Source of the DNA: Paraburkholderia largidicola
GTDB taxonomy: Bacteria; Pseudomonadota; Gammaproteobacteria; Burkholderiales; Burkholderiaceae
Assembly: GCF_013426895.1 (NCBI RefSeq)
Contig: NZ_AP023174.1
Location: 186,001-250,000 of the forward strand
DNA: 64,000 nt
Reading direction: 5' to 3'
Under the pieces are notes generated by a model. The model saw only the letters and a list, made by a program, of their open reading frames with translations, made no database searches and was not told the DNA's origin. Every line of letters begins with the position of its first letter. Position 1 is the first letter of the stretch. Of the stretch, positions 1-64,000 are shown piece after piece. A program made the position numbers and the translations under genes.

Positions 1-2932
1 CTTGATACTCGACCACCTTGCGGCCTTCCATGCGATGGAACGGCCGCTCGCCCTGCATTTGATACCAGTCTCCGATATCCGCGTCTTGCTCGACGATCTC
101 CTGATTCATGTCGAGGTAGCTTTTGAGCGTTTGCGCTGAAACACCCAGCCAAAGCGCGTGATCGTAACGACGCGAGACCTTGCCGGGCGCGAACTCGCCC
201 AGTGCCTGCTGAACAGGCAGATAGTGGTCGTCCGCTGCCTCGCCAGGCAGGGCGAGGCGCATTTCGGGCAGGCTCAGATCATCGAACAGATTGGCTGGAA
301 TGTAGTCGGGCAGGGGATGGCCCGCGCTGTAGTCGGGATGCGCCGAGTCCTTGCCCAGCCAGTTCATCTGCAGACGACGCATGGCAGTGGGCACCGCACC
401 GAGCAGTAAAGGGCGCGGATGGTTCCACAGCAGCACATTTAAGTCTTCGCGCGGGATCGCAAGGCGTTTCTGCAGCGAAGCAGCAAGGCGCTCGCCCGCA
501 TCCTGGCGGATTAGGACGTGTTTGAGAAGGTCGTGGAGACGCTTGTGAGCGAGACGCGTCTTCAACCAGTACCAGCCCGATGTTTCCAGGTTCTCGCCCC
601 GATGCCAGCCTTTCGGCGCGAGTTGCTTCGCCTTGATCCGTAATGCGTTGTGCTGCGCGGAGATTTTCGCGGGCTGAGTGCTTTTGAGGACCTCCCTGAG
701 CTCGCGAAGGTTATGCGGCTCCCAGTGTTTCAGCAGGGCTTCATCGGGCGGCCCTTTCATATCACGCCAGACGTAGATTCCGAGCGGGTCCGTGTGCGTC
801 ATATCGCCGAGCTCATCGAGCAGCGCATAGACCGACTGCATGCGTTGCACGTAGCGATTCGAAAGCGGTAACTGACGCGCCGGCAGCTCGGGATCGAAAA
901 GCGTATCGTAGGCCTGATATGCGAGACGGTCCCGGCCGTAGTCGGTCAGCACGATCATCGTCCACGGGCGCATGTGACGCGTGCGGCCCGCCCGTCCCTT
1001 GCGCTGCAGGAACGAGGCAATGTCGCGCGGCGCTTTATGTTGCACGACCACGCCGACGGCCGGATCGTCGAAGCCGACCTCAAGTGCAGCGGTAGCCACC
1101 ACGACTTCGCTGGCAGCGCTGACGCCGGAGTCGAGTGCCGTCGTGCGCGCAATTTCGAGCCGCGTTTCTAGCTTGTGACCGATATTCTCTGGCACACGCC
1201 AATCCTGGCCGCCATCGTAGCGGCGGTTCTGCTCGAGGCTTGAACGCAGCCGGGCAAGACCGCCCTCGGGATAACGCGATGTATTCGGGTGGCCAGAGAA
1301 ATGGCGGCCTTCCGCATCCAGAAGGTTGCGGAACAGGCGGTTGGCTGCATCCAGTTGATCTGTGAAGGCGAACGCGCGCCATCCGAAGAACGGGTTGCTG
1401 GTCTTGTCGAATCGATTGCGCGGGTCGAGCAGACGCGCTGAGAGCATCAGCGTCTGGATGGTTGTTGACAGAAGCGCGGCCTGAGACACCGGATCGCCGC
1501 GAAGAGCGAGCAGATACTCCGCGCCTTCATCGATGATGTCATTCTCCAGCGGCTTGATCTCCTGGACCACGGAATCATCCAGCCCCGTGAGACTGGCGAA
1601 AAAGCGCCGGCCTTCAGAGATGGTCGCGGAGAGGCCGACGAAACTCGAGCGTCTGCCGCTCGCGCTCCACCATCGGCGCATCAGATACGCGACCTGTGCG
1701 CCGTAGGTGCCGGAGTACAGATGCACCTCGTCCATGAGCACGAGGCTAGGCGCTTCGAGCGCCTTCGGACCGATGCCGAAGAGATGACGCAACTGCGGGT
1801 TGGATAAGTGGCGGTTGAGCATCTCCACCGACGTGAACAGCACATCGGGCGGCTCTTTTGCCATGGCTTCACGCGTAAATGCAAGCCGGTCCGATTCGAC
1901 ACAATGTCCGCACGACTTGCAGACGAGCCGGTCACGTGCCAGTTCCTTGTCTTCGGCGCGGACGACCATCTCTCCGCCGCAACCAGGCTTGGGGCAGGTG
2001 AAGAACGGGCAGATGGATTCGCGTCCATTGGATCGCCAGCCGCTCTGCTTGAGCGCGCTATGACGGGTTCCGGGCGTTTCGCCGTACAGTACGCCGACTC
2101 GCAGTGGTGCGCCGCCGCGGCTCGAGATCCAGTCATCGAACTTGCCGCACTGTTCGTAGACCTCGGCTAGTTGATCCTTGAGCAACTCGTTACGTGGATA
2201 CAGCGCGAGGACCCGAACCGACGACTTTGGCGACTCCACCCGCTGCCGGGCGATCCACGCGAGCGCCGGCAGATAGAAGGCGAGCGTCTTGCCGCTACCG
2301 GTGCCCGCCGAGACTAGAGTGCCCGCTCGCACGCGATGGTGCAGGCCATCCAGAATGCGCGCGGCGGCATCGACTTGAAAGCGCGACATGCCTGCATTTG
2401 GCGGCATCTGGTCGAGCCAGTGCGCGACGGCCGAACGCAACAGGGGATCGGTCACGGCCGTGTCGATGACGCTCATCACCGCATCGCGCCGCTGATCGCG
2501 TTTTGGGTAACGGCGGGCGCGGCGCAGGAAGCGGTAGTCCGCGACCAGCGTCGGTGCTGAGGTCCATTGAGTCGGCCCCGCGTGTTGCGGAAACATCTGG
2601 CGCAGCCGCGCGATAAGGCGTACGCCTTCGGCCATACGCGTGCGCCAGCGCGGGCTATGGTCACCCGAGCCGGTATGCGAATGCGGTATTTCGAATATCA
2701 TGCGGAGCGCGACGAGCTGGTCCCGCAAGTCACGCGCGGTGGCGATATTGCAAGCCACGTCGTAACGCAGTTCGGAGTTCCGTTTATCGTTGAGGACACG
2801 GTTCAGTGCCTCGTACACTTCATCATCCCCGAGCGCATTGTCGACCAGCCCCCAGACGAGCGCACGCGCCTCGATCTGCTCCAGTTCGTCGAGTGCGCGT
2901 TCTGCCAACGTGAGATCGGGAGTCAGCGCCAT
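1..2932 (-). CDS. dpdJ: DpdJ-like DEVH helicase (3' end beyond window)
   Basis: This superfamily 2 helicase is open from the ATG at 2932 to base 1, at least 977 residues, and it has no stop in the window. I translated it by hand. Walker A reads AGTGSGKT near residue 210, the Walker B box is DEVH near residue 400, followed by an SAT motif, and motif VI is QRKGRAGR near residue 644. Between motifs I and II there is a cysteine cluster, with a CPKPGC-type pair and a later CKSCGHC, which looks like a zinc ribbon. The start overlaps the dpdI stop by 10 bases, and it is the last of six coupled genes. DpdJ is the DEAD/DEAH helicase of the Dpd cluster and acts with DpdE-I and K to restrict DNA lacking 7-deazaguanine modification. 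The name rests on gene order and domains; a generic defence helicase is the alternative. Confidence 0.72.
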   Translation of the reverse strand, partial: MALTPDLTLAERALDELEQIEARALVWGLVDNALGDDEVYEALNRVLNDKRNSELRYDVACNIATARDLRDQLVALRMIFEIPHSHTGSGDHSPRWRTRMAEGVRLIARLRQMFPQHAGPTQWTSAPTLVADYRFLRRARRYPKRDQRRDAVMSVIDTAVTDPLLRSAVAHWLDQMPPNAGMSRFQVDAAARILDGLHHRVRAGTLVSAGTGSGKTLAFYLPALAWIARQRVESPKSSVRVLALYPRNELLKDQLAEVYEQCGKFDDWISSRGGAPLRVGVLYGETPGTRHSALKQSGWRSNGRESICPFFTCPKPGCGGEMVVRAEDKELARDRLVCKSCGHCVESDRLAFTREAMAKEPPDVLFTSVEMLNRHLSNPQLRHLFGIGPKALEAPSLVLMDEVHLYSGTYGAQVAYLMRRWWSASGRRSSFVGLSATISEGRRFFASLTGLDDSVVQEIKPLENDIIDEGAEYLLALRGDPVSQAALLSTTIQTLMLSARLLDPRNRFDKTSNPFFGWRAFAFTDQLDAANRLFRNLLDAEGRHFSGHPNTSRYPEGGLARLRSSLEQNRRYDGGQDWRVPENIGHKLETRLEIARTTALDSGVSAASEVVVATAALEVGFDDPAVGVVVQHKAPRDIASFLQRKGRAGRTRHMRPWTMIVLTDYGRDRLAYQAYDTLFDPELPARQLPLSNRYVQRMQSVYALLDELGDMTHTDPLGIYVWRDMKGPPDEALLKHWEPHNLRELREVLKSTQPAKISAQHNALRIKAKQLAPKGWHRGENLETSGWYWLKTRLAHKRLHDLLKHVLIRQDAGERLAASLQKRLAIPREDLNVLLWNHPRPLLLGAVPTAMRRLQMNWLGKDSAHPDYSAGHPLPDYIPANLFDDLSLPEMRLALPGEAADDHYLPVQQALGEFAPGKVSRRYDHALWLGVSAQTLKSYLDMNQEIVEQDADIGDWYQMQGERPFHRMEGRKVVEYQ

Positions 2933-3669
2933 GTGCCCACCGTGCGGGTACGGATGACGAAGCGAGAGGTGTCGTCGTATTGTCGGAGCCAGATGAGAAC
3001 TTCCTCGGTGAGGAGATCGAGCGCGGCGCCGTCTGCCTCCATTGCTTTGAAGAACAATTTGACGGACTGAGGCGTAGGCGTCAGCGTCGAGACAATCTTG
3101 CGTAATTCCTCGACGTGTTGGCGCAGCGCGTCCGCCGATCGGGTATCGGGAGGCATGGCAGCGCTCTTGAGCGAAGCGTACAGAGTGTATACCTCGCGAT
3201 ATCGGGCGAGTGCCTGCTTGTTGCCGGGAGTCTCCGGTTCGCGTGCAAGCAGCGCCGAGGAGGCTTCCGGTTCACCGAGATCACGGATCAACGCGCGCCA
3301 GCTTGCGCGGATAGCATCGCTGCTCAGGCTGTTGGCTTTGTCGGCCTGGGCCAGTAGTCGTATCCAGAACTCATCGCGTGACAATGCATCGACGCCGTCG
3401 CTTTTGCTGAGCCGTTCGCGCGCTTCCGCGCATAGAGCTCGCGTTGCCTCGTCGGCGCTTGCAAGCTCGGCCAGTTTGGATGCGGGCGGCGCAAGGTAGC
3501 CGGACTTCACGTGCAGTTCAGCGCGCTTTTCCTTGCGGCGGGACCATTCGGCCGAACGGTTCTGAATGGCCGACAAGTGAGAACGTAGCTGATTGGTACG
3601 GATGACTTGATCGAGTCCGGTTCGTGTCAGTTGAGCCTGTTCGAGCAGTGTTGGCATCATTCCTCCCAA
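2923..3669 (-). CDS. dpdI: DpdI-like protein of unknown function
   Basis: This 248-residue protein is rich in charged residues and predicted helix, with no catalytic motif I recognise and no signal peptide or membrane segment. It sits between the ATPase gene (overlap 13 bases at 3657-3669) and the DEVH helicase gene (overlap 10 bases at 2923-2932), so it is almost certainly co-translated with them. In the Dpd cluster the gene between dpdH and dpdJ is dpdI, a required partner of the restriction half whose biochemistry is not established. The assignment rests on position, size and neighbours rather than on any motif in the protein. Confidence 0.6.
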   Translation of the reverse strand: MGGMMPTLLEQAQLTRTGLDQVIRTNQLRSHLSAIQNRSAEWSRRKEKRAELHVKSGYLAPPASKLAELASADEATRALCAEARERLSKSDGVDALSRDEFWIRLLAQADKANSLSSDAIRASWRALIRDLGEPEASSALLAREPETPGNKQALARYREVYTLYASLKSAAMPPDTRSADALRQHVEELRKIVSTLTPTPQSVKLFFKAMEADGAALDLLTEEVLIWLRQYDDTSRFVIRTRTVGTWR

Positions 3670-6600
3670 GCCAGATCGCGGAAGAGGGCGTCATGCGCTT
3701 GGACGGCTGCCTGATCGTCGATCGAACTGGTCTGTGCTTTGATGGATTTGTCGAGGTCAATGAAGAAGCGCCGAAGCAGGGCGACTTCCTTGTAGATTGT
3801 GATGAGTTGCGGCAACGGGACGAGCGAGAGGGCCGCCAGTTTCTGATGCGTTTCCCAGTTCGCGTCGACGGGCTGTACTTTTCGCAGACGTTGGATCGCC
3901 TGATCGAGCGGCTCGGCCGCCAGACGATCCACCGCACCGCGCACTTCGCTCAGCGCAACGGAGCCAGTCGGCCAAGCGGGCGTCTGACTCGCCTGATCCA
4001 CTATCGCGCACATTTCGTCTCGCCATGCAACGCGTGCATGGTCTTCGGCGAAAGCCGCGGCAGCTTCCTGCAAATACAGGTCGACTGCCGTTGCGAGGTC
4101 TCGCACGATCATATCGACGGCTTGCGGCTCAAGTCGGTCAAGCATATCCTGCACTTCATTGCCAGCCTCGCCATTGCCGTTGAGTACGAACACCCAGCGA
4201 TCCTGAACTTCCTGCTTAATGGCCTGGCGGAAACGTTCGTTGTCGATGGCCAGCACCTTGCCGCCGTCACCCTGATAGCACGATAAGTAGCGGCGCAGGC
4301 GCTCCTGCAGTCGGGGGCGCGTGTCAGTCGCCAGTTTCCGGGTCGTCATCGCTCTGCGCACTTGTTGCGAAAGATCATCGACCGCGACGGCGATTTCCTT
4401 AGGTGCATCGGCAAGCAAGTCCCGCAGACTGGGGTTGTCTGCACGCGTGGTCACGCCGAGCAGCAAATCTTGTCGATGCAGTGTGAGCGCGGCAATCCCA
4501 GTGTCGCGGACGGCCTCATCGAGCACCATGTCGAGTATCTGATGTTCAAGCCGTTCCAGTAACGTGTTGGCTGCGGCATAGTCTGTTTCCCCGTTGGGAT
4601 AGGACCAGGATTTCCCATTGCTGTCCCAACGGTCGAGCGCTTTCAGGCCGGCGATGACAGTCGGCGAAATAGGCACGTCCGGCGGCGAAACTTCAATCTT
4701 CAAGCCCTTGGTGGGATTGCTGATCGTGCTGGCGGGCGGAAGCCAGAACCAGTCCCGGTTGACTTCCTGCCCGCTCAGGCAGTAGTCGCCGAAGTTCATC
4801 CGCTTGTTCAGAGCATCGGCGAGCAGGGTGCGCGTTCTGACCGGATACGTTCTGATCAGGCGCGTGTTCTGGTCCCACAACTCGAGCGCCTGTGCATATG
4901 GGCTTTCCGCCGGTTCGGGCGGTGGTGGCGGTGGCGGGGGTGGTGGCGCCACTTTGCCGCCTCGATGCGGATCTGGATCGACCGGTACGGGTTTGGGCGT
5001 CACGACCGCATCGAAAGGCCATGGCAGCGAGAACGCGTCGAACACGTTGCGCGTGGCTGGTGGGGCTGTATCGAGCGTGTTGGGATTACCACCCCAGTGA
5101 GCGAGCCCCGATGTCACTCGACCGAGTTGTTCGGGTGTCAGACCTTGATAAGTCAAACCGACGCTCACTGCGGACAGTAGCTTTGGATTGCGGAAGTTGG
5201 CGGGAGGAAAGCCGGCAGCCTCGAAGGTAAAGCGCTGACTGAGCGTGCTGCTCAATACCTCGTTGATGTAGGCGCGGGGATTGAATGTCCAGGCGTCGCC
5301 GATTTTGAGGACGCTCGCAGCTAGCGATTTGATCGCGGCGACATTGAACGGAAAGAGGCTATAACCTGATTCACTGCTCCCGAACGACGCCAATTTTTCC
5401 GACCAGGCCGCGTCCAGCGTGGGATCGAATTTGGGCACCCACGAATAGAGATCGTCCCGGTTGGGAGCCACCGTGTTGAAACGCCGCTTCAAATGAGCGA
5501 TACCGTGGCGGGCTGCGTTGAGGTAGCGTCCCGTGAACTCGACCAGCAGACGCGTGACGGTTTCCTCGTCGATGCCTTCGCTCGGCACGACCCATTGCTC
5601 CCGCGCGCGCGTCAGCACGGTCTGCCGGCCTGCAAGGAAACCATCCGTAACAGCCACTGCCGTGCGGATCGGGGCGCGCACGCGCACGCCCTTCTCGTCG
5701 CTCTCGGCGATCATGATGTCCAGCAAGGGTTGCTGAATGCCTGAGAGGGCCGCCAGATCCTCGATGAGCAGCACCAGTTCCTTGCCGTCCGCGAGCAATT
5801 CTCGTCGAATCTCGTCGACGACCTCCTGAATAGTGCGTTGATTCAGCGCTTCTGTGAATCGGAAAATGGTGCGTAGAGCCGAGTCCAGCACTTCCTGCAG
5901 CACTTCCGCGGCGATGCCGCGAGCGGCGCCGTTCGAACTGGCCAGGAACGCGAGCGCTTGGCCCACGGTCCGGCGCAGTTCCATGCTTGCGACGGCTGCA
6001 GGTGGTTCGAAGTCCGCGATCTGGAATTGCCGGCGCGCGGGGTCAGACGTGCCGCTGAGGCTTGCATCGACGATTCTCAACAAAACGTCCCGAAACCACT
6101 GATCGCGAATCTCGGGGTCACGGATCATATCGCGCACTCGGTTCGCAGCGACGATGCGAGGTCCGAGCGTTCGGTCGCCGCTCGCGCGAATTTGCTCCTC
6201 CACTTGCGCCGCGTAGGGGCCGAGTTCCTCGGCGAGCGCGGTCGCGAGAAGTTCGGCCGCGCGTGGCGGGTCGAGCGACTCCACCGCGCGACTCAGGTCC
6301 GCCCGCAGCGCGTCGTATCGTGCGCCGCTCAGCGGGGCGAGAATCCGTTCGACTACTTCGCGAAGACTCGCCGTCTTCGGAATCGGAACCACGACTAGAT
6401 CTTTGCGGCGCGGATGGCGATCGAGTTGCGCCCCGAGCCAGCGGATCATGTGCGATTTGCCGACGCCAGACGCGCCGGTAATCGCAATGATGACCGAGCT
6501 GCCGTCGTTGACGGGGCGCATGAGCGAGTCGAGCAGGTCGACTTCAGACGCATCCACTTCATTCCCGGCCTGAGCGGAGCGTCGCTTCAGCGTGATGGGC

Positions 6601-6704
6601 AAGTGTACTGCGAGCAACAGCGCCTGATCTACCGTTTCGGCTTCGGTGCGGAGACATTCCTCCACATGTTCACCGGTGGGCCAGAATTCGATCAAAGGGT
6701 TCAT
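3657..6704 (-). CDS. dpdH: DpdH-like P-loop ATPase
   Basis: This is a large cytoplasmic ATPase of 1015 residues. Walker A GASGVGKS is at residues 77-84, and a Walker B-like stretch ending LIED lies near residues 313-316, giving a STAND/AAA-type N-terminal half. A run of ten or more prolines near residues 585-596 (bases about 4919-4950) separates it from a long, mostly helical C-terminal half with no motif I know. The frame stays open upstream to 6935, but the ATG at 6704 is the start I choose: it overlaps the dpdG stop as ATGA, as elsewhere in this operon, and the upstream reading is arginine-rich shadow of dpdG. DpdH is the ATP-binding member of the Dpd restriction genes and probably powers or signals within the complex. 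Confidence 0.7.
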   Translation of the reverse strand: MNPLIEFWPTGEHVEECLRTEAETVDQALLLAVHLPITLKRRSAQAGNEVDASEVDLLDSLMRPVNDGSSVIIAITGASGVGKSHMIRWLGAQLDRHPRRKDLVVVPIPKTASLREVVERILAPLSGARYDALRADLSRAVESLDPPRAAELLATALAEELGPYAAQVEEQIRASGDRTLGPRIVAANRVRDMIRDPEIRDQWFRDVLLRIVDASLSGTSDPARRQFQIADFEPPAAVASMELRRTVGQALAFLASSNGAARGIAAEVLQEVLDSALRTIFRFTEALNQRTIQEVVDEIRRELLADGKELVLLIEDLAALSGIQQPLLDIMIAESDEKGVRVRAPIRTAVAVTDGFLAGRQTVLTRAREQWVVPSEGIDEETVTRLLVEFTGRYLNAARHGIAHLKRRFNTVAPNRDDLYSWVPKFDPTLDAAWSEKLASFGSSESGYSLFPFNVAAIKSLAASVLKIGDAWTFNPRAYINEVLSSTLSQRFTFEAAGFPPANFRNPKLLSAVSVGLTYQGLTPEQLGRVTSGLAHWGGNPNTLDTAPPATRNVFDAFSLPWPFDAVVTPKPVPVDPDPHRGGKVAPPPPPPPPPPEPAESPYAQALELWDQNTRLIRTYPVRTRTLLADALNKRMNFGDYCLSGQEVNRDWFWLPPASTISNPTKGLKIEVSPPDVPISPTVIAGLKALDRWDSNGKSWSYPNGETDYAAANTLLERLEHQILDMVLDEAVRDTGIAALTLHRQDLLLGVTTRADNPSLRDLLADAPKEIAVAVDDLSQQVRRAMTTRKLATDTRPRLQERLRRYLSCYQGDGGKVLAIDNERFRQAIKQEVQDRWVFVLNGNGEAGNEVQDMLDRLEPQAVDMIVRDLATAVDLYLQEAAAAFAEDHARVAWRDEMCAIVDQASQTPAWPTGSVALSEVRGAVDRLAAEPLDQAIQRLRKVQPVDANWETHQKLAALSLVPLPQLITIYKEVALLRRFFIDLDKSIKAQTSSIDDQAAVQAHDALFRDLAWEE

Positions 6705-7597
6705 CGGACGGCTCCTGCGCTGGGTCTTGCGATCCACTGAAAACTCATGTCGGCGCGCATGCCGTTCACACCGGTAAGAACGATAGAACTGCCGACGTCG
6801 GCGCGACGCTGCAACAGCAGGTCTCCTGATCCGCGCAAATTGAGCAAAGCCCTGGACAATGCAGTGCTGAGTTGACCCGCCTGTAACGGCGCGAGTGCGT
6901 TGCCGTCCACGGAGGAGAGGACTTCTTGCCTCCACATGCCACGGTCGAGTACGGGCAGGGCCTGCGCGAGTTTGTCGACAAACTGGGTCGCGTCGATGTC
7001 TTCGCCTTCTCCCAGGATCTTGGGCAAGACATCACGTATTGCGACGGTGGGATCGATGTCCGCAAACGGCTGCTGGCTGAAGCCGAGGAAGCGCGCCCAG
7101 TATTGCAAACCAGTGCGTCGAGTCGGGTTGCGGAACAGCAATCGCTCGGACTCTCCCATTTGCTGAACTTCCAGCGCCTCGAACTGGCTAAAGCCGGTTC
7201 GATACACGTCCTGAGCGAGCATCCATGCAAGGGAACGGGTGAGGTCCGCTGCGGCCGCGCCTTCGGACATCCAGAACTCCCCATTGTTTTCTGCAGCCAT
7301 GACGCGCGCACAGGCAGTCCGGCGCGTGAACGCAAGCAGGTCCTTTGCGCCGTCGCGGCGGCTGGCAGGACGCTCTGTTACGGTGATCGCACCGTCGACT
7401 TCCTGAAATAGTCCCAGCGCCGTCCAGCGCAACAGCGTGCCGCGCGCCAGTTTTCCAGCATCGGAAACCAGAGCGGGCGGCGCGACGGCATCGAGCAAGG
7501 CTTCGCGGGGAATTGGTTTGATCGCACGCAGGACCGTGGCGTGCAGCTGGACTAGGATGTTCGGCAGCCCGTCGTTGGTGAGATTCAGTAGGCTCAT
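6701..7597 (-). CDS. dpdG: DpdG-like protein
   Basis: This 298-residue cytoplasmic protein has no P-loop, nuclease or methylase motif that I can identify. It starts inside the dpdF stop (ATGA, 7594-7597) and ends inside the dpdH start (ATGA, 6701-6704), so three consecutive genes are coupled by four-base overlaps. In the Dpd cluster a protein of this size lies between the RecQ-like DpdF and the ATPase DpdH. The first 70 residues could form a winged-helix-like fold, but that is a guess from helix and strand spacing. The name is inferred from position. Confidence 0.62.
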   Translation of the reverse strand: MSLLNLTNDGLPNILVQLHATVLRAIKPIPREALLDAVAPPALVSDAGKLARGTLLRWTALGLFQEVDGAITVTERPASRRDGAKDLLAFTRRTACARVMAAENNGEFWMSEGAAAADLTRSLAWMLAQDVYRTGFSQFEALEVQQMGESERLLFRNPTRRTGLQYWARFLGFSQQPFADIDPTVAIRDVLPKILGEGEDIDATQFVDKLAQALPVLDRGMWRQEVLSSVDGNALAPLQAGQLSTALSRALLNLRGSGDLLLQRRADVGSSIVLTGVNGMRADMSFQWIARPSAGAVR

Positions 7598-10167
7598 AGG
7601 GTCAATGCCCGGATCAGGGACTGTTCATCGGTATGCGGAAGTACGCTTGACCATAGACGGTCGGGGCGATCCGGATCTCGAGCAGAATTGGGAAGAAGCA
7701 CGACAGTCATCGCACAGGGCGACGTTTTCAAAGCCAAACTTAGGGAGTGACCGATTGATTCGGAAGACAAAATGACGATCCGTACTTCATGTTCGGCGCC
7801 ATCCAGGCCGTCGGGCCGGGCTGGATCGAACAAGTCGATGAATGCATCGGAGCGCAGGCGTCGCAAGCGCGCCCGCATCGAGTTCAGCGCGACATCCTGC
7901 GTCTCACGCTCGAGCGCGATCGTGTGTGGCTTCAAAGTGCTGACGAGCGCGTCGAGGACGTTTGTGGTCGACTGTTGCAGAACACGAGAAACGTCATCCA
8001 CTACGATGAATGACAGATTGCCATACACGCGAGGGACGCCCCGCAATGCGTTCGGAACATCTGGTCTCCGCGAAAAGATGTCCAGTCGAGCAACGAACGG
8101 TGACGGTGCCACCGGCTTGCGCGGTCGCTCGGACCAGTGATGGTTGCAACCTCCGCAATAAGGACGAACCGGAGCGAAAACCGTATGCAGCGCGACCCGA
8201 TAGAGTTCACTCAGGGCGTCTTCTACCTTCCGTTCATTGCGGGCGATCGACAGCATCAACTCCATGCCCTTGTTGTTGGCGGACCGCGCGTCACTTCGAG
8301 CGCGCTGCATTTGCTGATCGAAAGTCGCTCTCGCCAGATGGCCTGCATTGGAGAGGCGTACCGCTGCATACGTAACGGTCGTTTCGGATTCTTCGAGGTC
8401 ACTATCAGGTTTGCCGAATCTGTCCGGCGGAACCGTGGATAGTGCTGTTATATCGATTAAGCCAGCGCACGCCATGAGATTGAGCGTGCGGAGATTCCAT
8501 TCGAGATTGGTTGAACCTTGAACATTTAGCGCCGGACGGAGCCGGCGCAGATCCACCCAAGTCTGGTCGCCTTCGGCGTCACGGGCAACCGGACGCTCGA
8601 TCATCATGCTCCAGCGCTCGAAGGCGATTTCGTTGCCAACGTAGCGTGGCGCTGCGAGCCCTTGCGCCTGCTGGATATCCTCCTGTGTGTAGAGCAGCAG
8701 ACTGGCGGACGCGATGCCGTCACGCCCGCCGCGCCCGACCTCCTGATAGAAGCGGTCCAGCGATTCCGGCAGCGTCGCGTGGACGATGGTGCGGACATCA
8801 CTCTTGTCGACGCCGACGCCGAACGCGGAAGTGGCGATCATGCCGTCCAACTCATCTCGTTTCCATTGCGCGAGCAGCGTTTTTCGCGCGCTTGCACCCG
8901 TTTCGCCAGTGAACTGCGCGATGCGTTCGAAGCCATCTTCGAGGAGTATTCCTAGCCACTGCTCGGCCTCGTCGGGCCGTGTGACATAGAGGATGAACGG
9001 GCGCGGCGCTAATCTGAGTGCCTCGACGACACGTTGCTTCCGTTCGGCGAGCGTTGCACAGAAATGAGTTGCGTAACGCGGCTCTGGCCGGAGGTAGACG
9101 GCAGAAATGAGCCTGGTCTTCTCAGGCGGTCCGAACTGGCGTTGCAGCACTTCGATAGTGTGCGAGGTGAGCGTCGCAGACGCGAGCACGACTCGGATCG
9201 AGCGCGGCGCCATGCTGCGCAGGCGTGAAATTAGCGCGGGAAGAAGTTGAAACGCTGGCCGGAAGCCACTGCCCCAAGTAACGACGAGATGTGCTTCATC
9301 CACGACGACGTGAGTAAGACGCCCCGCTTTCGCACAGTCTTCTAGCAAGCCTCGCAGCGAGCCGGTTGCTGCCTCGGGCGAGGTGAACAGCACACGCTGA
9401 GTGCCATTATTCATCGCACGAAACACTGCGGTGCGCTCGTCCGGGCTGAGGCCGCCGTGATACGCGAGCGGCTTCTCCTGCCAGTTGACGTCTTCTCTGC
9501 GGAAGAACTCGGCCATGCGCTCGCCCTGATCGATTGCCAGCGCGACGGTGGGCACAATCGCCAGCGTGACATGGCCTTCACCGTTCAAAAGTGGCGGCAA
9601 TTGGGCCAGCAATGATTTGCCGCTCCCCGTCGGCAGCGCGGCGATTAGCGTGATGTCGGAAGGCATGTGAAGGAGGCTGCGCACGGCCTCGCGCTGACCA
9701 GCGCCGGTGAAGAACGGCAATCCCAGCGCGTCGCCGACGACGGGCTCCGCTGCGATCCATTTGCGGTCGAGCGCCTGAGTTTCGACTAGCACGTCGTCGA
9801 ACAGGTCGCTCTGCTTGCCCAACCAGCTTAGCCGGGGACTTTGTGCGCGAATCTCGAAACGGCGCTCGAAAGCGATCACCTGGAACTGAGCTGCTTCCCA
9901 CGCGTGGCGATCCGGCCATATCGGTCCACTTGGCACGCTCAGCCATTGCGCCCCGCCGCGGTGGGTATGCAGCAGTAACCACTGCCGCAGTAAGGCCGCC
10001 AATTCGACGTGCGAGCGGTGCGCATGACCATCGACATATCGCAGCAGTACTTGTCGGAGGCGCTCGAGCAAACCTGTGGCCTGATGCGTTGTCAGAATCT
10101 GATCGGCCCGCCCCCAATCCGCTAGACACTCCTTGAGTTCGGCGTCACCGAAGAAATCGCGCTTCAT
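7594..10167 (-). CDS. dpdF: DpdF-like RecQ-family helicase
   Basis: This ATP-dependent DNA helicase has 857 residues. Residues 175-185 contain the Walker A LPTGSGKS, DEAH is at 290-293, followed by ASATL (motif III), and the motif V/VI region reads FGVGVDKSDV and then QEVGRGGRDG, which is typical of RecQ enzymes. A short Cys cluster (CGGC) near residue 670 could bind metal. The classical RQC and HRDC domains are not obvious; instead there is a 170-residue N-terminal extension and a long unknown C-terminus. The ATG at 10,167 overlaps the dpdE stop by four bases. In Dpd clusters DpdF is the RecQ-like helicase of the restriction arm, presumably unwinding or translocating unmodified DNA. Confidence 0.78.
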   Translation of the reverse strand: MKRDFFGDAELKECLADWGRADQILTTHQATGLLERLRQVLLRYVDGHAHRSHVELAALLRQWLLLHTHRGGAQWLSVPSGPIWPDRHAWEAAQFQVIAFERRFEIRAQSPRLSWLGKQSDLFDDVLVETQALDRKWIAAEPVVGDALGLPFFTGAGQREAVRSLLHMPSDITLIAALPTGSGKSLLAQLPPLLNGEGHVTLAIVPTVALAIDQGERMAEFFRREDVNWQEKPLAYHGGLSPDERTAVFRAMNNGTQRVLFTSPEAATGSLRGLLEDCAKAGRLTHVVVDEAHLVVTWGSGFRPAFQLLPALISRLRSMAPRSIRVVLASATLTSHTIEVLQRQFGPPEKTRLISAVYLRPEPRYATHFCATLAERKQRVVEALRLAPRPFILYVTRPDEAEQWLGILLEDGFERIAQFTGETGASARKTLLAQWKRDELDGMIATSAFGVGVDKSDVRTIVHATLPESLDRFYQEVGRGGRDGIASASLLLYTQEDIQQAQGLAAPRYVGNEIAFERWSMMIERPVARDAEGDQTWVDLRRLRPALNVQGSTNLEWNLRTLNLMACAGLIDITALSTVPPDRFGKPDSDLEESETTVTYAAVRLSNAGHLARATFDQQMQRARSDARSANNKGMELMLSIARNERKVEDALSELYRVALHTVFAPVRPYCGGCNHHWSERPRKPVAPSPFVARLDIFSRRPDVPNALRGVPRVYGNLSFIVVDDVSRVLQQSTTNVLDALVSTLKPHTIALERETQDVALNSMRARLRRLRSDAFIDLFDPARPDGLDGAEHEVRIVILSSESIGHSLSLALKTSPCAMTVVLLPNSARDPDRPDRLWSSVLPHTDEQSLIRALTL

Positions 10168-13100
10168 TGCTCGAACGGGTCTTCAGAGGCCAGGAAAACC
10201 ACACCCGCAACATCGAGATCGATATCGGGTTCGGCAAGCGAATTGCGGATCGCGGCGCAAAGCGCGTCGTCGTTGGAGCGCTCTTCGAGTTCGCATCGCC
10301 GCTGCGCGCCCGTTAGCCGCGCCAAGCGTGATTCGGTCTGGGCGTGACGTAGCCGCTCTTCGCGGTCCAGCGCGGTCAGCGCCTGTCTGACGTGCGCACG
10401 GCACGCGTCGGACTGAAGCGCGGCGGCTTCGGCCGTCTGCCGCGCTTCTGCGCACAGGGCCGGCCAGTCTCGCAGCCAGCTGGTTTGGATCGGCGACGGA
10501 AGGTCGCGCCACCGGCGAGGATTCAGGTTGAAGTCGCGGCGCGTGCCTTGCCAGAAATCGGTATACGACGCTTCCATCAGTTCCGACGGGGTCGATACGA
10601 CCGCGCCAGAACCATCCACCCAGATGCGAAGGAACATCGGCGCGAGCAGCGCCTGCGACTTGCGGGTGAGTGACTGTTCAAGAATCGACTGTCCGTCGGC
10701 ACCGCGTCCGTCCAGCTTCGCGACGAGTGCGGCCGGCCGGATGATGAAATCGAACCGGAAGAACAGATCGGCGCCGCTCGGATCGTGCACCTCGTATTCA
10801 CGGTCGACGCGCCACATGGCGAAGGCGCGTCCGCGGTCGTCCTGCTCGCAGAACGCCTCGAGCGATGCCACCAGCGGATCACCCACGCGCAGTACGCGCA
10901 CGCCCTGCGACCGCGCAGCGCGCGTCAGCGCATTCTGCCGGCGAAACACGTAGCGATAGGTCAGCGGCGAGCGCGAGCGATCGCTCGGCGCATCGACGTC
11001 GATGCTCTGCAGGAACGTGCGCAGATAGCCGCCCATCGGGATGAGTGTTCTGGGCACACCATGTTCCATCACATAGGCTAGCCTGAATGCCTCGTCCGAG
11101 TCTTGGTTGATGGGGCGCGAGCCGTCGTAGCGAACTTGAAATTTGAGGGCTTCGCCAGCAAACCGGATCAGCGCGGCGCGCCACTCACGCCACGACTGAT
11201 CACATTCGTCGACTTGTTCCATGGCGTCCAATTCTTGCTCACCGAGTGCATCCAGCCCGTCCTGATGATCGATCTGCTTGCGTTCACGTTCGACCAAGCC
11301 CATTGGCCCGCTGAGCGCGGTCGCGTGTTCACGAATAGCCGGTGTACCTTGCGCGAACCACTCTTCCTCTAGCGTCTGCAAGGCTGATTCGATCAGGTAC
11401 TGCAGGCTCGCAACCGAGCGGTTGAAAACCTGCCAGCCAGTATCAAGCGTGTCGATCCACGCACCTTCATCGGGGTTTGATTCGTCATGCAGCGCATAGG
11501 ACACGATGGGATCGCCTTTGCCGAAACGGTCAAGCCGTCCGAGACGTTGCTCGCAGCGGTTCGGCGAACCCGGCATGTCGAAGTGAACGGCGATCTTTTT
11601 GCCTCCATGGAGATTTACGCCTTCTTCCGCGCGCGCGTCGCACACGAGCACGCGAACCTTGTCGGTCGTCGACAGGAATTTCTGCCAAGGCAGCGGGGTG
11701 TCTTCGTCCTCGCAGTTCGCACGAACTTCGTGACGAACGACCTGGGCGCCAAAGGAGCGCTGCAAGTGTTGAGCGGCGCGGTCGGCATCGGTGCGATCGC
11801 TGCAAAAGACCACCACCTGCGCATTGGGTGTCGCCAATATGCCTTCGAGCGTGGCAGTGAGGGTATCTAGGCGCTCCTGACCGTCGCGCATGCGTTCCGC
11901 GCTGCCGTCCAATGCGTCGGCAATCTCGAGCGCCTCGTCGTCGCGGATGTTGTGTTGCTCGAGCAGCTTGCGCACCGAGGTACGGTCGCGCGAATTGAGC
12001 ACATGACCGAGCACGGCAGCTCGCAGCGTTGCGGGCAGCGTGTCCAAGCCGTTCAGATGCAACCGCAACTCCTCCAGTTGACGTCTCCAGCGCTCAGCCC
12101 CGGCGCTCCTGAACGGGACTCGCTTGAGGCCAGCACGTCTAGGCGTGGCCCATTGCAGCGACTTGCGGCGATTCCGCAGAATACGTCGATGCAAACGATA
12201 ACTCTCCACCAGATGCGTTTTTAGATCCGCAAGTGCGTTGACGTATGCCTCGTCTTCTTCATCTGGAAAAGCGTTAAGAATCGCGCGCAACGCATCGACT
12301 TTTTCCATCAGCGTGATGTCTTCACCATACGCCTCTTGAAGGCGGTCCAACTCGCCAGTGAGACTCCAAAGATTCTCAGGAGTCAGCATTGCGACTACCT
12401 CCGCGACGACCTGGCGCGTTGCTATTCGTCGATTGAATCCATCGAGATCGTCGAGCGGGAATGCCACCGGATCGAGCAGATGCAGTACGCGTAGGAAGCC
12501 TTCAGGGTCCGACAGTACGGGCGTTGCTGACAGCAGCAATAACCGGGGAATGCGGTGCGCGTGGGCCTGCAGTCGCCGGTACAGCGTGATCTCGTGCTCG
12601 CTGCTAAAACGTGAAAGGTGATGCGCCTCGTCGACTACGAGCAGTCCGGCGTTAGCGAGTTCGTCTTCAACATCCGCGACATCTTCGTGGCTGACAACAT
12701 GAAGAAAGTCATCGAGGTCGTTGCCGAGGCCGAACCTCGTGGTTAGTTCCTCTCGCCATTGCGCGACGAGAGCGGGAGGCGCAAGAACGACGGCATGTGA
12801 ACTTCCCGGCGGTATGTCAAGAAAGAATTGGCGGATGATCACGCCGGCTTCGATGGTCTTGCCCAAGCCGACTTCGTCCGCGAGCAGGTAGCGCTGCACC
12901 GGATCGGTCAATACGCGCCGGACGACCTCAAATTGATAATCGACCAGTTCGATAGAAGACGAGAGAGCGGCTGTGATGCCCGAAGCCGCGCTGTACTGAA
13001 GCGCGACCTGACGCGTGAAGGCGCTGCGTGCATCAGCGAGAAATGGTGTTTCAGTGGCTTCGCTGGTGAGCAGTGGCAGAGGGTCGCGCAGGGGGCGGTT

Positions 13101-13505
13101 CCAACGGACCTGAAGATCTGCGGCCTCGACATTGGCCGATTCACCATTTGGGAATTGCACGAAAATGGCAGCGCCATTTCCGTCGGTCACGCGTCCCACC
13201 TGCCAGCGGCCAGTCGATTGCCGCCTAAATACGCGTGTCTGGGTAGGCAGGCAAATCGGCTTGATGTTCGTCAGGGATGATTCAACAACCTGCGGTTCAG
13301 CCCCGGGTGCATCGAAATATTGAACACGGGCGATTCCGTTCGTTGCACCGGCGAACTTTCCGATTCCCCAGGCAGAGTACGGCACGGCGGTGATCTGGAC
13401 GAATGCGCCGACTTCAGGTCGAGCGGCCGGCATCACCGCGCTCCCGCCAAAATAGACCCGGATTCGCTCGATGTCGGGCTTTTCCGATACACGTCGGAAT
13501 AGCAT
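10164..13505 (-). CDS. dpdE: DpdE-like SNF2/RapA-type helicase
   Basis: This SNF2-family translocase of 1113 residues is the first gene of the six-gene run. Residues 35-130 look like small beta-barrel repeats, as in RapA/HepA. The ATPase core begins at about 190, with GLGKT at 213-217, DEAH at 292-295, then LSATP, and motif VI as EQRLGRLDRFG in the second RecA lobe. The C-terminus is long and helical. The ATG at 13,505 has a GAGGG sequence about 17 bases upstream; an internal ATG at residue 25 is also possible, because similarity to the family appears to begin just after it. The gene overlaps dpdF by ATGA. The name is supported by the full order E-F-G-H-I-J. Confidence 0.78.
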   Translation of the reverse strand: MLFRRVSEKPDIERIRVYFGGSAVMPAARPEVGAFVQITAVPYSAWGIGKFAGATNGIARVQYFDAPGAEPQVVESSLTNIKPICLPTQTRVFRRQSTGRWQVGRVTDGNGAAIFVQFPNGESANVEAADLQVRWNRPLRDPLPLLTSEATETPFLADARSAFTRQVALQYSAASGITAALSSSIELVDYQFEVVRRVLTDPVQRYLLADEVGLGKTIEAGVIIRQFFLDIPPGSSHAVVLAPPALVAQWREELTTRFGLGNDLDDFLHVVSHEDVADVEDELANAGLLVVDEAHHLSRFSSEHEITLYRRLQAHAHRIPRLLLLSATPVLSDPEGFLRVLHLLDPVAFPLDDLDGFNRRIATRQVVAEVVAMLTPENLWSLTGELDRLQEAYGEDITLMEKVDALRAILNAFPDEEDEAYVNALADLKTHLVESYRLHRRILRNRRKSLQWATPRRAGLKRVPFRSAGAERWRRQLEELRLHLNGLDTLPATLRAAVLGHVLNSRDRTSVRKLLEQHNIRDDEALEIADALDGSAERMRDGQERLDTLTATLEGILATPNAQVVVFCSDRTDADRAAQHLQRSFGAQVVRHEVRANCEDEDTPLPWQKFLSTTDKVRVLVCDARAEEGVNLHGGKKIAVHFDMPGSPNRCEQRLGRLDRFGKGDPIVSYALHDESNPDEGAWIDTLDTGWQVFNRSVASLQYLIESALQTLEEEWFAQGTPAIREHATALSGPMGLVERERKQIDHQDGLDALGEQELDAMEQVDECDQSWREWRAALIRFAGEALKFQVRYDGSRPINQDSDEAFRLAYVMEHGVPRTLIPMGGYLRTFLQSIDVDAPSDRSRSPLTYRYVFRRQNALTRAARSQGVRVLRVGDPLVASLEAFCEQDDRGRAFAMWRVDREYEVHDPSGADLFFRFDFIIRPAALVAKLDGRGADGQSILEQSLTRKSQALLAPMFLRIWVDGSGAVVSTPSELMEASYTDFWQGTRRDFNLNPRRWRDLPSPIQTSWLRDWPALCAEARQTAEAAALQSDACRAHVRQALTALDREERLRHAQTESRLARLTGAQRRCELEERSNDDALCAAIRNSLAEPDIDLDVAGVVFLASEDPFEQ

Positions 13506-14108
13506 TCCCGAACCCGACCCTCACAAGTGAAACAACCAAAGTGAAATTGCGGCATCTCTGCTGGCGCCTTGCGCTTCTAGACTTTCTGTTTATCGCTCAC
13601 GTGAGCGGCTAATGGTCGCTTCACTCGACCCCTCTCTCATGAGGTCCCCGGTGTGCCTTACAACGTCGCAATCTTAAGATCTTTCGACGATTGGCGCGAC
13701 GGTGAAATGTTACCTATGTCTCAAAGCAACAACTAAGGCGCCTACAGAGTAGTAAACGGCACCCGTAAATCCTTTCTTGAACGCTAAATAGAAGTTGAGA
13801 CGTGCGACAACTTGCAAATATGCGCGATTTGCCGCTGCTATCTATTCAGACGATCGAACCCCATTTTTAATTGCTTTCGCGTCGCGAGTGTGCTTAAGTG
13901 CGTGCCGGCGATTCAGCGCTTCCATACGAGGTGCGATGTATCGATTTAATAATTTGATTTGCACGATACTATTCCTCACCCTGACAGGGTATGGAGTGAC
14001 CGGTGCAGACAACGGAGTCCGAAGCGCGGGGAGACTAACAACTGCCAGGCGAGAACTGCAAGGCGCGAAAGAGCAAACCTACGCTCGTATCTGTAGCGTT
14101 TCCCCGCT
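13506..14108. other. 603-base noncoding spacer upstream of dpdE
   Basis: No convincing gene is seen in this spacer. It is visibly poorer in G and C than the flanking genes. It must hold the promoter of the dpdE-J run on the minus strand. A short plus-strand open frame at 13,795-14,112 lacks typical codon use and a ribosome binding site. The 14-base palindrome inside is listed separately. Confidence 0.6.
13594..13607. promoter_or_regulatory. Perfect 14-bp palindrome upstream of dpdE, possible operator
   Basis: CGCTCACGTGAGCG is self-complementary over all 14 bases and lies 89 bases upstream of the dpdE ATG. The position and perfect symmetry fit a dimeric repressor site controlling the defence genes. 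No regulator is assigned; the AlpA-like protein encoded at 14,672 is one candidate. Confidence 0.35.
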
Positions 14109-14657
14109 TTAAGCGATACGAACCTTGCGCAACAACACCCAAGACCAGATAGCGCCCCCTGTAACCTTCGCCAGAAATTGCAGTCCTGCGATTGTCGGGA
14201 ATATCGTGCCAAATGCGATCAGCGGGAATACGACAGAGTCAATCGCTGCGCTGGCTACGTTTGCGCCATTCGCACGCGTGAGAACGGGATAGCGTCGCAC
14301 CGCTTGGAACACGACCGCGCTCGTAATGGCCGCCGCGCTAAATGCGACGAGAGACGCCAAGGATATAACGCCTGAAGCCGGATTGAGCATATAGCTGACG
14401 ACACCGGCGCCGGTGATCAGGCAGAACATACGAGCCCACAGCGAGTGCCCATGCCAGTCCAAGTGAAGACGATCTCGGATAGCAAGGTCGAGGCCGATCA
14501 ACAAGAAGGCGTTGATCGGAGTGGACGCCGGGCCGAAATGCGCGACGCTCAGGTTTGCTGCGGCAACCGCTGCAATGTAGATCAAAATGTACACGGAAAA
14601 TGACAAGGAGAAGTTGGATGTGCAATCGATGCCTTCGATAACTAGCGAAGGTGACAT
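14109..14657 (-). CDS. VUT (DUF165/YhhQ) family transporter, candidate preQ0 importer
   Basis: This 182-residue membrane protein has about six hydrophobic segments (roughly 20-40, 46-60, 75-95, 97-120, 135-155 and 157-178). The segment NGANVASAAIDSVVF near 129-143 carries the N...D-S pattern that marks the VUT/YhhQ family. E. coli YhhQ imports preQ0/preQ1, the 7-deazaguanine precursors, and short versions like this one occur in phages. It lies 14 bases after the AlpA-like gene and precedes the Dpd genes, whose system consumes preQ0. A role in precursor supply for DNA modification is therefore a natural inference. The first 20 residues are weakly supported, and translation could begin closer to the first membrane segment. 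Confidence 0.75.
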   Translation of the reverse strand: MSPSLVIEGIDCTSNFSLSFSVYILIYIAAVAAANLSVAHFGPASTPINAFLLIGLDLAIRDRLHLDWHGHSLWARMFCLITGAGVVSYMLNPASGVISLASLVAFSAAAITSAVVFQAVRRYPVLTRANGANVASAAIDSVVFPLIAFGTIFPTIAGLQFLAKVTGGAIWSWVLLRKVRIA

Positions 14658-14671
14658 GGACCGTTTGCGTT

Positions 14672-15247
14672 CTATGGTTTTTTATCTTCTGCTCGATAGT
14701 TTGCTGGCGATTTTAGGAAGGACTCGATGTCGGCAACTCGCCAGCCAATCGATCTTGGCCCGATCTTCAACTGGGGAGGGAAGGTCCCCTCTTTGACCCG
14801 CTGATAGATCGTAGAGCGAGATAGCCCAGTTTCCCTCTCGACCTCTACGCGCCTCATGATTGCGGCTGGTGGCCGCGGATCCGCTGGCTTCATCGGGGTG
14901 ATCGCCGCTTGCGGTTCGGGACCTTGAGGACCGTTGTGTTCTTCCTCTACTTGTCGGACGGATTTTGCTCCGAACTCTATCAGCATTTTTGCGAGTTCGT
15001 CACCCACTGCGCGCCACCGTGCGAATGCCTCGCAGTAAGAGACGACGGAACGTGCATCGACGCTGCTGAGCACTCCAGCATCGGAGAGTTGTTGGGCTAC
15101 CGTAGGCCAGTGCGCGATTGCTGCGGGAGAAAGCTGCCACAACACATCTGTATCAGCACCGTGTTTAGGACGGTTTCGCCGATTTGCCTCATTCGATTGA
15201 TCCGATGCACTAGCTTCTCCGGTTTGGCCTGATTTCCGCGGGCGCAT
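14672..15247 (-). CDS. P27-like small-terminase segment joined to an AlpA-like DNA-binding domain
   Basis: This 191-residue protein has two unlike parts. Residues about 40-95 resemble the P27-type phage small terminase core (W-P-x-V followed by L-x-x-x-D and a YCEAFARW helix). Residues about 130-185 are an AlpA/MerR-like winged helix, with the RSTIYQRVKEGTFPPQLKIG recognition segment followed by W-R-x-x-D-I-E-S-F-L. The linker carries a Pro/Ala-rich stretch. Its ribosome site AGGAG lies inside the end of the integrase gene, one base away, so it is co-translated with the integrase. AlpA proteins regulate excision in P4-like elements; the terminase part has no obvious use here and may have been recruited for DNA binding. 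Confidence 0.7.
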   Translation of the reverse strand: MRPRKSGQTGEASASDQSNEANRRNRPKHGADTDVLWQLSPAAIAHWPTVAQQLSDAGVLSSVDARSVVSYCEAFARWRAVGDELAKMLIEFGAKSVRQVEEEHNGPQGPEPQAAITPMKPADPRPPAAIMRRVEVERETGLSRSTIYQRVKEGTFPPQLKIGPRSIGWRVADIESFLKSPANYRAEDKKP

Positions 15248-15248
15248 A

Positions 15249-16622
15249 TCACGCTCCTTTCAGTTGCCTGTGAAACTTGATCCCTGCTTGATTGAGCACC
15301 CAGGCTTCGATCTTGTCATGCCACATCCGCAGCAGGTCGAGTGGCCGACGTCGATAGTGCTTCTCGGCAAGTGCCGACGGTTTGTGTCCTTGGATCTGGG
15401 CGACGACGCCAACGGGAACCTCGACCCACTCTGACAGGGTTCCGAACGATCGACGTAGGCCGTGCAGCGAGACATGCGGCAAACCTGTCGGCGCCAATGC
15501 TCGGTTATGCGCATGACGTGGTTCGGCGATCTTTCCATCCGCCGCCGTCTTGCTGGCAAAGACCCACTCGGACGGTTCCCATTCTTCTCGTCTTTCGGCA
15601 AGTCGCTTCGTTTGACGTTTGTTAGGTGGGGTCTCGTTCAGTCGCCGAAGATTCAACAATAGGCTCGCCAAATACGGGGTGAGCGGTATCGTTCGTCCAC
15701 CAGTACCCTCGACTTTGTCGTTCATAGTGAGACTGCGCCAGCGGAAGTCCACGTCTTCCCACCGCAATGCAGCTAGCTCTTCCCGCCGGGCGCCCGTGAT
15801 CAGCAGGCCTTGGAGATATGCGCTGATGACTGGATTCTCGATGCCGCGCACCGCGCTAAACCAAGCCGATAACTGCTCCCGTTGCAAGCAGTCGTCTTTC
15901 GCGGCGCTTCGCGGAAGGATGCCTTTGACCTTTGGAGATGTGTAAGCGTCGTGAGGAATGATGCCCGCATATGCCTCGTCACTGTCACACCATCGAATGA
16001 ACGCTTTGAACAGACCGAAAGCATGGCCAGCATTTGTCGGTCCCCGGGGTATCTCAGCCTCGAGCCACTCCGACATGGACGTCGCCGTGATCTCGGTCAA
16101 CCTCCGCGGCATGAGCGGCGCCAATGGCCCACGCACCTTCTCTTTGCCGCCGCGTTTGGCAATACCGCCCCCAGGCGAGGAGAGGTTGATGTGATCAATG
16201 ATGTATCTCTCGGACCGCGGCTTTTTCGTTTTGGGGGAGATCTTCGTTCGCAGATGCTCCAGGTAATGCTCCCACGCTTCGCCGACAGTCACGTCCTGAC
16301 GGCGCTTCGCTGCCTGACGGGCTTCGTGTTCGGCCTTCTGCTCAGCCTCTCGCTCGCGCGGATCAACTCCGTCGTCGATAATCGTCTGGAGACTGCGAGC
16401 GCGCTCTTGAGCCTTGTCGATCGTCCAGCTCCTCGGATCGCCGATCGTCATCCGGACCGTCGAGCCATGGATCTTCCCTTGGTAGATATAAGCCTTGGCT
16501 CCACTAGGCGTGGCTCGCAAGCCGAGGCCGGGGGTCTTGCTATCCCAAAGAAACGACTGCGACTTACCCTCTTCGCAGCGATGCGCCTCTACACGAGCCG
16601 CAGTGAAGTTGACCTTAGCCAC
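15249..16622 (-). CDS. int: P4-type tyrosine integrase
   Basis: This site-specific recombinase has 457 residues. The N-terminal arm-binding domain has the LGLRATPSGAKAYIYQG signature of the DUF4102/P4 integrase group, and a SAM-like core-binding domain follows. The catalytic domain shows GARREEL with the first Arg, HGLRRSF (His-x-x-Arg), a GHK, and the Tyr of KHYRRRP as nucleophile. The start is GTG at 16,622, preceded by AAGGGGG at good spacing. The gene sits about 180 bases from the tRNA-like fragment and points into the island. It is intact and probably able to excise the element, with the adjoining AlpA-like protein as the likely directionality factor. Confidence 0.93.
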   Translation of the reverse strand: MAKVNFTAARVEAHRCEEGKSQSFLWDSKTPGLGLRATPSGAKAYIYQGKIHGSTVRMTIGDPRSWTIDKAQERARSLQTIIDDGVDPREREAEQKAEHEARQAAKRRQDVTVGEAWEHYLEHLRTKISPKTKKPRSERYIIDHINLSSPGGGIAKRGGKEKVRGPLAPLMPRRLTEITATSMSEWLEAEIPRGPTNAGHAFGLFKAFIRWCDSDEAYAGIIPHDAYTSPKVKGILPRSAAKDDCLQREQLSAWFSAVRGIENPVISAYLQGLLITGARREELAALRWEDVDFRWRSLTMNDKVEGTGGRTIPLTPYLASLLLNLRRLNETPPNKRQTKRLAERREEWEPSEWVFASKTAADGKIAEPRHAHNRALAPTGLPHVSLHGLRRSFGTLSEWVEVPVGVVAQIQGHKPSALAEKHYRRRPLDLLRMWHDKIEAWVLNQAGIKFHRQLKGA

Positions 16623-17092
16623 CCAACCCCCTTGCTCATAAGTCGGCGATTTCGTGTAACCGCCATGTAACCAGATTATGCGCCAACGAGGGAATCTCGA
16701 TCAACAGTAATGAGGGGTGGTTTCAATAAAAATCGTTTAAATTCAGGGAATTAAATATCTGGATAAGCGTGAATCCATTTCGATCAATGTCGACTTGTTC
16801 GCATTCGCAATGCGAAGGTCGTGAGTTCGATCCTCATCCGCGCAATTGCGGCCCAATAAGAGCCGCGATCGGTGAAAAGACCGAAGTCTTCGTGCATCCC
16901 TTCGATGCGATCCTCGAAGCTCGCAGTGGCTCCCAACCACTTCATTTCCCCAACATCCCCTTACACCATGCGTAAGCATGGAACGTTCTCACTCCCAACG
17001 GCTCCTACACCACGTAAACCCCAGCACCTCGCGACCCGCAGCGCAGCAAAACCGCGCCGCCGGCCCAGCACTTTTCCAAAAGAGCCTTTCGA
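16623..17092. other. Junction region between the integrase and the chromosomal OpgC gene
   Basis: This stretch has no supported gene. It contains the integrase promoter region, an A+T-rich patch around 16,715-16,770, the tRNA-like fragment, and then DNA that belongs to the chromosome. Short open frames here are antisense readings of the tRNA fragment or have no ribosome site. Confidence 0.6.
16799..16845 (+). other. tRNA-Ala(CGC)-like 3' fragment, candidate attR
   Basis: The fragment folds as an anticodon arm (TCGCA / TGCGA around the loop TTCGCAA, anticodon CGC at 16,806-16,808), a 5-base variable loop AGGTC, and a T-arm (GTGAG / CTCAT around TTCGATC). A seven-base 3' strand follows. The 5' acceptor and D-arm are missing: the upstream bases do not pair with the 3' strand. 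This is what integration into the anticodon-to-3' part of a tRNA gene leaves at the far end. The anticodon CGC implies alanine. The last bases (CCGCGCA, no CCA) may already be diverged. Confidence 0.65.
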
Positions 17093-18202
17093 ATGGACCC
17101 GCACCGCCCGCGATCTATCGAAGTGGATTTTTTCCGAGGGGTCGTGCTGATCGTGATCGTGCTCGACCACATCCCTGGCGGGGTGTTACAGCACCTGATG
17201 TTGCACGCCTACGCCTTATGCGACTCGGCGGAAGTTTTCGTCTGCCTCGGCGGCTATGCCTCAGCCGCAGCCTACGGCGCGGTCCTAAGCAAAAAAGGCG
17301 AAAAAGCCGCCCACAACCGCTTCTACAAACGCTGCTGGGAAATCTACCGCGCCTACCTGCTAACAGCGGTGCTGACATTACTTTCAGGCGCAATCCTGCA
17401 GCTACTGCAACTCAACCGCCCAATGGCCGACCTGACAGGCTGGCCACTATTCGTCGAAGCACCGCTTAGAGAAGCCTTCGACATAGCAATCCTCAGACGC
17501 CAACCGTACCTGTCAAGCGTCTTACCGATGTACGTCATCTTCGCGATCACGGTCCCGTTCATCGTCCCACTAGCCCGCAAAGCCCCACTCACCGCAGCAA
17601 CAGCCAGCCTCGTAACCTGGGCGCTAGCAGTCCCCCTAGCCAGACTCTTCGCCATCGACGACGTCAGCGATTGGGCTTTCAACCCTTTCGCCTGGCAGTT
17701 GATGTTCGTGATCGGTATCCTGTGCCGTGAGCGTCCGGTTTCAGATCGCTTCCTGGAATCCAAACCCGGCCGCTGGTTCACAAAAATTGCAATCACAGCC
17801 GTGCTAGCCTTCGCAGTGGTGAAGCTTTTCATCCTGACGCAACCGCTCCCTGGCCACCTGAAACAGAACTTGTCGATTGAACGCGTGATCAATTTCCTCG
17901 CTATCGCCTGGCTTGCCGTCGTCCTTGTCCGCGCCGGCACCATTGCGAAACTCGCGCACAAAGCGCCCGCCGTCATCAAGGTCGGCCAGACTGGATTAGT
18001 GTGCTTCGTCGGCGGCACGCTGATCTCGCTGATCGTCGACACAGCAACGCCGCGCAGCATCCACGGCCTGACCCACGGCCTCGCGGCGCTCGCCGGCGAT
18101 CTCGTAGCGATCATCGCCGTGCTGCTGCTCGCGCGTTTCTGGAAAGACTGGAAGGGCCCGACGCAACCGCGCGCTGCCGTCAGCGGAGCCGACTGCCGAT
18201 GA
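17093..18202 (+). CDS. opgC: OpgC-like membrane acyltransferase
   Basis: This 369-residue multi-span inner-membrane protein has about ten hydrophobic segments. It opens with a short polar stretch, then the IEVDFFRGVVLIVIVLDHI segment, with the R-G and D-H typical of OpgC/acyltransferase-3 proteins. OpgC transfers succinyl groups to osmoregulated periplasmic glucans. The stop overlaps the start of the next gene (ATGA, 18,199-18,202), so the two are translationally coupled. There is no glucan synthesis gene (opgGH) beside it, so the acyl acceptor is uncertain. The ribosome site is weak (AAGAG). This is the first chromosomal gene right of the island. Confidence 0.82.
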   Translation: MDPHRPRSIEVDFFRGVVLIVIVLDHIPGGVLQHLMLHAYALCDSAEVFVCLGGYASAAAYGAVLSKKGEKAAHNRFYKRCWEIYRAYLLTAVLTLLSGAILQLLQLNRPMADLTGWPLFVEAPLREAFDIAILRRQPYLSSVLPMYVIFAITVPFIVPLARKAPLTAATASLVTWALAVPLARLFAIDDVSDWAFNPFAWQLMFVIGILCRERPVSDRFLESKPGRWFTKIAITAVLAFAVVKLFILTQPLPGHLKQNLSIERVINFLAIAWLAVVLVRAGTIAKLAHKAPAVIKVGQTGLVCFVGGTLISLIVDTATPRSIHGLTHGLAALAGDLVAIIAVLLLARFWKDWKGPTQPRAAVSGADCR

Positions 18203-19887
18203 AGGGCGGTACTGCATGGCTGCGTGCAGCGCTCCGGCTCGCACGCGCGGCGCTCTTATGCTGTGCCGTCAGCATGGCAACAGCTGCCGCACCCGAAGCC
18301 CAGAACCAAACCCAATCAACGCAAAAGCCCCCGTTCGCCACCCGTTGCGCGGACCTGAACGGTCTCTGGCTAGACGCCGAAACCATCGCACTCCCGACCC
18401 ACGGCGCCCACGTCGAATCCGCAACGTTAGTCACAGCCCAAACCCCCGGCAACGGCGCAGGCGAGTTCTGCCGCATCACGGGCGTCATCCGTGCGATCAA
18501 AGGCACGACACCCGACATCCGCTTCGACCTGAACCTGCCGCGCCGTTGGAACGGCCGCGCATTGCAGGTCGGCGGCGGCGGTTACAACGGCACTGTCGTA
18601 ACCGGCATCGGCGTGATGCCGTTCTCACCGATCCGCGCACCGCTAGCCCAAGGCTACGTCACCTTCGGCGACGACTCCGGCCACGTCGGCAACTCCGCAT
18701 TAGCGGTGTTCGGCCTGGTCGACGAAGCCGTCGTGAACTTCGGCTACGCGCATCTGAAGAAAACACACGACGCGGCCCTCGCTTTGATCGTACGCATGTA
18801 CGGCCATCCACCCGACCGCATGTACTTTGCGGGCGGATCGACAGGCGGCCGCGAAGGCTATACGGCGATGCAGCGTTTCCCCGACGACTACGACGGCGTG
18901 ATCGCCGACTCCCCCGCGCTGAACTTCTCCGGCGTAAGACTGATCGGCATCCGCCTTGGGCAGGCCGAGTATGCAACCCCGGGCGGCTTCGTCCCACCCG
19001 CGCTGCTCGAACGCGTCTACCAGAAGTCGCTCGAAGTCTGCGACAAGCTCGACGGCGCGACGGACGGCATCGTCAGCGACGTCGCCGAATGCCGCCAGCG
19101 CGAACCCGAGATCATCGACTCGCTGCGCTGCCATCGCGGCACGTCATACGCCCATGAAGGCGGCTGCCTGACCGACGCGCAACTATCGACACTCAACGTC
19201 CTGCGCAGCGGCCTCACCCTGCCATACAAACTCGCCTACGACATCAGCGGCTACCACGGCTACAACGTCTTCCAGGGCACGCGTCTGAACGGCATGCTCG
19301 GACTCGGCCGCGACCCGGCGCGTCAACCATCGCCGACCTTCACCGGCAACGGCTATCTGTTCGCACAAGCCGACGGCTACATCCGCTACTTCGTCACACA
19401 GGACGCCACCTTCGATTCGATCAAATTCGACGTACAGCATCCCGGCAAATACCAGAAGCAACTGGTCACGCTATCGCAGGTCATCGGCGCAATGAACCCC
19501 GATCTCGGCCGCTTCATCGCTAAAGGCGGCAAGCTGATCACGATGCAGGGCCTCGCCGATGAAGTCATCAGCCCCAACCAGACGATCGCCTACTACGATC
19601 GCCTCGTCGACCAATACGGCGACGAGCGCGTGAACGCCTTCATGCGTCTTTACATGGTGCCGGGCTTCCAGCATGGCGGCGGCGTGTTCATTCCCTCCGT
19701 CGATCTGCTCGGCGCACTCGACAACTGGGTCACGCGCGGCGTCTCGCCGGAAACGCTGCTCGCCACCGACATTTCCCCGCCAACCAACGGCCGCTCGCGT
19801 CCGCTGTGCCGCTATCCGATGTATCCGCGCTACCTCGGCAAGGGCAATCTCAACGAAGCCAACAACTTCGTCTGCAGCGAACCTTAA
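18199..19887 (+). CDS. Tannase/feruloyl esterase family secreted hydrolase
   Basis: This 562-residue protein has a signal peptide (hydrophobic stretch 10-31 ending in A-A-A-P), so it is exported. The alpha/beta-hydrolase nucleophile elbow is GGSTGGREG, the calcium-type loop reads CDKLDGATDGIVSD, and the catalytic His is in GFQHGGG. In fungal and bacterial tannases the Ser and His are each flanked by a Cys that form a disulfide (CS-D-HC motif). Here both positions are Gly, so the disulfide is absent while the triad remains. The ATG at 18,199 is chosen over an upstream in-frame start because it overlaps the OpgC stop and begins the signal peptide. The substrate is unknown; ester bonds of phenolic acids, or those made by the coupled acyltransferase, are possible. 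Confidence 0.85.
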   Translation: MKGGTAWLRAALRLARAALLCCAVSMATAAAPEAQNQTQSTQKPPFATRCADLNGLWLDAETIALPTHGAHVESATLVTAQTPGNGAGEFCRITGVIRAIKGTTPDIRFDLNLPRRWNGRALQVGGGGYNGTVVTGIGVMPFSPIRAPLAQGYVTFGDDSGHVGNSALAVFGLVDEAVVNFGYAHLKKTHDAALALIVRMYGHPPDRMYFAGGSTGGREGYTAMQRFPDDYDGVIADSPALNFSGVRLIGIRLGQAEYATPGGFVPPALLERVYQKSLEVCDKLDGATDGIVSDVAECRQREPEIIDSLRCHRGTSYAHEGGCLTDAQLSTLNVLRSGLTLPYKLAYDISGYHGYNVFQGTRLNGMLGLGRDPARQPSPTFTGNGYLFAQADGYIRYFVTQDATFDSIKFDVQHPGKYQKQLVTLSQVIGAMNPDLGRFIAKGGKLITMQGLADEVISPNQTIAYYDRLVDQYGDERVNAFMRLYMVPGFQHGGGVFIPSVDLLGALDNWVTRGVSPETLLATDISPPTNGRSRPLCRYPMYPRYLGKGNLNEANNFVCSEP

Positions 19888-20053
19888 GCGTCGCTAATCA
19901 GATGAAAGCGCGCGTCACAGAGCCGTGAAAGCGCTGTCGCGCACCGCACATTTCGGCCCTCATTTCGCCCGCAATCACGCAGCGCCCCTGTAGTATTGGG
20001 CGATCATGCTGCAAGGCGCTGCTATCTGACGTCATCACACGCCTTCCGGTAAT

Positions 20054-20080
20054 GTTTGCGCGCAACGAAAGCGCGCAAAC
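20054..20080. promoter_or_regulatory. Perfect inverted repeat upstream of the rsbR-like gene
   Basis: GTTTGCGCGC and GCGCGCAAAC face each other across a 7-base spacer (AACGAAA). The repeat ends 54 bases before the rsbR-like ATG, between an otherwise empty 247-base spacer and the operon. It could be an operator or a leader hairpin. It has no T-run, so it is not a simple terminator. Confidence 0.45.
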
Positions 20081-20134
20081 CGTTTGCACACAAACAATTG
20101 AGCAAAATTTACCTGCACTCTTCCCGGAGACCTT

Positions 20135-20998
20135 ATGACCGCTTCTAAAAGCGCGGCCCTCGTCGAGGTGCTGACGCGTCATCGCGACACGCTGCTAACT
20201 GAATGGTTGAATCAGCATCTATCGATCTCGCTGCGCCGCGGGCTCGCCACGGAAGCGGAAATGGGCGACCAGTTCCGCAACTTCCTGAACATCTTCATCG
20301 ACACGCTTGGCAGCGCCGATACGCTGGATGCGAGCCGTCCCGAATGGGAACCCGTGCGCGCGTTTCTCGCCGACATGTCCGCCCATCGCGCGCGTCAGGG
20401 CTTTACGCCCGTCGAAACGGCGACCTTCGTGTTCTCGCTGAAGCAGCCGCTCTATACACGTCTGCGCGAAGAGTTCAGCAGCCAGCCGCAAGAACTCGCG
20501 GACGTGAGCTGGACGGTGAACGTGCTGCTCGACTCGCTCGGCCTTTACACGACAGAAGTCTTTCAGCGCAGCCGCGAAGCGATCATCGCGCGTCAACAGG
20601 AAGAACTGCTCGAACTGTCGACGCCCGTCGTGCAGCTGTGGGACGGCATTCTCGCGCTGCCGCTGATCGGCACGCTCGATTCGGCGCGCACGCAAGTGGT
20701 GATGGAAAGCCTGCTGGAGAAGATCGTCGAAACAGGCGCGGCGATTTCGATCATCGACATCACAGGCGTGCCAACCGTCGACACGCTCGTCGCACAACAC
20801 CTGCTCAAGACCGTCGCAGCCGCGCGTCTGATGGGCGCGGACTGCATCATCAGCGGCATTCGTCCGCAGATTGCGCAGACCATCGTGCATCTCGGTGTCG
20901 ACCTGACCAACGTGATCACGAAGTCCACATTGGCGGATGCTTTCATCATTGCGCTGCAAAAGAGCGGGTCGAGCATTCCGACGCGCGCCGCCGGTTAA
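20135..20998 (+). CDS. rsbR: RsbR-like stressosome STAS protein
   Basis: This 287-residue cytoplasmic protein has an N-terminal helical domain, about residues 1-160, with the spacing of the RsbR globin-like sensor. The STAS domain covers about 170-280 (LSTPVVQLWDGILALPLIG opening, IIDITGVPTVDT in the middle). The Thr after V-D corresponds to the phosphorylation region of RsbR. CGGAGA lies five bases before the ATG at 20,135. It is followed after nine bases by an RsbS-like gene and then RsbT-, RsbW/X- and kinase-like genes. In Bacillus, RsbR and RsbS build the stressosome that holds RsbT; a similar signal-sensing core is expected here, but no sigma-B is visible, so the output must differ. Confidence 0.88.
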   Translation: MTASKSAALVEVLTRHRDTLLTEWLNQHLSISLRRGLATEAEMGDQFRNFLNIFIDTLGSADTLDASRPEWEPVRAFLADMSAHRARQGFTPVETATFVFSLKQPLYTRLREEFSSQPQELADVSWTVNVLLDSLGLYTTEVFQRSREAIIARQQEELLELSTPVVQLWDGILALPLIGTLDSARTQVVMESLLEKIVETGAAISIIDITGVPTVDTLVAQHLLKTVAAARLMGADCIISGIRPQIAQTIVHLGVDLTNVITKSTLADAFIIALQKSGSSIPTRAAG

Positions 20999-21007
20999 GG
21001 TGACTTC

Positions 21008-21364
21008 ATGGATCGCATTCCAATCCTGCGGTTGGGCGATTGCCTGATCGTCGCGATTCAGGTGGACATGCACGACCGTCTCGCCATCACGCTTCAGGAC
21101 GACCTGACCGCGCGCATCGTGAAGGACAAGGCGAAAGGCGTGCTGATCGACATCTCGGCGCTCGATATCGTCGACTCGTTCATCGGCCGGATGATCAGCA
21201 ACACGGCCGCCATGGCGACGGTGCTCGACGCGCAGACGGTCGTGGTCGGCATGCAGCCGTCCGTCGCGATCACGCTGGTCGAACTGGGACTCACGTTGAC
21301 GGGCGTGCGCACGGCGCTCAACGTCGAACGAGGCATGGCGCTGCTCAAGCAGCGACAGCCCTGA
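21008..21364 (+). CDS. rsbS: RsbS-like single-domain STAS protein
   Basis: This 118-residue protein is only a STAS domain. It opens PILRLGDCLIVAIQ and has LIDISALDIVDSF, with Ser57 in the place of the RsbS serine that the RsbT kinase phosphorylates. The gene is nine bases after rsbR and 19 before rsbT, giving the R-S-T order of stressosome operons. It is predicted to form the stressosome core together with the RsbR-like protein and to release the RsbT-like protein when phosphorylated. Confidence 0.88.
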   Translation: MDRIPILRLGDCLIVAIQVDMHDRLAITLQDDLTARIVKDKAKGVLIDISALDIVDSFIGRMISNTAAMATVLDAQTVVVGMQPSVAITLVELGLTLTGVRTALNVERGMALLKQRQP

Positions 21365-21383
21365 TCAAGCGGGGCGCTCACAC

Positions 21384-21809
21384 ATGAACTCATTCGGCGT
21401 AGTGGTGACATCGACTGTCGAGGTCGGTCTGCGCTCGGATCAGGAGATCGTCAAGCTTCGCCAGATCGTACGCGACGAAGCCATCGCACAAGGTTTCTCG
21501 CTCGTCGATCAGACGAAGTTCGTCACGGCCGCAAGCGAACTGGCACGCAACACGCTTTTGTATGGCGGAGGCGGCGACGCGAAGTTGAGCGTGCTGCTCA
21601 ACGGCACGCGCAAAGGCCTGAAGCTGACGTTCGTCGACCAGGGCGCGGGCATTCCGGATATCGAACGCGCGTTGCAGGACGGCTTCACGAGCGGCTCGGG
21701 CCTTGGCCTCGGGCTCGGCGGCGCGCGGCGTCTGTGCGACGAGTTCGAAATCCAGTCGGAACCAGGGAAAGGCACGACAGTGTCGATCACCAAATGGAAA
21801 CTTCGGTAA
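21384..21809 (+). CDS. rsbT: RsbT-like switch kinase
   Basis: This 141-residue protein is a GHKL/HATPase domain without a histidine phosphorylation domain. The N box is ASELARNTL, the D box is VDQGAGIPD, and the G-rich lid is GSGLGLGLGGARRL. RsbT phosphorylates RsbR and RsbS and, once released, activates a downstream partner. The end overlaps the next gene by 16 bases. In operons of Gram-negative bacteria the released RsbT can act on a receiver or kinase partner instead of RsbU; two kinases follow in this cluster. The start at 21,384 has only a weak ribosome site. Confidence 0.88.
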   Translation: MNSFGVVVTSTVEVGLRSDQEIVKLRQIVRDEAIAQGFSLVDQTKFVTAASELARNTLLYGGGGDAKLSVLLNGTRKGLKLTFVDQGAGIPDIERALQDGFTSGSGLGLGLGGARRLCDEFEIQSEPGKGTTVSITKWKLR

Positions 21810-22951
21810 GCGGTCTGCGCGCCATGCACGCGTCGTTCGAAATCGCCGACGCGAGCAGCGTCGCGTTCGCGCGGCGCGGTGCCAATGATGCGGCGCAAAA
21901 GGGCGCGCTGAACGAAACGGACATCGGCCGCGTCGCGCTGATCGTGACTGAGGCGGCGACCAACATCCTCAAGCACGCGCAGCATGGCGAGCTGCTTGTG
22001 CGCGTGCTGCCTTCGGATACGTCGGGCGCGCTCGCCGACGGCGTCGAGATCATCGCGATCGACAAAGGCTCGGGCATGCAGGACGTGCAGCTCGCGTTCC
22101 GCGACGGCAGTTCGACGGCGGGTTCGCCGGGCACCGGGCTCGGCGCCATCCGGCGCTTGTCGGAAGAGTTGTCGGTGTATTCGCAGCCGAATCTCGGCAC
22201 GGTGCTGCGCGCCGTGGTGCGCAGCCGCAGCACACACGAGCGGGCGGGACGCGCGGCGGCAGGCACCGATGTCGGCGGCGTATGCGTGCCGTATCCGGGC
22301 GAATCCGTATGCGGCGACGCGTGGGGCATCGAAGCGGATCAGGACGGCCTGACCATCACGCTTGCCGACGGTCTCGGCCACGGTCCCGACGCACATGTTG
22401 CGGCAGCAGGCGCGGTCGAAGTCGCGCGGCGGCGTGCGGGCCGCTCGCCCGGTGCGCTGATGGAACTCGCGCACGGCGCGTTGCGCCCAACGCGCGGCGC
22501 CGCCGTCGCCATCGCTCGGCTCGATCTCGCGCGCTCGCAACTGGTCTTCACGGGCACGGGCAACATCGCGGCGTCGATCTTCAATACGGGCAAACCGGCG
22601 CTCGTCGGCGGCGGCGCGAATCATGGCGCGAGCAAGGCAGCCGACGGCGCGCGCCACACCTGGCAGCTCACGTCGCGCAACGGCATCGTCGGCCACACGA
22701 TGCGCGATTCGCAGGAGTTCGAAGTGCCGTGGACGCGCGACGCGCTGCTCATTCTTCATTCGGACGGCATCGGCACGCGCTGGGATCTATCGGCATATCC
22801 GGGCTTGCATCTGCAGCCGGCCGTGATGATCGCCGCCGTCCTGTATCGCGATTTCGCGCGCCGCCGCGACGACGCCACTGTGGTAGTCGTCAAGGCAGAC
22901 CAGGGAGTACATTTCAGGCATGACGACCCCTATATTGCGCATCCGGCTTGA
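21794..22951 (+). CDS. Fusion of an RsbW-like ATPase domain and an RsbX-like SpoIIE phosphatase
   Basis: This 385-residue protein has an N-terminal GHKL ATPase domain, residues about 10-135 (N box TEAATNILKHA, D box DKGSGM, lid GTGLGAIRRL). A SpoIIE/PP2C-type phosphatase domain lies at about 165-380, with CGDAW and LADGLGHG containing the metal-binding aspartates. The ATG at 21,794 sits inside the end of rsbT, which favours it over an upstream in-frame ATG. RsbX is the feedback phosphatase that resets RsbR and RsbS; the ATPase half resembles RsbT/RsbW. Both functions joined in one chain suggest a reset factor that also binds a STAS protein. Confidence 0.82.
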   Translation: METSVSGLRAMHASFEIADASSVAFARRGANDAAQKGALNETDIGRVALIVTEAATNILKHAQHGELLVRVLPSDTSGALADGVEIIAIDKGSGMQDVQLAFRDGSSTAGSPGTGLGAIRRLSEELSVYSQPNLGTVLRAVVRSRSTHERAGRAAAGTDVGGVCVPYPGESVCGDAWGIEADQDGLTITLADGLGHGPDAHVAAAGAVEVARRRAGRSPGALMELAHGALRPTRGAAVAIARLDLARSQLVFTGTGNIAASIFNTGKPALVGGGANHGASKAADGARHTWQLTSRNGIVGHTMRDSQEFEVPWTRDALLILHSDGIGTRWDLSAYPGLHLQPAVMIAAVLYRDFARRRDDATVVVVKADQGVHFRHDDPYIAHPA

Positions 22952-24374
22952 GGCTGAAGAAGACGTCGTCGCTGCGCGCCGCAAGGCGCGCGCGATCGCC
23001 GCGGGCTTCGGCTTCTCTACGCTCGACCAGACGCGCATCGCGAGCGCGGTCTCGGAGATCGCGCGCAATGCGTTCGACTACGCGCATGGCGGCGAGGTGA
23101 CGTTCGCATTCGATGGCGTGTCGAGACCTCAAGCGCTTCTCATCGATGTGCGCGATCAAGGTCCGGGCATCCGCGAACTCGAATCGGTGCTCGACGGCAC
23201 CTACCGGTCGTCGACGGGCATGGGCCGCGGCATTGTCGGCACCCGTCGGCTGATGGACCGGTGCGACATCGAATCGTCGGCGGCGCGCGGCACGGTCGTC
23301 GCGATGGCGCGCTTTCTGCCCTTCGACCGCCCGGAGATGGCGGCGACGGGTATCGACGCGATCATGCGCGACCTCGTCCAGCAAAACGCCATGGGCAGAC
23401 GTCCGGGCACAGCGACGAGCGCCGAAGACGCGGCGCGCCGCTCGCTCGACGAAGTGCTCGAACAGAACCGCGAACTGCTCGCCACGCTGACGGAACTGCG
23501 CGATCGCCAGGACGAGTTGACGCGCCTCACGCAGGAACTCGAAGCGACCAATCGCGGCGTAGTCGCGCTGTACGCGGAACTGGACGAACGCGCGGACGAA
23601 CTGCGCCGCGCCGACACGATGAAGTCGCGCTTCCTGTCGAACATGAGCCACGAGTTGCGCACGCCGCTCAGTTCGATCCGGGCGCTGTCGAATCTGCTGG
23701 TCAACCGGCTCGACGGCGATCTTTCCGCCGAGCAGGAACGCCAGGTGCTACTCATCCGCAAGTCGGCCGAAGATCTCACCGAAATCGTCAACGATCTGCT
23801 CGATCTCGCCAAGATCGAAGCAGGCCGTACCGAGGTGACGCCGGTCTGGTTCAAGGCCACGGAGCTCTTTGCGGCGCTGCGCCCGATGCTGACGCCGCTG
23901 CAGACCGACCCGTCGGTGAAGCTGGATTTCGAGGACGCATACGGTTTGCCACCCATCTTCACCGACGAAGCCAAGCTCACGCAGATACTGCGTAATTTTG
24001 TCTCCAACGCGCTCAAATTTACCGAGCGCGGGGAGATTCGCGTCGGCGCAAGGCTGGAGCCGGATGGCGAGCATGTCACGTTTTTCGTGGCCGATACGGG
24101 AATTGGCATCGCCGAGGAGCATCAGCAAGTGGTTTTCGAAGAGTTTGGCCAGGTGCAGAACCACCTGCAGCAGCGGGTCAAGGGAACGGGGCTCGGCTTG
24201 CCGCTGTGCCGCAAGCTCGCCGCGCTGCTCGGCGGCTATGTGGGTGTGGACAGCAAGCCGGGCGTCGGCTCGACCTTCTTCGCGACGCTGCCGCTCAAGA
24301 TCGAAGCCGTGATCGGATCGGCCGCGGACGACGCACCTGGCGGTCCGGCCATTGCGCACGGAGGCGCCTCATGA
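22920..24374 (+). CDS. Histidine kinase with an additional N-terminal RsbT-like ATPase domain
   Basis: This 484-residue cytoplasmic protein has three parts. Residues 1-135 form a GHKL domain of RsbT type (N box SEIARNAFDY, D box DQGPGIRE, lid STGMGRGIVG). A coiled coil spans about 170-235 and leads into a dimerization domain with the phospho-His in MSHELRTPL (His244). A second GHKL domain at about 345-465 has DTGIGI and GTGLGLPL. There is no membrane segment. The start overlaps the previous stop by 32 bases, and the stop overlaps the next start (ATGA). The architecture links a stressosome-type ATPase to a two-component kinase, so it is the likely point where the RsbRST switch feeds phosphotransfer. 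This is inferred from domains and context. Confidence 0.85.
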   Translation: MTTPILRIRLEAEEDVVAARRKARAIAAGFGFSTLDQTRIASAVSEIARNAFDYAHGGEVTFAFDGVSRPQALLIDVRDQGPGIRELESVLDGTYRSSTGMGRGIVGTRRLMDRCDIESSAARGTVVAMARFLPFDRPEMAATGIDAIMRDLVQQNAMGRRPGTATSAEDAARRSLDEVLEQNRELLATLTELRDRQDELTRLTQELEATNRGVVALYAELDERADELRRADTMKSRFLSNMSHELRTPLSSIRALSNLLVNRLDGDLSAEQERQVLLIRKSAEDLTEIVNDLLDLAKIEAGRTEVTPVWFKATELFAALRPMLTPLQTDPSVKLDFEDAYGLPPIFTDEAKLTQILRNFVSNALKFTERGEIRVGARLEPDGEHVTFFVADTGIGIAEEHQQVVFEEFGQVQNHLQQRVKGTGLGLPLCRKLAALLGGYVGVDSKPGVGSTFFATLPLKIEAVIGSAADDAPGGPAIAHGGAS

Positions 24375-26005
24375 CGGTTGCCGCTCCGCTGATCCTCAAT
24401 GTCGACGACAACGACGGCGCGCGTTACGCGAAAACGCGCGTGCTCGTGCATGCCGGTTTCGAGGTGATCGAAGCGGCGACGGGTCAGGGCGCGCTCGATC
24501 AGGTGCGCGCGCACTGTCCGGCGCTGGTGCTGCTCGACGTCAAGCTGCCCGACATCAGCGGCATCGAAGTCTGCTCGATTCTCAAACGCGATCCGCAAAC
24601 GCGCTCGACGCTCATCCTGCAGACGTCGGCAGCCGCCGTGCAATCGTTCGACAAGGTCCGCGCGCTCGATGGCGGCGCGGACAGCTATCTCACGGAGCCG
24701 ATCGAGCCCGCCGAACTGGTTGCCAATGTGCGCGCGCTGTTGCGGCTGCATCGCGCGGAAGAAGCGCTGCGCGACGCCGACCGTCGTAAGGACCAGTTCC
24801 TCGCGACGCTCGCGCACGAACTGCGCAATCCGCTCGCGCCGATCCGCAACGCCGTCGAACTGATGGACCCGCGCCATCACGCGAACGAAGACACCGTGCG
24901 CGACGCGCGTATGATCGCGCGCCGTCAGGTGGAACATCTGAGCCGGCTCGTCGACGATCTGCTCGACGTGTCGCGCATTACGCACGGCAAGATCGCGCTG
25001 CAGATCGAATGCGTCGATGTCGCCGCCGCCGTCGCGACGGCTGTCGAAGCGAACCAGCCGGCCATCCAGAAGAAGCAGCACACCTTGCACGTCCGTGTAC
25101 CCGACGAGCCTTGCATGATCTACGGCGACCCGATCCGCGTCGCGCAGGTGATCAGCAATCTTCTGTCGAATGCGGCGAAGTACACGCCCGAAGGCGGGGT
25201 GGTCGAGCTCGACGCGAGCGTAGCCGAAGACCTCTTGACGATCCGGGTGCGCGACAACGGCATCGGCATTCCGCCGAACGAACTGGCCGACGTGTTCAAT
25301 CTCTTCATGCAATCGGACGATTCGCTCGCACGCTCGGAAGGCGGTCTTGGCATCGGGCTGTCGCTCGCCAAGACGCTCACCGAATTGCACGGCGGCACGA
25401 TCGAGGCATTTTCTGCGGGGCTTGGAATGGGCTCGGAATTCGTCGTGACGCTGCCGATAGCGGTGTCAGAAAATGTAGCGGCGCCGAACACGGCAAAGCC
25501 CGCGGCGGCAACGGCCGTCGACGACGCGTCGAACAGCCCGGCGCCCGCTGTCGCCGATCCTGTCAGCGACACCCAGAGCGCGCCGGATGCGAAGCGCCGC
25601 GTGATGGTGGTCGACGACAGCGTCGACGGCGCCGAATCGATGTCGATCCTGCTCGAAATGCTCGGCCACGACGTGCGCGTGATGTACGACGGCGCGGCCG
25701 CAATCACGACAGCAGGCGAATTCAAGCCGGAAGTCGTGCTGCTCGATATCGGCTTGCCGGGCATCGACGGATATCAGGTCGCGCGTGCGTTGCGGGCCGA
25801 GCCGTCCACGGCGGGCGCGTTGCTGATCGCGCTTACTGGCTATGGGCAGGAAAGCGACCGGCAGCGAACGCGCGATGCGGGCTTCGATCATCATCTCGTG
25901 AAGCCGGCTTTGCTCGATGACATCGAGCGCGTGATCGCGACGGACGGCGCGAGCGGCATGCCGCGTAATCCGGGCACGCCCGTGCAGTCGGACGCGACGG
26001 GGTGA
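24371..26005 (+). CDS. Hybrid response regulator/histidine kinase (REC-HK-REC)
   Basis: This 544-residue cytoplasmic protein has a receiver domain at residues about 7-122 (phospho-Asp in LLDVKLPD) and a dimerization domain with AHELRNPL (His149). The ATPase domain is at about 255-360 (DNGIGIPPNE, GLGIGLSL). After an Ala/Pro-rich linker, a second receiver occupies about 410-525 (VVDDS and LLDIGLPG). The ATG at 24,371 overlaps the stop of the preceding kinase as ATGA, which rules out the longer upstream frame. It can receive phosphate from the kinase before it and pass it to its own C-terminal receiver. There is no DNA-binding domain, so the final output is elsewhere. Confidence 0.88.
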   Translation: MTVAAPLILNVDDNDGARYAKTRVLVHAGFEVIEAATGQGALDQVRAHCPALVLLDVKLPDISGIEVCSILKRDPQTRSTLILQTSAAAVQSFDKVRALDGGADSYLTEPIEPAELVANVRALLRLHRAEEALRDADRRKDQFLATLAHELRNPLAPIRNAVELMDPRHHANEDTVRDARMIARRQVEHLSRLVDDLLDVSRITHGKIALQIECVDVAAAVATAVEANQPAIQKKQHTLHVRVPDEPCMIYGDPIRVAQVISNLLSNAAKYTPEGGVVELDASVAEDLLTIRVRDNGIGIPPNELADVFNLFMQSDDSLARSEGGLGIGLSLAKTLTELHGGTIEAFSAGLGMGSEFVVTLPIAVSENVAAPNTAKPAAATAVDDASNSPAPAVADPVSDTQSAPDAKRRVMVVDDSVDGAESMSILLEMLGHDVRVMYDGAAAITTAGEFKPEVVLLDIGLPGIDGYQVARALRAEPSTAGALLIALTGYGQESDRQRTRDAGFDHHLVKPALLDDIERVIATDGASGMPRNPGTPVQSDATG

Positions 26006-26134
26006 GCATCGAACGAAAGGGGGCGAAGCAAGTTAGCGCGCGAAAGCGGCGAACATTCGCAGCGGCGAACGGCGCGTGACCGGCAACGGCAACGCGCGCG
26101 AGGGTAAGGCGGCGGGACATTTGAGGTTGCGTCG

Positions 26135-29100
26135 ATGAAACCGGACAACACGATGGCGGGCGCGGCCCCTGAGGCGGACGCGGCGCTCGCAGGCAGCGCG
26201 TCTCCCAGTTTTCTCGCGGGCGGCGGCGAGATGGGCAGTCTGATACGCGCATACGACTGGCGCGCGACGCCGCTCGGCGCCCCCGACGACTGGCCGCAAA
26301 GCCTGAAGACGTCGATCCGCATCATGCTCACGTCGCGCCAGCCGATCTGGATCGGCTGGGGACCGGACCTGATCTATTTCTACAACGATCCGTACAAGTC
26401 GATCATCGGCGGCAAGCATCCCGTCGCGCTCGGCTCGCCGACTTCGGTGGTGTGGCACGAAATCTGGGGCGAGATTCATCCGCTGCTGCAGACGGCGCTC
26501 GCGGGTGTCGAAGGCACCTTCACGGAGCAGAAGCTCCTGATCATGGAGCGCAACGGCTACCCGGAAGAAACGTACTACACGTTTTCCTACAGCCCGATTC
26601 CCGACGATCACGGCGGCACGGGCGGCATCATCTGCGCGAACAGCGACGACACCGTGCGCGTGCTCGGCGAACGCCAGTTGCGCCTGTTGCGCGAAATCGG
26701 CGCGGCGACGCGTGACGCGCTGTCGTGGCGCGATGTCTGCGAGCGCAGCGTGCGCGCGCTCGAAAGCGATCCTTACGACGTGACCTTCGCGCTGTTCTAT
26801 CAGACCGAGCCGGGCGGCGCTTCGGCGTCGCTGGCGGGCGCCTGCGGCATCGACGCGGGGCATCCCGCGGCGCCGCAAGTGATGAACGCCGCGCCCGATT
26901 CCGTATGGCCTTTCGCGGACGTGCTGCGCCACCAGCGTCTCGCCGTCGTGTCGGATCTCGCCGAGCGCTTCGACTCGCCGTTGCCTCTGGGCGCATGGCA
27001 GCGCCCGAGCACGCAGGCGGCCGTGTTACCCGTGCAGCCGTCGGGCGAAGCAGGGCGCGGCGGCGTGCTGGTCGTCGGGCTGAATCCGTTCCGGCTCGTC
27101 GACGACAACTACCGCTCGTTTCTCACGCTGGTCGCACGGCAGATGGGCGCGGCGCTCGGCTACGCCGACGCCTACGAAGAAGAGCGGCGGCGCGCGGAAG
27201 CGCTAGCGGAAATCGATCGCGCGAAAACCACTTTCTTCTCGAACATCAGCCACGAGTTCCGCACGCCGCTCACGCTGATGCTGGGTCCGCTCGAAGAACT
27301 GCTCGCGAAACCCGATGCGGCCAACGCGGCCGAACGGCCGCTGCTCGAAGTCACGCATCGCAACGGCTTGCGGCTGCTGAAGCTGGTGAATGCGCTGCTC
27401 GACTTCTCGCGCATCGAGGCGGGCCGCATCGAAATGCATCCGCAGCCAACCGATCTCGCGATGTTCACTGCCGACCTGGCGTCGCTTTTCCGCTCGGCGA
27501 TCGAATCGGCGGGCATGACGCTCGAAGTCGATTGCGAACCGTTGCCGCATCCCGTGTCGATCGACCGCGAGATGTGGGAAAAGGTCGTGCTGAACCTGCT
27601 GTCGAACGCGTTCAAGTTCACCCTCATGGGCTCGATTTCGGTGAGCCTGAAAACGACGCAGGGCGGCAGCATCGAAATGAGCGTCGCCGATTCGGGTATC
27701 GGCATTCCCGCGCATGAGATTCCGCGTCTGTTCGAACGTTTTCATCGCGTCGAGGGCGCGGTGGGGCGGTCGGTCGAAGGCAGCGGCATCGGGCTCGCGC
27801 TCGTCAGCGAGCTGGTGCGGCTGCATGACGGCGCGATTCATGTCGAAAGCGAACTGGGCGTCGGCACGCGGTTCACAGTCGTACTGCCGGCTACGATGTC
27901 GATGGACCCCGCATCGAGCGACAGCGCTCACGCAACGACGAGCGCGAACGCGCACAGCTATGCCGACGCGGCGCTGCGCTGGTTGCCCGATGCGTACGCG
28001 GCCAGCAATGCCGACGACTTGAGCATGCTGCCCGGCAACGGCGATACGCCCTCTACCGAGCAGGACCACGAAGCGGCGGGCAAGCTGCTCGTCGTCGATG
28101 ACAACGCCGATCTGCGTGACTACATGCGGCGCATTCTGTCGGCGGCGGGTCATGACGTGCATGTTGCCGGCGACGGTGAGGAGGCGCTCGCTGCCGCGCG
28201 CAATCTGCAGTTCGACCTGATCGTGTCCGACGTGATGATGCCGAAGCTCGACGGCTTCGGATTGTTGCGCGCGTTGCGCGCCGACGCCGATCTGCGCGAA
28301 ACGCCCGTGCTGCTGCTGTCGGCGCGCGCGGGCGAAGAGGCGAAAGTGGGCGGCCTCGAATCGGGCGCGGATGACTACCTGATCAAGCCGTTCGCTGCGC
28401 GCGAACTGCTTGCTCGCGTCGCGGGCAATCTTCAACTCGCGCGCTTGCGGCGCGAAACGGGCAACCGTCTACGCGAGGAATCGCGCACGCTTGAAATCCT
28501 GAACCGCGTCGGCACCGCGGTCGCGGCGGAACTCGACCTGAACCGCGCGGTGCAGGTCGTCGTCGATGCCGCGACGGAACTGACGGGCGCCGCGTTCGGC
28601 TCGTTCTTCTACAACGTGCAGGACGACAAGGGCGGCAGCTACATGCTGTACACGCTGTCGGGCGTGCCGAAAGATACCTTCGCGAAGTTTCCGATGCCGC
28701 GCAACACGGCCGTGTTCGCGCCGACGTTCATGGGCCACGGCATCGTGCGCTCCGACGACATCACGAAAGACCCGCGTTACGGCCGCAACCCGCCGCATCG
28801 CGGCATGCCCGAGGGCCATCTGAAGGTGCGCAGCTATCTTGCCGCGCCCGTCGTGTCGCGCACGGGTGAAGTGCTCGGAGGACTCTTTTTCGGACATCCG
28901 ACACCGGGCGTGTTCACCGCGCGCGCGGAGCGCCTGGTCGAAGGCATCGCCGCGCAGGCCGCGACGGCCATCGACAACGCGCGTCTCTACCAGGCCGCGC
29001 AACGCGAAATCGCCGAGCGCACCAAGGCCGAAGAGGCGCTGCGCGAGCTGAACGAAACGCTCGAAGCGCGCGTGATCGAAGCCGTCGCGGATCGCGATCG

Positions 29101-31048
29101 TCTATGGGACTTCAGTGAGGACCTGCTGGTGGTCGCGGGCTTCAATGGCGAGTTGCAGCGCATCAGTCCTTCGTGGACACGCGTGCTCGGTCACGACCTG
29201 CACTGGCTCGCGTTGCAGTCGTACTTCTCGCTGATTCATACCGACGACCATGCGATGGTCAGGGCGAATCTCGACGAACTGCGCCGCACGGGCGCGCCGA
29301 TGCGCTTCGAGAACCGCCTGAGGCATATCGACGGCACATGGCGCTGGATCGCGTGGACGCTTTCGCTCGATCCCGATACGAAGCGCATTCATGGCGTCGG
29401 CCGCGACGTGACGAGCGATCGCGAAACGCAGGAAGCGCTGCGTCACGCGGAAGAAGCGTTGCGTGTCGCGCAGAAGATGGAAGCGATCGGCAAGCTGACG
29501 GGCGGCGTCGCGCATGACTTCAACAATCTGCTGCAGGTGATCGGCGGCAATCTGCAACTGCTCGCCGACGACGTAGTCGGCCAGGAGCGGCCCGCGCAAC
29601 GCGTGCGCAATGCGCTGGGTGGCGTCGCGCGCGGCGCGAAGCTCGCGTCGCAACTGCTCGCGTTCGGCAGGCGTCAACCGCTCGCGCCGAAGGTGGTGAA
29701 CCTTGGGCGCTTCGTGCGCGGTCTCGACGACATGCTGCGGCGCGCGCTCGGCGACGGCATCGAGATCGAGACGATCGTGTCGGGCGGACTGTGGAATACG
29801 CTCGTCGATCCGTTCCAGGTGGAGAACGCGCTGCTCAATCTCGCGATCAACGCGCGCGATGCGATGGACGGCCACGGCAAGCTGACTATCGAAGCGGGCA
29901 ACGCCTCGCTCGACGATGCGTACGCAAAGCGCCACGCCGACGTCACGCCGGGCCAGTACGTGATGGTCGCCGTCACGGATACGGGCTCGGGCATGTCGGC
30001 CGATGTGCAGGAGCATGTGTTCGAGCCGTTCTTCACGACCAAGCCTGAAGGGCAGGGCACGGGCCTTGGTTTGAGCATGGTGTATGGCTTCGTCAAGCAG
30101 TCGGGCGGCCATGTGAAGATCTACAGCGAGATGGGGCACGGCACGACGATCCGCCTGTATCTGCCGCGCGTGCGCGAGGAAGAGGATCTCGAAACGGATG
30201 TCGACGTGGGCCCGGCCAAAGGCGGCGCGGAAACGATTCTGGTCGTCGAGGACGATGAAGACGTGCGCACCACAGTCGTCGAGATGCTGGCGTCGCTCGG
30301 TTATCGCGTGCTGAAGGCGAAGGATGCGCAGAGCGCGCTGGCGATCGTCGAGAGCGGCGTGCCGATCCATCTGCTGTTCACCGATGTCGTGATGCCTGGG
30401 CCGCTGCGCAGCACGGAGCTGGCGCGCAAGGCGCGCGAGCGGCAGCCGGGTATCGCGGTGCTGTTCACGTCGGGCTACACGGACAACGCGATCGTGCATG
30501 CGGGGCGTCTGGACGAGGGCGTCGAACTGTTGAGCAAGCCGTATTCGCAGGAAGCGCTCGCGCGCAAGATCCAGCACGCGCTGCGCCTGCAGTACACGCG
30601 GCCCGACGATGCCGTCACGCTGCAGGCAGCAGACTCGCAAACCGTCAGGTACGTCGACCGGCACAACAACGAGACCTTCGACGCGATCCGTCATCTGCGC
30701 ATCCTGTTCGTCGAAGACGATGAACTGGTTCGCGTCAGCACGGCGGAGTTGTTGCGCACGTTCGGGCTCGAGGTCGCCGAAGCCGAGAGTGCGACGCAAG
30801 CGGAGCAGATACTCGGCGAGCGTGACTTCGACGTGCTGTTGACGGACATCGGACTGGCGGGTGCATCAGGCGTCGATCTGGCCATCGACGCCGCCGCGCG
30901 CCAGCCTGGCATGCGCGTGATTTTCGTGACGGGCTCGGATGCAGCGCTGTCGCCGCAACAGCAGACGCAATTGCAGAATGTCGCGCAATTGCGCAAGCCG
31001 TACGATCCGCTCGATCTCGTCAACGCATTGCGCGCGTGCGTCGACTGA
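26135..31048 (+). CDS. Giant hybrid sensor kinase, two kinase cores and three receivers
   Basis: This 1637-residue protein is apparently soluble, with no membrane segment. In order it has a PAS-like region (about 50-190), GAF (190-355), HisKA with SHEFRTPL (His373), ATPase (about 480-590), receiver (650-770, D in [11 protein letters not shown]), GAF (785-950) and PAS (990-1095). A second HisKA follows with AHDFNNLL (His about 1126), then an ATPase domain (1220-1345), a receiver (1366-1485) and a final receiver (1522-1637). The start has GAGG seven bases upstream. It lies 129 bases after the previous gene and closes the signalling block. It is probably a phosphorelay hub; the fused sensors suggest cytoplasmic small-molecule, redox or light signals, but no cofactor-binding residue was identified. 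Confidence 0.88.
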
Positions 31049-31066
31049 TTATTCGGCAGGTCCGGT

Positions 31067-32035
31067 TCAGTAGGTGATCGTCGCGATCACGGTGTCGATG
31101 TAGGTGCCGGCTTGCGGCGTCGTTTGCGGCAGCACGCGCGCGTAGACCGTCACGCTTTGCGACGATCCCGTGCCTGTGCCCGCGAGCGCCGTCGTGCCGT
31201 TCGTGCCGTCGCCCCACGGCAGCGAGTGACTCGCGTTCTGATAGAGCTGATAGTGGATCTTGTCGGTGCCGCCGCTGCGCGTCATCACGCGGTCGGCGAC
31301 GGTCGCGCCGCTGCCCGCTCCCGCCGACAGCGCAATCGAATACGCGTCGTTGTTCGTGCACGCGACGGTCAGCGTGCCCGTCGCCGTGAGCGTCGAGTTG
31401 AGTACGCCGGCCGTGCCGAAGTTGATGTTCGTCGACGAGATCGTGCAGTCGTTGATCACGCTTGCGCTGACCGTGAAGCTGAACGTGCTGCTCGGCGAGG
31501 TCAGCGAAGCGCAAGCGGGCGCCACCAGCAGATACGCCGCATAGTCCAGCTCCGCCTGCAGCGCGCCCGCGAATGTCGATGTATAGGTGCCCGCGACGAG
31601 CGCAGTTTGCGAGGCTGGCACGCGTCCATAGACGGTGAGCGTCGCGGAGCCGGCGCCCGTCAGGCCGTTCTGGACGACATCAATGGCGATGGGCGCGTAC
31701 GTCGTCGAACCGCGCGAGCCCCACACGGTGCTGCCGCCCGATGTCGTGTAGAGGTTGTATTGCAACTGGCCCGTCCCGTTCAACGCGATACGCGGCAAGT
31801 AGCTGCTGCCGCCACTGCCCGTGCCGATGTTCACGCAGGCGCGCACGGGCAGCACGCCCATGCCCGTGCAGTTGATCGTGATCGTCGAAGACGTGCTCGC
31901 CGCAGTGCCGGCAATGGGGCTCACCTGGCCGAAGTTCAGGCTCGACGCGATGGCGTTGCAGGTCTGCGCGAGCGCGACACGCGGCGCGCAGGCTAGCCAG
32001 GCGGCGAGAAGAACGAGCCATAGCACGCGCTTCAT
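31067..32035 (-). CDS. csuE: Two-domain spore coat U (SCPU) pilin, CsuE-like tip protein
   Basis: This 322-residue secreted protein has a clear signal peptide (hydrophobic 5-20, ending in A-L-A-Q). Two similar SCPU domains follow: the first begins CNAIASSLNFGQVSP and the second CTISSTNINFG. Each ends with a T-V-YARV-like strand and a G-T-Y motif. In archaic Csu pili the two-domain protein is the tip adhesin CsuE. It is the last gene of the operon and overlaps the usher stop by ATGA (32,032-32,035). The ATG at 32,035 starts the signal peptide; the frame is open further upstream into the usher but has no signal there. It lies tail-to-tail with the giant kinase gene, 18 bases away. Confidence 0.85.
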   Translation of the reverse strand: MKRVLWLVLLAAWLACAPRVALAQTCNAIASSLNFGQVSPIAGTAASTSSTITINCTGMGVLPVRACVNIGTGSGGSSYLPRIALNGTGQLQYNLYTTSGGSTVWGSRGSTTYAPIAIDVVQNGLTGAGSATLTVYGRVPASQTALVAGTYTSTFAGALQAELDYAAYLLVAPACASLTSPSSTFSFTVSASVINDCTISSTNINFGTAGVLNSTLTATGTLTVACTNNDAYSIALSAGAGSGATVADRVMTRSGGTDKIHYQLYQNASHSLPWGDGTNGTTALAGTGTGSSQSVTVYARVLPQTTPQAGTYIDTVIATITY

Positions 32036-34590
32036 GGTGAACGCGCCTTGCAGGTGAACGGGCCGAGCGTCGGCAGCCCGCTGCCTTTGCGCTCGAACGT
32101 CACGTCGACTTCGCACGGTCCCTGCGCCGACGTCGACGTGAAGGCGTTGGCCGCGCGCATGTCGTCGATGAAGGCGAGGCCGTCATACCCGATTACGTAG
32201 CGTTTGCCCGTTTCGCGCTGCGTCAGCACGGCGCCGGCCGGCAGCGGCTTGCCCGCCGCATCGACGACGATCAGTTGCGCGCCCGTGAAGTCGCGCAGCG
32301 GGAAGCGCGCGAGCACCCCCGCGCGCGATTGCGGCGCGAGGTTCAGGCGCGTGGTGGCGACGGAGGTGTCGGCGGGCAGGCCGAGCGGATCGATCGCGAG
32401 ATGGTTCGGCTCGTAGGCGACGAGGTCGGGCACCAGCAGATGCCCCGCGCCGTTCGTCTCGCCGATCTCACGGTTTTCGTGCAGCACGGGCACGTGTGGC
32501 ACGCCGTCGGTGGAGACTAGCGCGAAGGCGTCGTCGATGCGGCGTCCCGCGAGCACGTCGCCCGCCATCAGCACGACCGACCCGGACGCATCCACTTCCC
32601 CATAGGTGCGCGAGCCGACGTTGGCGACGCTGCCGATCAGGTCGCCGTAACGGCCACGCCAGGTGGCCTGCGCGAGCGATTGCTGCTGGCCGTTCTGGCG
32701 CGAGGTCTGCACCTGCCAGCCGAGGCCGCCGCCATAGTCCGGCGTGCGCGTGACGGCCGCGCCGAACAGCGGCTTGCCATGATCGCTGCCTGCGTTGACG
32801 CTCGCGTTCATCGAGCCGCCGAGCAGGAAGCTCAGCGCGACGAACACGCCTGTGTTCCCGGTGTCGCCAAAGTCGTGATAGACGCTAGCGGACAGCGACG
32901 TGCTCGCGGGCAATGTCGTCGTCCACGCGAGCGAGCCGATGCGCGAGTTGCCGTAGTAAGGATCGTCGAGACCGACGAGGCTCGCGCTCGCCGTGCTCGA
33001 TGAACCGAACAGACGGAACGGCAGCGCGAGCGTCGCGCGATAGGTCGTGCGCGGCACGGGCGTGCCTTCGGCCGACGCAAGATCGCTGTAGTGCGGTGTC
33101 GCGTGTTGGGCCTGCAGGTCGATGGAGATCGCGGGCAGATGCCATTGCCAGCCCGCCGCGAATTGCGCGCCGCTGCCGCCGGGTGTCGGCAGCACGCCGC
33201 CTGGCGACGTATTCGTCGTGCCTTCGACGAAGCCGATGCCGATCGGCACGCCCGTCGGGTTCGACAGGCTCGTGGCAGGCGCATTGCGCGCCAGCGAACC
33301 GTCGCCGCCGTTGCCCGCGCTGCCTGCCACCGCGAAATTAAGCACGCCCGCGCCGCCCGCTTCGAGCAGCGCGCCGACGCCCGCGTTGTAGACGCCGCGC
33401 GTCGCTTCACCGTGCGTTTCGAGTGTGATCCTCGACGTGAGGCCATGCCGGAACGATACGGATAGCGAAGGATCGCCCGCATAGTCGAACGAACTGAGCG
33501 CATACGAGCGGCGCAGGAAGCCCGCTTCGACCGAAAAGTCGGTGAGGCCGGGCGCGAGCAGCCGCGAATCGATGTAGAGCGGCACCGTCGTCATCACGCT
33601 GCGGCCGAGCACGTCGCGCGTGACGATCACCGCTTCGCCCGAGCCGTTGATCGCGGGAACGGCGTTGATGACGAACGGCCCGGACGGCGCCGAACCGGTG
33701 AACTGCCGCACGTTGTTCACGTACAGATCGACGGCGCTCGGCACGGCGGAGGTGCCGGCGAGTGTCGGCACCGGGTAGGTGACGAGGTCGGGACGCAGCG
33801 TGAAATCGCGCGACACCTGCGCGCCGCCGAGCCGCACAGGCCGCGTCCAGGTCAGCGACGACGAGATCGTATCGCCGACGCGCGTCGTCACCATCGTGTC
33901 GGGGTTCGAATGGCTCCACGTGGTGTCGAGCCGCACGTAGCGATGCAAGTTGCGATACCAGTACGCGGTACCCGTGTTGTCGAGCAGGCCGCCCGGATAG
34001 AAGAAGCGTTCCTCGCTATAGAGGCCGTACTGCGTCGGCGAATTGGTCTGCGCGCTGAACTCGTAGTTGATCACGAGCCCCGTGCCGCTCGCCGACACGG
34101 GCGGCCGCGCGGGAATGTTTTCGAGCGTGGCGGGCTGGCGGCGCGCGTCGGTGAGCTGCAAGTCGAGCTGCTGATGCTCGGGACGGTACGTGTAGCGCAG
34201 GCCCGGAATCGTGCCGAGCGCGATCAGGCCGTTCTTGCCGGGCGGCGGCAGATCGTCGGTGCGAATGCCGACGTCGCGCAGTTCATTGGGCGTCGTGTAG
34301 ATCATTGCGTCCGTCACGACGAAGTGCGCAATTTCCTTCGTCGATTCGCCGTTGATCGTCACTTCGAGATAGACCTCGCCGTTTGCGGGCGCGGCGGGGA
34401 TGGGCGCGGTCGACGGTGCGCGCGGCGACGACGGCATCGGCTGCGCGGCGACGCTGAGTGCAGGTGTCGTGTCGCTCGCGCTCGCGGCGCTGGCGTCCGG
34501 CGGCGCGCTCCACGCCTGCGCGCACATCAGCGGCCACGCGATGCCCGTACAGGCGCTGTAGATTGCAGCGTGTCGCCGGCGCCATGGCAT
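32032..34590 (-). CDS. csuD: Outer-membrane usher of a Csu-type pilus
   Basis: This 852-residue protein has a signal peptide (residues about 8-30, ending W-S-A). The N-terminal usher domain contains EVYLEVTINGES, a beta-barrel middle region is rich in G-x-S strands, and a plug and C-terminal domains end at about 852. It translocates pilin-chaperone complexes across the outer membrane. The ATG at 34,590 is chosen because it starts the signal peptide with GGTGG just upstream; the frame is open to 34,656, inside the chaperone gene. It is ten bases after the chaperone gene and overlaps csuE. Confidence 0.88.
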   Translation of the reverse strand: MPWRRRHAAIYSACTGIAWPLMCAQAWSAPPDASAASASDTTPALSVAAQPMPSSPRAPSTAPIPAAPANGEVYLEVTINGESTKEIAHFVVTDAMIYTTPNELRDVGIRTDDLPPPGKNGLIALGTIPGLRYTYRPEHQQLDLQLTDARRQPATLENIPARPPVSASGTGLVINYEFSAQTNSPTQYGLYSEERFFYPGGLLDNTGTAYWYRNLHRYVRLDTTWSHSNPDTMVTTRVGDTISSSLTWTRPVRLGGAQVSRDFTLRPDLVTYPVPTLAGTSAVPSAVDLYVNNVRQFTGSAPSGPFVINAVPAINGSGEAVIVTRDVLGRSVMTTVPLYIDSRLLAPGLTDFSVEAGFLRRSYALSSFDYAGDPSLSVSFRHGLTSRITLETHGEATRGVYNAGVGALLEAGGAGVLNFAVAGSAGNGGDGSLARNAPATSLSNPTGVPIGIGFVEGTTNTSPGGVLPTPGGSGAQFAAGWQWHLPAISIDLQAQHATPHYSDLASAEGTPVPRTTYRATLALPFRLFGSSSTASASLVGLDDPYYGNSRIGSLAWTTTLPASTSLSASVYHDFGDTGNTGVFVALSFLLGGSMNASVNAGSDHGKPLFGAAVTRTPDYGGGLGWQVQTSRQNGQQQSLAQATWRGRYGDLIGSVANVGSRTYGEVDASGSVVLMAGDVLAGRRIDDAFALVSTDGVPHVPVLHENREIGETNGAGHLLVPDLVAYEPNHLAIDPLGLPADTSVATTRLNLAPQSRAGVLARFPLRDFTGAQLIVVDAAGKPLPAGAVLTQRETGKRYVIGYDGLAFIDDMRAANAFTSTSAQGPCEVDVTFERKGSGLPTLGPFTCKARSP

Positions 34591-34600
34591 CGATCCACCG

Positions 34601-35548
34601 TTAGCGGGCGGGTGTGCTGTCGGCAGGCGCTGCGGCGCCTGAGTCCACGCGCACACGCGCCGTTACCGGCTGCCCATTGACGACCAGCGACAGCGTTGCC
34701 TCGCGCGCATCGGCGGGCGCGTTCGCGATGGGCCAGCGGCGCGTCGCGTGGGGCAGCGCGTAGCCGAGCAGGCCGGGCGTCAGCAGCGTCGACTGGCCGT
34801 CGCGCCAGGTCAGTTTCACCTTGCTCAACTGCGCGTGCGTTGCATCGCGGTTGACGGCGCGCAGCATCAGCCCGGGTGCTGGTGGCGCCGATCCCTGCAT
34901 GGCGCCATCCATTGCGGCCCGTTCGAGCGCGAACTGCAGCGCAGGCGCCTTGCCGTCGAGCGGCGCGCCGACGAACACGGGCACGGAGTAACGCAACTGC
35001 ATGCGAACGCCCGTCGCGTCCGCGCTCTGGCCGTTCGGAATCTCGTCGATCAGGAGGCGATACGTCTCCTCGCCGCTCACGTCACCTTTCGCGACCCGCA
35101 GGATGCGCACGGTCTGATCGGCGCCCGGCGCGACCTGGACGATGGGCGGACTCGCCACGATGTTGTCGGTGCGTTCGAGATGATCTTCGTCGGCGCTCTG
35201 GCTCCACGCGAACACGCGGACCTGCGCGTTGAGCGGCGTGCTGCCGACGTTGTGAAGCGTGAGGACAGCGGCGGGACGGTCGGCGGCCAGGTCGAGGCGG
35301 ATGGGCGTGACCTGCAATGCAGCGGCGTGAGTGGCGCTCATGTGCAGGGCGGCGATGCAGCAAAGTGCGGCGGCCACGAATGCGCGACATGCCGATGCCG
35401 TTCGAATGCGGCGCGGCGTCCACGCATGCCTCGCTGGCTCTGGGCTGACGATGCCCGTTACGTCACCGTCAGAGGCTGTGCCCAGCCGGGCGCGACGCAA
35501 AGCAGCGCCCGCGAGCCGGCGCGCGGCCCGTTTCAACGACGCGCTCAT
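34601..35548 (-). CDS. csuC: Periplasmic pilus chaperone, PapD-like (CsuC type)
   Basis: This 315-residue protein has the PapD-type Ig fold at residues about 78-310: it begins LQVTPIRLDL and contains R-V-F-A-W and the R-ILRV strand used to bind pilins. A hydrophobic signal lies at about 52-75. The first 50 residues before it are Arg-rich and unusual for the family, so the true start may be downstream. Four bases separate it from the pilin gene. It escorts SCPU pilins to the usher. Confidence 0.85.
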   Translation of the reverse strand: MSASLKRAARRLAGAALRRARLGTASDGDVTGIVSPEPARHAWTPRRIRTASACRAFVAAALCCIAALHMSATHAAALQVTPIRLDLAADRPAAVLTLHNVGSTPLNAQVRVFAWSQSADEDHLERTDNIVASPPIVQVAPGADQTVRILRVAKGDVSGEETYRLLIDEIPNGQSADATGVRMQLRYSVPVFVGAPLDGKAPALQFALERAAMDGAMQGSAPPAPGLMLRAVNRDATHAQLSKVKLTWRDGQSTLLTPGLLGYALPHATRRWPIANAPADAREATLSLVVNGQPVTARVRVDSGAAAPADSTPAR

Positions 35549-35552
35549 GGCG

Positions 35553-36062
35553 TCAGAAAGTGACGGTCGCGGTGACGGTCGATGTATAGGTGCCCGCCGC
35601 CGGCGTGTTCTGCGGCGCGACGCGCCCGTACACCGTCAGCGTTTGTGCGGCGCCCGTGCCCGTCCCGGCGGCCGTATCGGTGCCGACCGTTTGACCCCAC
35701 GTCAACGAGCGCGCGGAGTCGCGATACAACTGGTAGGCGACGGTCGGCACGGGTGTGCCCGTCCCGCCGAGCAGCCGGTTTGCCACCGTCGAACCCGTCA
35801 CCGAGCCCGCATCTAGCCCGACCGTGTACGGCGCACCGTTCGAGCAGGTGACGGTCAGCGTGCTGGTCTGGTCGATGTTCGCGGCGATCACGCCGGACGT
35901 ACCGAAGTTGAGATTGGTCGCGGAAATCTGGCAGTCGGTCTGCAGAGTCAGCGTAACAGTGAAGGTGGTCTGACGGGTTGCGGCGTACGCGTTGAAGGGG
36001 ACGACGGGTGCGGCAGCCAACGCGACAGCCAGACACGGAACGATCAGGTTGCGCCAGCGCAT
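35553..36062 (-). CDS. csuA/B: Major SCPU-domain pilin, CsuA/B-like
   Basis: This 169-residue secreted protein has a signal peptide (hydrophobic 6-27, ending A-Y-A). One SCPU domain follows, with LQTDCQISATNLNFG at its start, a second Cys in VTCSNG, and a Y-G-RVAPQ and G-T-Y end. The ribosome site GGAG lies eight bases before the ATG at 36,062. It is the likely major subunit, and the genes downstream encode chaperone, usher and tip. Confidence 0.86.
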   Translation of the reverse strand: MRWRNLIVPCLAVALAAAPVVPFNAYAATRQTTFTVTLTLQTDCQISATNLNFGTSGVIAANIDQTSTLTVTCSNGAPYTVGLDAGSVTGSTVANRLLGGTGTPVPTVAYQLYRDSARSLTWGQTVGTDTAAGTGTGAAQTLTVYGRVAPQNTPAAGTYTSTVTATVTF

Positions 36063-36234
36063 CGAATTATCTCCACGGAGCCCAAGCGCCTTGTGCGCTT
36101 TTCAAGGCGACGATCCAATTATGGGATGGCTATCGTATGAAGATGTAACTATTTGTTAGATTCGACGAAAAAGTTGGACAAACGGATGCTGATTGAATGT
36201 TTTGTCGCATATCGTGCGGCGTTTATGCGATTTG

Positions 36235-36558
36235 TTAGAAGGCAATTTCTACCGCGGTATCGTGTGTCGCCGTGGCAAAAACACCCAACGCCTGTTCGTT
36301 TGCGTGCGCGAAGTAGCCGTCCCGATAGACGCGGAACGGTGCGCCTGCCGAACACGTGACCTTCGGCTGGACGGCATCCGTATTCATCGTGCAGACATCG
36401 TGGATGGTGAGCGATACCTGGATCTCGCTGGCGGCCGTCGCGGCATATGCCGTTTTCTCGACGGCGGCGGGCGACAGACAGAGCAACGTTGCGAGCGCGA
36501 GCGCGCCCCGGCGTCCCGTCAGCGACGACGGTCGACGCAAATAGCGGTGAACGAACAT
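36235..36558 (-). CDS. Short secreted SCPU-like protein, possible minor pilin or remnant
   Basis: This 107-residue protein has a signal peptide (hydrophobic 18-40, ending A-Y-A-A). The rest is short: a beta-strand opening IQVSLTIHDVC, then VTCSAGAPFRVY, then an end AVEIAF. The two Cys and the C-S-x-G-A-P-F match the pilin at 35,553, but the middle half of an SCPU domain (the Y-Q-L-Y and W-G region) is missing. It is either a reduced minor pilin or a deleted copy. The gene lies 172 bases upstream of the major pilin on the same strand and may be first in the operon. Confidence 0.6.
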   Translation of the reverse strand: MFVHRYLRRPSSLTGRRGALALATLLCLSPAAVEKTAYAATAASEIQVSLTIHDVCTMNTDAVQPKVTCSAGAPFRVYRDGYFAHANEQALGVFATATHDTAVEIAF

Positions 36559-36623
36559 GGAACTACCCCGTACAGATGATGCGGCAATGGCCTTGGCGAT
36601 CTTTCGTTGTCGCGGCCTCTATA

Positions 36624-36729
36624 CCGGATAACGGCAATGCGGCGTGGGTTTTTAGATCATATGTCGCTTGGCAACGAGCGTATGATTTTTATCCGGATGA
36701 TATTGCGTTTTATATTTGTACCCGGATAA
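36624..36729. promoter_or_regulatory. Three copies of CCGGATAA in a divergent promoter region
   Basis: CCGGATAA occurs at 36,624-36,631 and 36,722-36,729 on the plus strand and at 36,689-36,696 on the minus strand. The last two form an inverted pair with a 25-base A+T-rich spacer. The final copy is 37 bases before the DUF2239 ATG, and the region also lies upstream of the pilin operon. It is a probable operator array; the regulator is unknown. Confidence 0.45.
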
Positions 36730-36766
36730 AATGCACATATCGATTCCACGTGATACGAGGCATGAC

Positions 36767-37393
36767 ATGACAACCCATCCAGTTACCTGCACGGCTTTCG
36801 AAGGCGTTCGACGCCTTGCGTCAGGCGCGTTGAAGGACGTTGCGCTGGCCGTGAAGGCTGCGGCGGAGCGCGACGGCGGCGCTTCCGTGCTGATCTTCGA
36901 CGACCAGACCAGCCGTCCCATCGAACTGGACCTGCGCGGCTCCGCGAGCGACGTGCTTGCGAGGCTCGCCGATCAGCCAGACGGTGAAACGCGTCAACCC
37001 GAACCCACGAGCGACGAACCTGCGGCTGCGCGTGGCCGCGGACGGCCGAAGCTGGGTGTCGTCGCACGCGAGGTCACGTTGCTGCCGAGGCATTGGGAAT
37101 GGCTGAACGGGCAGCCGGGCGGCGCATCGGTTGCGCTGCGCAAGCTGGTCGACGCGGCGCGGGGCGCGAGCGAAGGAAAGGACCGCATGCGACAAGCGCA
37201 GGAAGCGGCATACCGGTTCATGACGGCGATGGCCGGCGATCTCGCCGGTTACGAGGAAGCGACGCGCGCGCTGTATGCGAACGACGCCGCGCGCTTCGAA
37301 GCGATGACAGCCGCATGGCCCGTCGATGTGCGCGATCACGCGCGCAAGCTGGCGAAACGCGCGCTCGATGTAGATACGTCGGGGAATGCCTGA
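36767..37393 (+). CDS. DUF2239 family protein
   Basis: This 208-residue cytoplasmic protein opens with T-A-F-E-G-V-R-R-L-A-S-G, has ILIFDDQT-type residues (here VLIFDDQTSRPIELDLRG) and the RGRPKLGVVAREVTLLPRHW block that marks DUF2239. A central R-G-R-G-R-P resembles an AT-hook. No function is established for the family. The ATG at 36,767 follows CGAGG by six bases; an in-frame ATG at 36,716 lies over a CCGGATAA motif and is less likely. Confidence 0.8.
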   Translation: MTTHPVTCTAFEGVRRLASGALKDVALAVKAAAERDGGASVLIFDDQTSRPIELDLRGSASDVLARLADQPDGETRQPEPTSDEPAAARGRGRPKLGVVAREVTLLPRHWEWLNGQPGGASVALRKLVDAARGASEGKDRMRQAQEAAYRFMTAMAGDLAGYEEATRALYANDAARFEAMTAAWPVDVRDHARKLAKRALDVDTSGNA

Positions 37394-37427
37394 AGCCTGA
37401 GCGCGCAAAGCCGAAAAGCGACAGGCG

Positions 37428-37461
37428 AAAAAAAACCGCTCATGCCGGGGAGCATGAGCGG
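37428..37461 (-). terminator. Rho-independent terminator reading leftward
   Basis: A perfect 10-bp stem (CCGCTCATGC / GCATGAGCGG, 37,436-37,461) with a 6-base loop is flanked on the left by eight A, which are T on the minus strand. It therefore stops minus-strand transcription and lies just after the small minus-strand frame at 37,495. It also protects DUF2239 from antisense readthrough. Confidence 0.7.
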
Positions 37462-37494
37462 AAAGTCGGAGAGTTACAACATCGCTTGCGCTAC

Positions 37495-37626
37495 TCAATC
37501 GGGGTCACGCAGCCTGTGCAGTGTAGGGAAGCAGACATGCGTTCCGATATCAGATAACTCCCAAAGCGTGACTTCCGAACGCACCGGGCTCGCCAGGCCG
37601 GCTGCGTCCGATAGCAGGCCAATCAC
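37495..37626 (-). CDS. Possible small or remnant protein of 43 residues
   Basis: The minus-strand frame is open from 37,653 to a TGA at 37,495, with a possible GTG start at 37,626. The peptide begins VIGLLSDAAGLASP and ends HRLRDPD. About two thirds of third codon positions are G or C, and the frame is followed 34 bases later by a strong minus-strand terminator. No family is recognised. It could be a real small protein or the end of a decayed gene. Confidence 0.25.
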   Translation of the reverse strand: MIGLLSDAAGLASPVRSEVTLWELSDIGTHVCFPTLHRLRDPD

Positions 37627-37778
37627 TTCGCGCAAACCCTCATGCCGGCTTTCTTATGCCGTGCATCCGTTCATCAAGTCCGCATAACGGCCGCCGTAAA
37701 GCATTGCAGCCCGCCGGCCCGCGTTGCCTGCGACCCAGGCTGTCGATGAATGGCTGATGAACTGTCGAGGATCTCACG

Positions 37779-39329
37779 ATGAAGTGGTTTGACCGCATGA
37801 CTGTCTGGAAGAAGCTGCTGATCGCGTTTGCGACGGTGATTGGTTTTGGTGTGGCGGTTGGCGTGGCGGGGTTGTCGGCGCTGGCGTCGATGCACGGCAT
37901 CACGGAAGAGATATCGAGCCGCCACATGGACGGCCTTTACTGGATGGAAGAGGCGAACCGCTACAAGATCGACACCGATCTCGACGCGGCCAACCTCGGC
38001 TACGCGCCTGACGAAGCCGCGCGTCAGAAGTTGAAGGACGACATCGTCGCGTCGCTGAAGCACATGCACGACGCGTACGCGCGGTATCGCGAGACGATTG
38101 CGGGCGACGGCGGGCAAGCGCTGTACGACGACGTGCTGCGCAAGACCGATACGTGGGAAGCGATCGTGCATCAGCAGATCGGGCTGCAGCCGATACCGCC
38201 CGGCGTCGATAACGCCGAACTGGTACGGCGCGCGATCGCCGCGAGCGAGGCGCTGCGTGACAGGATCGTCGCGCTGATCGACTATCGCCGCCAGCAGGCG
38301 AACGCCGCGCAGCACGAGGCAAGCGCGGAATACGCGAGCATGCGCGTGGTGCTGTCGTTGCTGGTGCTGGCGTCGATGGTGGTGGGCGCGGGCTTCGCGT
38401 GGCTGATCGCGCGACGTCTGACGCGCCAGCTCGGCGGCGAGCCCGGTTATGCGGCGCAGATTGCAGGCCGCATCGCAGCGGGCGAACTGGGCGTACGCGT
38501 CGACACCAAACCCGGCGACACCACGAGCCTGCTCTATGCGCTCGCCAATATGCGCGAGCAACTGGCGGCGATCGTGGGCAAGATCAGCGAGTCGAGCGAA
38601 TCGATCCTGCTCGCGTCGGGCGAAATCGCGCAGGGCAACACCGATCTGTCGCAACGCACCGAGGAGCAGGCCGCGTCACTGGAAGAAACGGCGTCGAGCA
38701 TGGAGCAGCTGACGGCGACCGTCCGCCAGAACGCCGACAACGCGCAGCAGGCGGGCGGCGTCGCGGCCGGCGCGTCGGAAGTGGCGGTGCGCGGCAGCGG
38801 CCTCGTCGGCGATGTGGTCGAAACGATGCGCGAGCTTGCGGCCGGCTCGAAGCGGATGACGGACATCATCGGCGTGATCGAGAGCATCGCGTTTCAGACG
38901 AACATTCTTGCGCTGAACGCCGCCGTCGAAGCGGCACGCGCAGGCGAACAGGGACGTGGCTTCGCCGTCGTCGCGGGCGAAGTGCGCGCGCTCGCGCAAC
39001 GCAGCGCGGTGTCGGCGAAAGAGATCAAGGAGCTGATCGAAAGCTCGACGTCGCGCGTGGACAGCGGCGCCGTCCTCGCCGAGCGCGCGGGCCGGACCAT
39101 GACGGAAGTCACGCAGGCCGTGCAGCGGATGACGGACATCATGGGCGAGATTTCGGCGGCATCGAGCGAGCAGAGCACGGGCATCGAGCAGGTGAACCGC
39201 GCCGTCGCGCAGATGGACGAAGTCACCCAGCAGAACGCGGCGCTCGTCGAGCAGGCGGCGGCTGCGGCGGGCGCGATGGCCGACCAGGCACGGGATCTGA
39301 AGACGGCCGTCGCCGTGTTTTCGCTGTGA
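37779..39329 (+). CDS. Methyl-accepting chemotaxis protein
   Basis: This 516-residue inner-membrane receptor has a first membrane segment at about 11-33, a short periplasmic four-helix domain (34-190), a second segment at about 190-210, a HAMP-like domain with [11 protein letters not shown] (210-265), and a long cytoplasmic signalling coil. The hairpin tip is [20 protein letters not shown] near residues 365-385, and Gln/Glu pairs on both sides are methylation sites. GAGGA lies before the ATG. No che genes are nearby, so it reports to a chemotaxis system elsewhere. The ligand is unknown. Confidence 0.93.
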
Positions 39330-39362
39330 TACGGCATGTGCGCAACACCCCGACGCAACACC

Positions 39363-39391
39363 GCCGCGCGTAGGCGTTTCGCGCGGCTTGT
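39363..39391 (+). terminator. Candidate terminator after the chemotaxis receptor
   Basis: An 8-bp stem GCCGCGCG / CGCGCGGC with a 9-base loop is followed by TTGTC. The T-run is weak, so termination is plausible but not certain. Confidence 0.4.
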
Positions 39392-39517
39392 CAGCGCCAG
39401 GCGCTCTCCGTACACTCGCGCGTAGTTCAAGAATCCCATCCTGGACCGCGCTGCGGCATCACGCAAAAAGGCGGCGCTTCCATACAAAATCTACGCCAAT
39501 AGAGGAGAACCCCCGCG

Positions 39518-40825
39518 ATGGCCGATTCCTATTTTCCGCGCTGGCGTGTCCAGTCGAGAAGCGTCGAGGGGCGCGTCGTCAACACCGACGAGCGCCTGCC
39601 AGGGCCGCAAATGCTGGCGATGGGCATCCAGCACGTCGTCGCGATGTTCGGTTCGACGGTGCTCGCGCCGCTCCTGATGGGCTTCGATCCCAATCTGTGC
39701 ATCTTCATGTCGGGCATCGGCACGTTGCTGTTCTTCGTGCTGGTGGGTGGGCGCGTGCCGAGCTATCTCGGTTCGAGCTTCGCGTTCATCGGTCTGGTGA
39801 TCGCGATTACGGGCTACACCGGTCACGGTCCCAACACGAACATACCCGTCGCGCTCGGTGGGATCATCGCGTGCGGGGTGGTGTACGTCATCATCGGATT
39901 GATCGTGTCCGCCGTCGGCACCGCGTGGATCGAGACGCTGATGCCGCCCGTCGTGACGGGTTCGATCGTCGCGGTGATCGGCCTGAATCTCGCGCCGATC
40001 GCCGTCAAGGGCGTGAGCGGCAGCGCGTTCGATTCGTACATGGCGCTCGTCACCGTGCTGTGCGTCGGCGCCGTGGCCGTGTTCACCCGCGGCATGTTGC
40101 AGCGTCTGCTGATTCTCGTCGGCTTGCTGATCGCTTACGTGATCTACGCGGTCGTCACGAACGGCATGGGCATGGGCAAGCCGATCGACTTCTCGATCGT
40201 CGCGAACGCAGCGTGGTTCGGCATGCCGCATTTCACGGCGCCCGTTTTCAGCGGTCAGGCGACGGCGTTGCTCGCGCCCGTCGCGGTGATACTCGTCGCG
40301 GAAAACCTCGGCCACATCAAGGCGGTCAGCGCGATGACGGGACAGAACCTCGACGGCTACATCGGCCGCGCGTTCATCGGCGATGGTCTCGCGACAGTCA
40401 TGTCGGGCTTCGCGGGCGGTACGGGCGTCACGACGTACGCGGAAAACATCGGCGTGATGGCCGTCACCAAGATCTATTCGACGCTCGTGTTCGTGATCGC
40501 CGCGGTGATCGCGCTGGTGCTCGGCTTCTCGCCGAAGTTCGGCGCCGTGATCCAGACGATTCCCGGCCCGGTGCTGGGTGGCGTGTCGATCGTCGTGTTC
40601 GGTCTGATCGCGGTGACGGGCGCGCGCATCTGGGTCGTCAACAAGGTCGACTTCTCGGACAACCGCAATCTGATCGTCGCCGCTGTGACGCTGGTGCTCG
40701 GCGCGGGTGATTTCTCGCTGAAGTTCGGCGGCTTCGCGCTCGGCGGCATCGGTACCGCGACGTTCGGCGCGATCATTCTGTACGCGCTGCTGCGTCGCAA
40801 AGGTCCGCAAGAGCCGGCTGTCTGA
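39518..40825 (+). CDS. rutG: RutG-like nucleobase:cation symporter (uracil/xanthine permease)
   Basis: This 435-residue inner-membrane transporter of the NCS2 family has about 12-14 hydrophobic segments. Diagnostic stretches are GIQHVVAMFGSTVLAP (about 37-52), the VPSYLGSSFAF loop, APVAVILVAENLGHIKAV with the transport-linked Glu, and GGTGVTTYAENIGVMAVT. As I remember E. coli RutG, its length and these stretches are close, closer than to UraA. It probably imports uracil or a related pyrimidine by proton symport. GAGGAG stands ten bases before the ATG. The rest of the rut pathway is not in the window. A strong terminator follows. Confidence 0.85.
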   Translation: MADSYFPRWRVQSRSVEGRVVNTDERLPGPQMLAMGIQHVVAMFGSTVLAPLLMGFDPNLCIFMSGIGTLLFFVLVGGRVPSYLGSSFAFIGLVIAITGYTGHGPNTNIPVALGGIIACGVVYVIIGLIVSAVGTAWIETLMPPVVTGSIVAVIGLNLAPIAVKGVSGSAFDSYMALVTVLCVGAVAVFTRGMLQRLLILVGLLIAYVIYAVVTNGMGMGKPIDFSIVANAAWFGMPHFTAPVFSGQATALLAPVAVILVAENLGHIKAVSAMTGQNLDGYIGRAFIGDGLATVMSGFAGGTGVTTYAENIGVMAVTKIYSTLVFVIAAVIALVLGFSPKFGAVIQTIPGPVLGGVSIVVFGLIAVTGARIWVVNKVDFSDNRNLIVAAVTLVLGAGDFSLKFGGFALGGIGTATFGAIILYALLRRKGPQEPAV

Positions 40826-40847
40826 TACAGCGATCCGCTTCAGCACG

Positions 40848-40883
40848 ACGGGCGCCTGCGTTTTCCGCAAGGCGCCCGTTTTC
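40848..40883 (+). terminator. Terminator of the rutG-like gene
   Basis: A 9-bp stem ACGGGCGCC / GGCGCCCGT (40,848-40,856 with 40,871-40,879), extended by TGCG/CGCA inside, is followed by TTTTC. It lies between two converging genes and mainly serves the plus strand. Confidence 0.75.
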
Positions 40884-40886
40884 TTG

Positions 40887-42548
40887 CTACTTGCCTTTTC
40901 CGCGCGTCAGCAACGCGGTCTCCGACAGATCCACTTCGCGCATCAGCTTGTTCATCGTGTCGTCGTTGATCAGCAGACTGCTGCGCAGATTGATCAGCGT
41001 TGCGCGTTCGGCGCGCATTGCCGCGAGCTTCATCTGAAACTCGAATGCTTCTGAGCGCCGCGCGCTTTCGGCGGGTTCCATGTCGTCGTCGAGCGTCGCG
41101 AGACGGCGGCGGTAGATGTCCATCACGCGTGCGGTCACATCGGCGGCGTAGGCGCAGGCCGCTTCGTCGAGATCGGCCGTGGCGGCTTCCTGATAGGAGT
41201 CGATTGCGCGAATCGCCGCCTGCGCCGCCTGAATGCGTGCCGAGCGTTCTTCGGCGGCATGCGGATCGGGCCGGCGGCGCGCGCCGTTCATCAATAGCGG
41301 CAAGCCGATCACGGCGACGAACAGCGACAGCAGAATCACGCCCGACGCGATGAAGATCGCGAGATCGCGTCCTGGCAGCGGCTGTCCGTTCGACAACGCG
41401 ACGGGCAGCGACAGCACGCCCGCAAGCGTCACGGCGCCGCGGACGCCCGCAATGGTCGTCATCGATACGGTGCGCAGACCGGGCACTGCATTCGCGACGC
41501 CTTGCTTCGCCGCACCGCGGCTCGCGAACCAGCGCAGCAGCCAGACCCAGACGAAGCGCAACGCGTACAGCGCCACCGCGACGGCGACGACGTAGAAGAT
41601 CAACCGCAACTCGGAGCCGCTCGCTTCTTCATGCGCGTCGAGCAGCGCGCGGCCGATGATGTGCGGAAACTGCAGGCCGAGCAGGATAAAGACCATGCCA
41701 TTGAAAACGAACTCGATCATCGTCCACGTGACGCTCGCCCGCACGCGCGCCGACGCTGGGCTCGAGGTCGTGAACGACGAATAGTTCATCGTCATGCCGG
41801 CGGCGACGGCGGCGAGAATGCCGGAAAACCCGAAGTGCTCGGCGAACAGATAGGCGGCGAACGGAATCAGCATCGTCATCACGACGCCGGGCGCAGGGTC
41901 GCCTTCTTCGGTGAGGTTGAGAAAGTGCGTCGATGCATAGCTGAAGAGCCACGCGATGGCCGCGCCCGTCGCCAGCCCGCCGACCGCGATGATCACGAAA
42001 CTCACCGACGCGTCGCGCAGCGAGAACACGCCCGTCAACGCGGCGGCGATCGCGAACTTCAACGCGACGAGACCGGACGCGTCGTTCATCAACGCTTCGC
42101 CTTCGAGGATGTGCATCAGATGCTCGGGCAAGCGGTTGCGTCCGGCGATGCCCGACAGCGCGACGGCGTCCGTCGGCGACAGCACGGCGGCGAGCGCGAA
42201 TGCGATGGGCAGCGAGATGGACGGCACCATCGCGTGAATGAAGTAGCCGACCGCGACCACCGTCATGAACACGAGGCCGAGTGCGAGCATCAGGATCGCG
42301 CGGCGCTGCATGAAGAATTCGCGCTTCGGTATGCGCCAGCCGTCCGCGAACAGCAGCGGCGGAATGAACAGCATCATGAAGAGTTCGGGATCGAACGTCA
42401 CGTGCAGGCCGAGACGCGGCCACGCGAGCAGCGCACCGAACGCGATCTGCACGAGCGGCAGCGGCAGCTTGAGTGGCACCAGCCGCACCACGACGCCCGA
42501 AGCGGCGACGGCGAGCAGCAGGATCAATACGGTGAAGACGATATCCAT
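40887..42548 (-). CDS. CPA1-type Na+/H+ antiporter
   Basis: This 553-residue protein has an N-terminal membrane domain of about 12 segments (residues 1-410) and a charged helical C-terminal tail. Key motifs are PPLLFADGWRIP near residues 65-75, LSPTDAVALSGI, and EGEALMNDASGLVA, which carries the Asn-Asp ion-binding pair of CPA1 exchangers. The ATG at 42,548 begins the first membrane segment; the longer upstream frame is Arg-rich and not credible. The exchanger exports Na+ (or K+) for protons. It converges on rutG. Confidence 0.88.
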   Translation of the reverse strand: MDIVFTVLILLLAVAASGVVVRLVPLKLPLPLVQIAFGALLAWPRLGLHVTFDPELFMMLFIPPLLFADGWRIPKREFFMQRRAILMLALGLVFMTVVAVGYFIHAMVPSISLPIAFALAAVLSPTDAVALSGIAGRNRLPEHLMHILEGEALMNDASGLVALKFAIAAALTGVFSLRDASVSFVIIAVGGLATGAAIAWLFSYASTHFLNLTEEGDPAPGVVMTMLIPFAAYLFAEHFGFSGILAAVAAGMTMNYSSFTTSSPASARVRASVTWTMIEFVFNGMVFILLGLQFPHIIGRALLDAHEEASGSELRLIFYVVAVAVALYALRFVWVWLLRWFASRGAAKQGVANAVPGLRTVSMTTIAGVRGAVTLAGVLSLPVALSNGQPLPGRDLAIFIASGVILLSLFVAVIGLPLLMNGARRRPDPHAAEERSARIQAAQAAIRAIDSYQEAATADLDEAACAYAADVTARVMDIYRRRLATLDDDMEPAESARRSEAFEFQMKLAAMRAERATLINLRSSLLINDDTMNKLMREVDLSETALLTRGKGK

Positions 42549-42930
42549 CGGAAACCGGATGTGGGAAAACAGGCATTGGCGCGCGACGGGACGAGGGACA
42601 CCCGGACGCCCCATCGCGACATGAAAGCGCCGCGTCTGGAAAGACGATGCGGCGCGTCGGTTAGCCCGAAGTGTAGCCCGACGGGATGACATCGCGCTTC
42701 GAAGGCTGCAAGTCGTCTGAAAGCAGGATGCACCGCTGCGGTGCACTGTGCGCCCTTGCGCGACGCATGTGCGCTTCGCTCGGTGCAGCCTTCCATGCAA
42801 ATTTCGTTTGTACGTGCGCCACCGTGCGCATGGAGCTTGCTTAATAGGAAGTGATAACGCACATTTCGAGGACGGCGGCGGTGCCTCGCCTTTACGACGC
42901 GCCCGCCGTGCTTTTGCGTGAGAGGACTGC
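42549..42930. other. Divergent intergenic region with a 17-base palindrome
   Basis: No gene is seen. The region must hold promoters for the antiporter (minus) and the EAL protein (plus). TGCACCGC-T-GCGGTGCA at 42,730-42,746 is a perfect odd-length palindrome, 182 bases from the antiporter start and 185 from the EAL start, so it sits almost exactly midway. It may be a shared operator. Confidence 0.5.
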
Positions 42931-44205
42931 ATGACGATTGCGCAACAGGAAAGAACAGTGGTGCCGCACGGCTTCGAGCTCAGCATGACCTCGGGCCTGC
43001 AGCGCTATTCGGTACAACATGGCGACCTGACGCTGACGAGCGTCTTTCAGCCGATATTCAGCCTGTCGCACATGCGTGCGGTGGGCTATGAAGGCTTGCT
43101 GCGCGCGCACGATCCGTTCGATCGCGCGGTGTCGCCCATCGATGTGTTTGGCCACGCGGCGCGCGTCGGCGACGTGCTGCATGTCGACCGGCTCGCGCAG
43201 TCGCTGCATCTCGAGAACTTCAAGGTGCTCGGGGCGGAACGCGAGTGGCTGTTTCTCAACGTCCATCCGGGCGTGCTGATCGACTCGTATCATTCGGCGG
43301 CGCTGCTGGCGAATCTGCGACGGTTGAACCTGTCGCCGCGGCGCATCGTGCTCGAAGTGCTGGAGCAGAGCGCGGAAGACATCGAGCGTCTTGCCGATGC
43401 CGTGCGTCAGTTCCGCGAGCGCGGCTTCCTGATCGCGCTCGACGACTTTGGCGCCGGGCATTCGAACATCGAGCGCATCTGGCAGTTGAATCCCGATATC
43501 GTGAAGCTCGATCGCATCATGCTGTCGCATGCGGCGCATCGCGCGGACGTCGCGTCCATCCTGCCGGGTCTCGTCGCACTGCTGCACGAGGCGGGCAAGC
43601 TGGTGTTGATCGAAGGTGTCGAGACGGAGCACGAGGCGCACATGGCGATGGAGTGCAACGTCGATTTCGTGCAGGGCTTTTTCTTTGGCCGCCCGCATCC
43701 GGGACTCGCCGACGCGACGCATGCGACAGCGTGCATTGGCGAGCTGACCGAGCGTTACCAGACGCAGACAGAGGAGCGTGAGCGGCGCAACGCGTCGCGG
43801 CTCGCGCCGTACATTCGCGCGTTCGAGCGCGCGGCCGAGCGGCTCGCCGCTGGCGAACTGCTCGACGAAGTGTGCTGGAATTTTCTTGCGCTCGATCACG
43901 CGGCGCGCTGTTATCTGCTCGACGACAAAGGCCGGCAGGCCGGACGCAATGTCGTGCTGCGTGCCGACCGGGCGTCGCACGAAACGCGCTTCTTGCCGCT
44001 ATCCGATGCGCAAGGCGCGAACTGGCTGCGGCGCCCGTATTTCCGTGCGGCGATGGAAGCGCCCGAGCGCGTGCATGTGACGCGGCCGTATCTGTCGATC
44101 AACGAGGCGGTGCCGTGCGTGACGTTGTCGGTGGCGACGCAGATTGGCGCTCGCACGTGCGTGTTGTGCGGCGATATCGACTGGTTCGAGGAGCCGCACT
44201 TCTGA
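42931..44205 (+). CDS. EAL-domain c-di-GMP phosphodiesterase with a C-terminal sensor-like domain
   Basis: This 424-residue cytoplasmic protein has an EAL domain at residues about 35-270. The signature is YEGLLR, with NVHPGVL, LDDFGAGHSN, VKLDR and EGVETE supplying the metal and catalytic Asn, Asp, Lys and Glu, and QGFFFGRP at the end. All catalytic residues appear present, so it probably hydrolyses c-di-GMP. A second domain (about 285-424) ends with CVLCGDIDW, a pattern found beside some EAL domains whose fold may be Cache/PAS-like. The start at 42,931 follows AGAGGA by three to four bases. Next comes cutC after 40 bases. Confidence 0.85.
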   Translation: MTIAQQERTVVPHGFELSMTSGLQRYSVQHGDLTLTSVFQPIFSLSHMRAVGYEGLLRAHDPFDRAVSPIDVFGHAARVGDVLHVDRLAQSLHLENFKVLGAEREWLFLNVHPGVLIDSYHSAALLANLRRLNLSPRRIVLEVLEQSAEDIERLADAVRQFRERGFLIALDDFGAGHSNIERIWQLNPDIVKLDRIMLSHAAHRADVASILPGLVALLHEAGKLVLIEGVETEHEAHMAMECNVDFVQGFFFGRPHPGLADATHATACIGELTERYQTQTEERERRNASRLAPYIRAFERAAERLAAGELLDEVCWNFLALDHAARCYLLDDKGRQAGRNVVLRADRASHETRFLPLSDAQGANWLRRPYFRAAMEAPERVHVTRPYLSINEAVPCVTLSVATQIGARTCVLCGDIDWFEEPHF

Positions 44206-44245
44206 GATCATGTGGGTTTCGTTTTTCACGACGTGACTCTCTGAT

Positions 44246-44941
44246 ATGCGAAGCGAACGGGTATTGCTCGAAGTCATCGCGACGACGGTTGCAGATGCTA
44301 TAGCCGCTGCGCGCGGCGGGGCGGATCGGCTTGAACTGATTACGGCGATGGGCGAGGGTGGGTTGACGCCCAGCATCGGGATGATCGAGGCCGTGGTCGC
44401 GGCGGTGTCGATTCCCGTCAATGTGATTGTGCGGCCGCATAGCCGGTCGTTTGTCTACGATGCCGATGATTTTGCAGTGATGCTGCGCGATGTGCGCGCG
44501 GCCCGGTCGGCTGGGGCTAATGCTGTCGTGATCGGGATGTTGACTGCGTCGCGGGAGGTTGATCGCGATGCGTTATTGCGTGTTGTTGATGCTGCCGATG
44601 GAATGCCTCTTACGTTTCATCGTGCGTTTGATGAAGCGCGTGATTTGCACGAGGCGCTCGATGTGCTGCTCGAGTTCGATGCTGTGACGAATGTGTTGAC
44701 TTCAGGTGGGAAGCCGTCGGTGCTGGATGCTGTGGATGAGGTTCGATCGCTCGTTGAGCGGGCTGCGGGGTCGCATTGCAGGGTGCTCGCGGGGGCTGGG
44801 TTGACCGTTGAGCGCGTTGCTGATTTTGTTTGCGCTACGCGCGTGGAAGCGGTGCATTTTGGGTCTGGGGTTAGGGGGGCTGCGCTCGGGGTGGTTTGTG
44901 AGGAGAAGGTTAGGGAGGTTCGGGGGTTGTTGGGTGGGTGA
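44246..44941 (+). CDS. cutC: CutC family protein
   Basis: This 231-residue cytoplasmic TIM-barrel protein opens VLLEVIATTVADAIAAARGGADRLEL and has VNVIVRPHSRSF, PLTFHRAFDEA and VLTSGGKPS, all CutC hallmarks. It was named for copper tolerance in E. coli, though the exact role is disputed. The second half uses more T-ending and TTG codons than neighbouring genes (runs of GTT, GAT and TTG), unlike the C/G-ending codons around it. The ribosome site is weak. It is followed by the palindromic element. Confidence 0.9.
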   Translation: MRSERVLLEVIATTVADAIAAARGGADRLELITAMGEGGLTPSIGMIEAVVAAVSIPVNVIVRPHSRSFVYDADDFAVMLRDVRAARSAGANAVVIGMLTASREVDRDALLRVVDAADGMPLTFHRAFDEARDLHEALDVLLEFDAVTNVLTSGGKPSVLDAVDEVRSLVERAAGSHCRVLAGAGLTVERVADFVCATRVEAVHFGSGVRGAALGVVCEEKVREVRGLLGG

Positions 44942-44973
44942 TGTCGTAGTTTCTGGTTTGCCTGTTGTTGCGC

Positions 44974-45594
44974 TGGCATCCGCGTTTTGTTAGCGTGCTT
45001 CACGCGTTGCCCCTGTGCGGGGCGGCACCTAAAGAAAGCGGCTCACACCGCCAGTTCTAGTTCTTGCCTGAGGGCCCGCAACCGGTCTTACGCGTCAAAC
45101 GGCAACGCCTTCGTTCGCGCTCGTTGCCAACGTTCTCCCTGTACGCCTCACCCGCTTCACTTGCCCGCGTCACAGCACGCCGTGCCAGATAGTCCACCGC
45201 CGCCTAGGTGGCAAACGGTGTGTAGGTTTTCGCGCCTTATGCGCATCACTTCGGACTGGGTAGCAAGGCTGGTGTTTCTGGTAAAAGCACTGACCTGTGC
45301 GGCGCGACAACCTACACACCGTTTGCCACCTGGGCGGCATGGGCAATTCGCTGTCGCCAGCTCTTGTGCGGGTGTTTGAAGTGGATGAGGCTTCTATTCA
45401 AAGCGTTGGCAACGCACGCGAACAGGTGCGTTGCCGTGTGAAGCGTGGGGACGTTGGGGGCCCGTGGATAAGAACATGGGCTGGCGGTGTGAGCCGCTTT
45501 CTTTTGCCTACTTTTCTTTGCGGCGGCAAAGAAAAGTAGGTGCCGCCCCGCACAGGGGCAACGCATGAAGCACGCTAACAAAACGCGGATGCCA
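44974..45594. repeat. 621-bp imperfect palindromic intergenic element
   Basis: The outer arms 44,974-45,030 and 45,538-45,594 are 57 bases long and pair with one mismatch. The left arm continues to 45,053 and matches the right arm back to 45,482, except that the right arm carries an extra hairpin. That hairpin (45,507-45,540) is a 15-bp perfect stem around GGCG. A second pair of inverted arms lies inside (45,199-45,228 with 45,309-45,338, 29 of 30). No transposase or credible gene is inside. It occupies most of the space between cutC and the ior gene and looks like a non-autonomous repeat or a nested hairpin element. Confidence 0.75.
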
Positions 45595-45640
45595 GAACAA
45601 AGACAAGCACACCACCCCAAGCGTCGCAGACAAAAAAACC

Positions 45641-48600
45641 CTACTTCGCTACAACAACAGGAATCCCCCGCAACACCCCAAACCCTTTAGCTTCCCGAAG
45701 CGCCTCCTCAACAGCCGACCCAGTCGCGGCCTCGACATGCAACTGCGCTGCCAGCGCGCGCTCACTGCGCTTCACACCAGCAAGATTGGCAAGCTTCACA
45801 TGCCCATACCCGCGCACACGCGCATGCAACCCAGCGAGCTTGACGACATCCTCCGCCGTGACGGCATCAAAAACTGCAAACGCCCGCTGCATCGTTGCCT
45901 CATAGTCCGTGGACAACTCGCGCTCCATGCGCCGCTCGACAGTGCGGCCAAACGGATCGAGCATCGTCCCACGCAGCCCGCGCCACTTCGCCATCACGCC
46001 GAACACCGGCCACATCCATTGACCAAACGTCTTCTTCTGCGGCGTCGCGCCGTGTTTCGCGCGTGAAATAGCCGGCGGCGCAAGGTTGAACTTCACGCCG
46101 AAATCCTTCCCGGCGACGCCTTCGAATTGCGCTTCGAGCGCAGCACGGAAAGCCGGATCGCTATGCAGACGCGCGACTTCGTATTCATCCTTCACCGCGA
46201 GCAGCCGATAAAACGTCGTCGCAACAGCGCGGCTCAAGCGCTCGTCAACCTCGACCGTGCCTTCGAGCTTGCGCTCAGCCTGACGCGCTGCATCGACCAG
46301 CGCACGATAGCGCTTCACATAAGCCGCGCCGCCATACGCCATCAAACGCGCCTCACGATCCGCGACCAACGCGTCGAGCGTCTCCAGCGCTACGGCAGGC
46401 TGCGCCGCATGACGCTGCGTCCACAGCGCTTCCAGTCCGGCAGGATCGGCGGCAGCCATGCGGCCAATCGAAAACGCCAGCTGGTTCATCTGCACCGCGA
46501 CGTTGTTCAGTTCGATGGCGCGCATCATCGCGGCGAACGACACGGGCACGAGGCCCAGTTGCCACGCGAAGCCAAGCATCAGAATGTTTGCACCGATCGT
46601 GTCGCCGAGGAAACGCGTCGCGAGCGCCTGTGCATCGCACGACGACATGCGCTCTTCACCCGCCGCGTGACGCATCTTGTCCAGCAGGGCATCCGCGTGC
46701 AGATTCGCGTCCGGATTCTGTACGAACGAGGCGTTCGGAATCGCGTGCGTGTTCACGACGATCCGCGTGCGGCCGTGACGCACCGTTTGCAATGCATCTG
46801 CGCCCGCGCCGACCACCATGTCGCAGGCGAGCAGCACGTCGGCCTGTTGCGTGTCGATGCGCACCTGGTTCAGCCATTCGTCGCGCGCGGCGAAGCGCAC
46901 GAACGACAGCACCGAACCGCCTTTCTGCGCGAAGCCCATGAAATCGAGCACCGATGCGCTCTTGCCTTCCAGATGCGCAGCCATGCTGATCAGCGCGCCG
47001 ACCGTCACGACACCCGTGCCGCCGACGCCCGTCACGAGAATGTCGTACGGTGCGGCGTCGAGGTGCGTCGCAGGCGTCGGCAATGCATCGACGCGCGCGG
47101 TGAGCGCGGCTGCATCGAATGCGACGCCCGCCGCCTTCTTCAGCTTGCCGCCTTCGATCGTCACGAAGCTCGGGCAGAAGCCGTTCACGCACGAATAGTC
47201 CTTGTTGCACGACGACTGATCGATGCGGCGCTTGCGTCCGAGTGGCGTTTCGACGGGTTCGACGGACAGACAGTTCGACTGCACGCCGCAATCGCCGCAG
47301 CCTTCACACACTTCCTCGTTGATGAAGAGGCGTTTGTCCGGGTCGGGGAACTCGCCTTTTTTGCGGCGGCGGCGCTTTTCGGCGGCACACGTCTGGTCGT
47401 AGATCAGCACCGTCACGCCGTCGATATCGCGCAACTCGCGTTGCACCTTGTCGAGCTCGCTGCGGTGATGGAACGTCGTGCCGTTCGGGAACTGGCCATG
47501 ATGGCCGTCATACTTCTCCGGCTCGTCGCTGACCACGACGAAGTGCGATACGCCTTCTGCTTCGACCTGTCGCGCAATCTGCGGGACCGAGATGCTGCCG
47601 TCGACTGGCTGGCCGCCCGTCATCGCGACGGCGTCGTTGTAGAGAATCTTGTAGGTGATCGTCGCTTTCGCCGCGACGGCCTGGCGGATCGCGAGAATGC
47701 CCGAGTGAAAGTATGTGCCGTCGCCGAGATTCTGGAAGACGTGGCGCGTTTTCGTGAACATCGAATGCGAGGCCCAGTCGACGCCTTCGCCGCCCATCTG
47801 GATCAGGCCCGTCGTGTCGCGCTCCATCCACGACGCCATGAAGTGACAGCCAATACCCGCCTGCGCGATCGAACCTTCAGGCACCTTCGTCGATGTATTG
47901 TGCGGGCAGCCCGAACAGAAGTAGGGCGTGCGCTTCACGGCATCGGCGGCATTCGAGAGTATCTGCGGCGCGACGAGATCGACCACGCGTTCGCGGCGGT
48001 CGAGCGCGGGCTTGTGCTTCGCGAGCCAGTTGGCGAACACGGGAAGAATGCGCGACGGCCGCAACTCGCCGAGCGACGACAGCAGCATCGAACCATCTTC
48101 CGCATGCTTGCCGACGATCACGGGGCGCGCGCCTTCCGTGCGGTTGTACAGATAGTCCTTGATCTGCTGCTCGATGACGGGCCCTTTCTCTTCGATCACG
48201 AGCACTTCCGACAGACCGGATACGAACGCATCGATGCGCGTCATTTCGAGCGGGAACGACAGACCGACCTTATAGATGCGCACGCCCGCCTGTTCGAGAT
48301 CGGCGACGGTGAGATCGAGGCGGCGCAGCGCTTCCATCAGATCGAGATGCGCCTTGCCGCACGTGATGATGCCGACGTTCGCGTGCGGGCTCGGCGCGAT
48401 CCACTTGTCGATGCTGTTGAAGCGCGCGAAGTGCCGCACGGCGTCGAGCTTGGCGTGCAGACGCTGTTCGATGGTGAGACTCGGCAGATCGGGCCAGCGG
48501 TTGTGCAGGCCGCCCGCGGGCGGCTCGAAGCCTTCGGGCGTCGGCCATTCCATTTGCAGCGCGTCGAGATCGACGGTCGAGCCGGACTCGACCGTTTCCG

Positions 48601-49237
48601 AAATCGCCTTGTAGCCCACCCACGCGCCCGAGTAGCGCGACAGCGCCCAGCCGTAGATGCCGAACTCCAGCATGTCCGCGATGTTCGATGGGTTCACGAC
48701 GGGCATGTGCCACGCGATCATCGCGAAGTCGCTTTGATGCGGCATCGACGACGACACGCAGCCATGGTCGTCGCCCGCGACGACCAGCACGCCGCCATGC
48801 TGCGACGAGCCGTACGCGTTGCCATGCTTGAGCGCGTCGCCCGCGCGATCGACGCCCGGGCCTTTGCCGTACCACATCGCGTACACGCCATCGACGGTGC
48901 GTTCGGGGTCCGCCTCGACGCGCTGCGTGCCGAGCACCGCCGTGCCGCCGAGTTCCTCGTTGATCGCGGGCAGGAAGCGGACGTCGTTCGCTTCGAGCAG
49001 TTTCTTCGCTTTCCACAACTGCTGGTCCACCATGCCGAGCGGCGAGCCGCGATAGCCGCTGATGAAGCCAGCCGTGTTCAGGCCGCGCGCCTTGTCGAGC
49101 TGGCGCTGCATCAGCGCCAGACGCACGAGGGCTTGCGTGCCCGTCAGGAAGATCCGGCCGCGCGTGGCGGTCAGGTTGTCCGACAGGCGGTAGTCGGCGA
49201 GTGCAGGGGTGCCGTCGATGGGTAGACGAGCGGTCAT
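45641..49237 (-). CDS. ior: Fused indolepyruvate ferredoxin oxidoreductase
   Basis: This 1198-residue cytoplasmic enzyme joins the alpha and beta parts of two-subunit enzymes. The N-terminal pyrimidine and TPP-binding region contains GFISGYRGSPLG and CSGCPHNTS. A Cys-rich segment CEGCGDCGVQSNC and SCNKDYSC (about residues 640-700) can bind iron-sulfur clusters. The C-terminal gamma domain starts VTGVGGTGVVTVG. It oxidatively decarboxylates aryl-pyruvates from aromatic amino acids to aryl-acetyl-CoA. The gene is intact and starts at 49,237. Confidence 0.93.
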   Translation of the reverse strand: MTARLPIDGTPALADYRLSDNLTATRGRIFLTGTQALVRLALMQRQLDKARGLNTAGFISGYRGSPLGMVDQQLWKAKKLLEANDVRFLPAINEELGGTAVLGTQRVEADPERTVDGVYAMWYGKGPGVDRAGDALKHGNAYGSSQHGGVLVVAGDDHGCVSSSMPHQSDFAMIAWHMPVVNPSNIADMLEFGIYGWALSRYSGAWVGYKAISETVESGSTVDLDALQMEWPTPEGFEPPAGGLHNRWPDLPSLTIEQRLHAKLDAVRHFARFNSIDKWIAPSPHANVGIITCGKAHLDLMEALRRLDLTVADLEQAGVRIYKVGLSFPLEMTRIDAFVSGLSEVLVIEEKGPVIEQQIKDYLYNRTEGARPVIVGKHAEDGSMLLSSLGELRPSRILPVFANWLAKHKPALDRRERVVDLVAPQILSNAADAVKRTPYFCSGCPHNTSTKVPEGSIAQAGIGCHFMASWMERDTTGLIQMGGEGVDWASHSMFTKTRHVFQNLGDGTYFHSGILAIRQAVAAKATITYKILYNDAVAMTGGQPVDGSISVPQIARQVEAEGVSHFVVVSDEPEKYDGHHGQFPNGTTFHHRSELDKVQRELRDIDGVTVLIYDQTCAAEKRRRRKKGEFPDPDKRLFINEEVCEGCGDCGVQSNCLSVEPVETPLGRKRRIDQSSCNKDYSCVNGFCPSFVTIEGGKLKKAAGVAFDAAALTARVDALPTPATHLDAAPYDILVTGVGGTGVVTVGALISMAAHLEGKSASVLDFMGFAQKGGSVLSFVRFAARDEWLNQVRIDTQQADVLLACDMVVGAGADALQTVRHGRTRIVVNTHAIPNASFVQNPDANLHADALLDKMRHAAGEERMSSCDAQALATRFLGDTIGANILMLGFAWQLGLVPVSFAAMMRAIELNNVAVQMNQLAFSIGRMAAADPAGLEALWTQRHAAQPAVALETLDALVADREARLMAYGGAAYVKRYRALVDAARQAERKLEGTVEVDERLSRAVATTFYRLLAVKDEYEVARLHSDPAFRAALEAQFEGVAGKDFGVKFNLAPPAISRAKHGATPQKKTFGQWMWPVFGVMAKWRGLRGTMLDPFGRTVERRMERELSTDYEATMQRAFAVFDAVTAEDVVKLAGLHARVRGYGHVKLANLAGVKRSERALAAQLHVEAATGSAVEEALREAKGFGVLRGIPVVVAK

Positions 49238-49564
49238 TGTGGAGTCTCCGGTTTTTTGCGTTTCACTGGCGGCATCTTGTTGCGGCTTGCCGTCGCAGCG
49301 AAAGAGACTCCATTCTTTCGCGTCAATTGGAGAAGATTTTTGCTACTTTTTGTCGCTGGTCCATTGACTGCGACATGATTCCAGTCATTCCGGCTCGTAT
49401 TGAGATAGATCCACCGCCTTCGGTTGCCAGGCTGCCTGAAGGGCGGTTGATGGCGTTACCCGGAACGGCTATGGAGACATGCCTATGCCATCCGGACGAG
49501 GTTCGTGAGGCCCGCCCTTGGGTTACGCTATGCCAACCGTGCCGCAACCCACAGGAGACGGACG
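49238..49564. other. Divergent intergenic region between ior and the GST gene
   Basis: It holds promoters for both genes and no supported gene. A moderately A+T-rich stretch is near 49,320-49,380. I see no clear inverted repeat. Confidence 0.5.
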
Positions 49565-50182
49565 ATGAAACTCTATTACTGGCCGAAAACGCGGGCTTTT
49601 CGCGCGCTGTGGATGCTCGAAGAAATCGGTGAGCCCTATGAACTCGCGCGCGTGAACCTGCGCGCAGGCGAGCAGGACACCACCGATTTCCACCACGTCA
49701 ATCCGATGTGCAAGCTGCCCGCGCTCGACGACGGCGGCGTGCAGGTCGCCGAATCCGGCGCGGTGCTCCTGTATCTGGCCGACCGTTTCCCCGAAGCGAA
49801 TCTCGGCGCGCCAGTCGGCGATCCGTTGCGCGGGCGTTTCCTGCAGTGGCTATTCTTCACGCCCGGCTGTCTCGAACCCGCGATGGCCGAAAAGATGACG
49901 GGCGCGTCGGGCAATTCGTTCAGCTTCGGCTGGGGCAACCTGGAGCGCGTGAAATCGGCGATCGATATGGCGCTCGATGAAGGCGACTGGCTGCTCGGCG
50001 AACGCTTTTCCGCTGCCGACCTGCTGCTGGCGGGCACCCTGCAGATCGCGTTTGTCGCGAAGCTACTCGAGCCGTCGGGACGCATCGGTGAATACGTCGA
50101 GCGGGCGATCGCGCGCGAAGGGCACGTGCGAGCAATGGCAATCGAACAACGTGAGATAGACGCGCTCAAGGCGAAGCACTAG
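49565..50182 (+). CDS. Glutathione S-transferase
   Basis: This 205-residue protein has an N-terminal thioredoxin fold (opening KLYYWPKTRAFRALWMLEEIG; ESGAVLLYLADRFP for the glutathione Glu-Ser site near residues 62-75) and a C-terminal helical domain (95-205) with the FSAADLLLAG capping motif. The ATG at 49,565 follows CAGGAG at good spacing; the frame upstream is not supported. It is a soluble detoxification enzyme with unknown substrate. Confidence 0.9.
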   Translation: MKLYYWPKTRAFRALWMLEEIGEPYELARVNLRAGEQDTTDFHHVNPMCKLPALDDGGVQVAESGAVLLYLADRFPEANLGAPVGDPLRGRFLQWLFFTPGCLEPAMAEKMTGASGNSFSFGWGNLERVKSAIDMALDEGDWLLGERFSAADLLLAGTLQIAFVAKLLEPSGRIGEYVERAIAREGHVRAMAIEQREIDALKAKH

Positions 50183-50204
50183 CGGTCGTTCGAAAAACGC
50201 GCGC

Positions 50205-51143
50205 TCAGCCCGTCGGCGCCTGCTGCAGTTCGTGCGGCTGAAGCGGCTCGACATCGTCGAAATGCGTGTAGTCGATATGGCTCACGCCGTTCACTTCGCG
50301 GATCAGGTCGACGAAGCGGTGCTGCCAGCGTATGTCGTCGATGGGCCATGAATAGCGCGCCTGCATCGTCTGTGCGGTGTTTTCGTCCGAACCTTCGATC
50401 GTGATCAGCAGCGAAGCGTCCTGCTCGGCGAGGCTCTCGGGCGTCTCGCCAAAAAGCGGGCTGGCTTCGTCGATCACATGCATCAGGTTCCAGCCGAGAT
50501 AGAACATCGGCTGCTGATCGCGCACCAGCCGCAGGTCGTAGATCTTGCGCAGCACATAGCCTTCCGACGAGCGCTCCAGACGCATCAGCCGCAGCCGCGC
50601 GCGAGCCTCGACGATCACGTTCTGACGTGCGTTCGCGGTGCGCACCATCAGCGTGGTGCGTCCGTCGATAGGGCGCACGACCGCGTACTGCGAGAACATG
50701 ATCTTCGCGCGCGGCCGCGAAAAGCGCGCGAAGATCAGCCCGGTGGCCAGCGCAATGCCCGACATGCCGACGAAGATTTCAAACGTCGCGACGAGATGCC
50801 CATAAAGCGTCTGCGGATGCATGTCGCCGTACCCAACGGTCGCAAGCGTTTCGACGCTGAAGAAGAACGCGCCGGCGAACCCTTTCGGATTCTGATTGGC
50901 GATGTCCGCGCCGCCGAGTTCATAGAGCGACGCGAAGACCGAGTTCAGCACGAGGAACACGAGCGCCAGTGAGATGAAGAACACAGGCCAGCTGATCGTC
51001 AGCGCGCGGTGATAGAGGTCCTGCCAGACGCGCAGCGGCAGGCCATGCGCGATCACGGTGTGCGAACGCATACGAATTTTCCGGTCGAGAATCCGGCCTT
51101 TGCGCACGCGGTGAGGGTTCGATTCGGGCGGGGTCGCGCTCAT
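50205..51143 (-). CDS. KirBac-type inward rectifier K+ channel
   Basis: This 312-residue protein has a short cytoplasmic N-terminus, a slide helix (about 38-50) and membrane helix M1 (about 52-75). A pore loop carries the K+ filter TVGYGD (about 101-106), M2 is at about 118-143, and a large C-terminal Ig-like domain forms the cytoplasmic pore (150-300). The layout matches KirBac1.1 from Burkholderia pseudomallei. It should form tetramers that pass K+ across the inner membrane. It ends 22 bases from the GST gene, tail to tail. Confidence 0.93.
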   Translation of the reverse strand: MSATPPESNPHRVRKGRILDRKIRMRSHTVIAHGLPLRVWQDLYHRALTISWPVFFISLALVFLVLNSVFASLYELGGADIANQNPKGFAGAFFFSVETLATVGYGDMHPQTLYGHLVATFEIFVGMSGIALATGLIFARFSRPRAKIMFSQYAVVRPIDGRTTLMVRTANARQNVIVEARARLRLMRLERSSEGYVLRKIYDLRLVRDQQPMFYLGWNLMHVIDEASPLFGETPESLAEQDASLLITIEGSDENTAQTMQARYSWPIDDIRWQHRFVDLIREVNGVSHIDYTHFDDVEPLQPHELQQAPTG

Positions 51144-51287
51144 TCTTTTTCTGTTCGGCTGACGGGTGAAGTGCGCAGCGTCGAGGCGCGGCCGTGATGT
51201 CCTTCGCCCGCTGCGGCGTGTAGTGTAGCCCGTCCGCCCGGTTATGGGCGGCGATGCATGACTTCTGGCGAAGCGACCGTTGTCCGC

Positions 51288-51533
51288 TCAGGGAAACGCT
51301 CGCGGCTTCGGCACGCCCGCGCCGTGCTCGATATCGGCAACAGCCTGCTGATGCGCCGTTTCGACAGCTTCGGCTTCCGTCGCGAAGCCTGTGTCGCCGC
51401 CTACCGTGGTCCAGCGCTGCACGGGATGATCGCGGTGCCGGATTTCGTATTCCGCGTCCCAGCGCGCGCCCTGAAGTTCGAGTGGCCGCACGTGTATCGC
51501 GTACACGCCGTAGAGAAAGAGCGGTTCTGCCAT
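51288..51533 (-). CDS. Small conserved-looking protein of 81 residues, unknown function
   Basis: This soluble protein has several aromatic strands (LFLYGVYAIHV, WTTVGGDTGF) and a helix (AEAVETAHQQAVADIEH). GGAGG lies five bases before the ATG, and codon use is C/G-ending, so it is likely real. It shares size and strand with the next small gene 89 bases downstream. No family is recognised. Confidence 0.6.
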   Translation of the reverse strand: MAEPLFLYGVYAIHVRPLELQGARWDAEYEIRHRDHPVQRWTTVGGDTGFATEAEAVETAHQQAVADIEHGAGVPKPRAFP

Positions 51534-51622
51534 GATCGCCTCCGCCTGTTCAACGAAGAAAAGGTCGTAGGCGCGGCGCGCGGCGGACGCGCCACGTCTC
51601 GTTCAATGCGAAAGCCCAGTGC

Positions 51623-51844
51623 CTATAGTTCGATCTCGCCGAGGATTCTGTGGGCTAGCGCCTTCGCTTCTTCGAGCGCTTCGTCGGCTGTCGGCGACGT
51701 GGCTTCGACTTCGTAAAGCGTGTCTTCCGTCTCGTCGCCTTCGTCGCGTGACAGCGCAACGACGCCCTGGTACTGCCCGCCATCTACCGGGCGAACGGTC
51801 GCCGTCGCCGTATAGAGACCTTTGGTGTAGGTGACGTCCTCCAT
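51623..51844 (-). CDS. Small protein of 73 residues, unknown function
   Basis: This acidic soluble protein has beta-strands (YTATATVRPVDGGQYQGVVAL) and a C-terminal helix (ADEALEEAKALAHRIL). AGGAG stands eight bases before the ATG at 51,844, which is preferred over an upstream start ten residues earlier. The layout resembles the gene at 51,288: strands, then a helix. The two may be distant relatives. Confidence 0.6.
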   Translation of the reverse strand: MEDVTYTKGLYTATATVRPVDGGQYQGVVALSRDEGDETEDTLYEVEATSPTADEALEEAKALAHRILGEIEL

Positions 51845-52019
51845 GATGCATCTCCTGCAAGGGGGAGATTCCATCCTAGCACGCGATTTCGACGCTCACA
51901 TGTCGGCACCCAAAGGCGCGCTCACCATGTCTTTCCACGCGTCTGCATACTGCCCGCATGGCGGGCGGAGTTGCCGGTCAGGCGCCTGTCACGGCAACTT
52001 CTTCCGGCAACCTCAGCGA

Positions 52020-52946
52020 TCAATCCTGCAGCAGCGATACCACTTCATCGAGCGTCGGCGAGTGCGCGCCCGAATGGCGGCAAGCCGCCGCGCCTGCCGC
52101 GAGCGAGAACGCCAGATGTTCTTCCCACTTGCGTTGCGGCGCCGTCATCAGACTGAACAGCAGCCCGCCGATCGACGCGTCGCCCGCGCCGACCGTATCG
52201 GCGACGGCCACGCGCGGCGGCTTCGCTTCGACGATCCGGTCGCCGTCGATCAGCGTCGCCGTCTCCGAGCCGCGCGTAACGAGCACGATCGCCGTGGGGT
52301 TCATCGCGCGCAATTGCGCGAGGGCGGCGGCTTCGTCGTCGGTCTTGAACAGCAGCCGCAGGTCTTCGTCCGATACCTTGATCAGATCGGCGAGCGACGC
52401 CATCTGGCGCAGCGTCGGCTCGTAGCCATGCGCCATCAGGTTGCGGTAGTTCGGATCGAAGCTGATCTTCACGCCGCGCTCGCGTAGTTCGGCGGCGAGC
52501 TTCGCGAGCGTCGCGCCGAGCGGCTGGCGCACGAGGCTGATGCAGCCGAAATGCGCCCACTTCACATGCGACATCCAGCCTTCGGGCAGCTTCGACGGAT
52601 CGAAGGCGAGGTCCGCGCTGTTGTCGCCCATGAAGAAATACGCGGGCGGATGCGTCTGATGCACGACGGCGAGCAGCGGCGCGCGCTCGACGCGCTGCAT
52701 GAAGCGCATGTCGAGACCCGCGGCGACGCTCGCGTTCCACAGGTCGTCGGAGAAATTGTCGACGCCGAGCGATCCGGCGCAGGCCGTCGGCAAACCGAGC
52801 CGTGCGACCGCGCGCGCGACGTTCCAGCCCGCGCCGCCGGGAACCGACAGCCAGCTTGCGGGACCCGTGCGCACGAGATCGGTGAGGATGTCGCCGGCGG
52901 AAACGAATTCGGGAAACTCAGCGTGAAATTCAGGGCTCGCGCTCAT
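52020..52946 (-). CDS. PfkB family sugar kinase (fructokinase-like)
   Basis: This 308-residue ribokinase-fold enzyme has an N-terminal GGAGWNVARAVARLG (sugar binding) and a C-terminal DTVGAGDASIGG, with the catalytic Asp and anion hole. The ATG at 52,946 is preferred to a GTG nine bases upstream because GGTGAG lies just before it. The gene follows the AGE epimerase gene by 29 bases, on the same strand. If the epimerase yields fructose, this enzyme would make fructose phosphate. Confidence 0.82.
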   Translation of the reverse strand: MSASPEFHAEFPEFVSAGDILTDLVRTGPASWLSVPGGAGWNVARAVARLGLPTACAGSLGVDNFSDDLWNASVAAGLDMRFMQRVERAPLLAVVHQTHPPAYFFMGDNSADLAFDPSKLPEGWMSHVKWAHFGCISLVRQPLGATLAKLAAELRERGVKISFDPNYRNLMAHGYEPTLRQMASLADLIKVSDEDLRLLFKTDDEAAALAQLRAMNPTAIVLVTRGSETATLIDGDRIVEAKPPRVAVADTVGAGDASIGGLLFSLMTAPQRKWEEHLAFSLAAGAAACRHSGAHSPTLDEVVSLLQD

Positions 52947-52975
52947 GATGCTCACCGTACGAGGTTATTCGGACT

Positions 52976-54250
52976 TTATTCGGACGCGCTGGAAGGCTGC
53001 ACCGCGGGTTGCAGTGCGTGCAGCAGCACTTCGTAGCATGCGCCCATCGTGTGATAGTCGGTCTTGCCGGCCGGGCTCTTCTCGTCGCTGTACTTGCGGT
53101 TGTCGCACGTGAGGATGCGGTACCACGCGCCGTATCGATGATCGACGAAATGCGCCCAGCTGTAGCGCCAGATCTCGTCGTACCAGTCCCAGAAGCGTTC
53201 GTTGCCCGTGCGCTGGCCGAGCAGCGCGGCCGTCGCGAAGGTTTCGGCCTGCACCCAGAAGTATTTGTCGTGGTCGCAGACGGTGTAGTCCGGGCCGAAG
53301 CCGTAGTACAGGCCGCCGTGATCGTTGTCCCACGCGTGCGTCATCGCTGCGTCGAACAGTTCGATCGCGCGCGGCAGCAGCCACGGCAGCGGACGGTGGC
53401 GCTCCAGGATCAGCAGCAGCTTCGCCCACTCCGTCTGATGGCCGGGCTGGAAACCCCACGGGCGGAAGATGTTCGAGCTGTCTTCCTCGTTGTAGTGCCA
53501 GTCCACCGACCAGTCCGCGTGAAAGTGCTCCCACACCAGACCTTGCGACAGCTTCGCCTGACGCAGCGTGATGTTGGTCGCGACGCGCTCGGCGCGGTCG
53601 AGGTACACGAGATGGCCCGTCGCCTCGTACGCGGTGAGCAGCGCCTCTGTGGTGTGCATGTTCGCATTCTGGCCGCGATACGAGCTCACGCTCCAGTCGG
53701 CCGTGGCTTCGTCGGCGTACAGGCCGGCTGCCGGGTCCCAGAAGCGGTGCTCCATCAGCTCGAAGGTCGCGGCGATCATCGGCTTCGCTTCTTCGATGCC
53801 CGCCATCGCCGCGTGCGAATACGCGAGCAGCACGAACGCGAGGCCGTAGCAGTGGCGCGTCGCGTCGAGCGTGCGCTTGTGGCCGTCGCGCCAGTCGATC
53901 TCCCAGTCGTAGCCCTGGTGATGCGGGTCCCAGTGCGCGTCGCGCAGGAACTTCAGGCCGTGCTGCGCGTACTCCAGATGCTGCGGATCGCCGAACTGCC
54001 GGTACGCCATCGCGTAGTTGAACACGTAGCGGCAACTGCTGACCAGGTGACGCGTCGCGCGGTTGTAGATCGAGCCGTCGTCGCGGAAGAAGTGGAAGAA
54101 GCCGCCGCTCGGGTCGAGCACGTTCGGCGCGTAGAAGCGCAGCGTGTCCTCGATGTGCGACAGCAGGAAAGCGCCGTCGCGGAAGCTCGCGACAGGCGGC
54201 GCCTTGTGATTGGCGGTGTTGTTCGAAAGAGTCGTGTCGGGTTGTTTCAT
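52976..54250 (-). CDS. AGE family sugar epimerase/isomerase
   Basis: This 424-residue soluble enzyme has an (alpha/alpha)6-barrel. Family features are YNRATRHLVSSCRYVFNYA near 60-80, ANMHTTEALLTAYEATG with the conserved His-Met-His region, and GFQPGHQTEWAKLLL near 270. Such proteins interconvert mannose and fructose or epimerise N-acylglucosamine. The ATG at 54,250 overlaps the LacI stop by ATGA, so the frame upstream is not used. Context with a sugar kinase favours mannose-fructose isomerase (inference). Confidence 0.82.
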   Translation of the reverse strand: MKQPDTTLSNNTANHKAPPVASFRDGAFLLSHIEDTLRFYAPNVLDPSGGFFHFFRDDGSIYNRATRHLVSSCRYVFNYAMAYRQFGDPQHLEYAQHGLKFLRDAHWDPHHQGYDWEIDWRDGHKRTLDATRHCYGLAFVLLAYSHAAMAGIEEAKPMIAATFELMEHRFWDPAAGLYADEATADWSVSSYRGQNANMHTTEALLTAYEATGHLVYLDRAERVATNITLRQAKLSQGLVWEHFHADWSVDWHYNEEDSSNIFRPWGFQPGHQTEWAKLLLILERHRPLPWLLPRAIELFDAAMTHAWDNDHGGLYYGFGPDYTVCDHDKYFWVQAETFATAALLGQRTGNERFWDWYDEIWRYSWAHFVDHRYGAWYRILTCDNRKYSDEKSPAGKTDYHTMGACYEVLLHALQPAVQPSSASE

Positions 54251-55233
54251 GGCATGTTCACCGAAGTACTGGCACGGACAACGAGTTGGACCGGAATGCG
54301 AATGTCGAGTGCGGACGGCGTGTCTTCGAGCAGCAGTTCGACGCCGCGCCGGCCGAGTGCTTCCTTGTCGACGGCGATCGTCGTGAGCGGCGGGCGCGCG
54401 TGAGCGGCGGCGGGAATGTCGTCGAATCCGACGATCGCGATGTCTTCGGGCACCCGCAGGCCGCGCGCGAGACACACGCGCAGCGCGGCGAGCGCGGCGA
54501 GGTCGTTGTACGCGAAGACGGCGTCGGGGCGCGGGCCGGGGCGGTCGAGCAGTTGCTCCATCGCGAGCGCGGCGCCGGCGTCGGGATCGAGGCCGGCGTC
54601 GATCGTGATTTCCAGCGACGGATCGAATAGCAGGCCGGCTTCGAAAAACGCGCGCCGGTAGCCGAGCGCGCGCTGCGCGATGCTGTAGTGCGCGAGCGAG
54701 CCGCCGATGAACGCGACACGCGTGCGCTTCTGTGCAAACAGATGCTGCATCGCGAGCGCGGCGCCCGCCTGGTTGTCGAGATTCACTGAACGCAGGTTTG
54801 GCGCCCACAGATCGATCAGCACGAGCGGGCGCTTCATTGCGACGAGCGTCGTGAGCGTTTCCGGCTCGACGAACCCGGCGACGGCGATCGCGTCGGGCGC
54901 ATGCAGGCGCATCTGCTGGACGACGTCCTCGGTCGGACCGGCTGTCAGCACGGACGGCACGATGCCGCGCTCGCGGCACGCGTCCTCGACGCCATGCAGC
55001 ACGTGCGAAAAGAACGGGCTGACGGCGAAGTTGTTGTGATGACGATGCAGCAGGAACGTGAGCCGGCGAATGCGCGGGCGCAACTGCGCGGAATCGTAGC
55101 CAAGCCGGCGGGCCGTTTCGACGACGCGTTCGCGCGTCGATTCTGACAAACCGGGTTGATTCTTCAGAGCGCGTGAAACGGTGCCGATCGACACGCTGGC
55201 CGCGCGGGCGACGTCGCGGATCGTTGTAGCCAT
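54247..55233 (-). CDS. LacI family transcriptional regulator
   Basis: This 328-residue repressor has an N-terminal helix-turn-helix TIRDVARAASVSIGTVSRAL (about residues 3-22) with the hinge helix near 50. The periplasmic-binding-protein-like sensor domain runs from about 58 to 325. The ATG at 55,233 gives the canonical start just before the HTH; the frame runs 14 residues further upstream without need. Its stop overlaps the AGE start, so it is co-expressed with the enzymes it likely controls. A 21-base palindrome 145 bases upstream is its best operator candidate. Confidence 0.88.
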   Translation of the reverse strand: MATTIRDVARAASVSIGTVSRALKNQPGLSESTRERVVETARRLGYDSAQLRPRIRRLTFLLHRHHNNFAVSPFFSHVLHGVEDACRERGIVPSVLTAGPTEDVVQQMRLHAPDAIAVAGFVEPETLTTLVAMKRPLVLIDLWAPNLRSVNLDNQAGAALAMQHLFAQKRTRVAFIGGSLAHYSIAQRALGYRRAFFEAGLLFDPSLEITIDAGLDPDAGAALAMEQLLDRPGPRPDAVFAYNDLAALAALRVCLARGLRVPEDIAIVGFDDIPAAAHARPPLTTIAVDKEALGRRGVELLLEDTPSALDIRIPVQLVVRASTSVNMP

Positions 55234-55377
55234 CGAAAAAAGCGGCGGCGCGGGACGCGCAGCGGCGGAGTTCAAGTTCGGCTGATTGTATAGTAAAACG
55301 ACCGCGAGAAACCCCTGCTTAGAGCCTTTCGATACGCGTAGATACCCGTATACAGGCGCAGTGAAGGCGAATCTTTT

Positions 55378-55398
55378 GTTTAGTAAAATGAACTAAAC
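55378..55398. promoter_or_regulatory. Perfect 21-base palindrome, candidate LacI-family operator
   Basis: GTTTAGT and ACTAAAC flank a 7-base spacer with no mismatch, 145 bases before the LacI gene start. TAGTAAAA recurs at 55,291-55,298, exactly 90 bases closer to the gene. The pair suggests looping or dual-site control of the LacI-AGE-PfkB operon. Confidence 0.6.
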
Positions 55399-55608
55399 GG
55401 CCTGTTGGATTCATCAATTGATACGGACCGACGCGATGCCTCGCACGGACGCCGCGCGGCAGGTCGTATGGGAATGAGAGCCACGAATGGGGAACGCGCA
55501 GTCCGCACCTTGCTGCCAAGGTGACTGCCCGTCGTGACAGAGGAATGTCGTCGCGGCGTGCTGTGCCGCTGAAGTCGACGCCGGACGTTGACGCCGGCGC
55601 GAAAAGGT

Positions 55609-57465
55609 TTAGTCGACGGTTGCCGCCGTGCGCCCTTGCAGCAACATCTGGCTTTCTTCGAACCCGATCATCACGAGACCGGACGCTTCGCTTTTCGCGC
55701 GGCGCTTCGCGAGCGCAGCGACGGATGCAATGTCTTCGCTGCTGTACACGGTCTCGCCCGATTGCGGCTGAACCAGCACGCAGCCGATCGCCATCGTCAC
55801 GAAGCCGAAGAACGTCGGATTGCCGCGCCGGTCCTCGCCATGGATGCCTCCCGCCAGGCGGTCGCCCGGCGCGTAGAAGCGCTGCGCGCCTTCGTTGAAC
55901 ACGTGAATGGCGCGCTCCGCGCGCTCGCGCCAGTCCTCGCTCTGAAACAGGATCAGAAAATCATCGCCGCCGACGTGGCCGAGAAAATCGCGCATCGGAT
56001 CGCAGACGTCAGCGAGCACGTGCGCGGCGAACTTCAGTACCTCGTCGCCTTGCCAGTAGCCGTACTGGTCGTTGAACGGTTTGAAGTGGTTCAGATCGAC
56101 GTAGCACGCGTAAAAGCCGGCTTCGTGGCCGAGCAGTCGCGTGATGTGAGAGCTGATCGGAATGTTGCCCGGCAGGAAAGTCAGCGGATTCGCATAACGG
56201 GCCGCCTCGATGCGCACTTCCGTCACCGCGCGCACCAGGCTTTCACCCGTGCCGAGGCCGACGTACTTGCCGCTTTCGGTGATGACGAAGCCGTCCGCGA
56301 GGTAGCGCTGGTCGTCGCTGGCGAGCAGTTTGGCCATGTCTTCGACCGTCATCGATTTTTCGATGATGACGGGTGATGCATTCGCAAACAGCAGGCACGG
56401 CCGCTTGCCGAACAGCTCGCGGTGGTAAGGCAGCGCGTAGCGGTCCATGAACGCGCGCCGGTTGATCAGCGCGACGGGCTCGTTGTGCTCGACCACGGCG
56501 ACGGCATGCAGGTTCGGCAGCCGGTTGAAGAGTTCGAGCACGTCGTTGTTGGTCGCGTTGCGCGGCAGGGCGGGCGCATGCACGACCATTTTCGACGACG
56601 CCATCCCACCCGACGGCGAAGCGCTCACCGTGCGCGTCGCTTCGGGGAACACGGCGATATGGCCGGCGCGCAACGCTTCGCGCGCGTCGTCGGAGACCTT
56701 GCGCGGCGGATGCGCATGCGGCTTGCCGAAAAAATAGCCCTGGCCGCAGGAGATCCCCATGTCGCGCACGACGATCAGATCCGCCTCATTTTCGATGCCT
56801 TCGGCCACCAGACGCGCGCCGCTCGCGGCCGCGAAGTGCTGCATCGCCTTGACGGCTTCGAACTTGAGCGGATCGCTGGCAATGTCGTGAATGAAGAAGC
56901 GGTCGATCTTCACGACGTCCGGCTGCAGACGCACCCACAGATTCATGCTGGCGTTCGCGGTGCCGTAGTCGTCGAGTGCGAACTGGGCGCCGGCCATGCG
57001 CAGCATCGAGATGGCGGGCAGGAAACTGGCGACATCGGGGATCGCGCTCTGCTCGGTCAGTTCGATCACGATGCGCTCCGCGTCGACGCCCATGTTGCGC
57101 AGCATCACGAAGGTGTCTTCGCGGTTGTCGGCGAGTTGACGGATCGCGCCGGCGCTGAAATTCAGGAACAGCTTGCCTTCGTATTTGAGCTTCGCGAATG
57201 CCTCGATGCAGGTGTGCGCGGCGGCGCGCTCCAGTGCGATGACGCTGCCTTCGGCAGCCGCCTGCGCGAACAGCGCGTACGGCGCCTCGAGCGCGGAACC
57301 GGCCGGTCCGCGGATCAGCCCTTCGTAGCCGAGAATCGCGCCGTCGTCGAAATCGACGATCGGCTGGAACACGGCGGACAGGTCACGCTGCGCAATCAGA
57401 TCGACGATGCGCGGCGCTGCGATGGTGGAGAACGAGCGTTGAGGCATGACATACGGCCGGAGCAT
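55609..57465 (-). CDS. EAL-CBS-GGDEF c-di-GMP protein
   Basis: This 618-residue cytoplasmic protein has an EAL domain at residues about 15-260 (YEGLIRGP, LNFSAGAI, DDYGTANAS, VKIDRF, AEGIEN, GYFFGKP). A CBS pair at about 300-430 is likely a nucleotide sensor, and a GGDEF domain at about 440-590 has the active loop GGDDF instead of GGDEF. The EAL catalytic residues are present. The second Asp in the GGDEF loop keeps an acidic residue, so cyclase activity is possible. An alternative ATG six codons downstream cannot be excluded. Confidence 0.85.
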   Translation of the reverse strand: MLRPYVMPQRSFSTIAAPRIVDLIAQRDLSAVFQPIVDFDDGAILGYEGLIRGPAGSALEAPYALFAQAAAEGSVIALERAAAHTCIEAFAKLKYEGKLFLNFSAGAIRQLADNREDTFVMLRNMGVDAERIVIELTEQSAIPDVASFLPAISMLRMAGAQFALDDYGTANASMNLWVRLQPDVVKIDRFFIHDIASDPLKFEAVKAMQHFAAASGARLVAEGIENEADLIVVRDMGISCGQGYFFGKPHAHPPRKVSDDAREALRAGHIAVFPEATRTVSASPSGGMASSKMVVHAPALPRNATNNDVLELFNRLPNLHAVAVVEHNEPVALINRRAFMDRYALPYHRELFGKRPCLLFANASPVIIEKSMTVEDMAKLLASDDQRYLADGFVITESGKYVGLGTGESLVRAVTEVRIEAARYANPLTFLPGNIPISSHITRLLGHEAGFYACYVDLNHFKPFNDQYGYWQGDEVLKFAAHVLADVCDPMRDFLGHVGGDDFLILFQSEDWRERAERAIHVFNEGAQRFYAPGDRLAGGIHGEDRRGNPTFFGFVTMAIGCVLVQPQSGETVYSSEDIASVAALAKRRAKSEASGLVMIGFEESQMLLQGRTAATVD

Positions 57466-57640
57466 TGGACCGTCGGCTTATCGGCAGCAAGTCGCTGAAA
57501 TTAAATGAATTTTTAATGACGCTTCGCACCGTTCTGGTGCTCGACGGAAGCGTTTCCATTATTTGGGATGGGGCGGCGCGTGCGTTTCCCCTATGCCGTC
57601 ATACCGAGGCGACAGCAGCGGCCGGTCAGGATGAAATAAC

Positions 57641-57663
57641 GAAAAAGCCGCCCGCAGGCGGCC
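57641..57663 (-). terminator. Terminator of the SBF transporter gene (minus strand)
   Basis: A 6-bp GC stem GCCGCC / GGCGGC (57,647-57,662) with a CGCA loop is preceded on the plus strand by five A, which is a T-run for leftward transcription. It lies 56 bases past the transporter stop. Confidence 0.65.
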
Positions 57664-57718
57664 TTCACGACATGCACTCAGGGAGAGCGCTATGAATCTC
57701 GACTCATTCGAAACAGGC

Positions 57719-58744
57719 CTAACGGCGCGCAACAGCGGCCGTCGTGCTCTTCTTTTGCGCGGCGCGCTTCTCGGCGCTGACATCGCGCGCGCCCCAGCGT
57801 TGCGCGAGCGCGGCGCAAACCATGAGCTGAATCTGATGGAACAGCATCAGCGGCAGCACGACGGCGCCCACCGCGTGCGTGGCGAAAATCACTTTCGCCA
57901 TCGGCACACCGGCGGCGAGGCTCTTCTTCGAGCCGCAGAAGATGATCGTGATCTGGTCGGCGCGGCTGAAGCCAAGGCGCTTGCTGACGAACATCGTCAC
58001 CAGCAGCGCGAGCGCCAGCAGCACCGCGCACACCACGAGCAGGCCGCCCAGCGCGACGAGCGGAATCTGATGCCAGAGGCCTTCGTTCACGGCCTCGCTG
58101 AACGCGGCATACACCACCAGCAGGATCGAGCCCTGGTCGACGAACTTCAGCACGCCGCGGTTGCGGTCGATCCATCCGCCGATCATCGGCCGCAGCAACT
58201 GCCCGGCGACGAACGGCACCAGCAGTTGCAGCACGATGTTCCACACCGTATGCCACGGCGACGTGCCGCTCGCGGCCTGGCTCGTGACGATCACGCTGAC
58301 GAGCGCGGGCGTGATGAAGATGCCGAGCAGGCTCGAAGCGGACGCGCTGCATACGGCGGCGGGCACATTGCCCTTCGCAATCGACGTGAACGCGATCGAC
58401 GACTGAACCGTCGACGGCAGCGTACAGAGGAAGAGGATGCCGGCGTAGAGCGCAGGCGTCACGAGGGGCGAAAGAAGCGGTTTGAGTACGAGCCCGAGTA
58501 TCGGAAAGAGCGCGAACGTGCTTAGCAGCACCACCAGATGCAGCCGCCAGTGCGTGGCGCCCGCAATGATCGCTTCGCGCGAGAGCTTGGCGCCGTGCAG
58601 GAAGAACAGCAGGCCGACCGCGAAATCCGTCACCCAGTTGAACGCCGTTGCCGCCTGGCCGTGCACGGGCAGCAGGCTCGCGAAAATCACCGTGCCGATC
58701 AGGCACAGCGTGAAGTTGTCGGGCAGGAGTTTCGGACGGGCCAT
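57719..58744 (-). CDS. Bile acid:sodium symporter (SBF-like) family transporter
   Basis: This 341-residue inner-membrane protein has ten hydrophobic segments. Family features are GLLFFLHGAKLS (about 44-55), LCTLPSTVQSSIAFTS (about 105-120), and FCGSKKSLAAGVPMA (about 270-284), typical of the SBF-like/SLC10A7 group rather than classical bile-acid carriers. The substrate is unknown. The start is 58,744. Confidence 0.85.
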   Translation of the reverse strand: MARPKLLPDNFTLCLIGTVIFASLLPVHGQAATAFNWVTDFAVGLLFFLHGAKLSREAIIAGATHWRLHLVVLLSTFALFPILGLVLKPLLSPLVTPALYAGILFLCTLPSTVQSSIAFTSIAKGNVPAAVCSASASSLLGIFITPALVSVIVTSQAASGTSPWHTVWNIVLQLLVPFVAGQLLRPMIGGWIDRNRGVLKFVDQGSILLVVYAAFSEAVNEGLWHQIPLVALGGLLVVCAVLLALALLVTMFVSKRLGFSRADQITIIFCGSKKSLAAGVPMAKVIFATHAVGAVVLPLMLFHQIQLMVCAALAQRWGARDVSAEKRAAQKKSTTAAVARR

Positions 58745-59281
58745 CTTTCAAATCTCGATGCAGGTCAAGCGATCGCCTTGATGTCGCCGGTGGGCGGGCG
58801 CCAAAGGGCTATTGTCCGCGCAAAGTGATTGAAAAAGCAAATTCATTTGCCGAATTGATTAATTACCTGAGCGCATGAAACGACCGCCCGCGCGCATGGT
58901 TGTGTTCGCATCGAGTCTGGCGGTCATGGCACCCGTTTGGGCGTCGAAAAATCAGTCAAAACGACACGTCGAAACAGGCGTTTTAGAGCGCCACTGTTCA
59001 TACGAATTCAGGTGTTCGAACGACCTCGTTTCAGCGCTTTTTCGCCTCGCGCCGCAAGAGGTTTGTGGCGAAAAAACGTCGCAGTAACAATGCGTTACAA
59101 GAGTGCCGCAGACCTAACATATTTTGGCTCGACTCACTGGGAGGACGCCAATAAATTACTGTTCGAAGGCCGATGGGGCATCGCGCGAGACAGCTTGTCA
59201 TGCAAGTCGCGCCAACCCCGGAACCAGCCAAGCCGTAGCTCGAACGGCGGGCTCTCAGGCGGGTCGTCGGGCAGGTGAAAC
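58745..59281. other. 537-base region without a supported gene
   Basis: It contains the promoter side of the SBF gene and the 5' side of the next secreted-protein gene. Base composition is lower in G+C than in neighbouring genes. A 70-codon frame at 58,875-59,087 has a signal-like start but no ribosome site and poor codon use. Confidence 0.5.
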
Positions 59282-59899
59282 ATGGTGCTTGTAGGGCTGT
59301 CGAGGATCAAATGGTGGATGACGGGCGCGCTGATCGTCGCGCTGACCTCGCTCGCCTATGCGAAACCGTCATTCGTCAGCCATGAAGGACACGGGTTGTT
59401 CGGCGGCAGGTCGGGTTTTCAGGGCTCGTCGTTCGGTGGCCCCGTCCATGGAAACGCCATGCCGCGTGCCAGCATTTCACGTGAGATGCCGCGTGGCGTT
59501 GCGATGCCGGGCAACGCTGGCCGATATGCGCGGAATGAAGCGCCGCGCACGCGCGGCAACGCGCAAGGCCGCACCAATGTGAACGATACGTTCGCCGGAC
59601 GTGTGTACGGCAGCAACGCATCGAACTACAGCGCACAACGCATGACGCTTCCCGCCGACGTTTATCACAACCGGCCAGCTGCGCAATACGTCGGCACCCA
59701 GTATGCCGGCGCGATCACGCCTGTCAGCACCGATTCGCGTAACGCGCCGCGACCGCCGGCAACTGCGCAATCCGCGCACGTCGGTTCGATCCGCGACGAC
59801 GTCACGCGCTACAACGAAGAACGCGGTGCGTCGCGCCCGATTCCGCGTCCGCCTGGCGACTCATCCCGTATCCCGTCTCAGTCGCCTTACCGTAACTGA
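59282..59899 (+). CDS. Small secreted Arg/Asn/Pro-rich protein, unknown function
   Basis: This 205-residue protein has an N-terminal hydrophobic segment (about 11-26) ending A-Y-A, so it is exported. The mature part is low in hydrophobics and rich in Arg, Asn, Ser, Gly and Pro, with no domain I recognise and probably little fixed structure. AGGTG lies before the ATG. It may be a cell-surface or periplasmic polymer-binding protein, but this is only a guess. Confidence 0.65.
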   Translation: MVLVGLSRIKWWMTGALIVALTSLAYAKPSFVSHEGHGLFGGRSGFQGSSFGGPVHGNAMPRASISREMPRGVAMPGNAGRYARNEAPRTRGNAQGRTNVNDTFAGRVYGSNASNYSAQRMTLPADVYHNRPAAQYVGTQYAGAITPVSTDSRNAPRPPATAQSAHVGSIRDDVTRYNEERGASRPIPRPPGDSSRIPSQSPYRN

Positions 59900-60434
59900 C
59901 CTGTCCTCTGCGTCTGCCGGACGTTTCGATGTTCGGCCCATTCTGTTTTCCATCCACTCGCTCTGAGATCGGATCGGTCTTTTCTCAAGCTCAGCTACTC
60001 AATCTTTTCGTTCTCCGCACGTCCGACAAAATACCCCGTCTGATCTGACGTAAGCACACCACACATTTTTGAAAACGCTCGTCAGTCTTTTGCGTTTGTC
60101 ATCAAATCCCTTCTTTGTTGCGGCGGCGCGTCAATCCATCGTTGATGCGCTTCGCATCACACGCGGTGCTGTAGAATCCGCGCCCTTTGACGGGCGTGCG
60201 GGTGTTTGCGGCACTGCGGAAACAAGGTGCGTCGGCAACCAGTATCAGGCCGAAAGTCGACCAAACTATTCAGTCCCATATACCCGCAATAACCGCAGAT
60301 ATTTTTGTCCATAAAAATGGTCCGCAAAGATTTGTCCCAGCCCAGATTGGCTCGACGATCAAACGGATAACAAGCACGGATCCGGCGAGCGCCCCGCCGT
60401 ACAGCCACACCTTTTGACAAAGACAGGAGAACCC
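59900..60434. other. 535-base porin leader and intergenic region
   Basis: No gene is supported here. The region becomes A+T-rich around 60,275-60,340, including ATTTTT and AAAAAT arms around a 6-base loop at about 60,300. The promoter and long 5' leader of the porin gene likely lie here. Confidence 0.5.
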
Positions 60435-61514
60435 ATGAATACCACCGTCAGCCGTGCGCTGAGAACAACCCTGAAGGCTAGCGTCATCGGCGCCTTGCTG
60501 GCTGTTGCATCGACGTCGTCGTTCGCGCAGTCGAGCGTGCAGCTTTATGGTCAGGTCGACGAATGGGTCGGCGTCACGAAGTTCCCGGGCAGCCAGAGCG
60601 CATGGAACGTGTCGGGCGGCGGTATGTCGACGTCGTACTGGGGCATCAAGGGTGCCGAAGATCTGGGCAACGGCTACAAGGCGATCTTCACCCTGGAAGA
60701 CTTCTTCCGTGCGCAGAACGGCAAGTTCGGCCGCTTCGACGGCGACACGTTCTTCGGGCGTAACGCGTACGTCGGCATCGAGTCGCCGTACGGCACGGTG
60801 ACGGCGGGCCGTCTGACCACGCAACTGTTCGTGTCGACGATTCTGTTCAACCCGTTCATCGACTCGTACGTGTTCTCGCCGGCGGTCTATCACGTGTTCC
60901 TCGGCCTGGGCACGTTCCCGACCTACACGACTGACATGGGCGTGGTCGGCGACTCCGGCTGGAACAACGCGATCCAGTATTCGTCGCCGGACTTCAGCGG
61001 CCTGTCGGGCAGCGCGATGTATGCACTGGGCAATTCGGCGGATCACAACGGCTCGAAGAAATACAGCGCGCAGTTCCTGTATTTCCACGGTCCGTTCGCG
61101 GCGACGGGCGTGTTCCAGTACGTGAACTTCAACAACTCGCCGACCGACCTCGGATCGCTGGTTGCTGGCCTGAAGAGCCAGTCGGTTGGCCAGCTGGGCG
61201 TGTCGTACGACCTGAAGTTCGTGAAGTTCTACGGCCAGTACATGTACACGAAGAACGACCAGGACGTCGGCAGCTGGCACGTGAACACGGCGCAGGGCGG
61301 CGTGTCGGTGCCGCTGGGCACGGGCACGGTGATGGCGTCGTACGCATACTCGCGCGACGCGGGCGGTCTGGACCAGATGCACCAGTCGGCGGCGATCGGC
61401 TACGACTACCCGCTGTCGAAGCGCACCGACGTCTACGCGGCGTATCTCTACGACAAGTACACGGGCCAGGCTTCGGGCTATACGGCCGGCGCCGGTATCC
61501 GCGCGAAGTTCTGA
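60435..61514 (+). CDS. Gram-negative general porin
   Basis: This 359-residue outer-membrane beta-barrel has a signal peptide (hydrophobic 14-28, ending F-A-Q). Short alternating strands follow: first SVQLYGQVDEWVG, later GYKAIFTLEDFF, and the last strand is GYTAGAGIRAKF, with the terminal Phe typical of outer-membrane porins. It resembles the Burkholderia OpcP/porin_4 family. The ATG at 60,435 follows AGGAG; the frame seven codons upstream is not needed. A strong terminator follows. Confidence 0.9.
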   Translation: MNTTVSRALRTTLKASVIGALLAVASTSSFAQSSVQLYGQVDEWVGVTKFPGSQSAWNVSGGGMSTSYWGIKGAEDLGNGYKAIFTLEDFFRAQNGKFGRFDGDTFFGRNAYVGIESPYGTVTAGRLTTQLFVSTILFNPFIDSYVFSPAVYHVFLGLGTFPTYTTDMGVVGDSGWNNAIQYSSPDFSGLSGSAMYALGNSADHNGSKKYSAQFLYFHGPFAATGVFQYVNFNNSPTDLGSLVAGLKSQSVGQLGVSYDLKFVKFYGQYMYTKNDQDVGSWHVNTAQGGVSVPLGTGTVMASYAYSRDAGGLDQMHQSAAIGYDYPLSKRTDVYAAYLYDKYTGQASGYTAGAGIRAKF

Positions 61515-61568
61515 TCGCAATATGCCAGCGGCGCGGCGTGCACTGCGCGCCGCGGCGTCTCGGTCCGC

Positions 61569-61606
61569 AAAGCCCTGCTTTCTTCACGGAACGCAGGGCT
61601 TTTTCT
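61569..61606 (+). terminator. Porin terminator
   Basis: A 10-bp stem AAAGCCCTGC / GCAGGGCTTT (61,569-61,578 with 61,593-61,602) is followed by TTTC. Confidence 0.75.
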
Positions 61607-61697
61607 TTCCGATGCTCGAGCGTGCCGCACATTGTCGACGGCTCCTTGATAAAGTCCCGGGAATCAGCCTGATTCATTCCTATCCCGAGCGATCGCC

Positions 61698-62636
61698 ATG
61701 GATACCCTCGTCAGCATGAAAGTGTTTCGCCACGTGGTCGAAGTCGGCAGCTTTGTCGGCGCGGCGGAGAAGATGGACATGTCGGCGGCGATGGCGAGCA
61801 AGCATGTGATGCATCTCGAGCAGCAACTCGGCGCGCGCTTGCTGAACCGGACCACGCGCCGCGTCGCGCCGACGGAAGCGGGCCGCGAGTATTACGAACG
61901 GCTGAGCCAGGTGCTGGGCGAACTCGACGAAGCCGAGCAGGCAGTCGGCGCGGCGAGCATCGTGCCGCAAGGGCGCTTGCGTGTGTCGACGTTGTCGGCG
62001 TTCGGTCTGCGGCACGTCATGAGTGCCGTCGCCGATTACGCAACGCAGCATCCGCAAGTCACCGTCGATATCACGCTGTCGGACCGCGTCGTCGAACTGA
62101 TCGACGAGGGCTTCGACGTCGCGATCCGCGCATCGCCGTCCGGGCTGAAGTCGTCGTCGCTGATCGCGCGTCAGGTGGCGACCGCGCATCTCGTGTTGTG
62201 CGCGTCGCCGGACTATATCGAGCGCCACGGCGCACCCAGAAACACCGCCGATCTCGCGCGCCACAACTTCATCCAGTACGCAGGCGTGTCGGCGCTCGAA
62301 CTGGTCGCGGGCGCGAATGCGGACAGCGCGCGCGTCAAGCTGTCGGGCAATCTGGTCGTCAATCATCTGGAGGCGCAGCGCGTCGTCGTGTTGCAGGGCG
62401 CGGCGCTCGCGCTGCTCGGCACGGAGGTGATCGGCGACGATCTCGCCGCCGGCCGTCTCGTGCCGCTACTCGTCGACGAACTGCCGCCGCGCGAGTTGCC
62501 CATCCACGTCGTCTACGCGAGCCGCCGGCATCTGTCGGCGAAGGTGCGTTCGTTTGTCGATTTCATCGCGGAGCGCTTTTCCAGCGAGACGCTATGGCCG
62601 ACGCTGGAGCAGATCAGGGCGCTTGCTGTGCGGTGA
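61698..62636 (+). CDS. LysR family transcriptional regulator
   Basis: This 312-residue protein has an N-terminal winged helix (GSFVGAAEKMDMSAAMASKHVMHLE, about residues 17-41, with LNRTTRRVAPTEAG following) and a C-terminal effector-binding domain. The window gives no effector. It is 131 bases upstream of icmF on the same strand, so it may regulate that gene or be unrelated. Confidence 0.88.
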   Translation: MDTLVSMKVFRHVVEVGSFVGAAEKMDMSAAMASKHVMHLEQQLGARLLNRTTRRVAPTEAGREYYERLSQVLGELDEAEQAVGAASIVPQGRLRVSTLSAFGLRHVMSAVADYATQHPQVTVDITLSDRVVELIDEGFDVAIRASPSGLKSSSLIARQVATAHLVLCASPDYIERHGAPRNTADLARHNFIQYAGVSALELVAGANADSARVKLSGNLVVNHLEAQRVVVLQGAALALLGTEVIGDDLAAGRLVPLLVDELPPRELPIHVVYASRRHLSAKVRSFVDFIAERFSSETLWPTLEQIRALAVR

Positions 62637-62767
62637 AAATCGCGGCGCGGTGCGCGTCGTTTTGCGCCCACTGAACGCAGCACGGACGATCGGGTCGTAT
62701 CGTTATACTGGTTGCAGCACCCGCGAAGTAGAGACGAACGAACCTGACGATTCGATCCGGGGGAGAC

Positions 62768-64000
62768 ATGACTGATCTTTCCACGCCGCAGCGCGTCGCC
62801 GACGACGCGCCCGCTTCCCGCTCTTCCACGCCGCGCTCGCCTGGCGAGCCGTCTTCGCGACGTCTGCGTTTCGTCACGGCCGCGGCGCTGTTCGACGGCC
62901 ACGACGCATCGATCAACATCATGCGGCGCATCCTGCAGGCGAGCGGCGTCGAAGTGATCCATCTCGGCCACAATCGCTCGGTCGAAGAAATCGCGACAGC
63001 GGCGCTGCACGAAGACGCGGACGGCATCGCCGTGTCGAGCTATCAGGGCGGGCACGTCGAGTACTTCCGCTATCTGGTCGATCTGTTGCGCGAACGTGGC
63101 GGCGAGCGGATCAAGGTGTTCGGCGGCGGCGGCGGCGTGATCGTCCCCGATGAAATCGCGGAGTTGCAGCGCTATGGCGTCGAGCGCATCTACTCGCCGC
63201 ATGACGGCCAGCGGCTCGGGCTGCAAGGGATGATCGACGACATGATCGCGCGTTGCCGCGACGCGGCGCGAGCGGACGCGCAGCCGGCACAACTCGCTCG
63301 CGACCTGAAGGATGCGATGCGTGGCGATACGGAGCCTGCATCGCGTGTCGCCGCTTTTCGCAAGCTCGCGCAACTGATCACGTCGCTCGAAACGGGCGAC
63401 CTCGATGCCGCCACGCGCGCGACGCTCGCCGCGCAGGCCGCTCAAACGCACGTGCCCGTGCTCGGCATCACAGGAACGGGCGGCGCGGGCAAGTCGTCGC
63501 TCACCGACGAGTTGATCCGGCGTTTCCGCCTCGACTACGGCGACGCGTTGACCATCGCTGTGATCGCCATCGATCCATCACGCCGCAAATCGGGCGGCGC
63601 GCTGCTCGGCGATCGCATCCGCATGAACGCGATCGGCGACTGGGGCAGCGGCGCACGCGTCTTCATGCGCTCGCTGGCGACGCGCGAGGCATCGAGCGAA
63701 ATCTCCGACGCGCTGCCCGACGCAATCGACGCCTGCAAGATGGCGGGCTTCGATCTGATCGTGGTCGAAACATCGGGCATCGGACAGGGCGACGCGGCGA
63801 TCGTGCCGCACGCCGACAAGTCGCTGTATGTAATGACCCCGGAATTCGGCGCCGCGAGTCAGCTCGAAAAGATCGACATGCTCGATTTCGCGGACTTCGT
63901 CGCAATCAACAAGTTCGACCGTAAAGGCGCCGCCGATGCATTGCGCGACGTCGCGAAGCAGGTTCAGCGTAACCAGCAGAAGTTCGGATTGAAAATCGAA
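62768..64000 (+). CDS. icmF: Fused isobutyryl-CoA mutase IcmF, N-terminal part
   Basis: The first 411 residues are seen; the gene runs past the right edge. Residues about 35-165 are a B12-binding domain ([30 protein letters not shown]). Residues about 235-411 are a MeaB-like G domain, with the P-loop [10 protein letters not shown], then [19 protein letters not shown]. This order of B12 domain, G domain and mutase domain is specific to IcmF, which rearranges isobutyryl-CoA to butyryl-CoA using adenosylcobalamin, with the GTPase protecting the cofactor. GGGGGAG precedes the ATG. Confidence 0.9.

Follow-up and report, generated by a model that had tools for sequence, protein, structure and literature searches.

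A chromosomal island of Paraburkholderia largidicola that very probably carries a complete Dpd restriction-modification system

Dpd is a bacterial defence system in which guanines of the cell's own DNA are replaced by a modified base. The window examined here, the whole stretch of 64,000 nucleotides that was analysed (window base = C1 minus 186000, C1 being the contig), begins within a set of Dpd-like restriction genes and has no modification gene inside it. The question is thus whether a cutting half stands alone at this locus or belongs to a complete system. Because the marking half sits just left of the window, we are confident that the locus holds Dpd in complete form, with both the restriction and the modification genes for 7-deazaguanine in DNA, in the chromosome on an integrative island of 58.7 kb at tRNA-Ala(CGC). 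Dpd as such is already known; less ordinary here are the double DpdB, the apparently exchanged halves and a third DpdB-like gene next to an HNH gene.

The restriction operon

The restriction genes all lie on the minus strand, with the following positions in the window or, where they fall to its left, on C1:

10164..13505, minus strand: dpdE, SNF2-like helicase of 1,113 aa, first in the restriction operon (PADLOC DpdE, E 1.4e-299)
7594..10167, minus strand: dpdF, RecQ-like helicase of 857 aa (PADLOC DpdF, E 5e-241)
6701..7597, minus strand: dpdG, 298 aa (PADLOC DpdG, E 3.7e-39)
3657..6704, minus strand: dpdH, P-loop ATPase of 1,015 aa (PADLOC DpdH, E=0; NCBIfam NF041065, 760.7 bits, cut-off 450)
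2923..3669, minus strand: dpdI, divergent, 248 aa from TTG, or from ATG 3660
2..2932, minus strand: dpdJ, the first 977 of 1,591 codons lying in the window (PADLOC DpdJ, E=0, whole length)
C1:183636-184160, minus strand: dpdK, left of the window, after dpdJ (PADLOC and NCBIfam match)
C1:181412-183646, minus strand: dpdD, left of the window, after dpdK (PADLOC and NCBIfam match)

The initial annotation described six minus-strand genes overlapping by 4-13 bases, and they are present as stated, the overlaps along dpdE-F-G-H-I-J being 4, 4, 4, 4 (or 13) and 10 bases, with 4 at dpdH/dpdI if dpdI starts at ATG 3660. For dpdH, the GTG at 6935 in the open reading frame list is too early a start, as the PADLOC profile begins at the ATG, residue 78. 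The same annotation was right in its Dpd assignment and gene order, which the PADLOC Dpd models match, and six genes dpdE-J are indeed seen; its description of the half as complete did not hold, since the left edge of the window truncates dpdJ, whose end is at C1:184157 and so 1,843 bases outside, and dpdK and dpdD follow beyond it. All of DpdA to DpdK except DpdI match PADLOC models, and NCBIfam cut-offs are passed by DpdA, both DpdB, DpdD, DpdH and DpdK; among the restriction genes such passes cover D, H and K, while E, F, G and J rest on PADLOC. DpdI, which had no match among the PADLOC models, occupies the expected position and scores 60 bits (E 3e-16) on NCBIfam NF041066, whose cut-off is 150.

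The helicase domains also give secondary PADLOC matches to BrxH, DrmD, PsyrT and DruE. These score about 6 to 20 times below the Dpd models, however, and DpdD, G, H and K, which are not helicases, find their best match in Dpd models, so that profile scores and gene set together rule out an origin in DISARM, BREX or Druantia, to which we assign a negligible probability. The family-profile search placed DpdE, F, G, H and J on Dpd models, with no better match to another system. The labels SNF2, RecQ and P-loop for DpdE, F and H come from the PADLOC family and visible motifs, and DpdJ has Pfam DEAD and Helicase_C domains, both over cut-off. DpdK carries a phospholipase-D-type motif (HTKSLLTD) and is the clearest nuclease candidate among the products of the operon, though one of DpdD, E, F, G and H might also hold a nuclease domain.

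The modification operon and preQ0 supply

Extending leftward from base 1 reveals an operon on the plus strand, 4.6-10.3 kb left of the window, that converges on dpdD-dpdK-dpdJ:

C1:175737-176738, plus strand: dpdC (PADLOC, E 3.5e-114)
C1:176746-177867, plus strand: dpdB1 (NCBIfam)
C1:177864-179159, plus strand: dpdA, 6.8 kb left of the window (PADLOC, E 7e-167; NCBIfam NF041059, 549 bits, cut-off 200)
within C1:179012-180232, plus strand: dpdB2 (NCBIfam)
C1:180219-180950, plus strand: queC (domain search, in operon)
C1:180980-181399, plus strand: queD (domain search, in operon)

DpdA aligns with the solved DNA-guanine transglycosylase 7ui4 (E 1.4e-89), the GDCGAF, DST and CxCxxC stretches being kept, and the two DpdB copies score 471.8 and 381.4 bits on NCBIfam (cut-off 300), with DGQQR kept in both. 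DpdC had no NCBIfam match at 0.001. The operon's own queC and queD stand beside host copies of queC, queD and queE.

The initial annotation had left two readings open, modification genes left of base 1 or a restriction arm on its own, and the flank decides between them. The window itself contains no modification gene, as a lone arm would have it, but the flank holds dpdA, two dpdB, dpdC, queC and queD, all running towards dpdD, and with dpdK and dpdD found there too, every dpd gene sought in that flank is present. A survey of 398 Burkholderiaceae genomes lends lone arms no support either: all nine with a DpdH match above 60 bits also carry full-length DpdA, and the 15 kb searched in a further genome with a DpdH match of 20 bits (G369) held no dpd gene. 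An orphan arm is accordingly rejected, with next to no probability left to it. The double dpdB was likewise considered as an oddity of one genome and rejected, given that dpdA is flanked by two DpdB paralogues in 26 of the 27 loci retrieved with this DpdA, where it is the rule.

The island and its attachment site

The right end of the island lies within the window:

14109..14657, minus strand: YhhQ/VUT-family protein (Pfam PF02592, 34.5 bits, cut-off 27.2)
14672..15247, minus strand: AlpA-type regulator (PF05930, E 1e-15)
15249..16622, minus strand: tyrosine integrase (PF00589 and PF13356 over cut-off)
16799..16841, plus strand: right attachment repeat, 43 bases, 3' part of tRNA-Ala(CGC)

The integrase-bearing island proposed at the outset is thus borne out by the Pfam matches, the att repeats and the tRNA target. 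The right repeat is identical at 42 of 43 bases to C1:144120-144162, inside an intact tRNA-Ala(cgc) gene called by ARAGORN at C1:144094-144169, and the two together place the island at about C1:144.1-202.84 kb. Its left part is variable cargo and includes Leo and DUF262 genes. Gene content, gene order, open frames, motifs, island boundaries and the duplicated dpdB are established.

A mobile island with variable cargo to its left could carry a Dpd system that no longer works, and such decay seems to occur: in a Trinickia relative (L017/G034) dpdC is matched only over a short length, the stretch fetched shows no clear queC, and the genome gave no match to DpdH. In the island, however, none of the 14 dpd/que frames is interrupted by a stop codon, and the stretch from dpdC to the integrase is kept at 96.9% DNA identity in a same-genus genome, whose Dpd proteins are 95-100% identical; we therefore give a defunct system only a slim chance.

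The YhhQ/VUT family has a role in preQ0/preQ1 uptake. The protein here had no NCBIfam match, and relatives of it keep similar company: the Dpd locus of another genome (G072) holds, between its two halves, a copy 82% identical over 0.8 of its length, and VUT genes are present in further Dpd loci examined.

By analogy with the known Dpd system, which is our guide to both the 7-deazaguanine chemistry and the restriction activity, preQ0 would be supplied by host queC-queE-queD together with the island queC and queD, perhaps with a further share imported by the YhhQ-like protein. Together with the two DpdB ATPases, DpdA would swap DNA guanine for preQ0, which DpdC would turn into ADG, and the products of the convergent dpdE-F-G-H-I-J-K-D genes may form a helicase/ATPase assembly that attacks unmarked DNA.

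Comparison with other Dpd loci

The Dpd system of Salmonella Montevideo is of the Salmonella/Enterobacter type. An Enterobacter cloacae plasmid (NZ_CP086409.1) has the same dpdE-F-G-H-(dpdI position)-J-K-D order in convergent orientation, and its dpdA-dpdB likewise stand behind a gene in the dpdC position; the genes in its dpdC and dpdI positions are annotated as hypothetical. The classic system has one dpdB, as has the plasmid, whereas the island has two plus queC and queD in the operon, and matched proteins are 22-38% identical, with DpdI unmatched. Burkholderiaceae and Rhizobiales loci (among L007-L033) have the dpdC-dpdB-dpdA-dpdB core in common with the island; in the record of one, Agrobacterium vitis CP146243.1, both dpdB genes were already annotated. 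The restriction half varies by locus, and pairs of a 300-396-aa protein with HAD, of UvrD with PD-(D/E)XK, and of DGQHR with HNH are present in a locus-dependent manner.

The two halves of the system appear, from protein identities, to be exchanged between bacteria. Relatives whose DpdA, DpdB and QueC are 82-90% identical to those of the island have restriction proteins only 21-43% identical, and one relative with DpdA, DpdB and QueC at 70-75% has restriction proteins at 54-80%.

A DpdB-like gene paired with an HNH gene

Beyond dpdC, on its left, the island carries a third DpdB-like gene (DGQQR, 507 aa; TIGR03187, 75.9 bits, cut-off 58.85), adjoining an HNH nuclease gene (PF01844, 40.4 bits, cut-off 21.4). 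Such a DGQ(H/Q)R NTPase and HNH beside a DNA-modification system resemble enzymes of the DndI, SspE and GmrSD types, which combine DUF262 and DGQQR with HNH. The pair differs from these in being two separate genes and in an NTPase of DpdB/DGQHR type without a DUF262 match; the 507-aa protein had no Pfam match at 0.01, hence no DUF262 (PF03235) N-terminal domain, and we therefore do not class the pair in the GmrSD/SspE/DndI family. According to the respective papers, DndI is found with or without DndFGH (PMC11662687), GmrS and GmrD are sometimes separate genes (PMC4619093), and GrwAB is a GmrSD-like two-gene system against 7-deazaguanine phages that is able to recognise 7-deazaguanine DNA (PMC12137116).

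Its gene neighbourhood makes the pair a candidate second restriction module. We somewhat favour the reading that it is unrelated neighbouring cargo, outside Dpd function: the homology with G384, the nearest of the relatives searched, sets in at C1:175659, a point shortly ahead of dpdC that leaves the pair outside, and the stretch to the left of the G384 dpdC yielded no relative of it, which weakens the case for the pair as an integral part of Dpd here. Leo and DUF262 genes share the left part of the island with it, the 507-aa protein found only itself and DpdB1/B2 of 11 Dpd genomes among the 398 searched, and the absence of DpdH is not peculiar to genomes carrying a DGQHR and HNH pair. Against the cargo reading, tight DGQHR and HNH pairs recur at other Dpd loci, four of them in genomes where DpdH was not found (one pair adjoins dnd genes), and the closest family of the island's own 507-aa copy is DpdB.

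A broader model, which we offer tentatively and consider rather doubtful, is that Dpd is a modification core (dpdC-dpdB1-dpdA-dpdB2) trading restriction modules, namely the dpdE-K arm, a UvrD helicase and PD-(D/E)XK pair, and a split cassette of DGQHR NTPase and HNH. The cassette would be DndI/SspE-like, reading 7-deazaguanine and nicking unmarked DNA, and a similar cassette would serve dnd phosphorothioation; the island would then have two modules next to each other, and some genomes would depend on cassettes alone. No paper on DGQHR and HNH with Dpd, or on a double DpdB, was found in the open-licence PMC literature, which is weak evidence of absence.

Implications

Should the DGQHR and HNH cassette prove to be a Dpd effector, it would offer a far smaller study system than the eight genes of the dpdD-K arm. 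Halves that appear to have been exchanged in nature suggest that the restriction arm reads the mark, independent of the native modification enzymes, and mix-and-match tests may therefore be possible.

The Dpd system of the source island

The six overlapping minus-strand genes that the initial annotation had described are present (overlaps of 4, 4, 4, 4 and 10 bases, the fourth becoming 13 with the TTG start of dpdI), and profile checks bore out its reading of them as Dpd restriction genes, with PADLOC matches to DpdE, F, G, H and J. The small protein at window 2923-3669 is, judging from its sequence, probably a divergent DpdI: its NCBIfam DpdI match reaches 60 bits (E 3e-16; cut-off 150 bits), and it matches the Enterobacter dpdI-position protein weakly over 62 residues (E 2e-4). 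The restriction half in view was not complete as had been claimed, since only the first 977 of the 1,591 dpdJ codons fall inside the window. In this genome of 9.47 Mb, in which the window spans C1:186001-250000 of the chromosome contig (C1), the operon runs on to the left through dpdJ, dpdK and dpdD, all overlapping, and the modification genes suspected to lie left of base 1 were found there in a left-flank search.

Dpd genes left of the window
C1:183636-184160, minus strand, dpdK, restriction operon
C1:181412-183646, minus strand, dpdD, restriction operon
C1:175737-181399, strand opposite dpdD, modification operon dpdC-dpdB1-dpdA-dpdB2-queC-queD

The modification operon ends 12 bases from the end of dpdD, and third-position GC differs little between the two operons (0.58-0.70 for modification versus 0.66-0.73 for restriction). 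DpdA can be aligned over almost its whole length with the solved DpdA 7ui4, and it shares 99% identity with the DpdA of Paraburkholderia sp. BL9I2N2. DpdK carries a PLD-type motif (HTKSLLTD), with PLDc_2 over cut-off. Elsewhere in the genome TGT is matched only once, by a full tgt at C1:3064162, and the host has queC, queE and queD of its own at C1:42.6-44.5 kb. The source island Dpd system is complete.

A restriction arm on its own, which the initial annotation had entertained, thus gives way to a two-part system here, and a wider search points the same way. Among 398 Burkholderiaceae genomes searched with DpdA and DpdH profiles, full-length DpdA (>500 bits) was found in 11, and all nine genomes with DpdH above 60 bits are among them; DpdA occurs without a DpdH match in G034 and G317. 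The G317 dpdA has one TGA within the matched stretch, and L021, a locus on the same contig, shows an open dpdA frame. The remaining DpdA-profile matches, among those listed, are mid-profile, at most 31.7 bits and presumably ordinary tgt. A twelfth genome carries a 119-residue dpdA remnant with a dpdB2 piece behind it (G270:C11:190334-190714), apparently a lost Dpd system. No dpd gene was found in the 15-kb neighbourhood of a 20-bit DpdH match in G369.

A stable core and variable cargo

The integrase-bearing island also held up: beside the integrase, 42 of 43 bases at window 16799-16841 are identical to part of tRNA-Ala(CGC) at C1:144120-144162, which sets the island at about 58.7 kb. The same-genus genome G384 shares one common stretch of 31.4 kb at 96.9% identity, which begins at C1:175659, shortly ahead of dpdC, and takes in the right flank; in about 20 kb fetched left of its dpdC, the sole further match above 200 bases to the source flank is 1.8 kb at 76%. 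The region from dpdC to the integrase is therefore stable, and the cargo in the left part varies. In the source island it comprises Leo genes, an IS66 transposase, a DUF262-type gene pair and a DpdB-like + HNH pair; in G384, different Leo-type genes and a helicase gene. This left part of the source island is a mixed defence island, with two adjoining GmrSD/DUF262-type genes (both with PADLOC Orf5/HEC-06 matches, one also with PF03235 over cut-off) together with LeoB/LeoA dynamin-like genes at C1:150627-154630 and C1:166135-169750 (L005). A YhhQ/VUT-family gene (window 14109-14657) has dpdE on one side and the AlpA/integrase genes on the other, whereas several rhizobial loci and that of A. vitis have it with queC.

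Probable exchange of the two halves between relatives

Identities to the source island differ between the halves.

Protein identity to the source island (modification: DpdB1, DpdA, DpdB2, QueC; restriction: DpdD, K, J, I, H, G, F, E; DpdC and QueD not included)
G155: modification 84-89%; restriction 49-87%
G380: modification 70-75%; restriction 54-80%
G146: modification 85-90%; restriction 21-43% (DpdI unmatched, several only partly covered)
G277: modification 82-87%; restriction 29-41%
G072: modification 83-87%; restriction 26-39%
G366: modification 77-81%; restriction 25-39%

DpdC (44-77%) and QueD (68-91%) are more variable in these six genomes. The rank order of identities is inverted between the halves across relatives, so unequal rates alone are no explanation. 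With the DpdE data, a clade of the six DpdA-close genomes is rejected (log-likelihood 133 lower, p-AU 3e-54), and with the DpdA data a clade of the four DpdE-close genomes is weakly rejected (19 lower, p 0.03). Because the groups were chosen after the identities were known, support for the DpdA-close group in the DpdA tree itself is low (38/35) and the G146 branch is long, these trees argue strongly on one side only that the halves have been exchanged between relatives.

Two DpdB genes

A DpdB-type gene flanks dpdA on both sides in 26 of 27 loci retrieved by similarity to the source DpdA (44-99% identity), which are not a sample of Dpd as a whole; the Enterobacter plasmid system, in contrast, has one dpdB. 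At L030 (Methylobacterium hispanicum), dpdC-dpdA stand with no DpdB recognised in the 21-kb locus. At L012 (5054-6249), binned as Scytonema (MAG), dpdB1 is broken into two frames; the DpdA there shares 75% identity with that of the source island, pointing to transfer or to a contig placed in the wrong bin.

The source DpdB1 and DpdB2 are 31% identical and both keep DGQQR. In a tree of 55 rows, from which three short pieces had been removed and to which L018 and L033 each contribute a third copy, one branch separates B1 from B2 (support 95/90, the same split in 94% of bootstrap trees), a split to be taken with care given several long branches. The double arrangement is already public, since two dpdB genes are annotated in records of A. 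vitis and Bradyrhizobium; no discussion of it was found in open-licence papers. We infer that DpdB may be heteromeric.

A DpdB-like + HNH gene pair

Left of dpdC in the source island lie two further genes, the HNH start codon 7 bases downstream of the first gene's stop.

C1:172866-174389, third DpdB-like gene, 507 aa, VDGQQR, closest to DpdB (PADLOC E 1e-41)
C1:172103-172858, HNH gene, 251 aa, PF01844 over cut-off

In NCBIfam, the 507-aa protein scores 133 bits for DpdB (cut-off 300), with the DGQHR domain over cut-off. In a motif scan, HNH genes turned up at seven more distinct Dpd loci (L008, L011, L012, L021, L023, L033, L044). At six of them the HNH frame overlaps, or comes very close to, a third DGQHR frame that is neither B1 nor B2; at L044 the two are separated by an IS5 transposase gene. 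With a looser motif the Bradyrhizobium plasmid L072 joined them, fetched for its own DGQHR hit and so not an independent case. With L072 included and the source island excluded, HNH and DGQHR genes co-occur at 8 of 33 Dpd loci, 7 directly adjacent, versus none of 40 loci outside Dpd that a DGQHR profile retrieved (25 viral and 15 genomic; DGQ(H/Q)R frame recognised by motif 31 times; one HNH, non-adjacent); the Fisher p of 0.001 is a guide only, as loci are non-independent, flank lengths unequal and the motif crude. An alignment of ten HNH proteins shows invariant C..C, H, P, G, N and C..C, with a second G in at least nine; Pfam matches exceed the cut-off for the source island and L021 and fall short of it for L033. 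Closest partners are the same for both proteins: L008 with L033, L011 with L012, L023 with L044.

Other gene sets also adjoin Dpd genes. A protein of about 300-396 aa with a HAD-type hydrolase, possibly a further tailoring or supply step, lies behind the que genes or before dpdD at 13 loci (L007, L009, L021, L022, L024, L025, L028, L029, L031, L032, L033, L044, L072) and is absent from the source island; the two such proteins tested had no Pfam match. A UvrD/REP-type helicase and PD-(D/E)XK nuclease stand beside dpdC at four loci (L021:3855-7430, L033:4142-7809, L072:13690-17287, L025:3500-7121); no DpdD-K arm was seen at the first three, and L025 differs. At L022 (16874-20796), L024 and L031, a DndB-type gene (ADGQHR) and a 770-aa protein without a PADLOC match adjoin the modification genes, and of these two L032 shows the DndB-type gene alone; the genomes of L022, L024 and L031 have distant DpdH matches only (88-100 bits).

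The pair, the restriction arm and Dnd

The DpdH profile had no match in 9 of 13 whole genomes (completeness unstated): those behind L011, L012, L021 and L033, all with the pair, and those behind L016, L017, L020, L030 and L032, loci at which the pair was not seen. Nor did the profile match the plasmids of L069 and L072. The pair lies beside a DpdD/K/J arm in the source island, L008, L023 and L044. Because five genomes show neither pair nor DpdH, a special link between the pair and DpdH absence is weakened.

On the P. aeruginosa plasmid L069 (NZ_CP133095.1:45378-51136), an HNH + DGQHR pair is convergent with adjoining dndE-D-C-B, with no dndFGH among the genes listed for 15 kb (an incomplete table). 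One DGQHR query on plasmids returned 18 records: this plasmid, A. vitis, Bradyrhizobium and 15 Providencia plasmids. In the single Providencia record inspected, neither an HNH motif nor any dpd or dnd gene was found in about 5 kb around. Among the 15 genome loci where a DGQHR gene occurs without HNH, two (L080, L083) lie beside dndC and dndD matches. Such proteins thus also occur outside modification loci and do not always have an HNH partner, and NCBIfam already has Dnd-associated DGQHR proteins (TIGR04172, from its name).

DndI, reported as a phosphorothioation-sensing effector, joins DUF262 (DGQQR) and HNH in one protein, in 72 strains with dndFGH and 61 genomes without (PMC11662687), and nucleases other than DndFGH are described as common at Dnd modification modules (PMC10853773). 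By analogy with DndI, the pair would nick unmarked DNA and spare marked DNA, a reading that calls for caution, since the position of the pair in the source island is variable. GrwAB is reported to attack 7-deazaguanine DNA (PMC12137116); if host DNA is itself marked, a plain attack of this kind is not open to the pair.

It is possible, if on the doubtful side, that a Dpd modification core trades restriction modules, the DGQHR + HNH cassette among them; the five genomes with neither pair nor DpdH lower its odds. What would be new is this modularity and the DGQHR + HNH lead, rather than a lone restriction arm.
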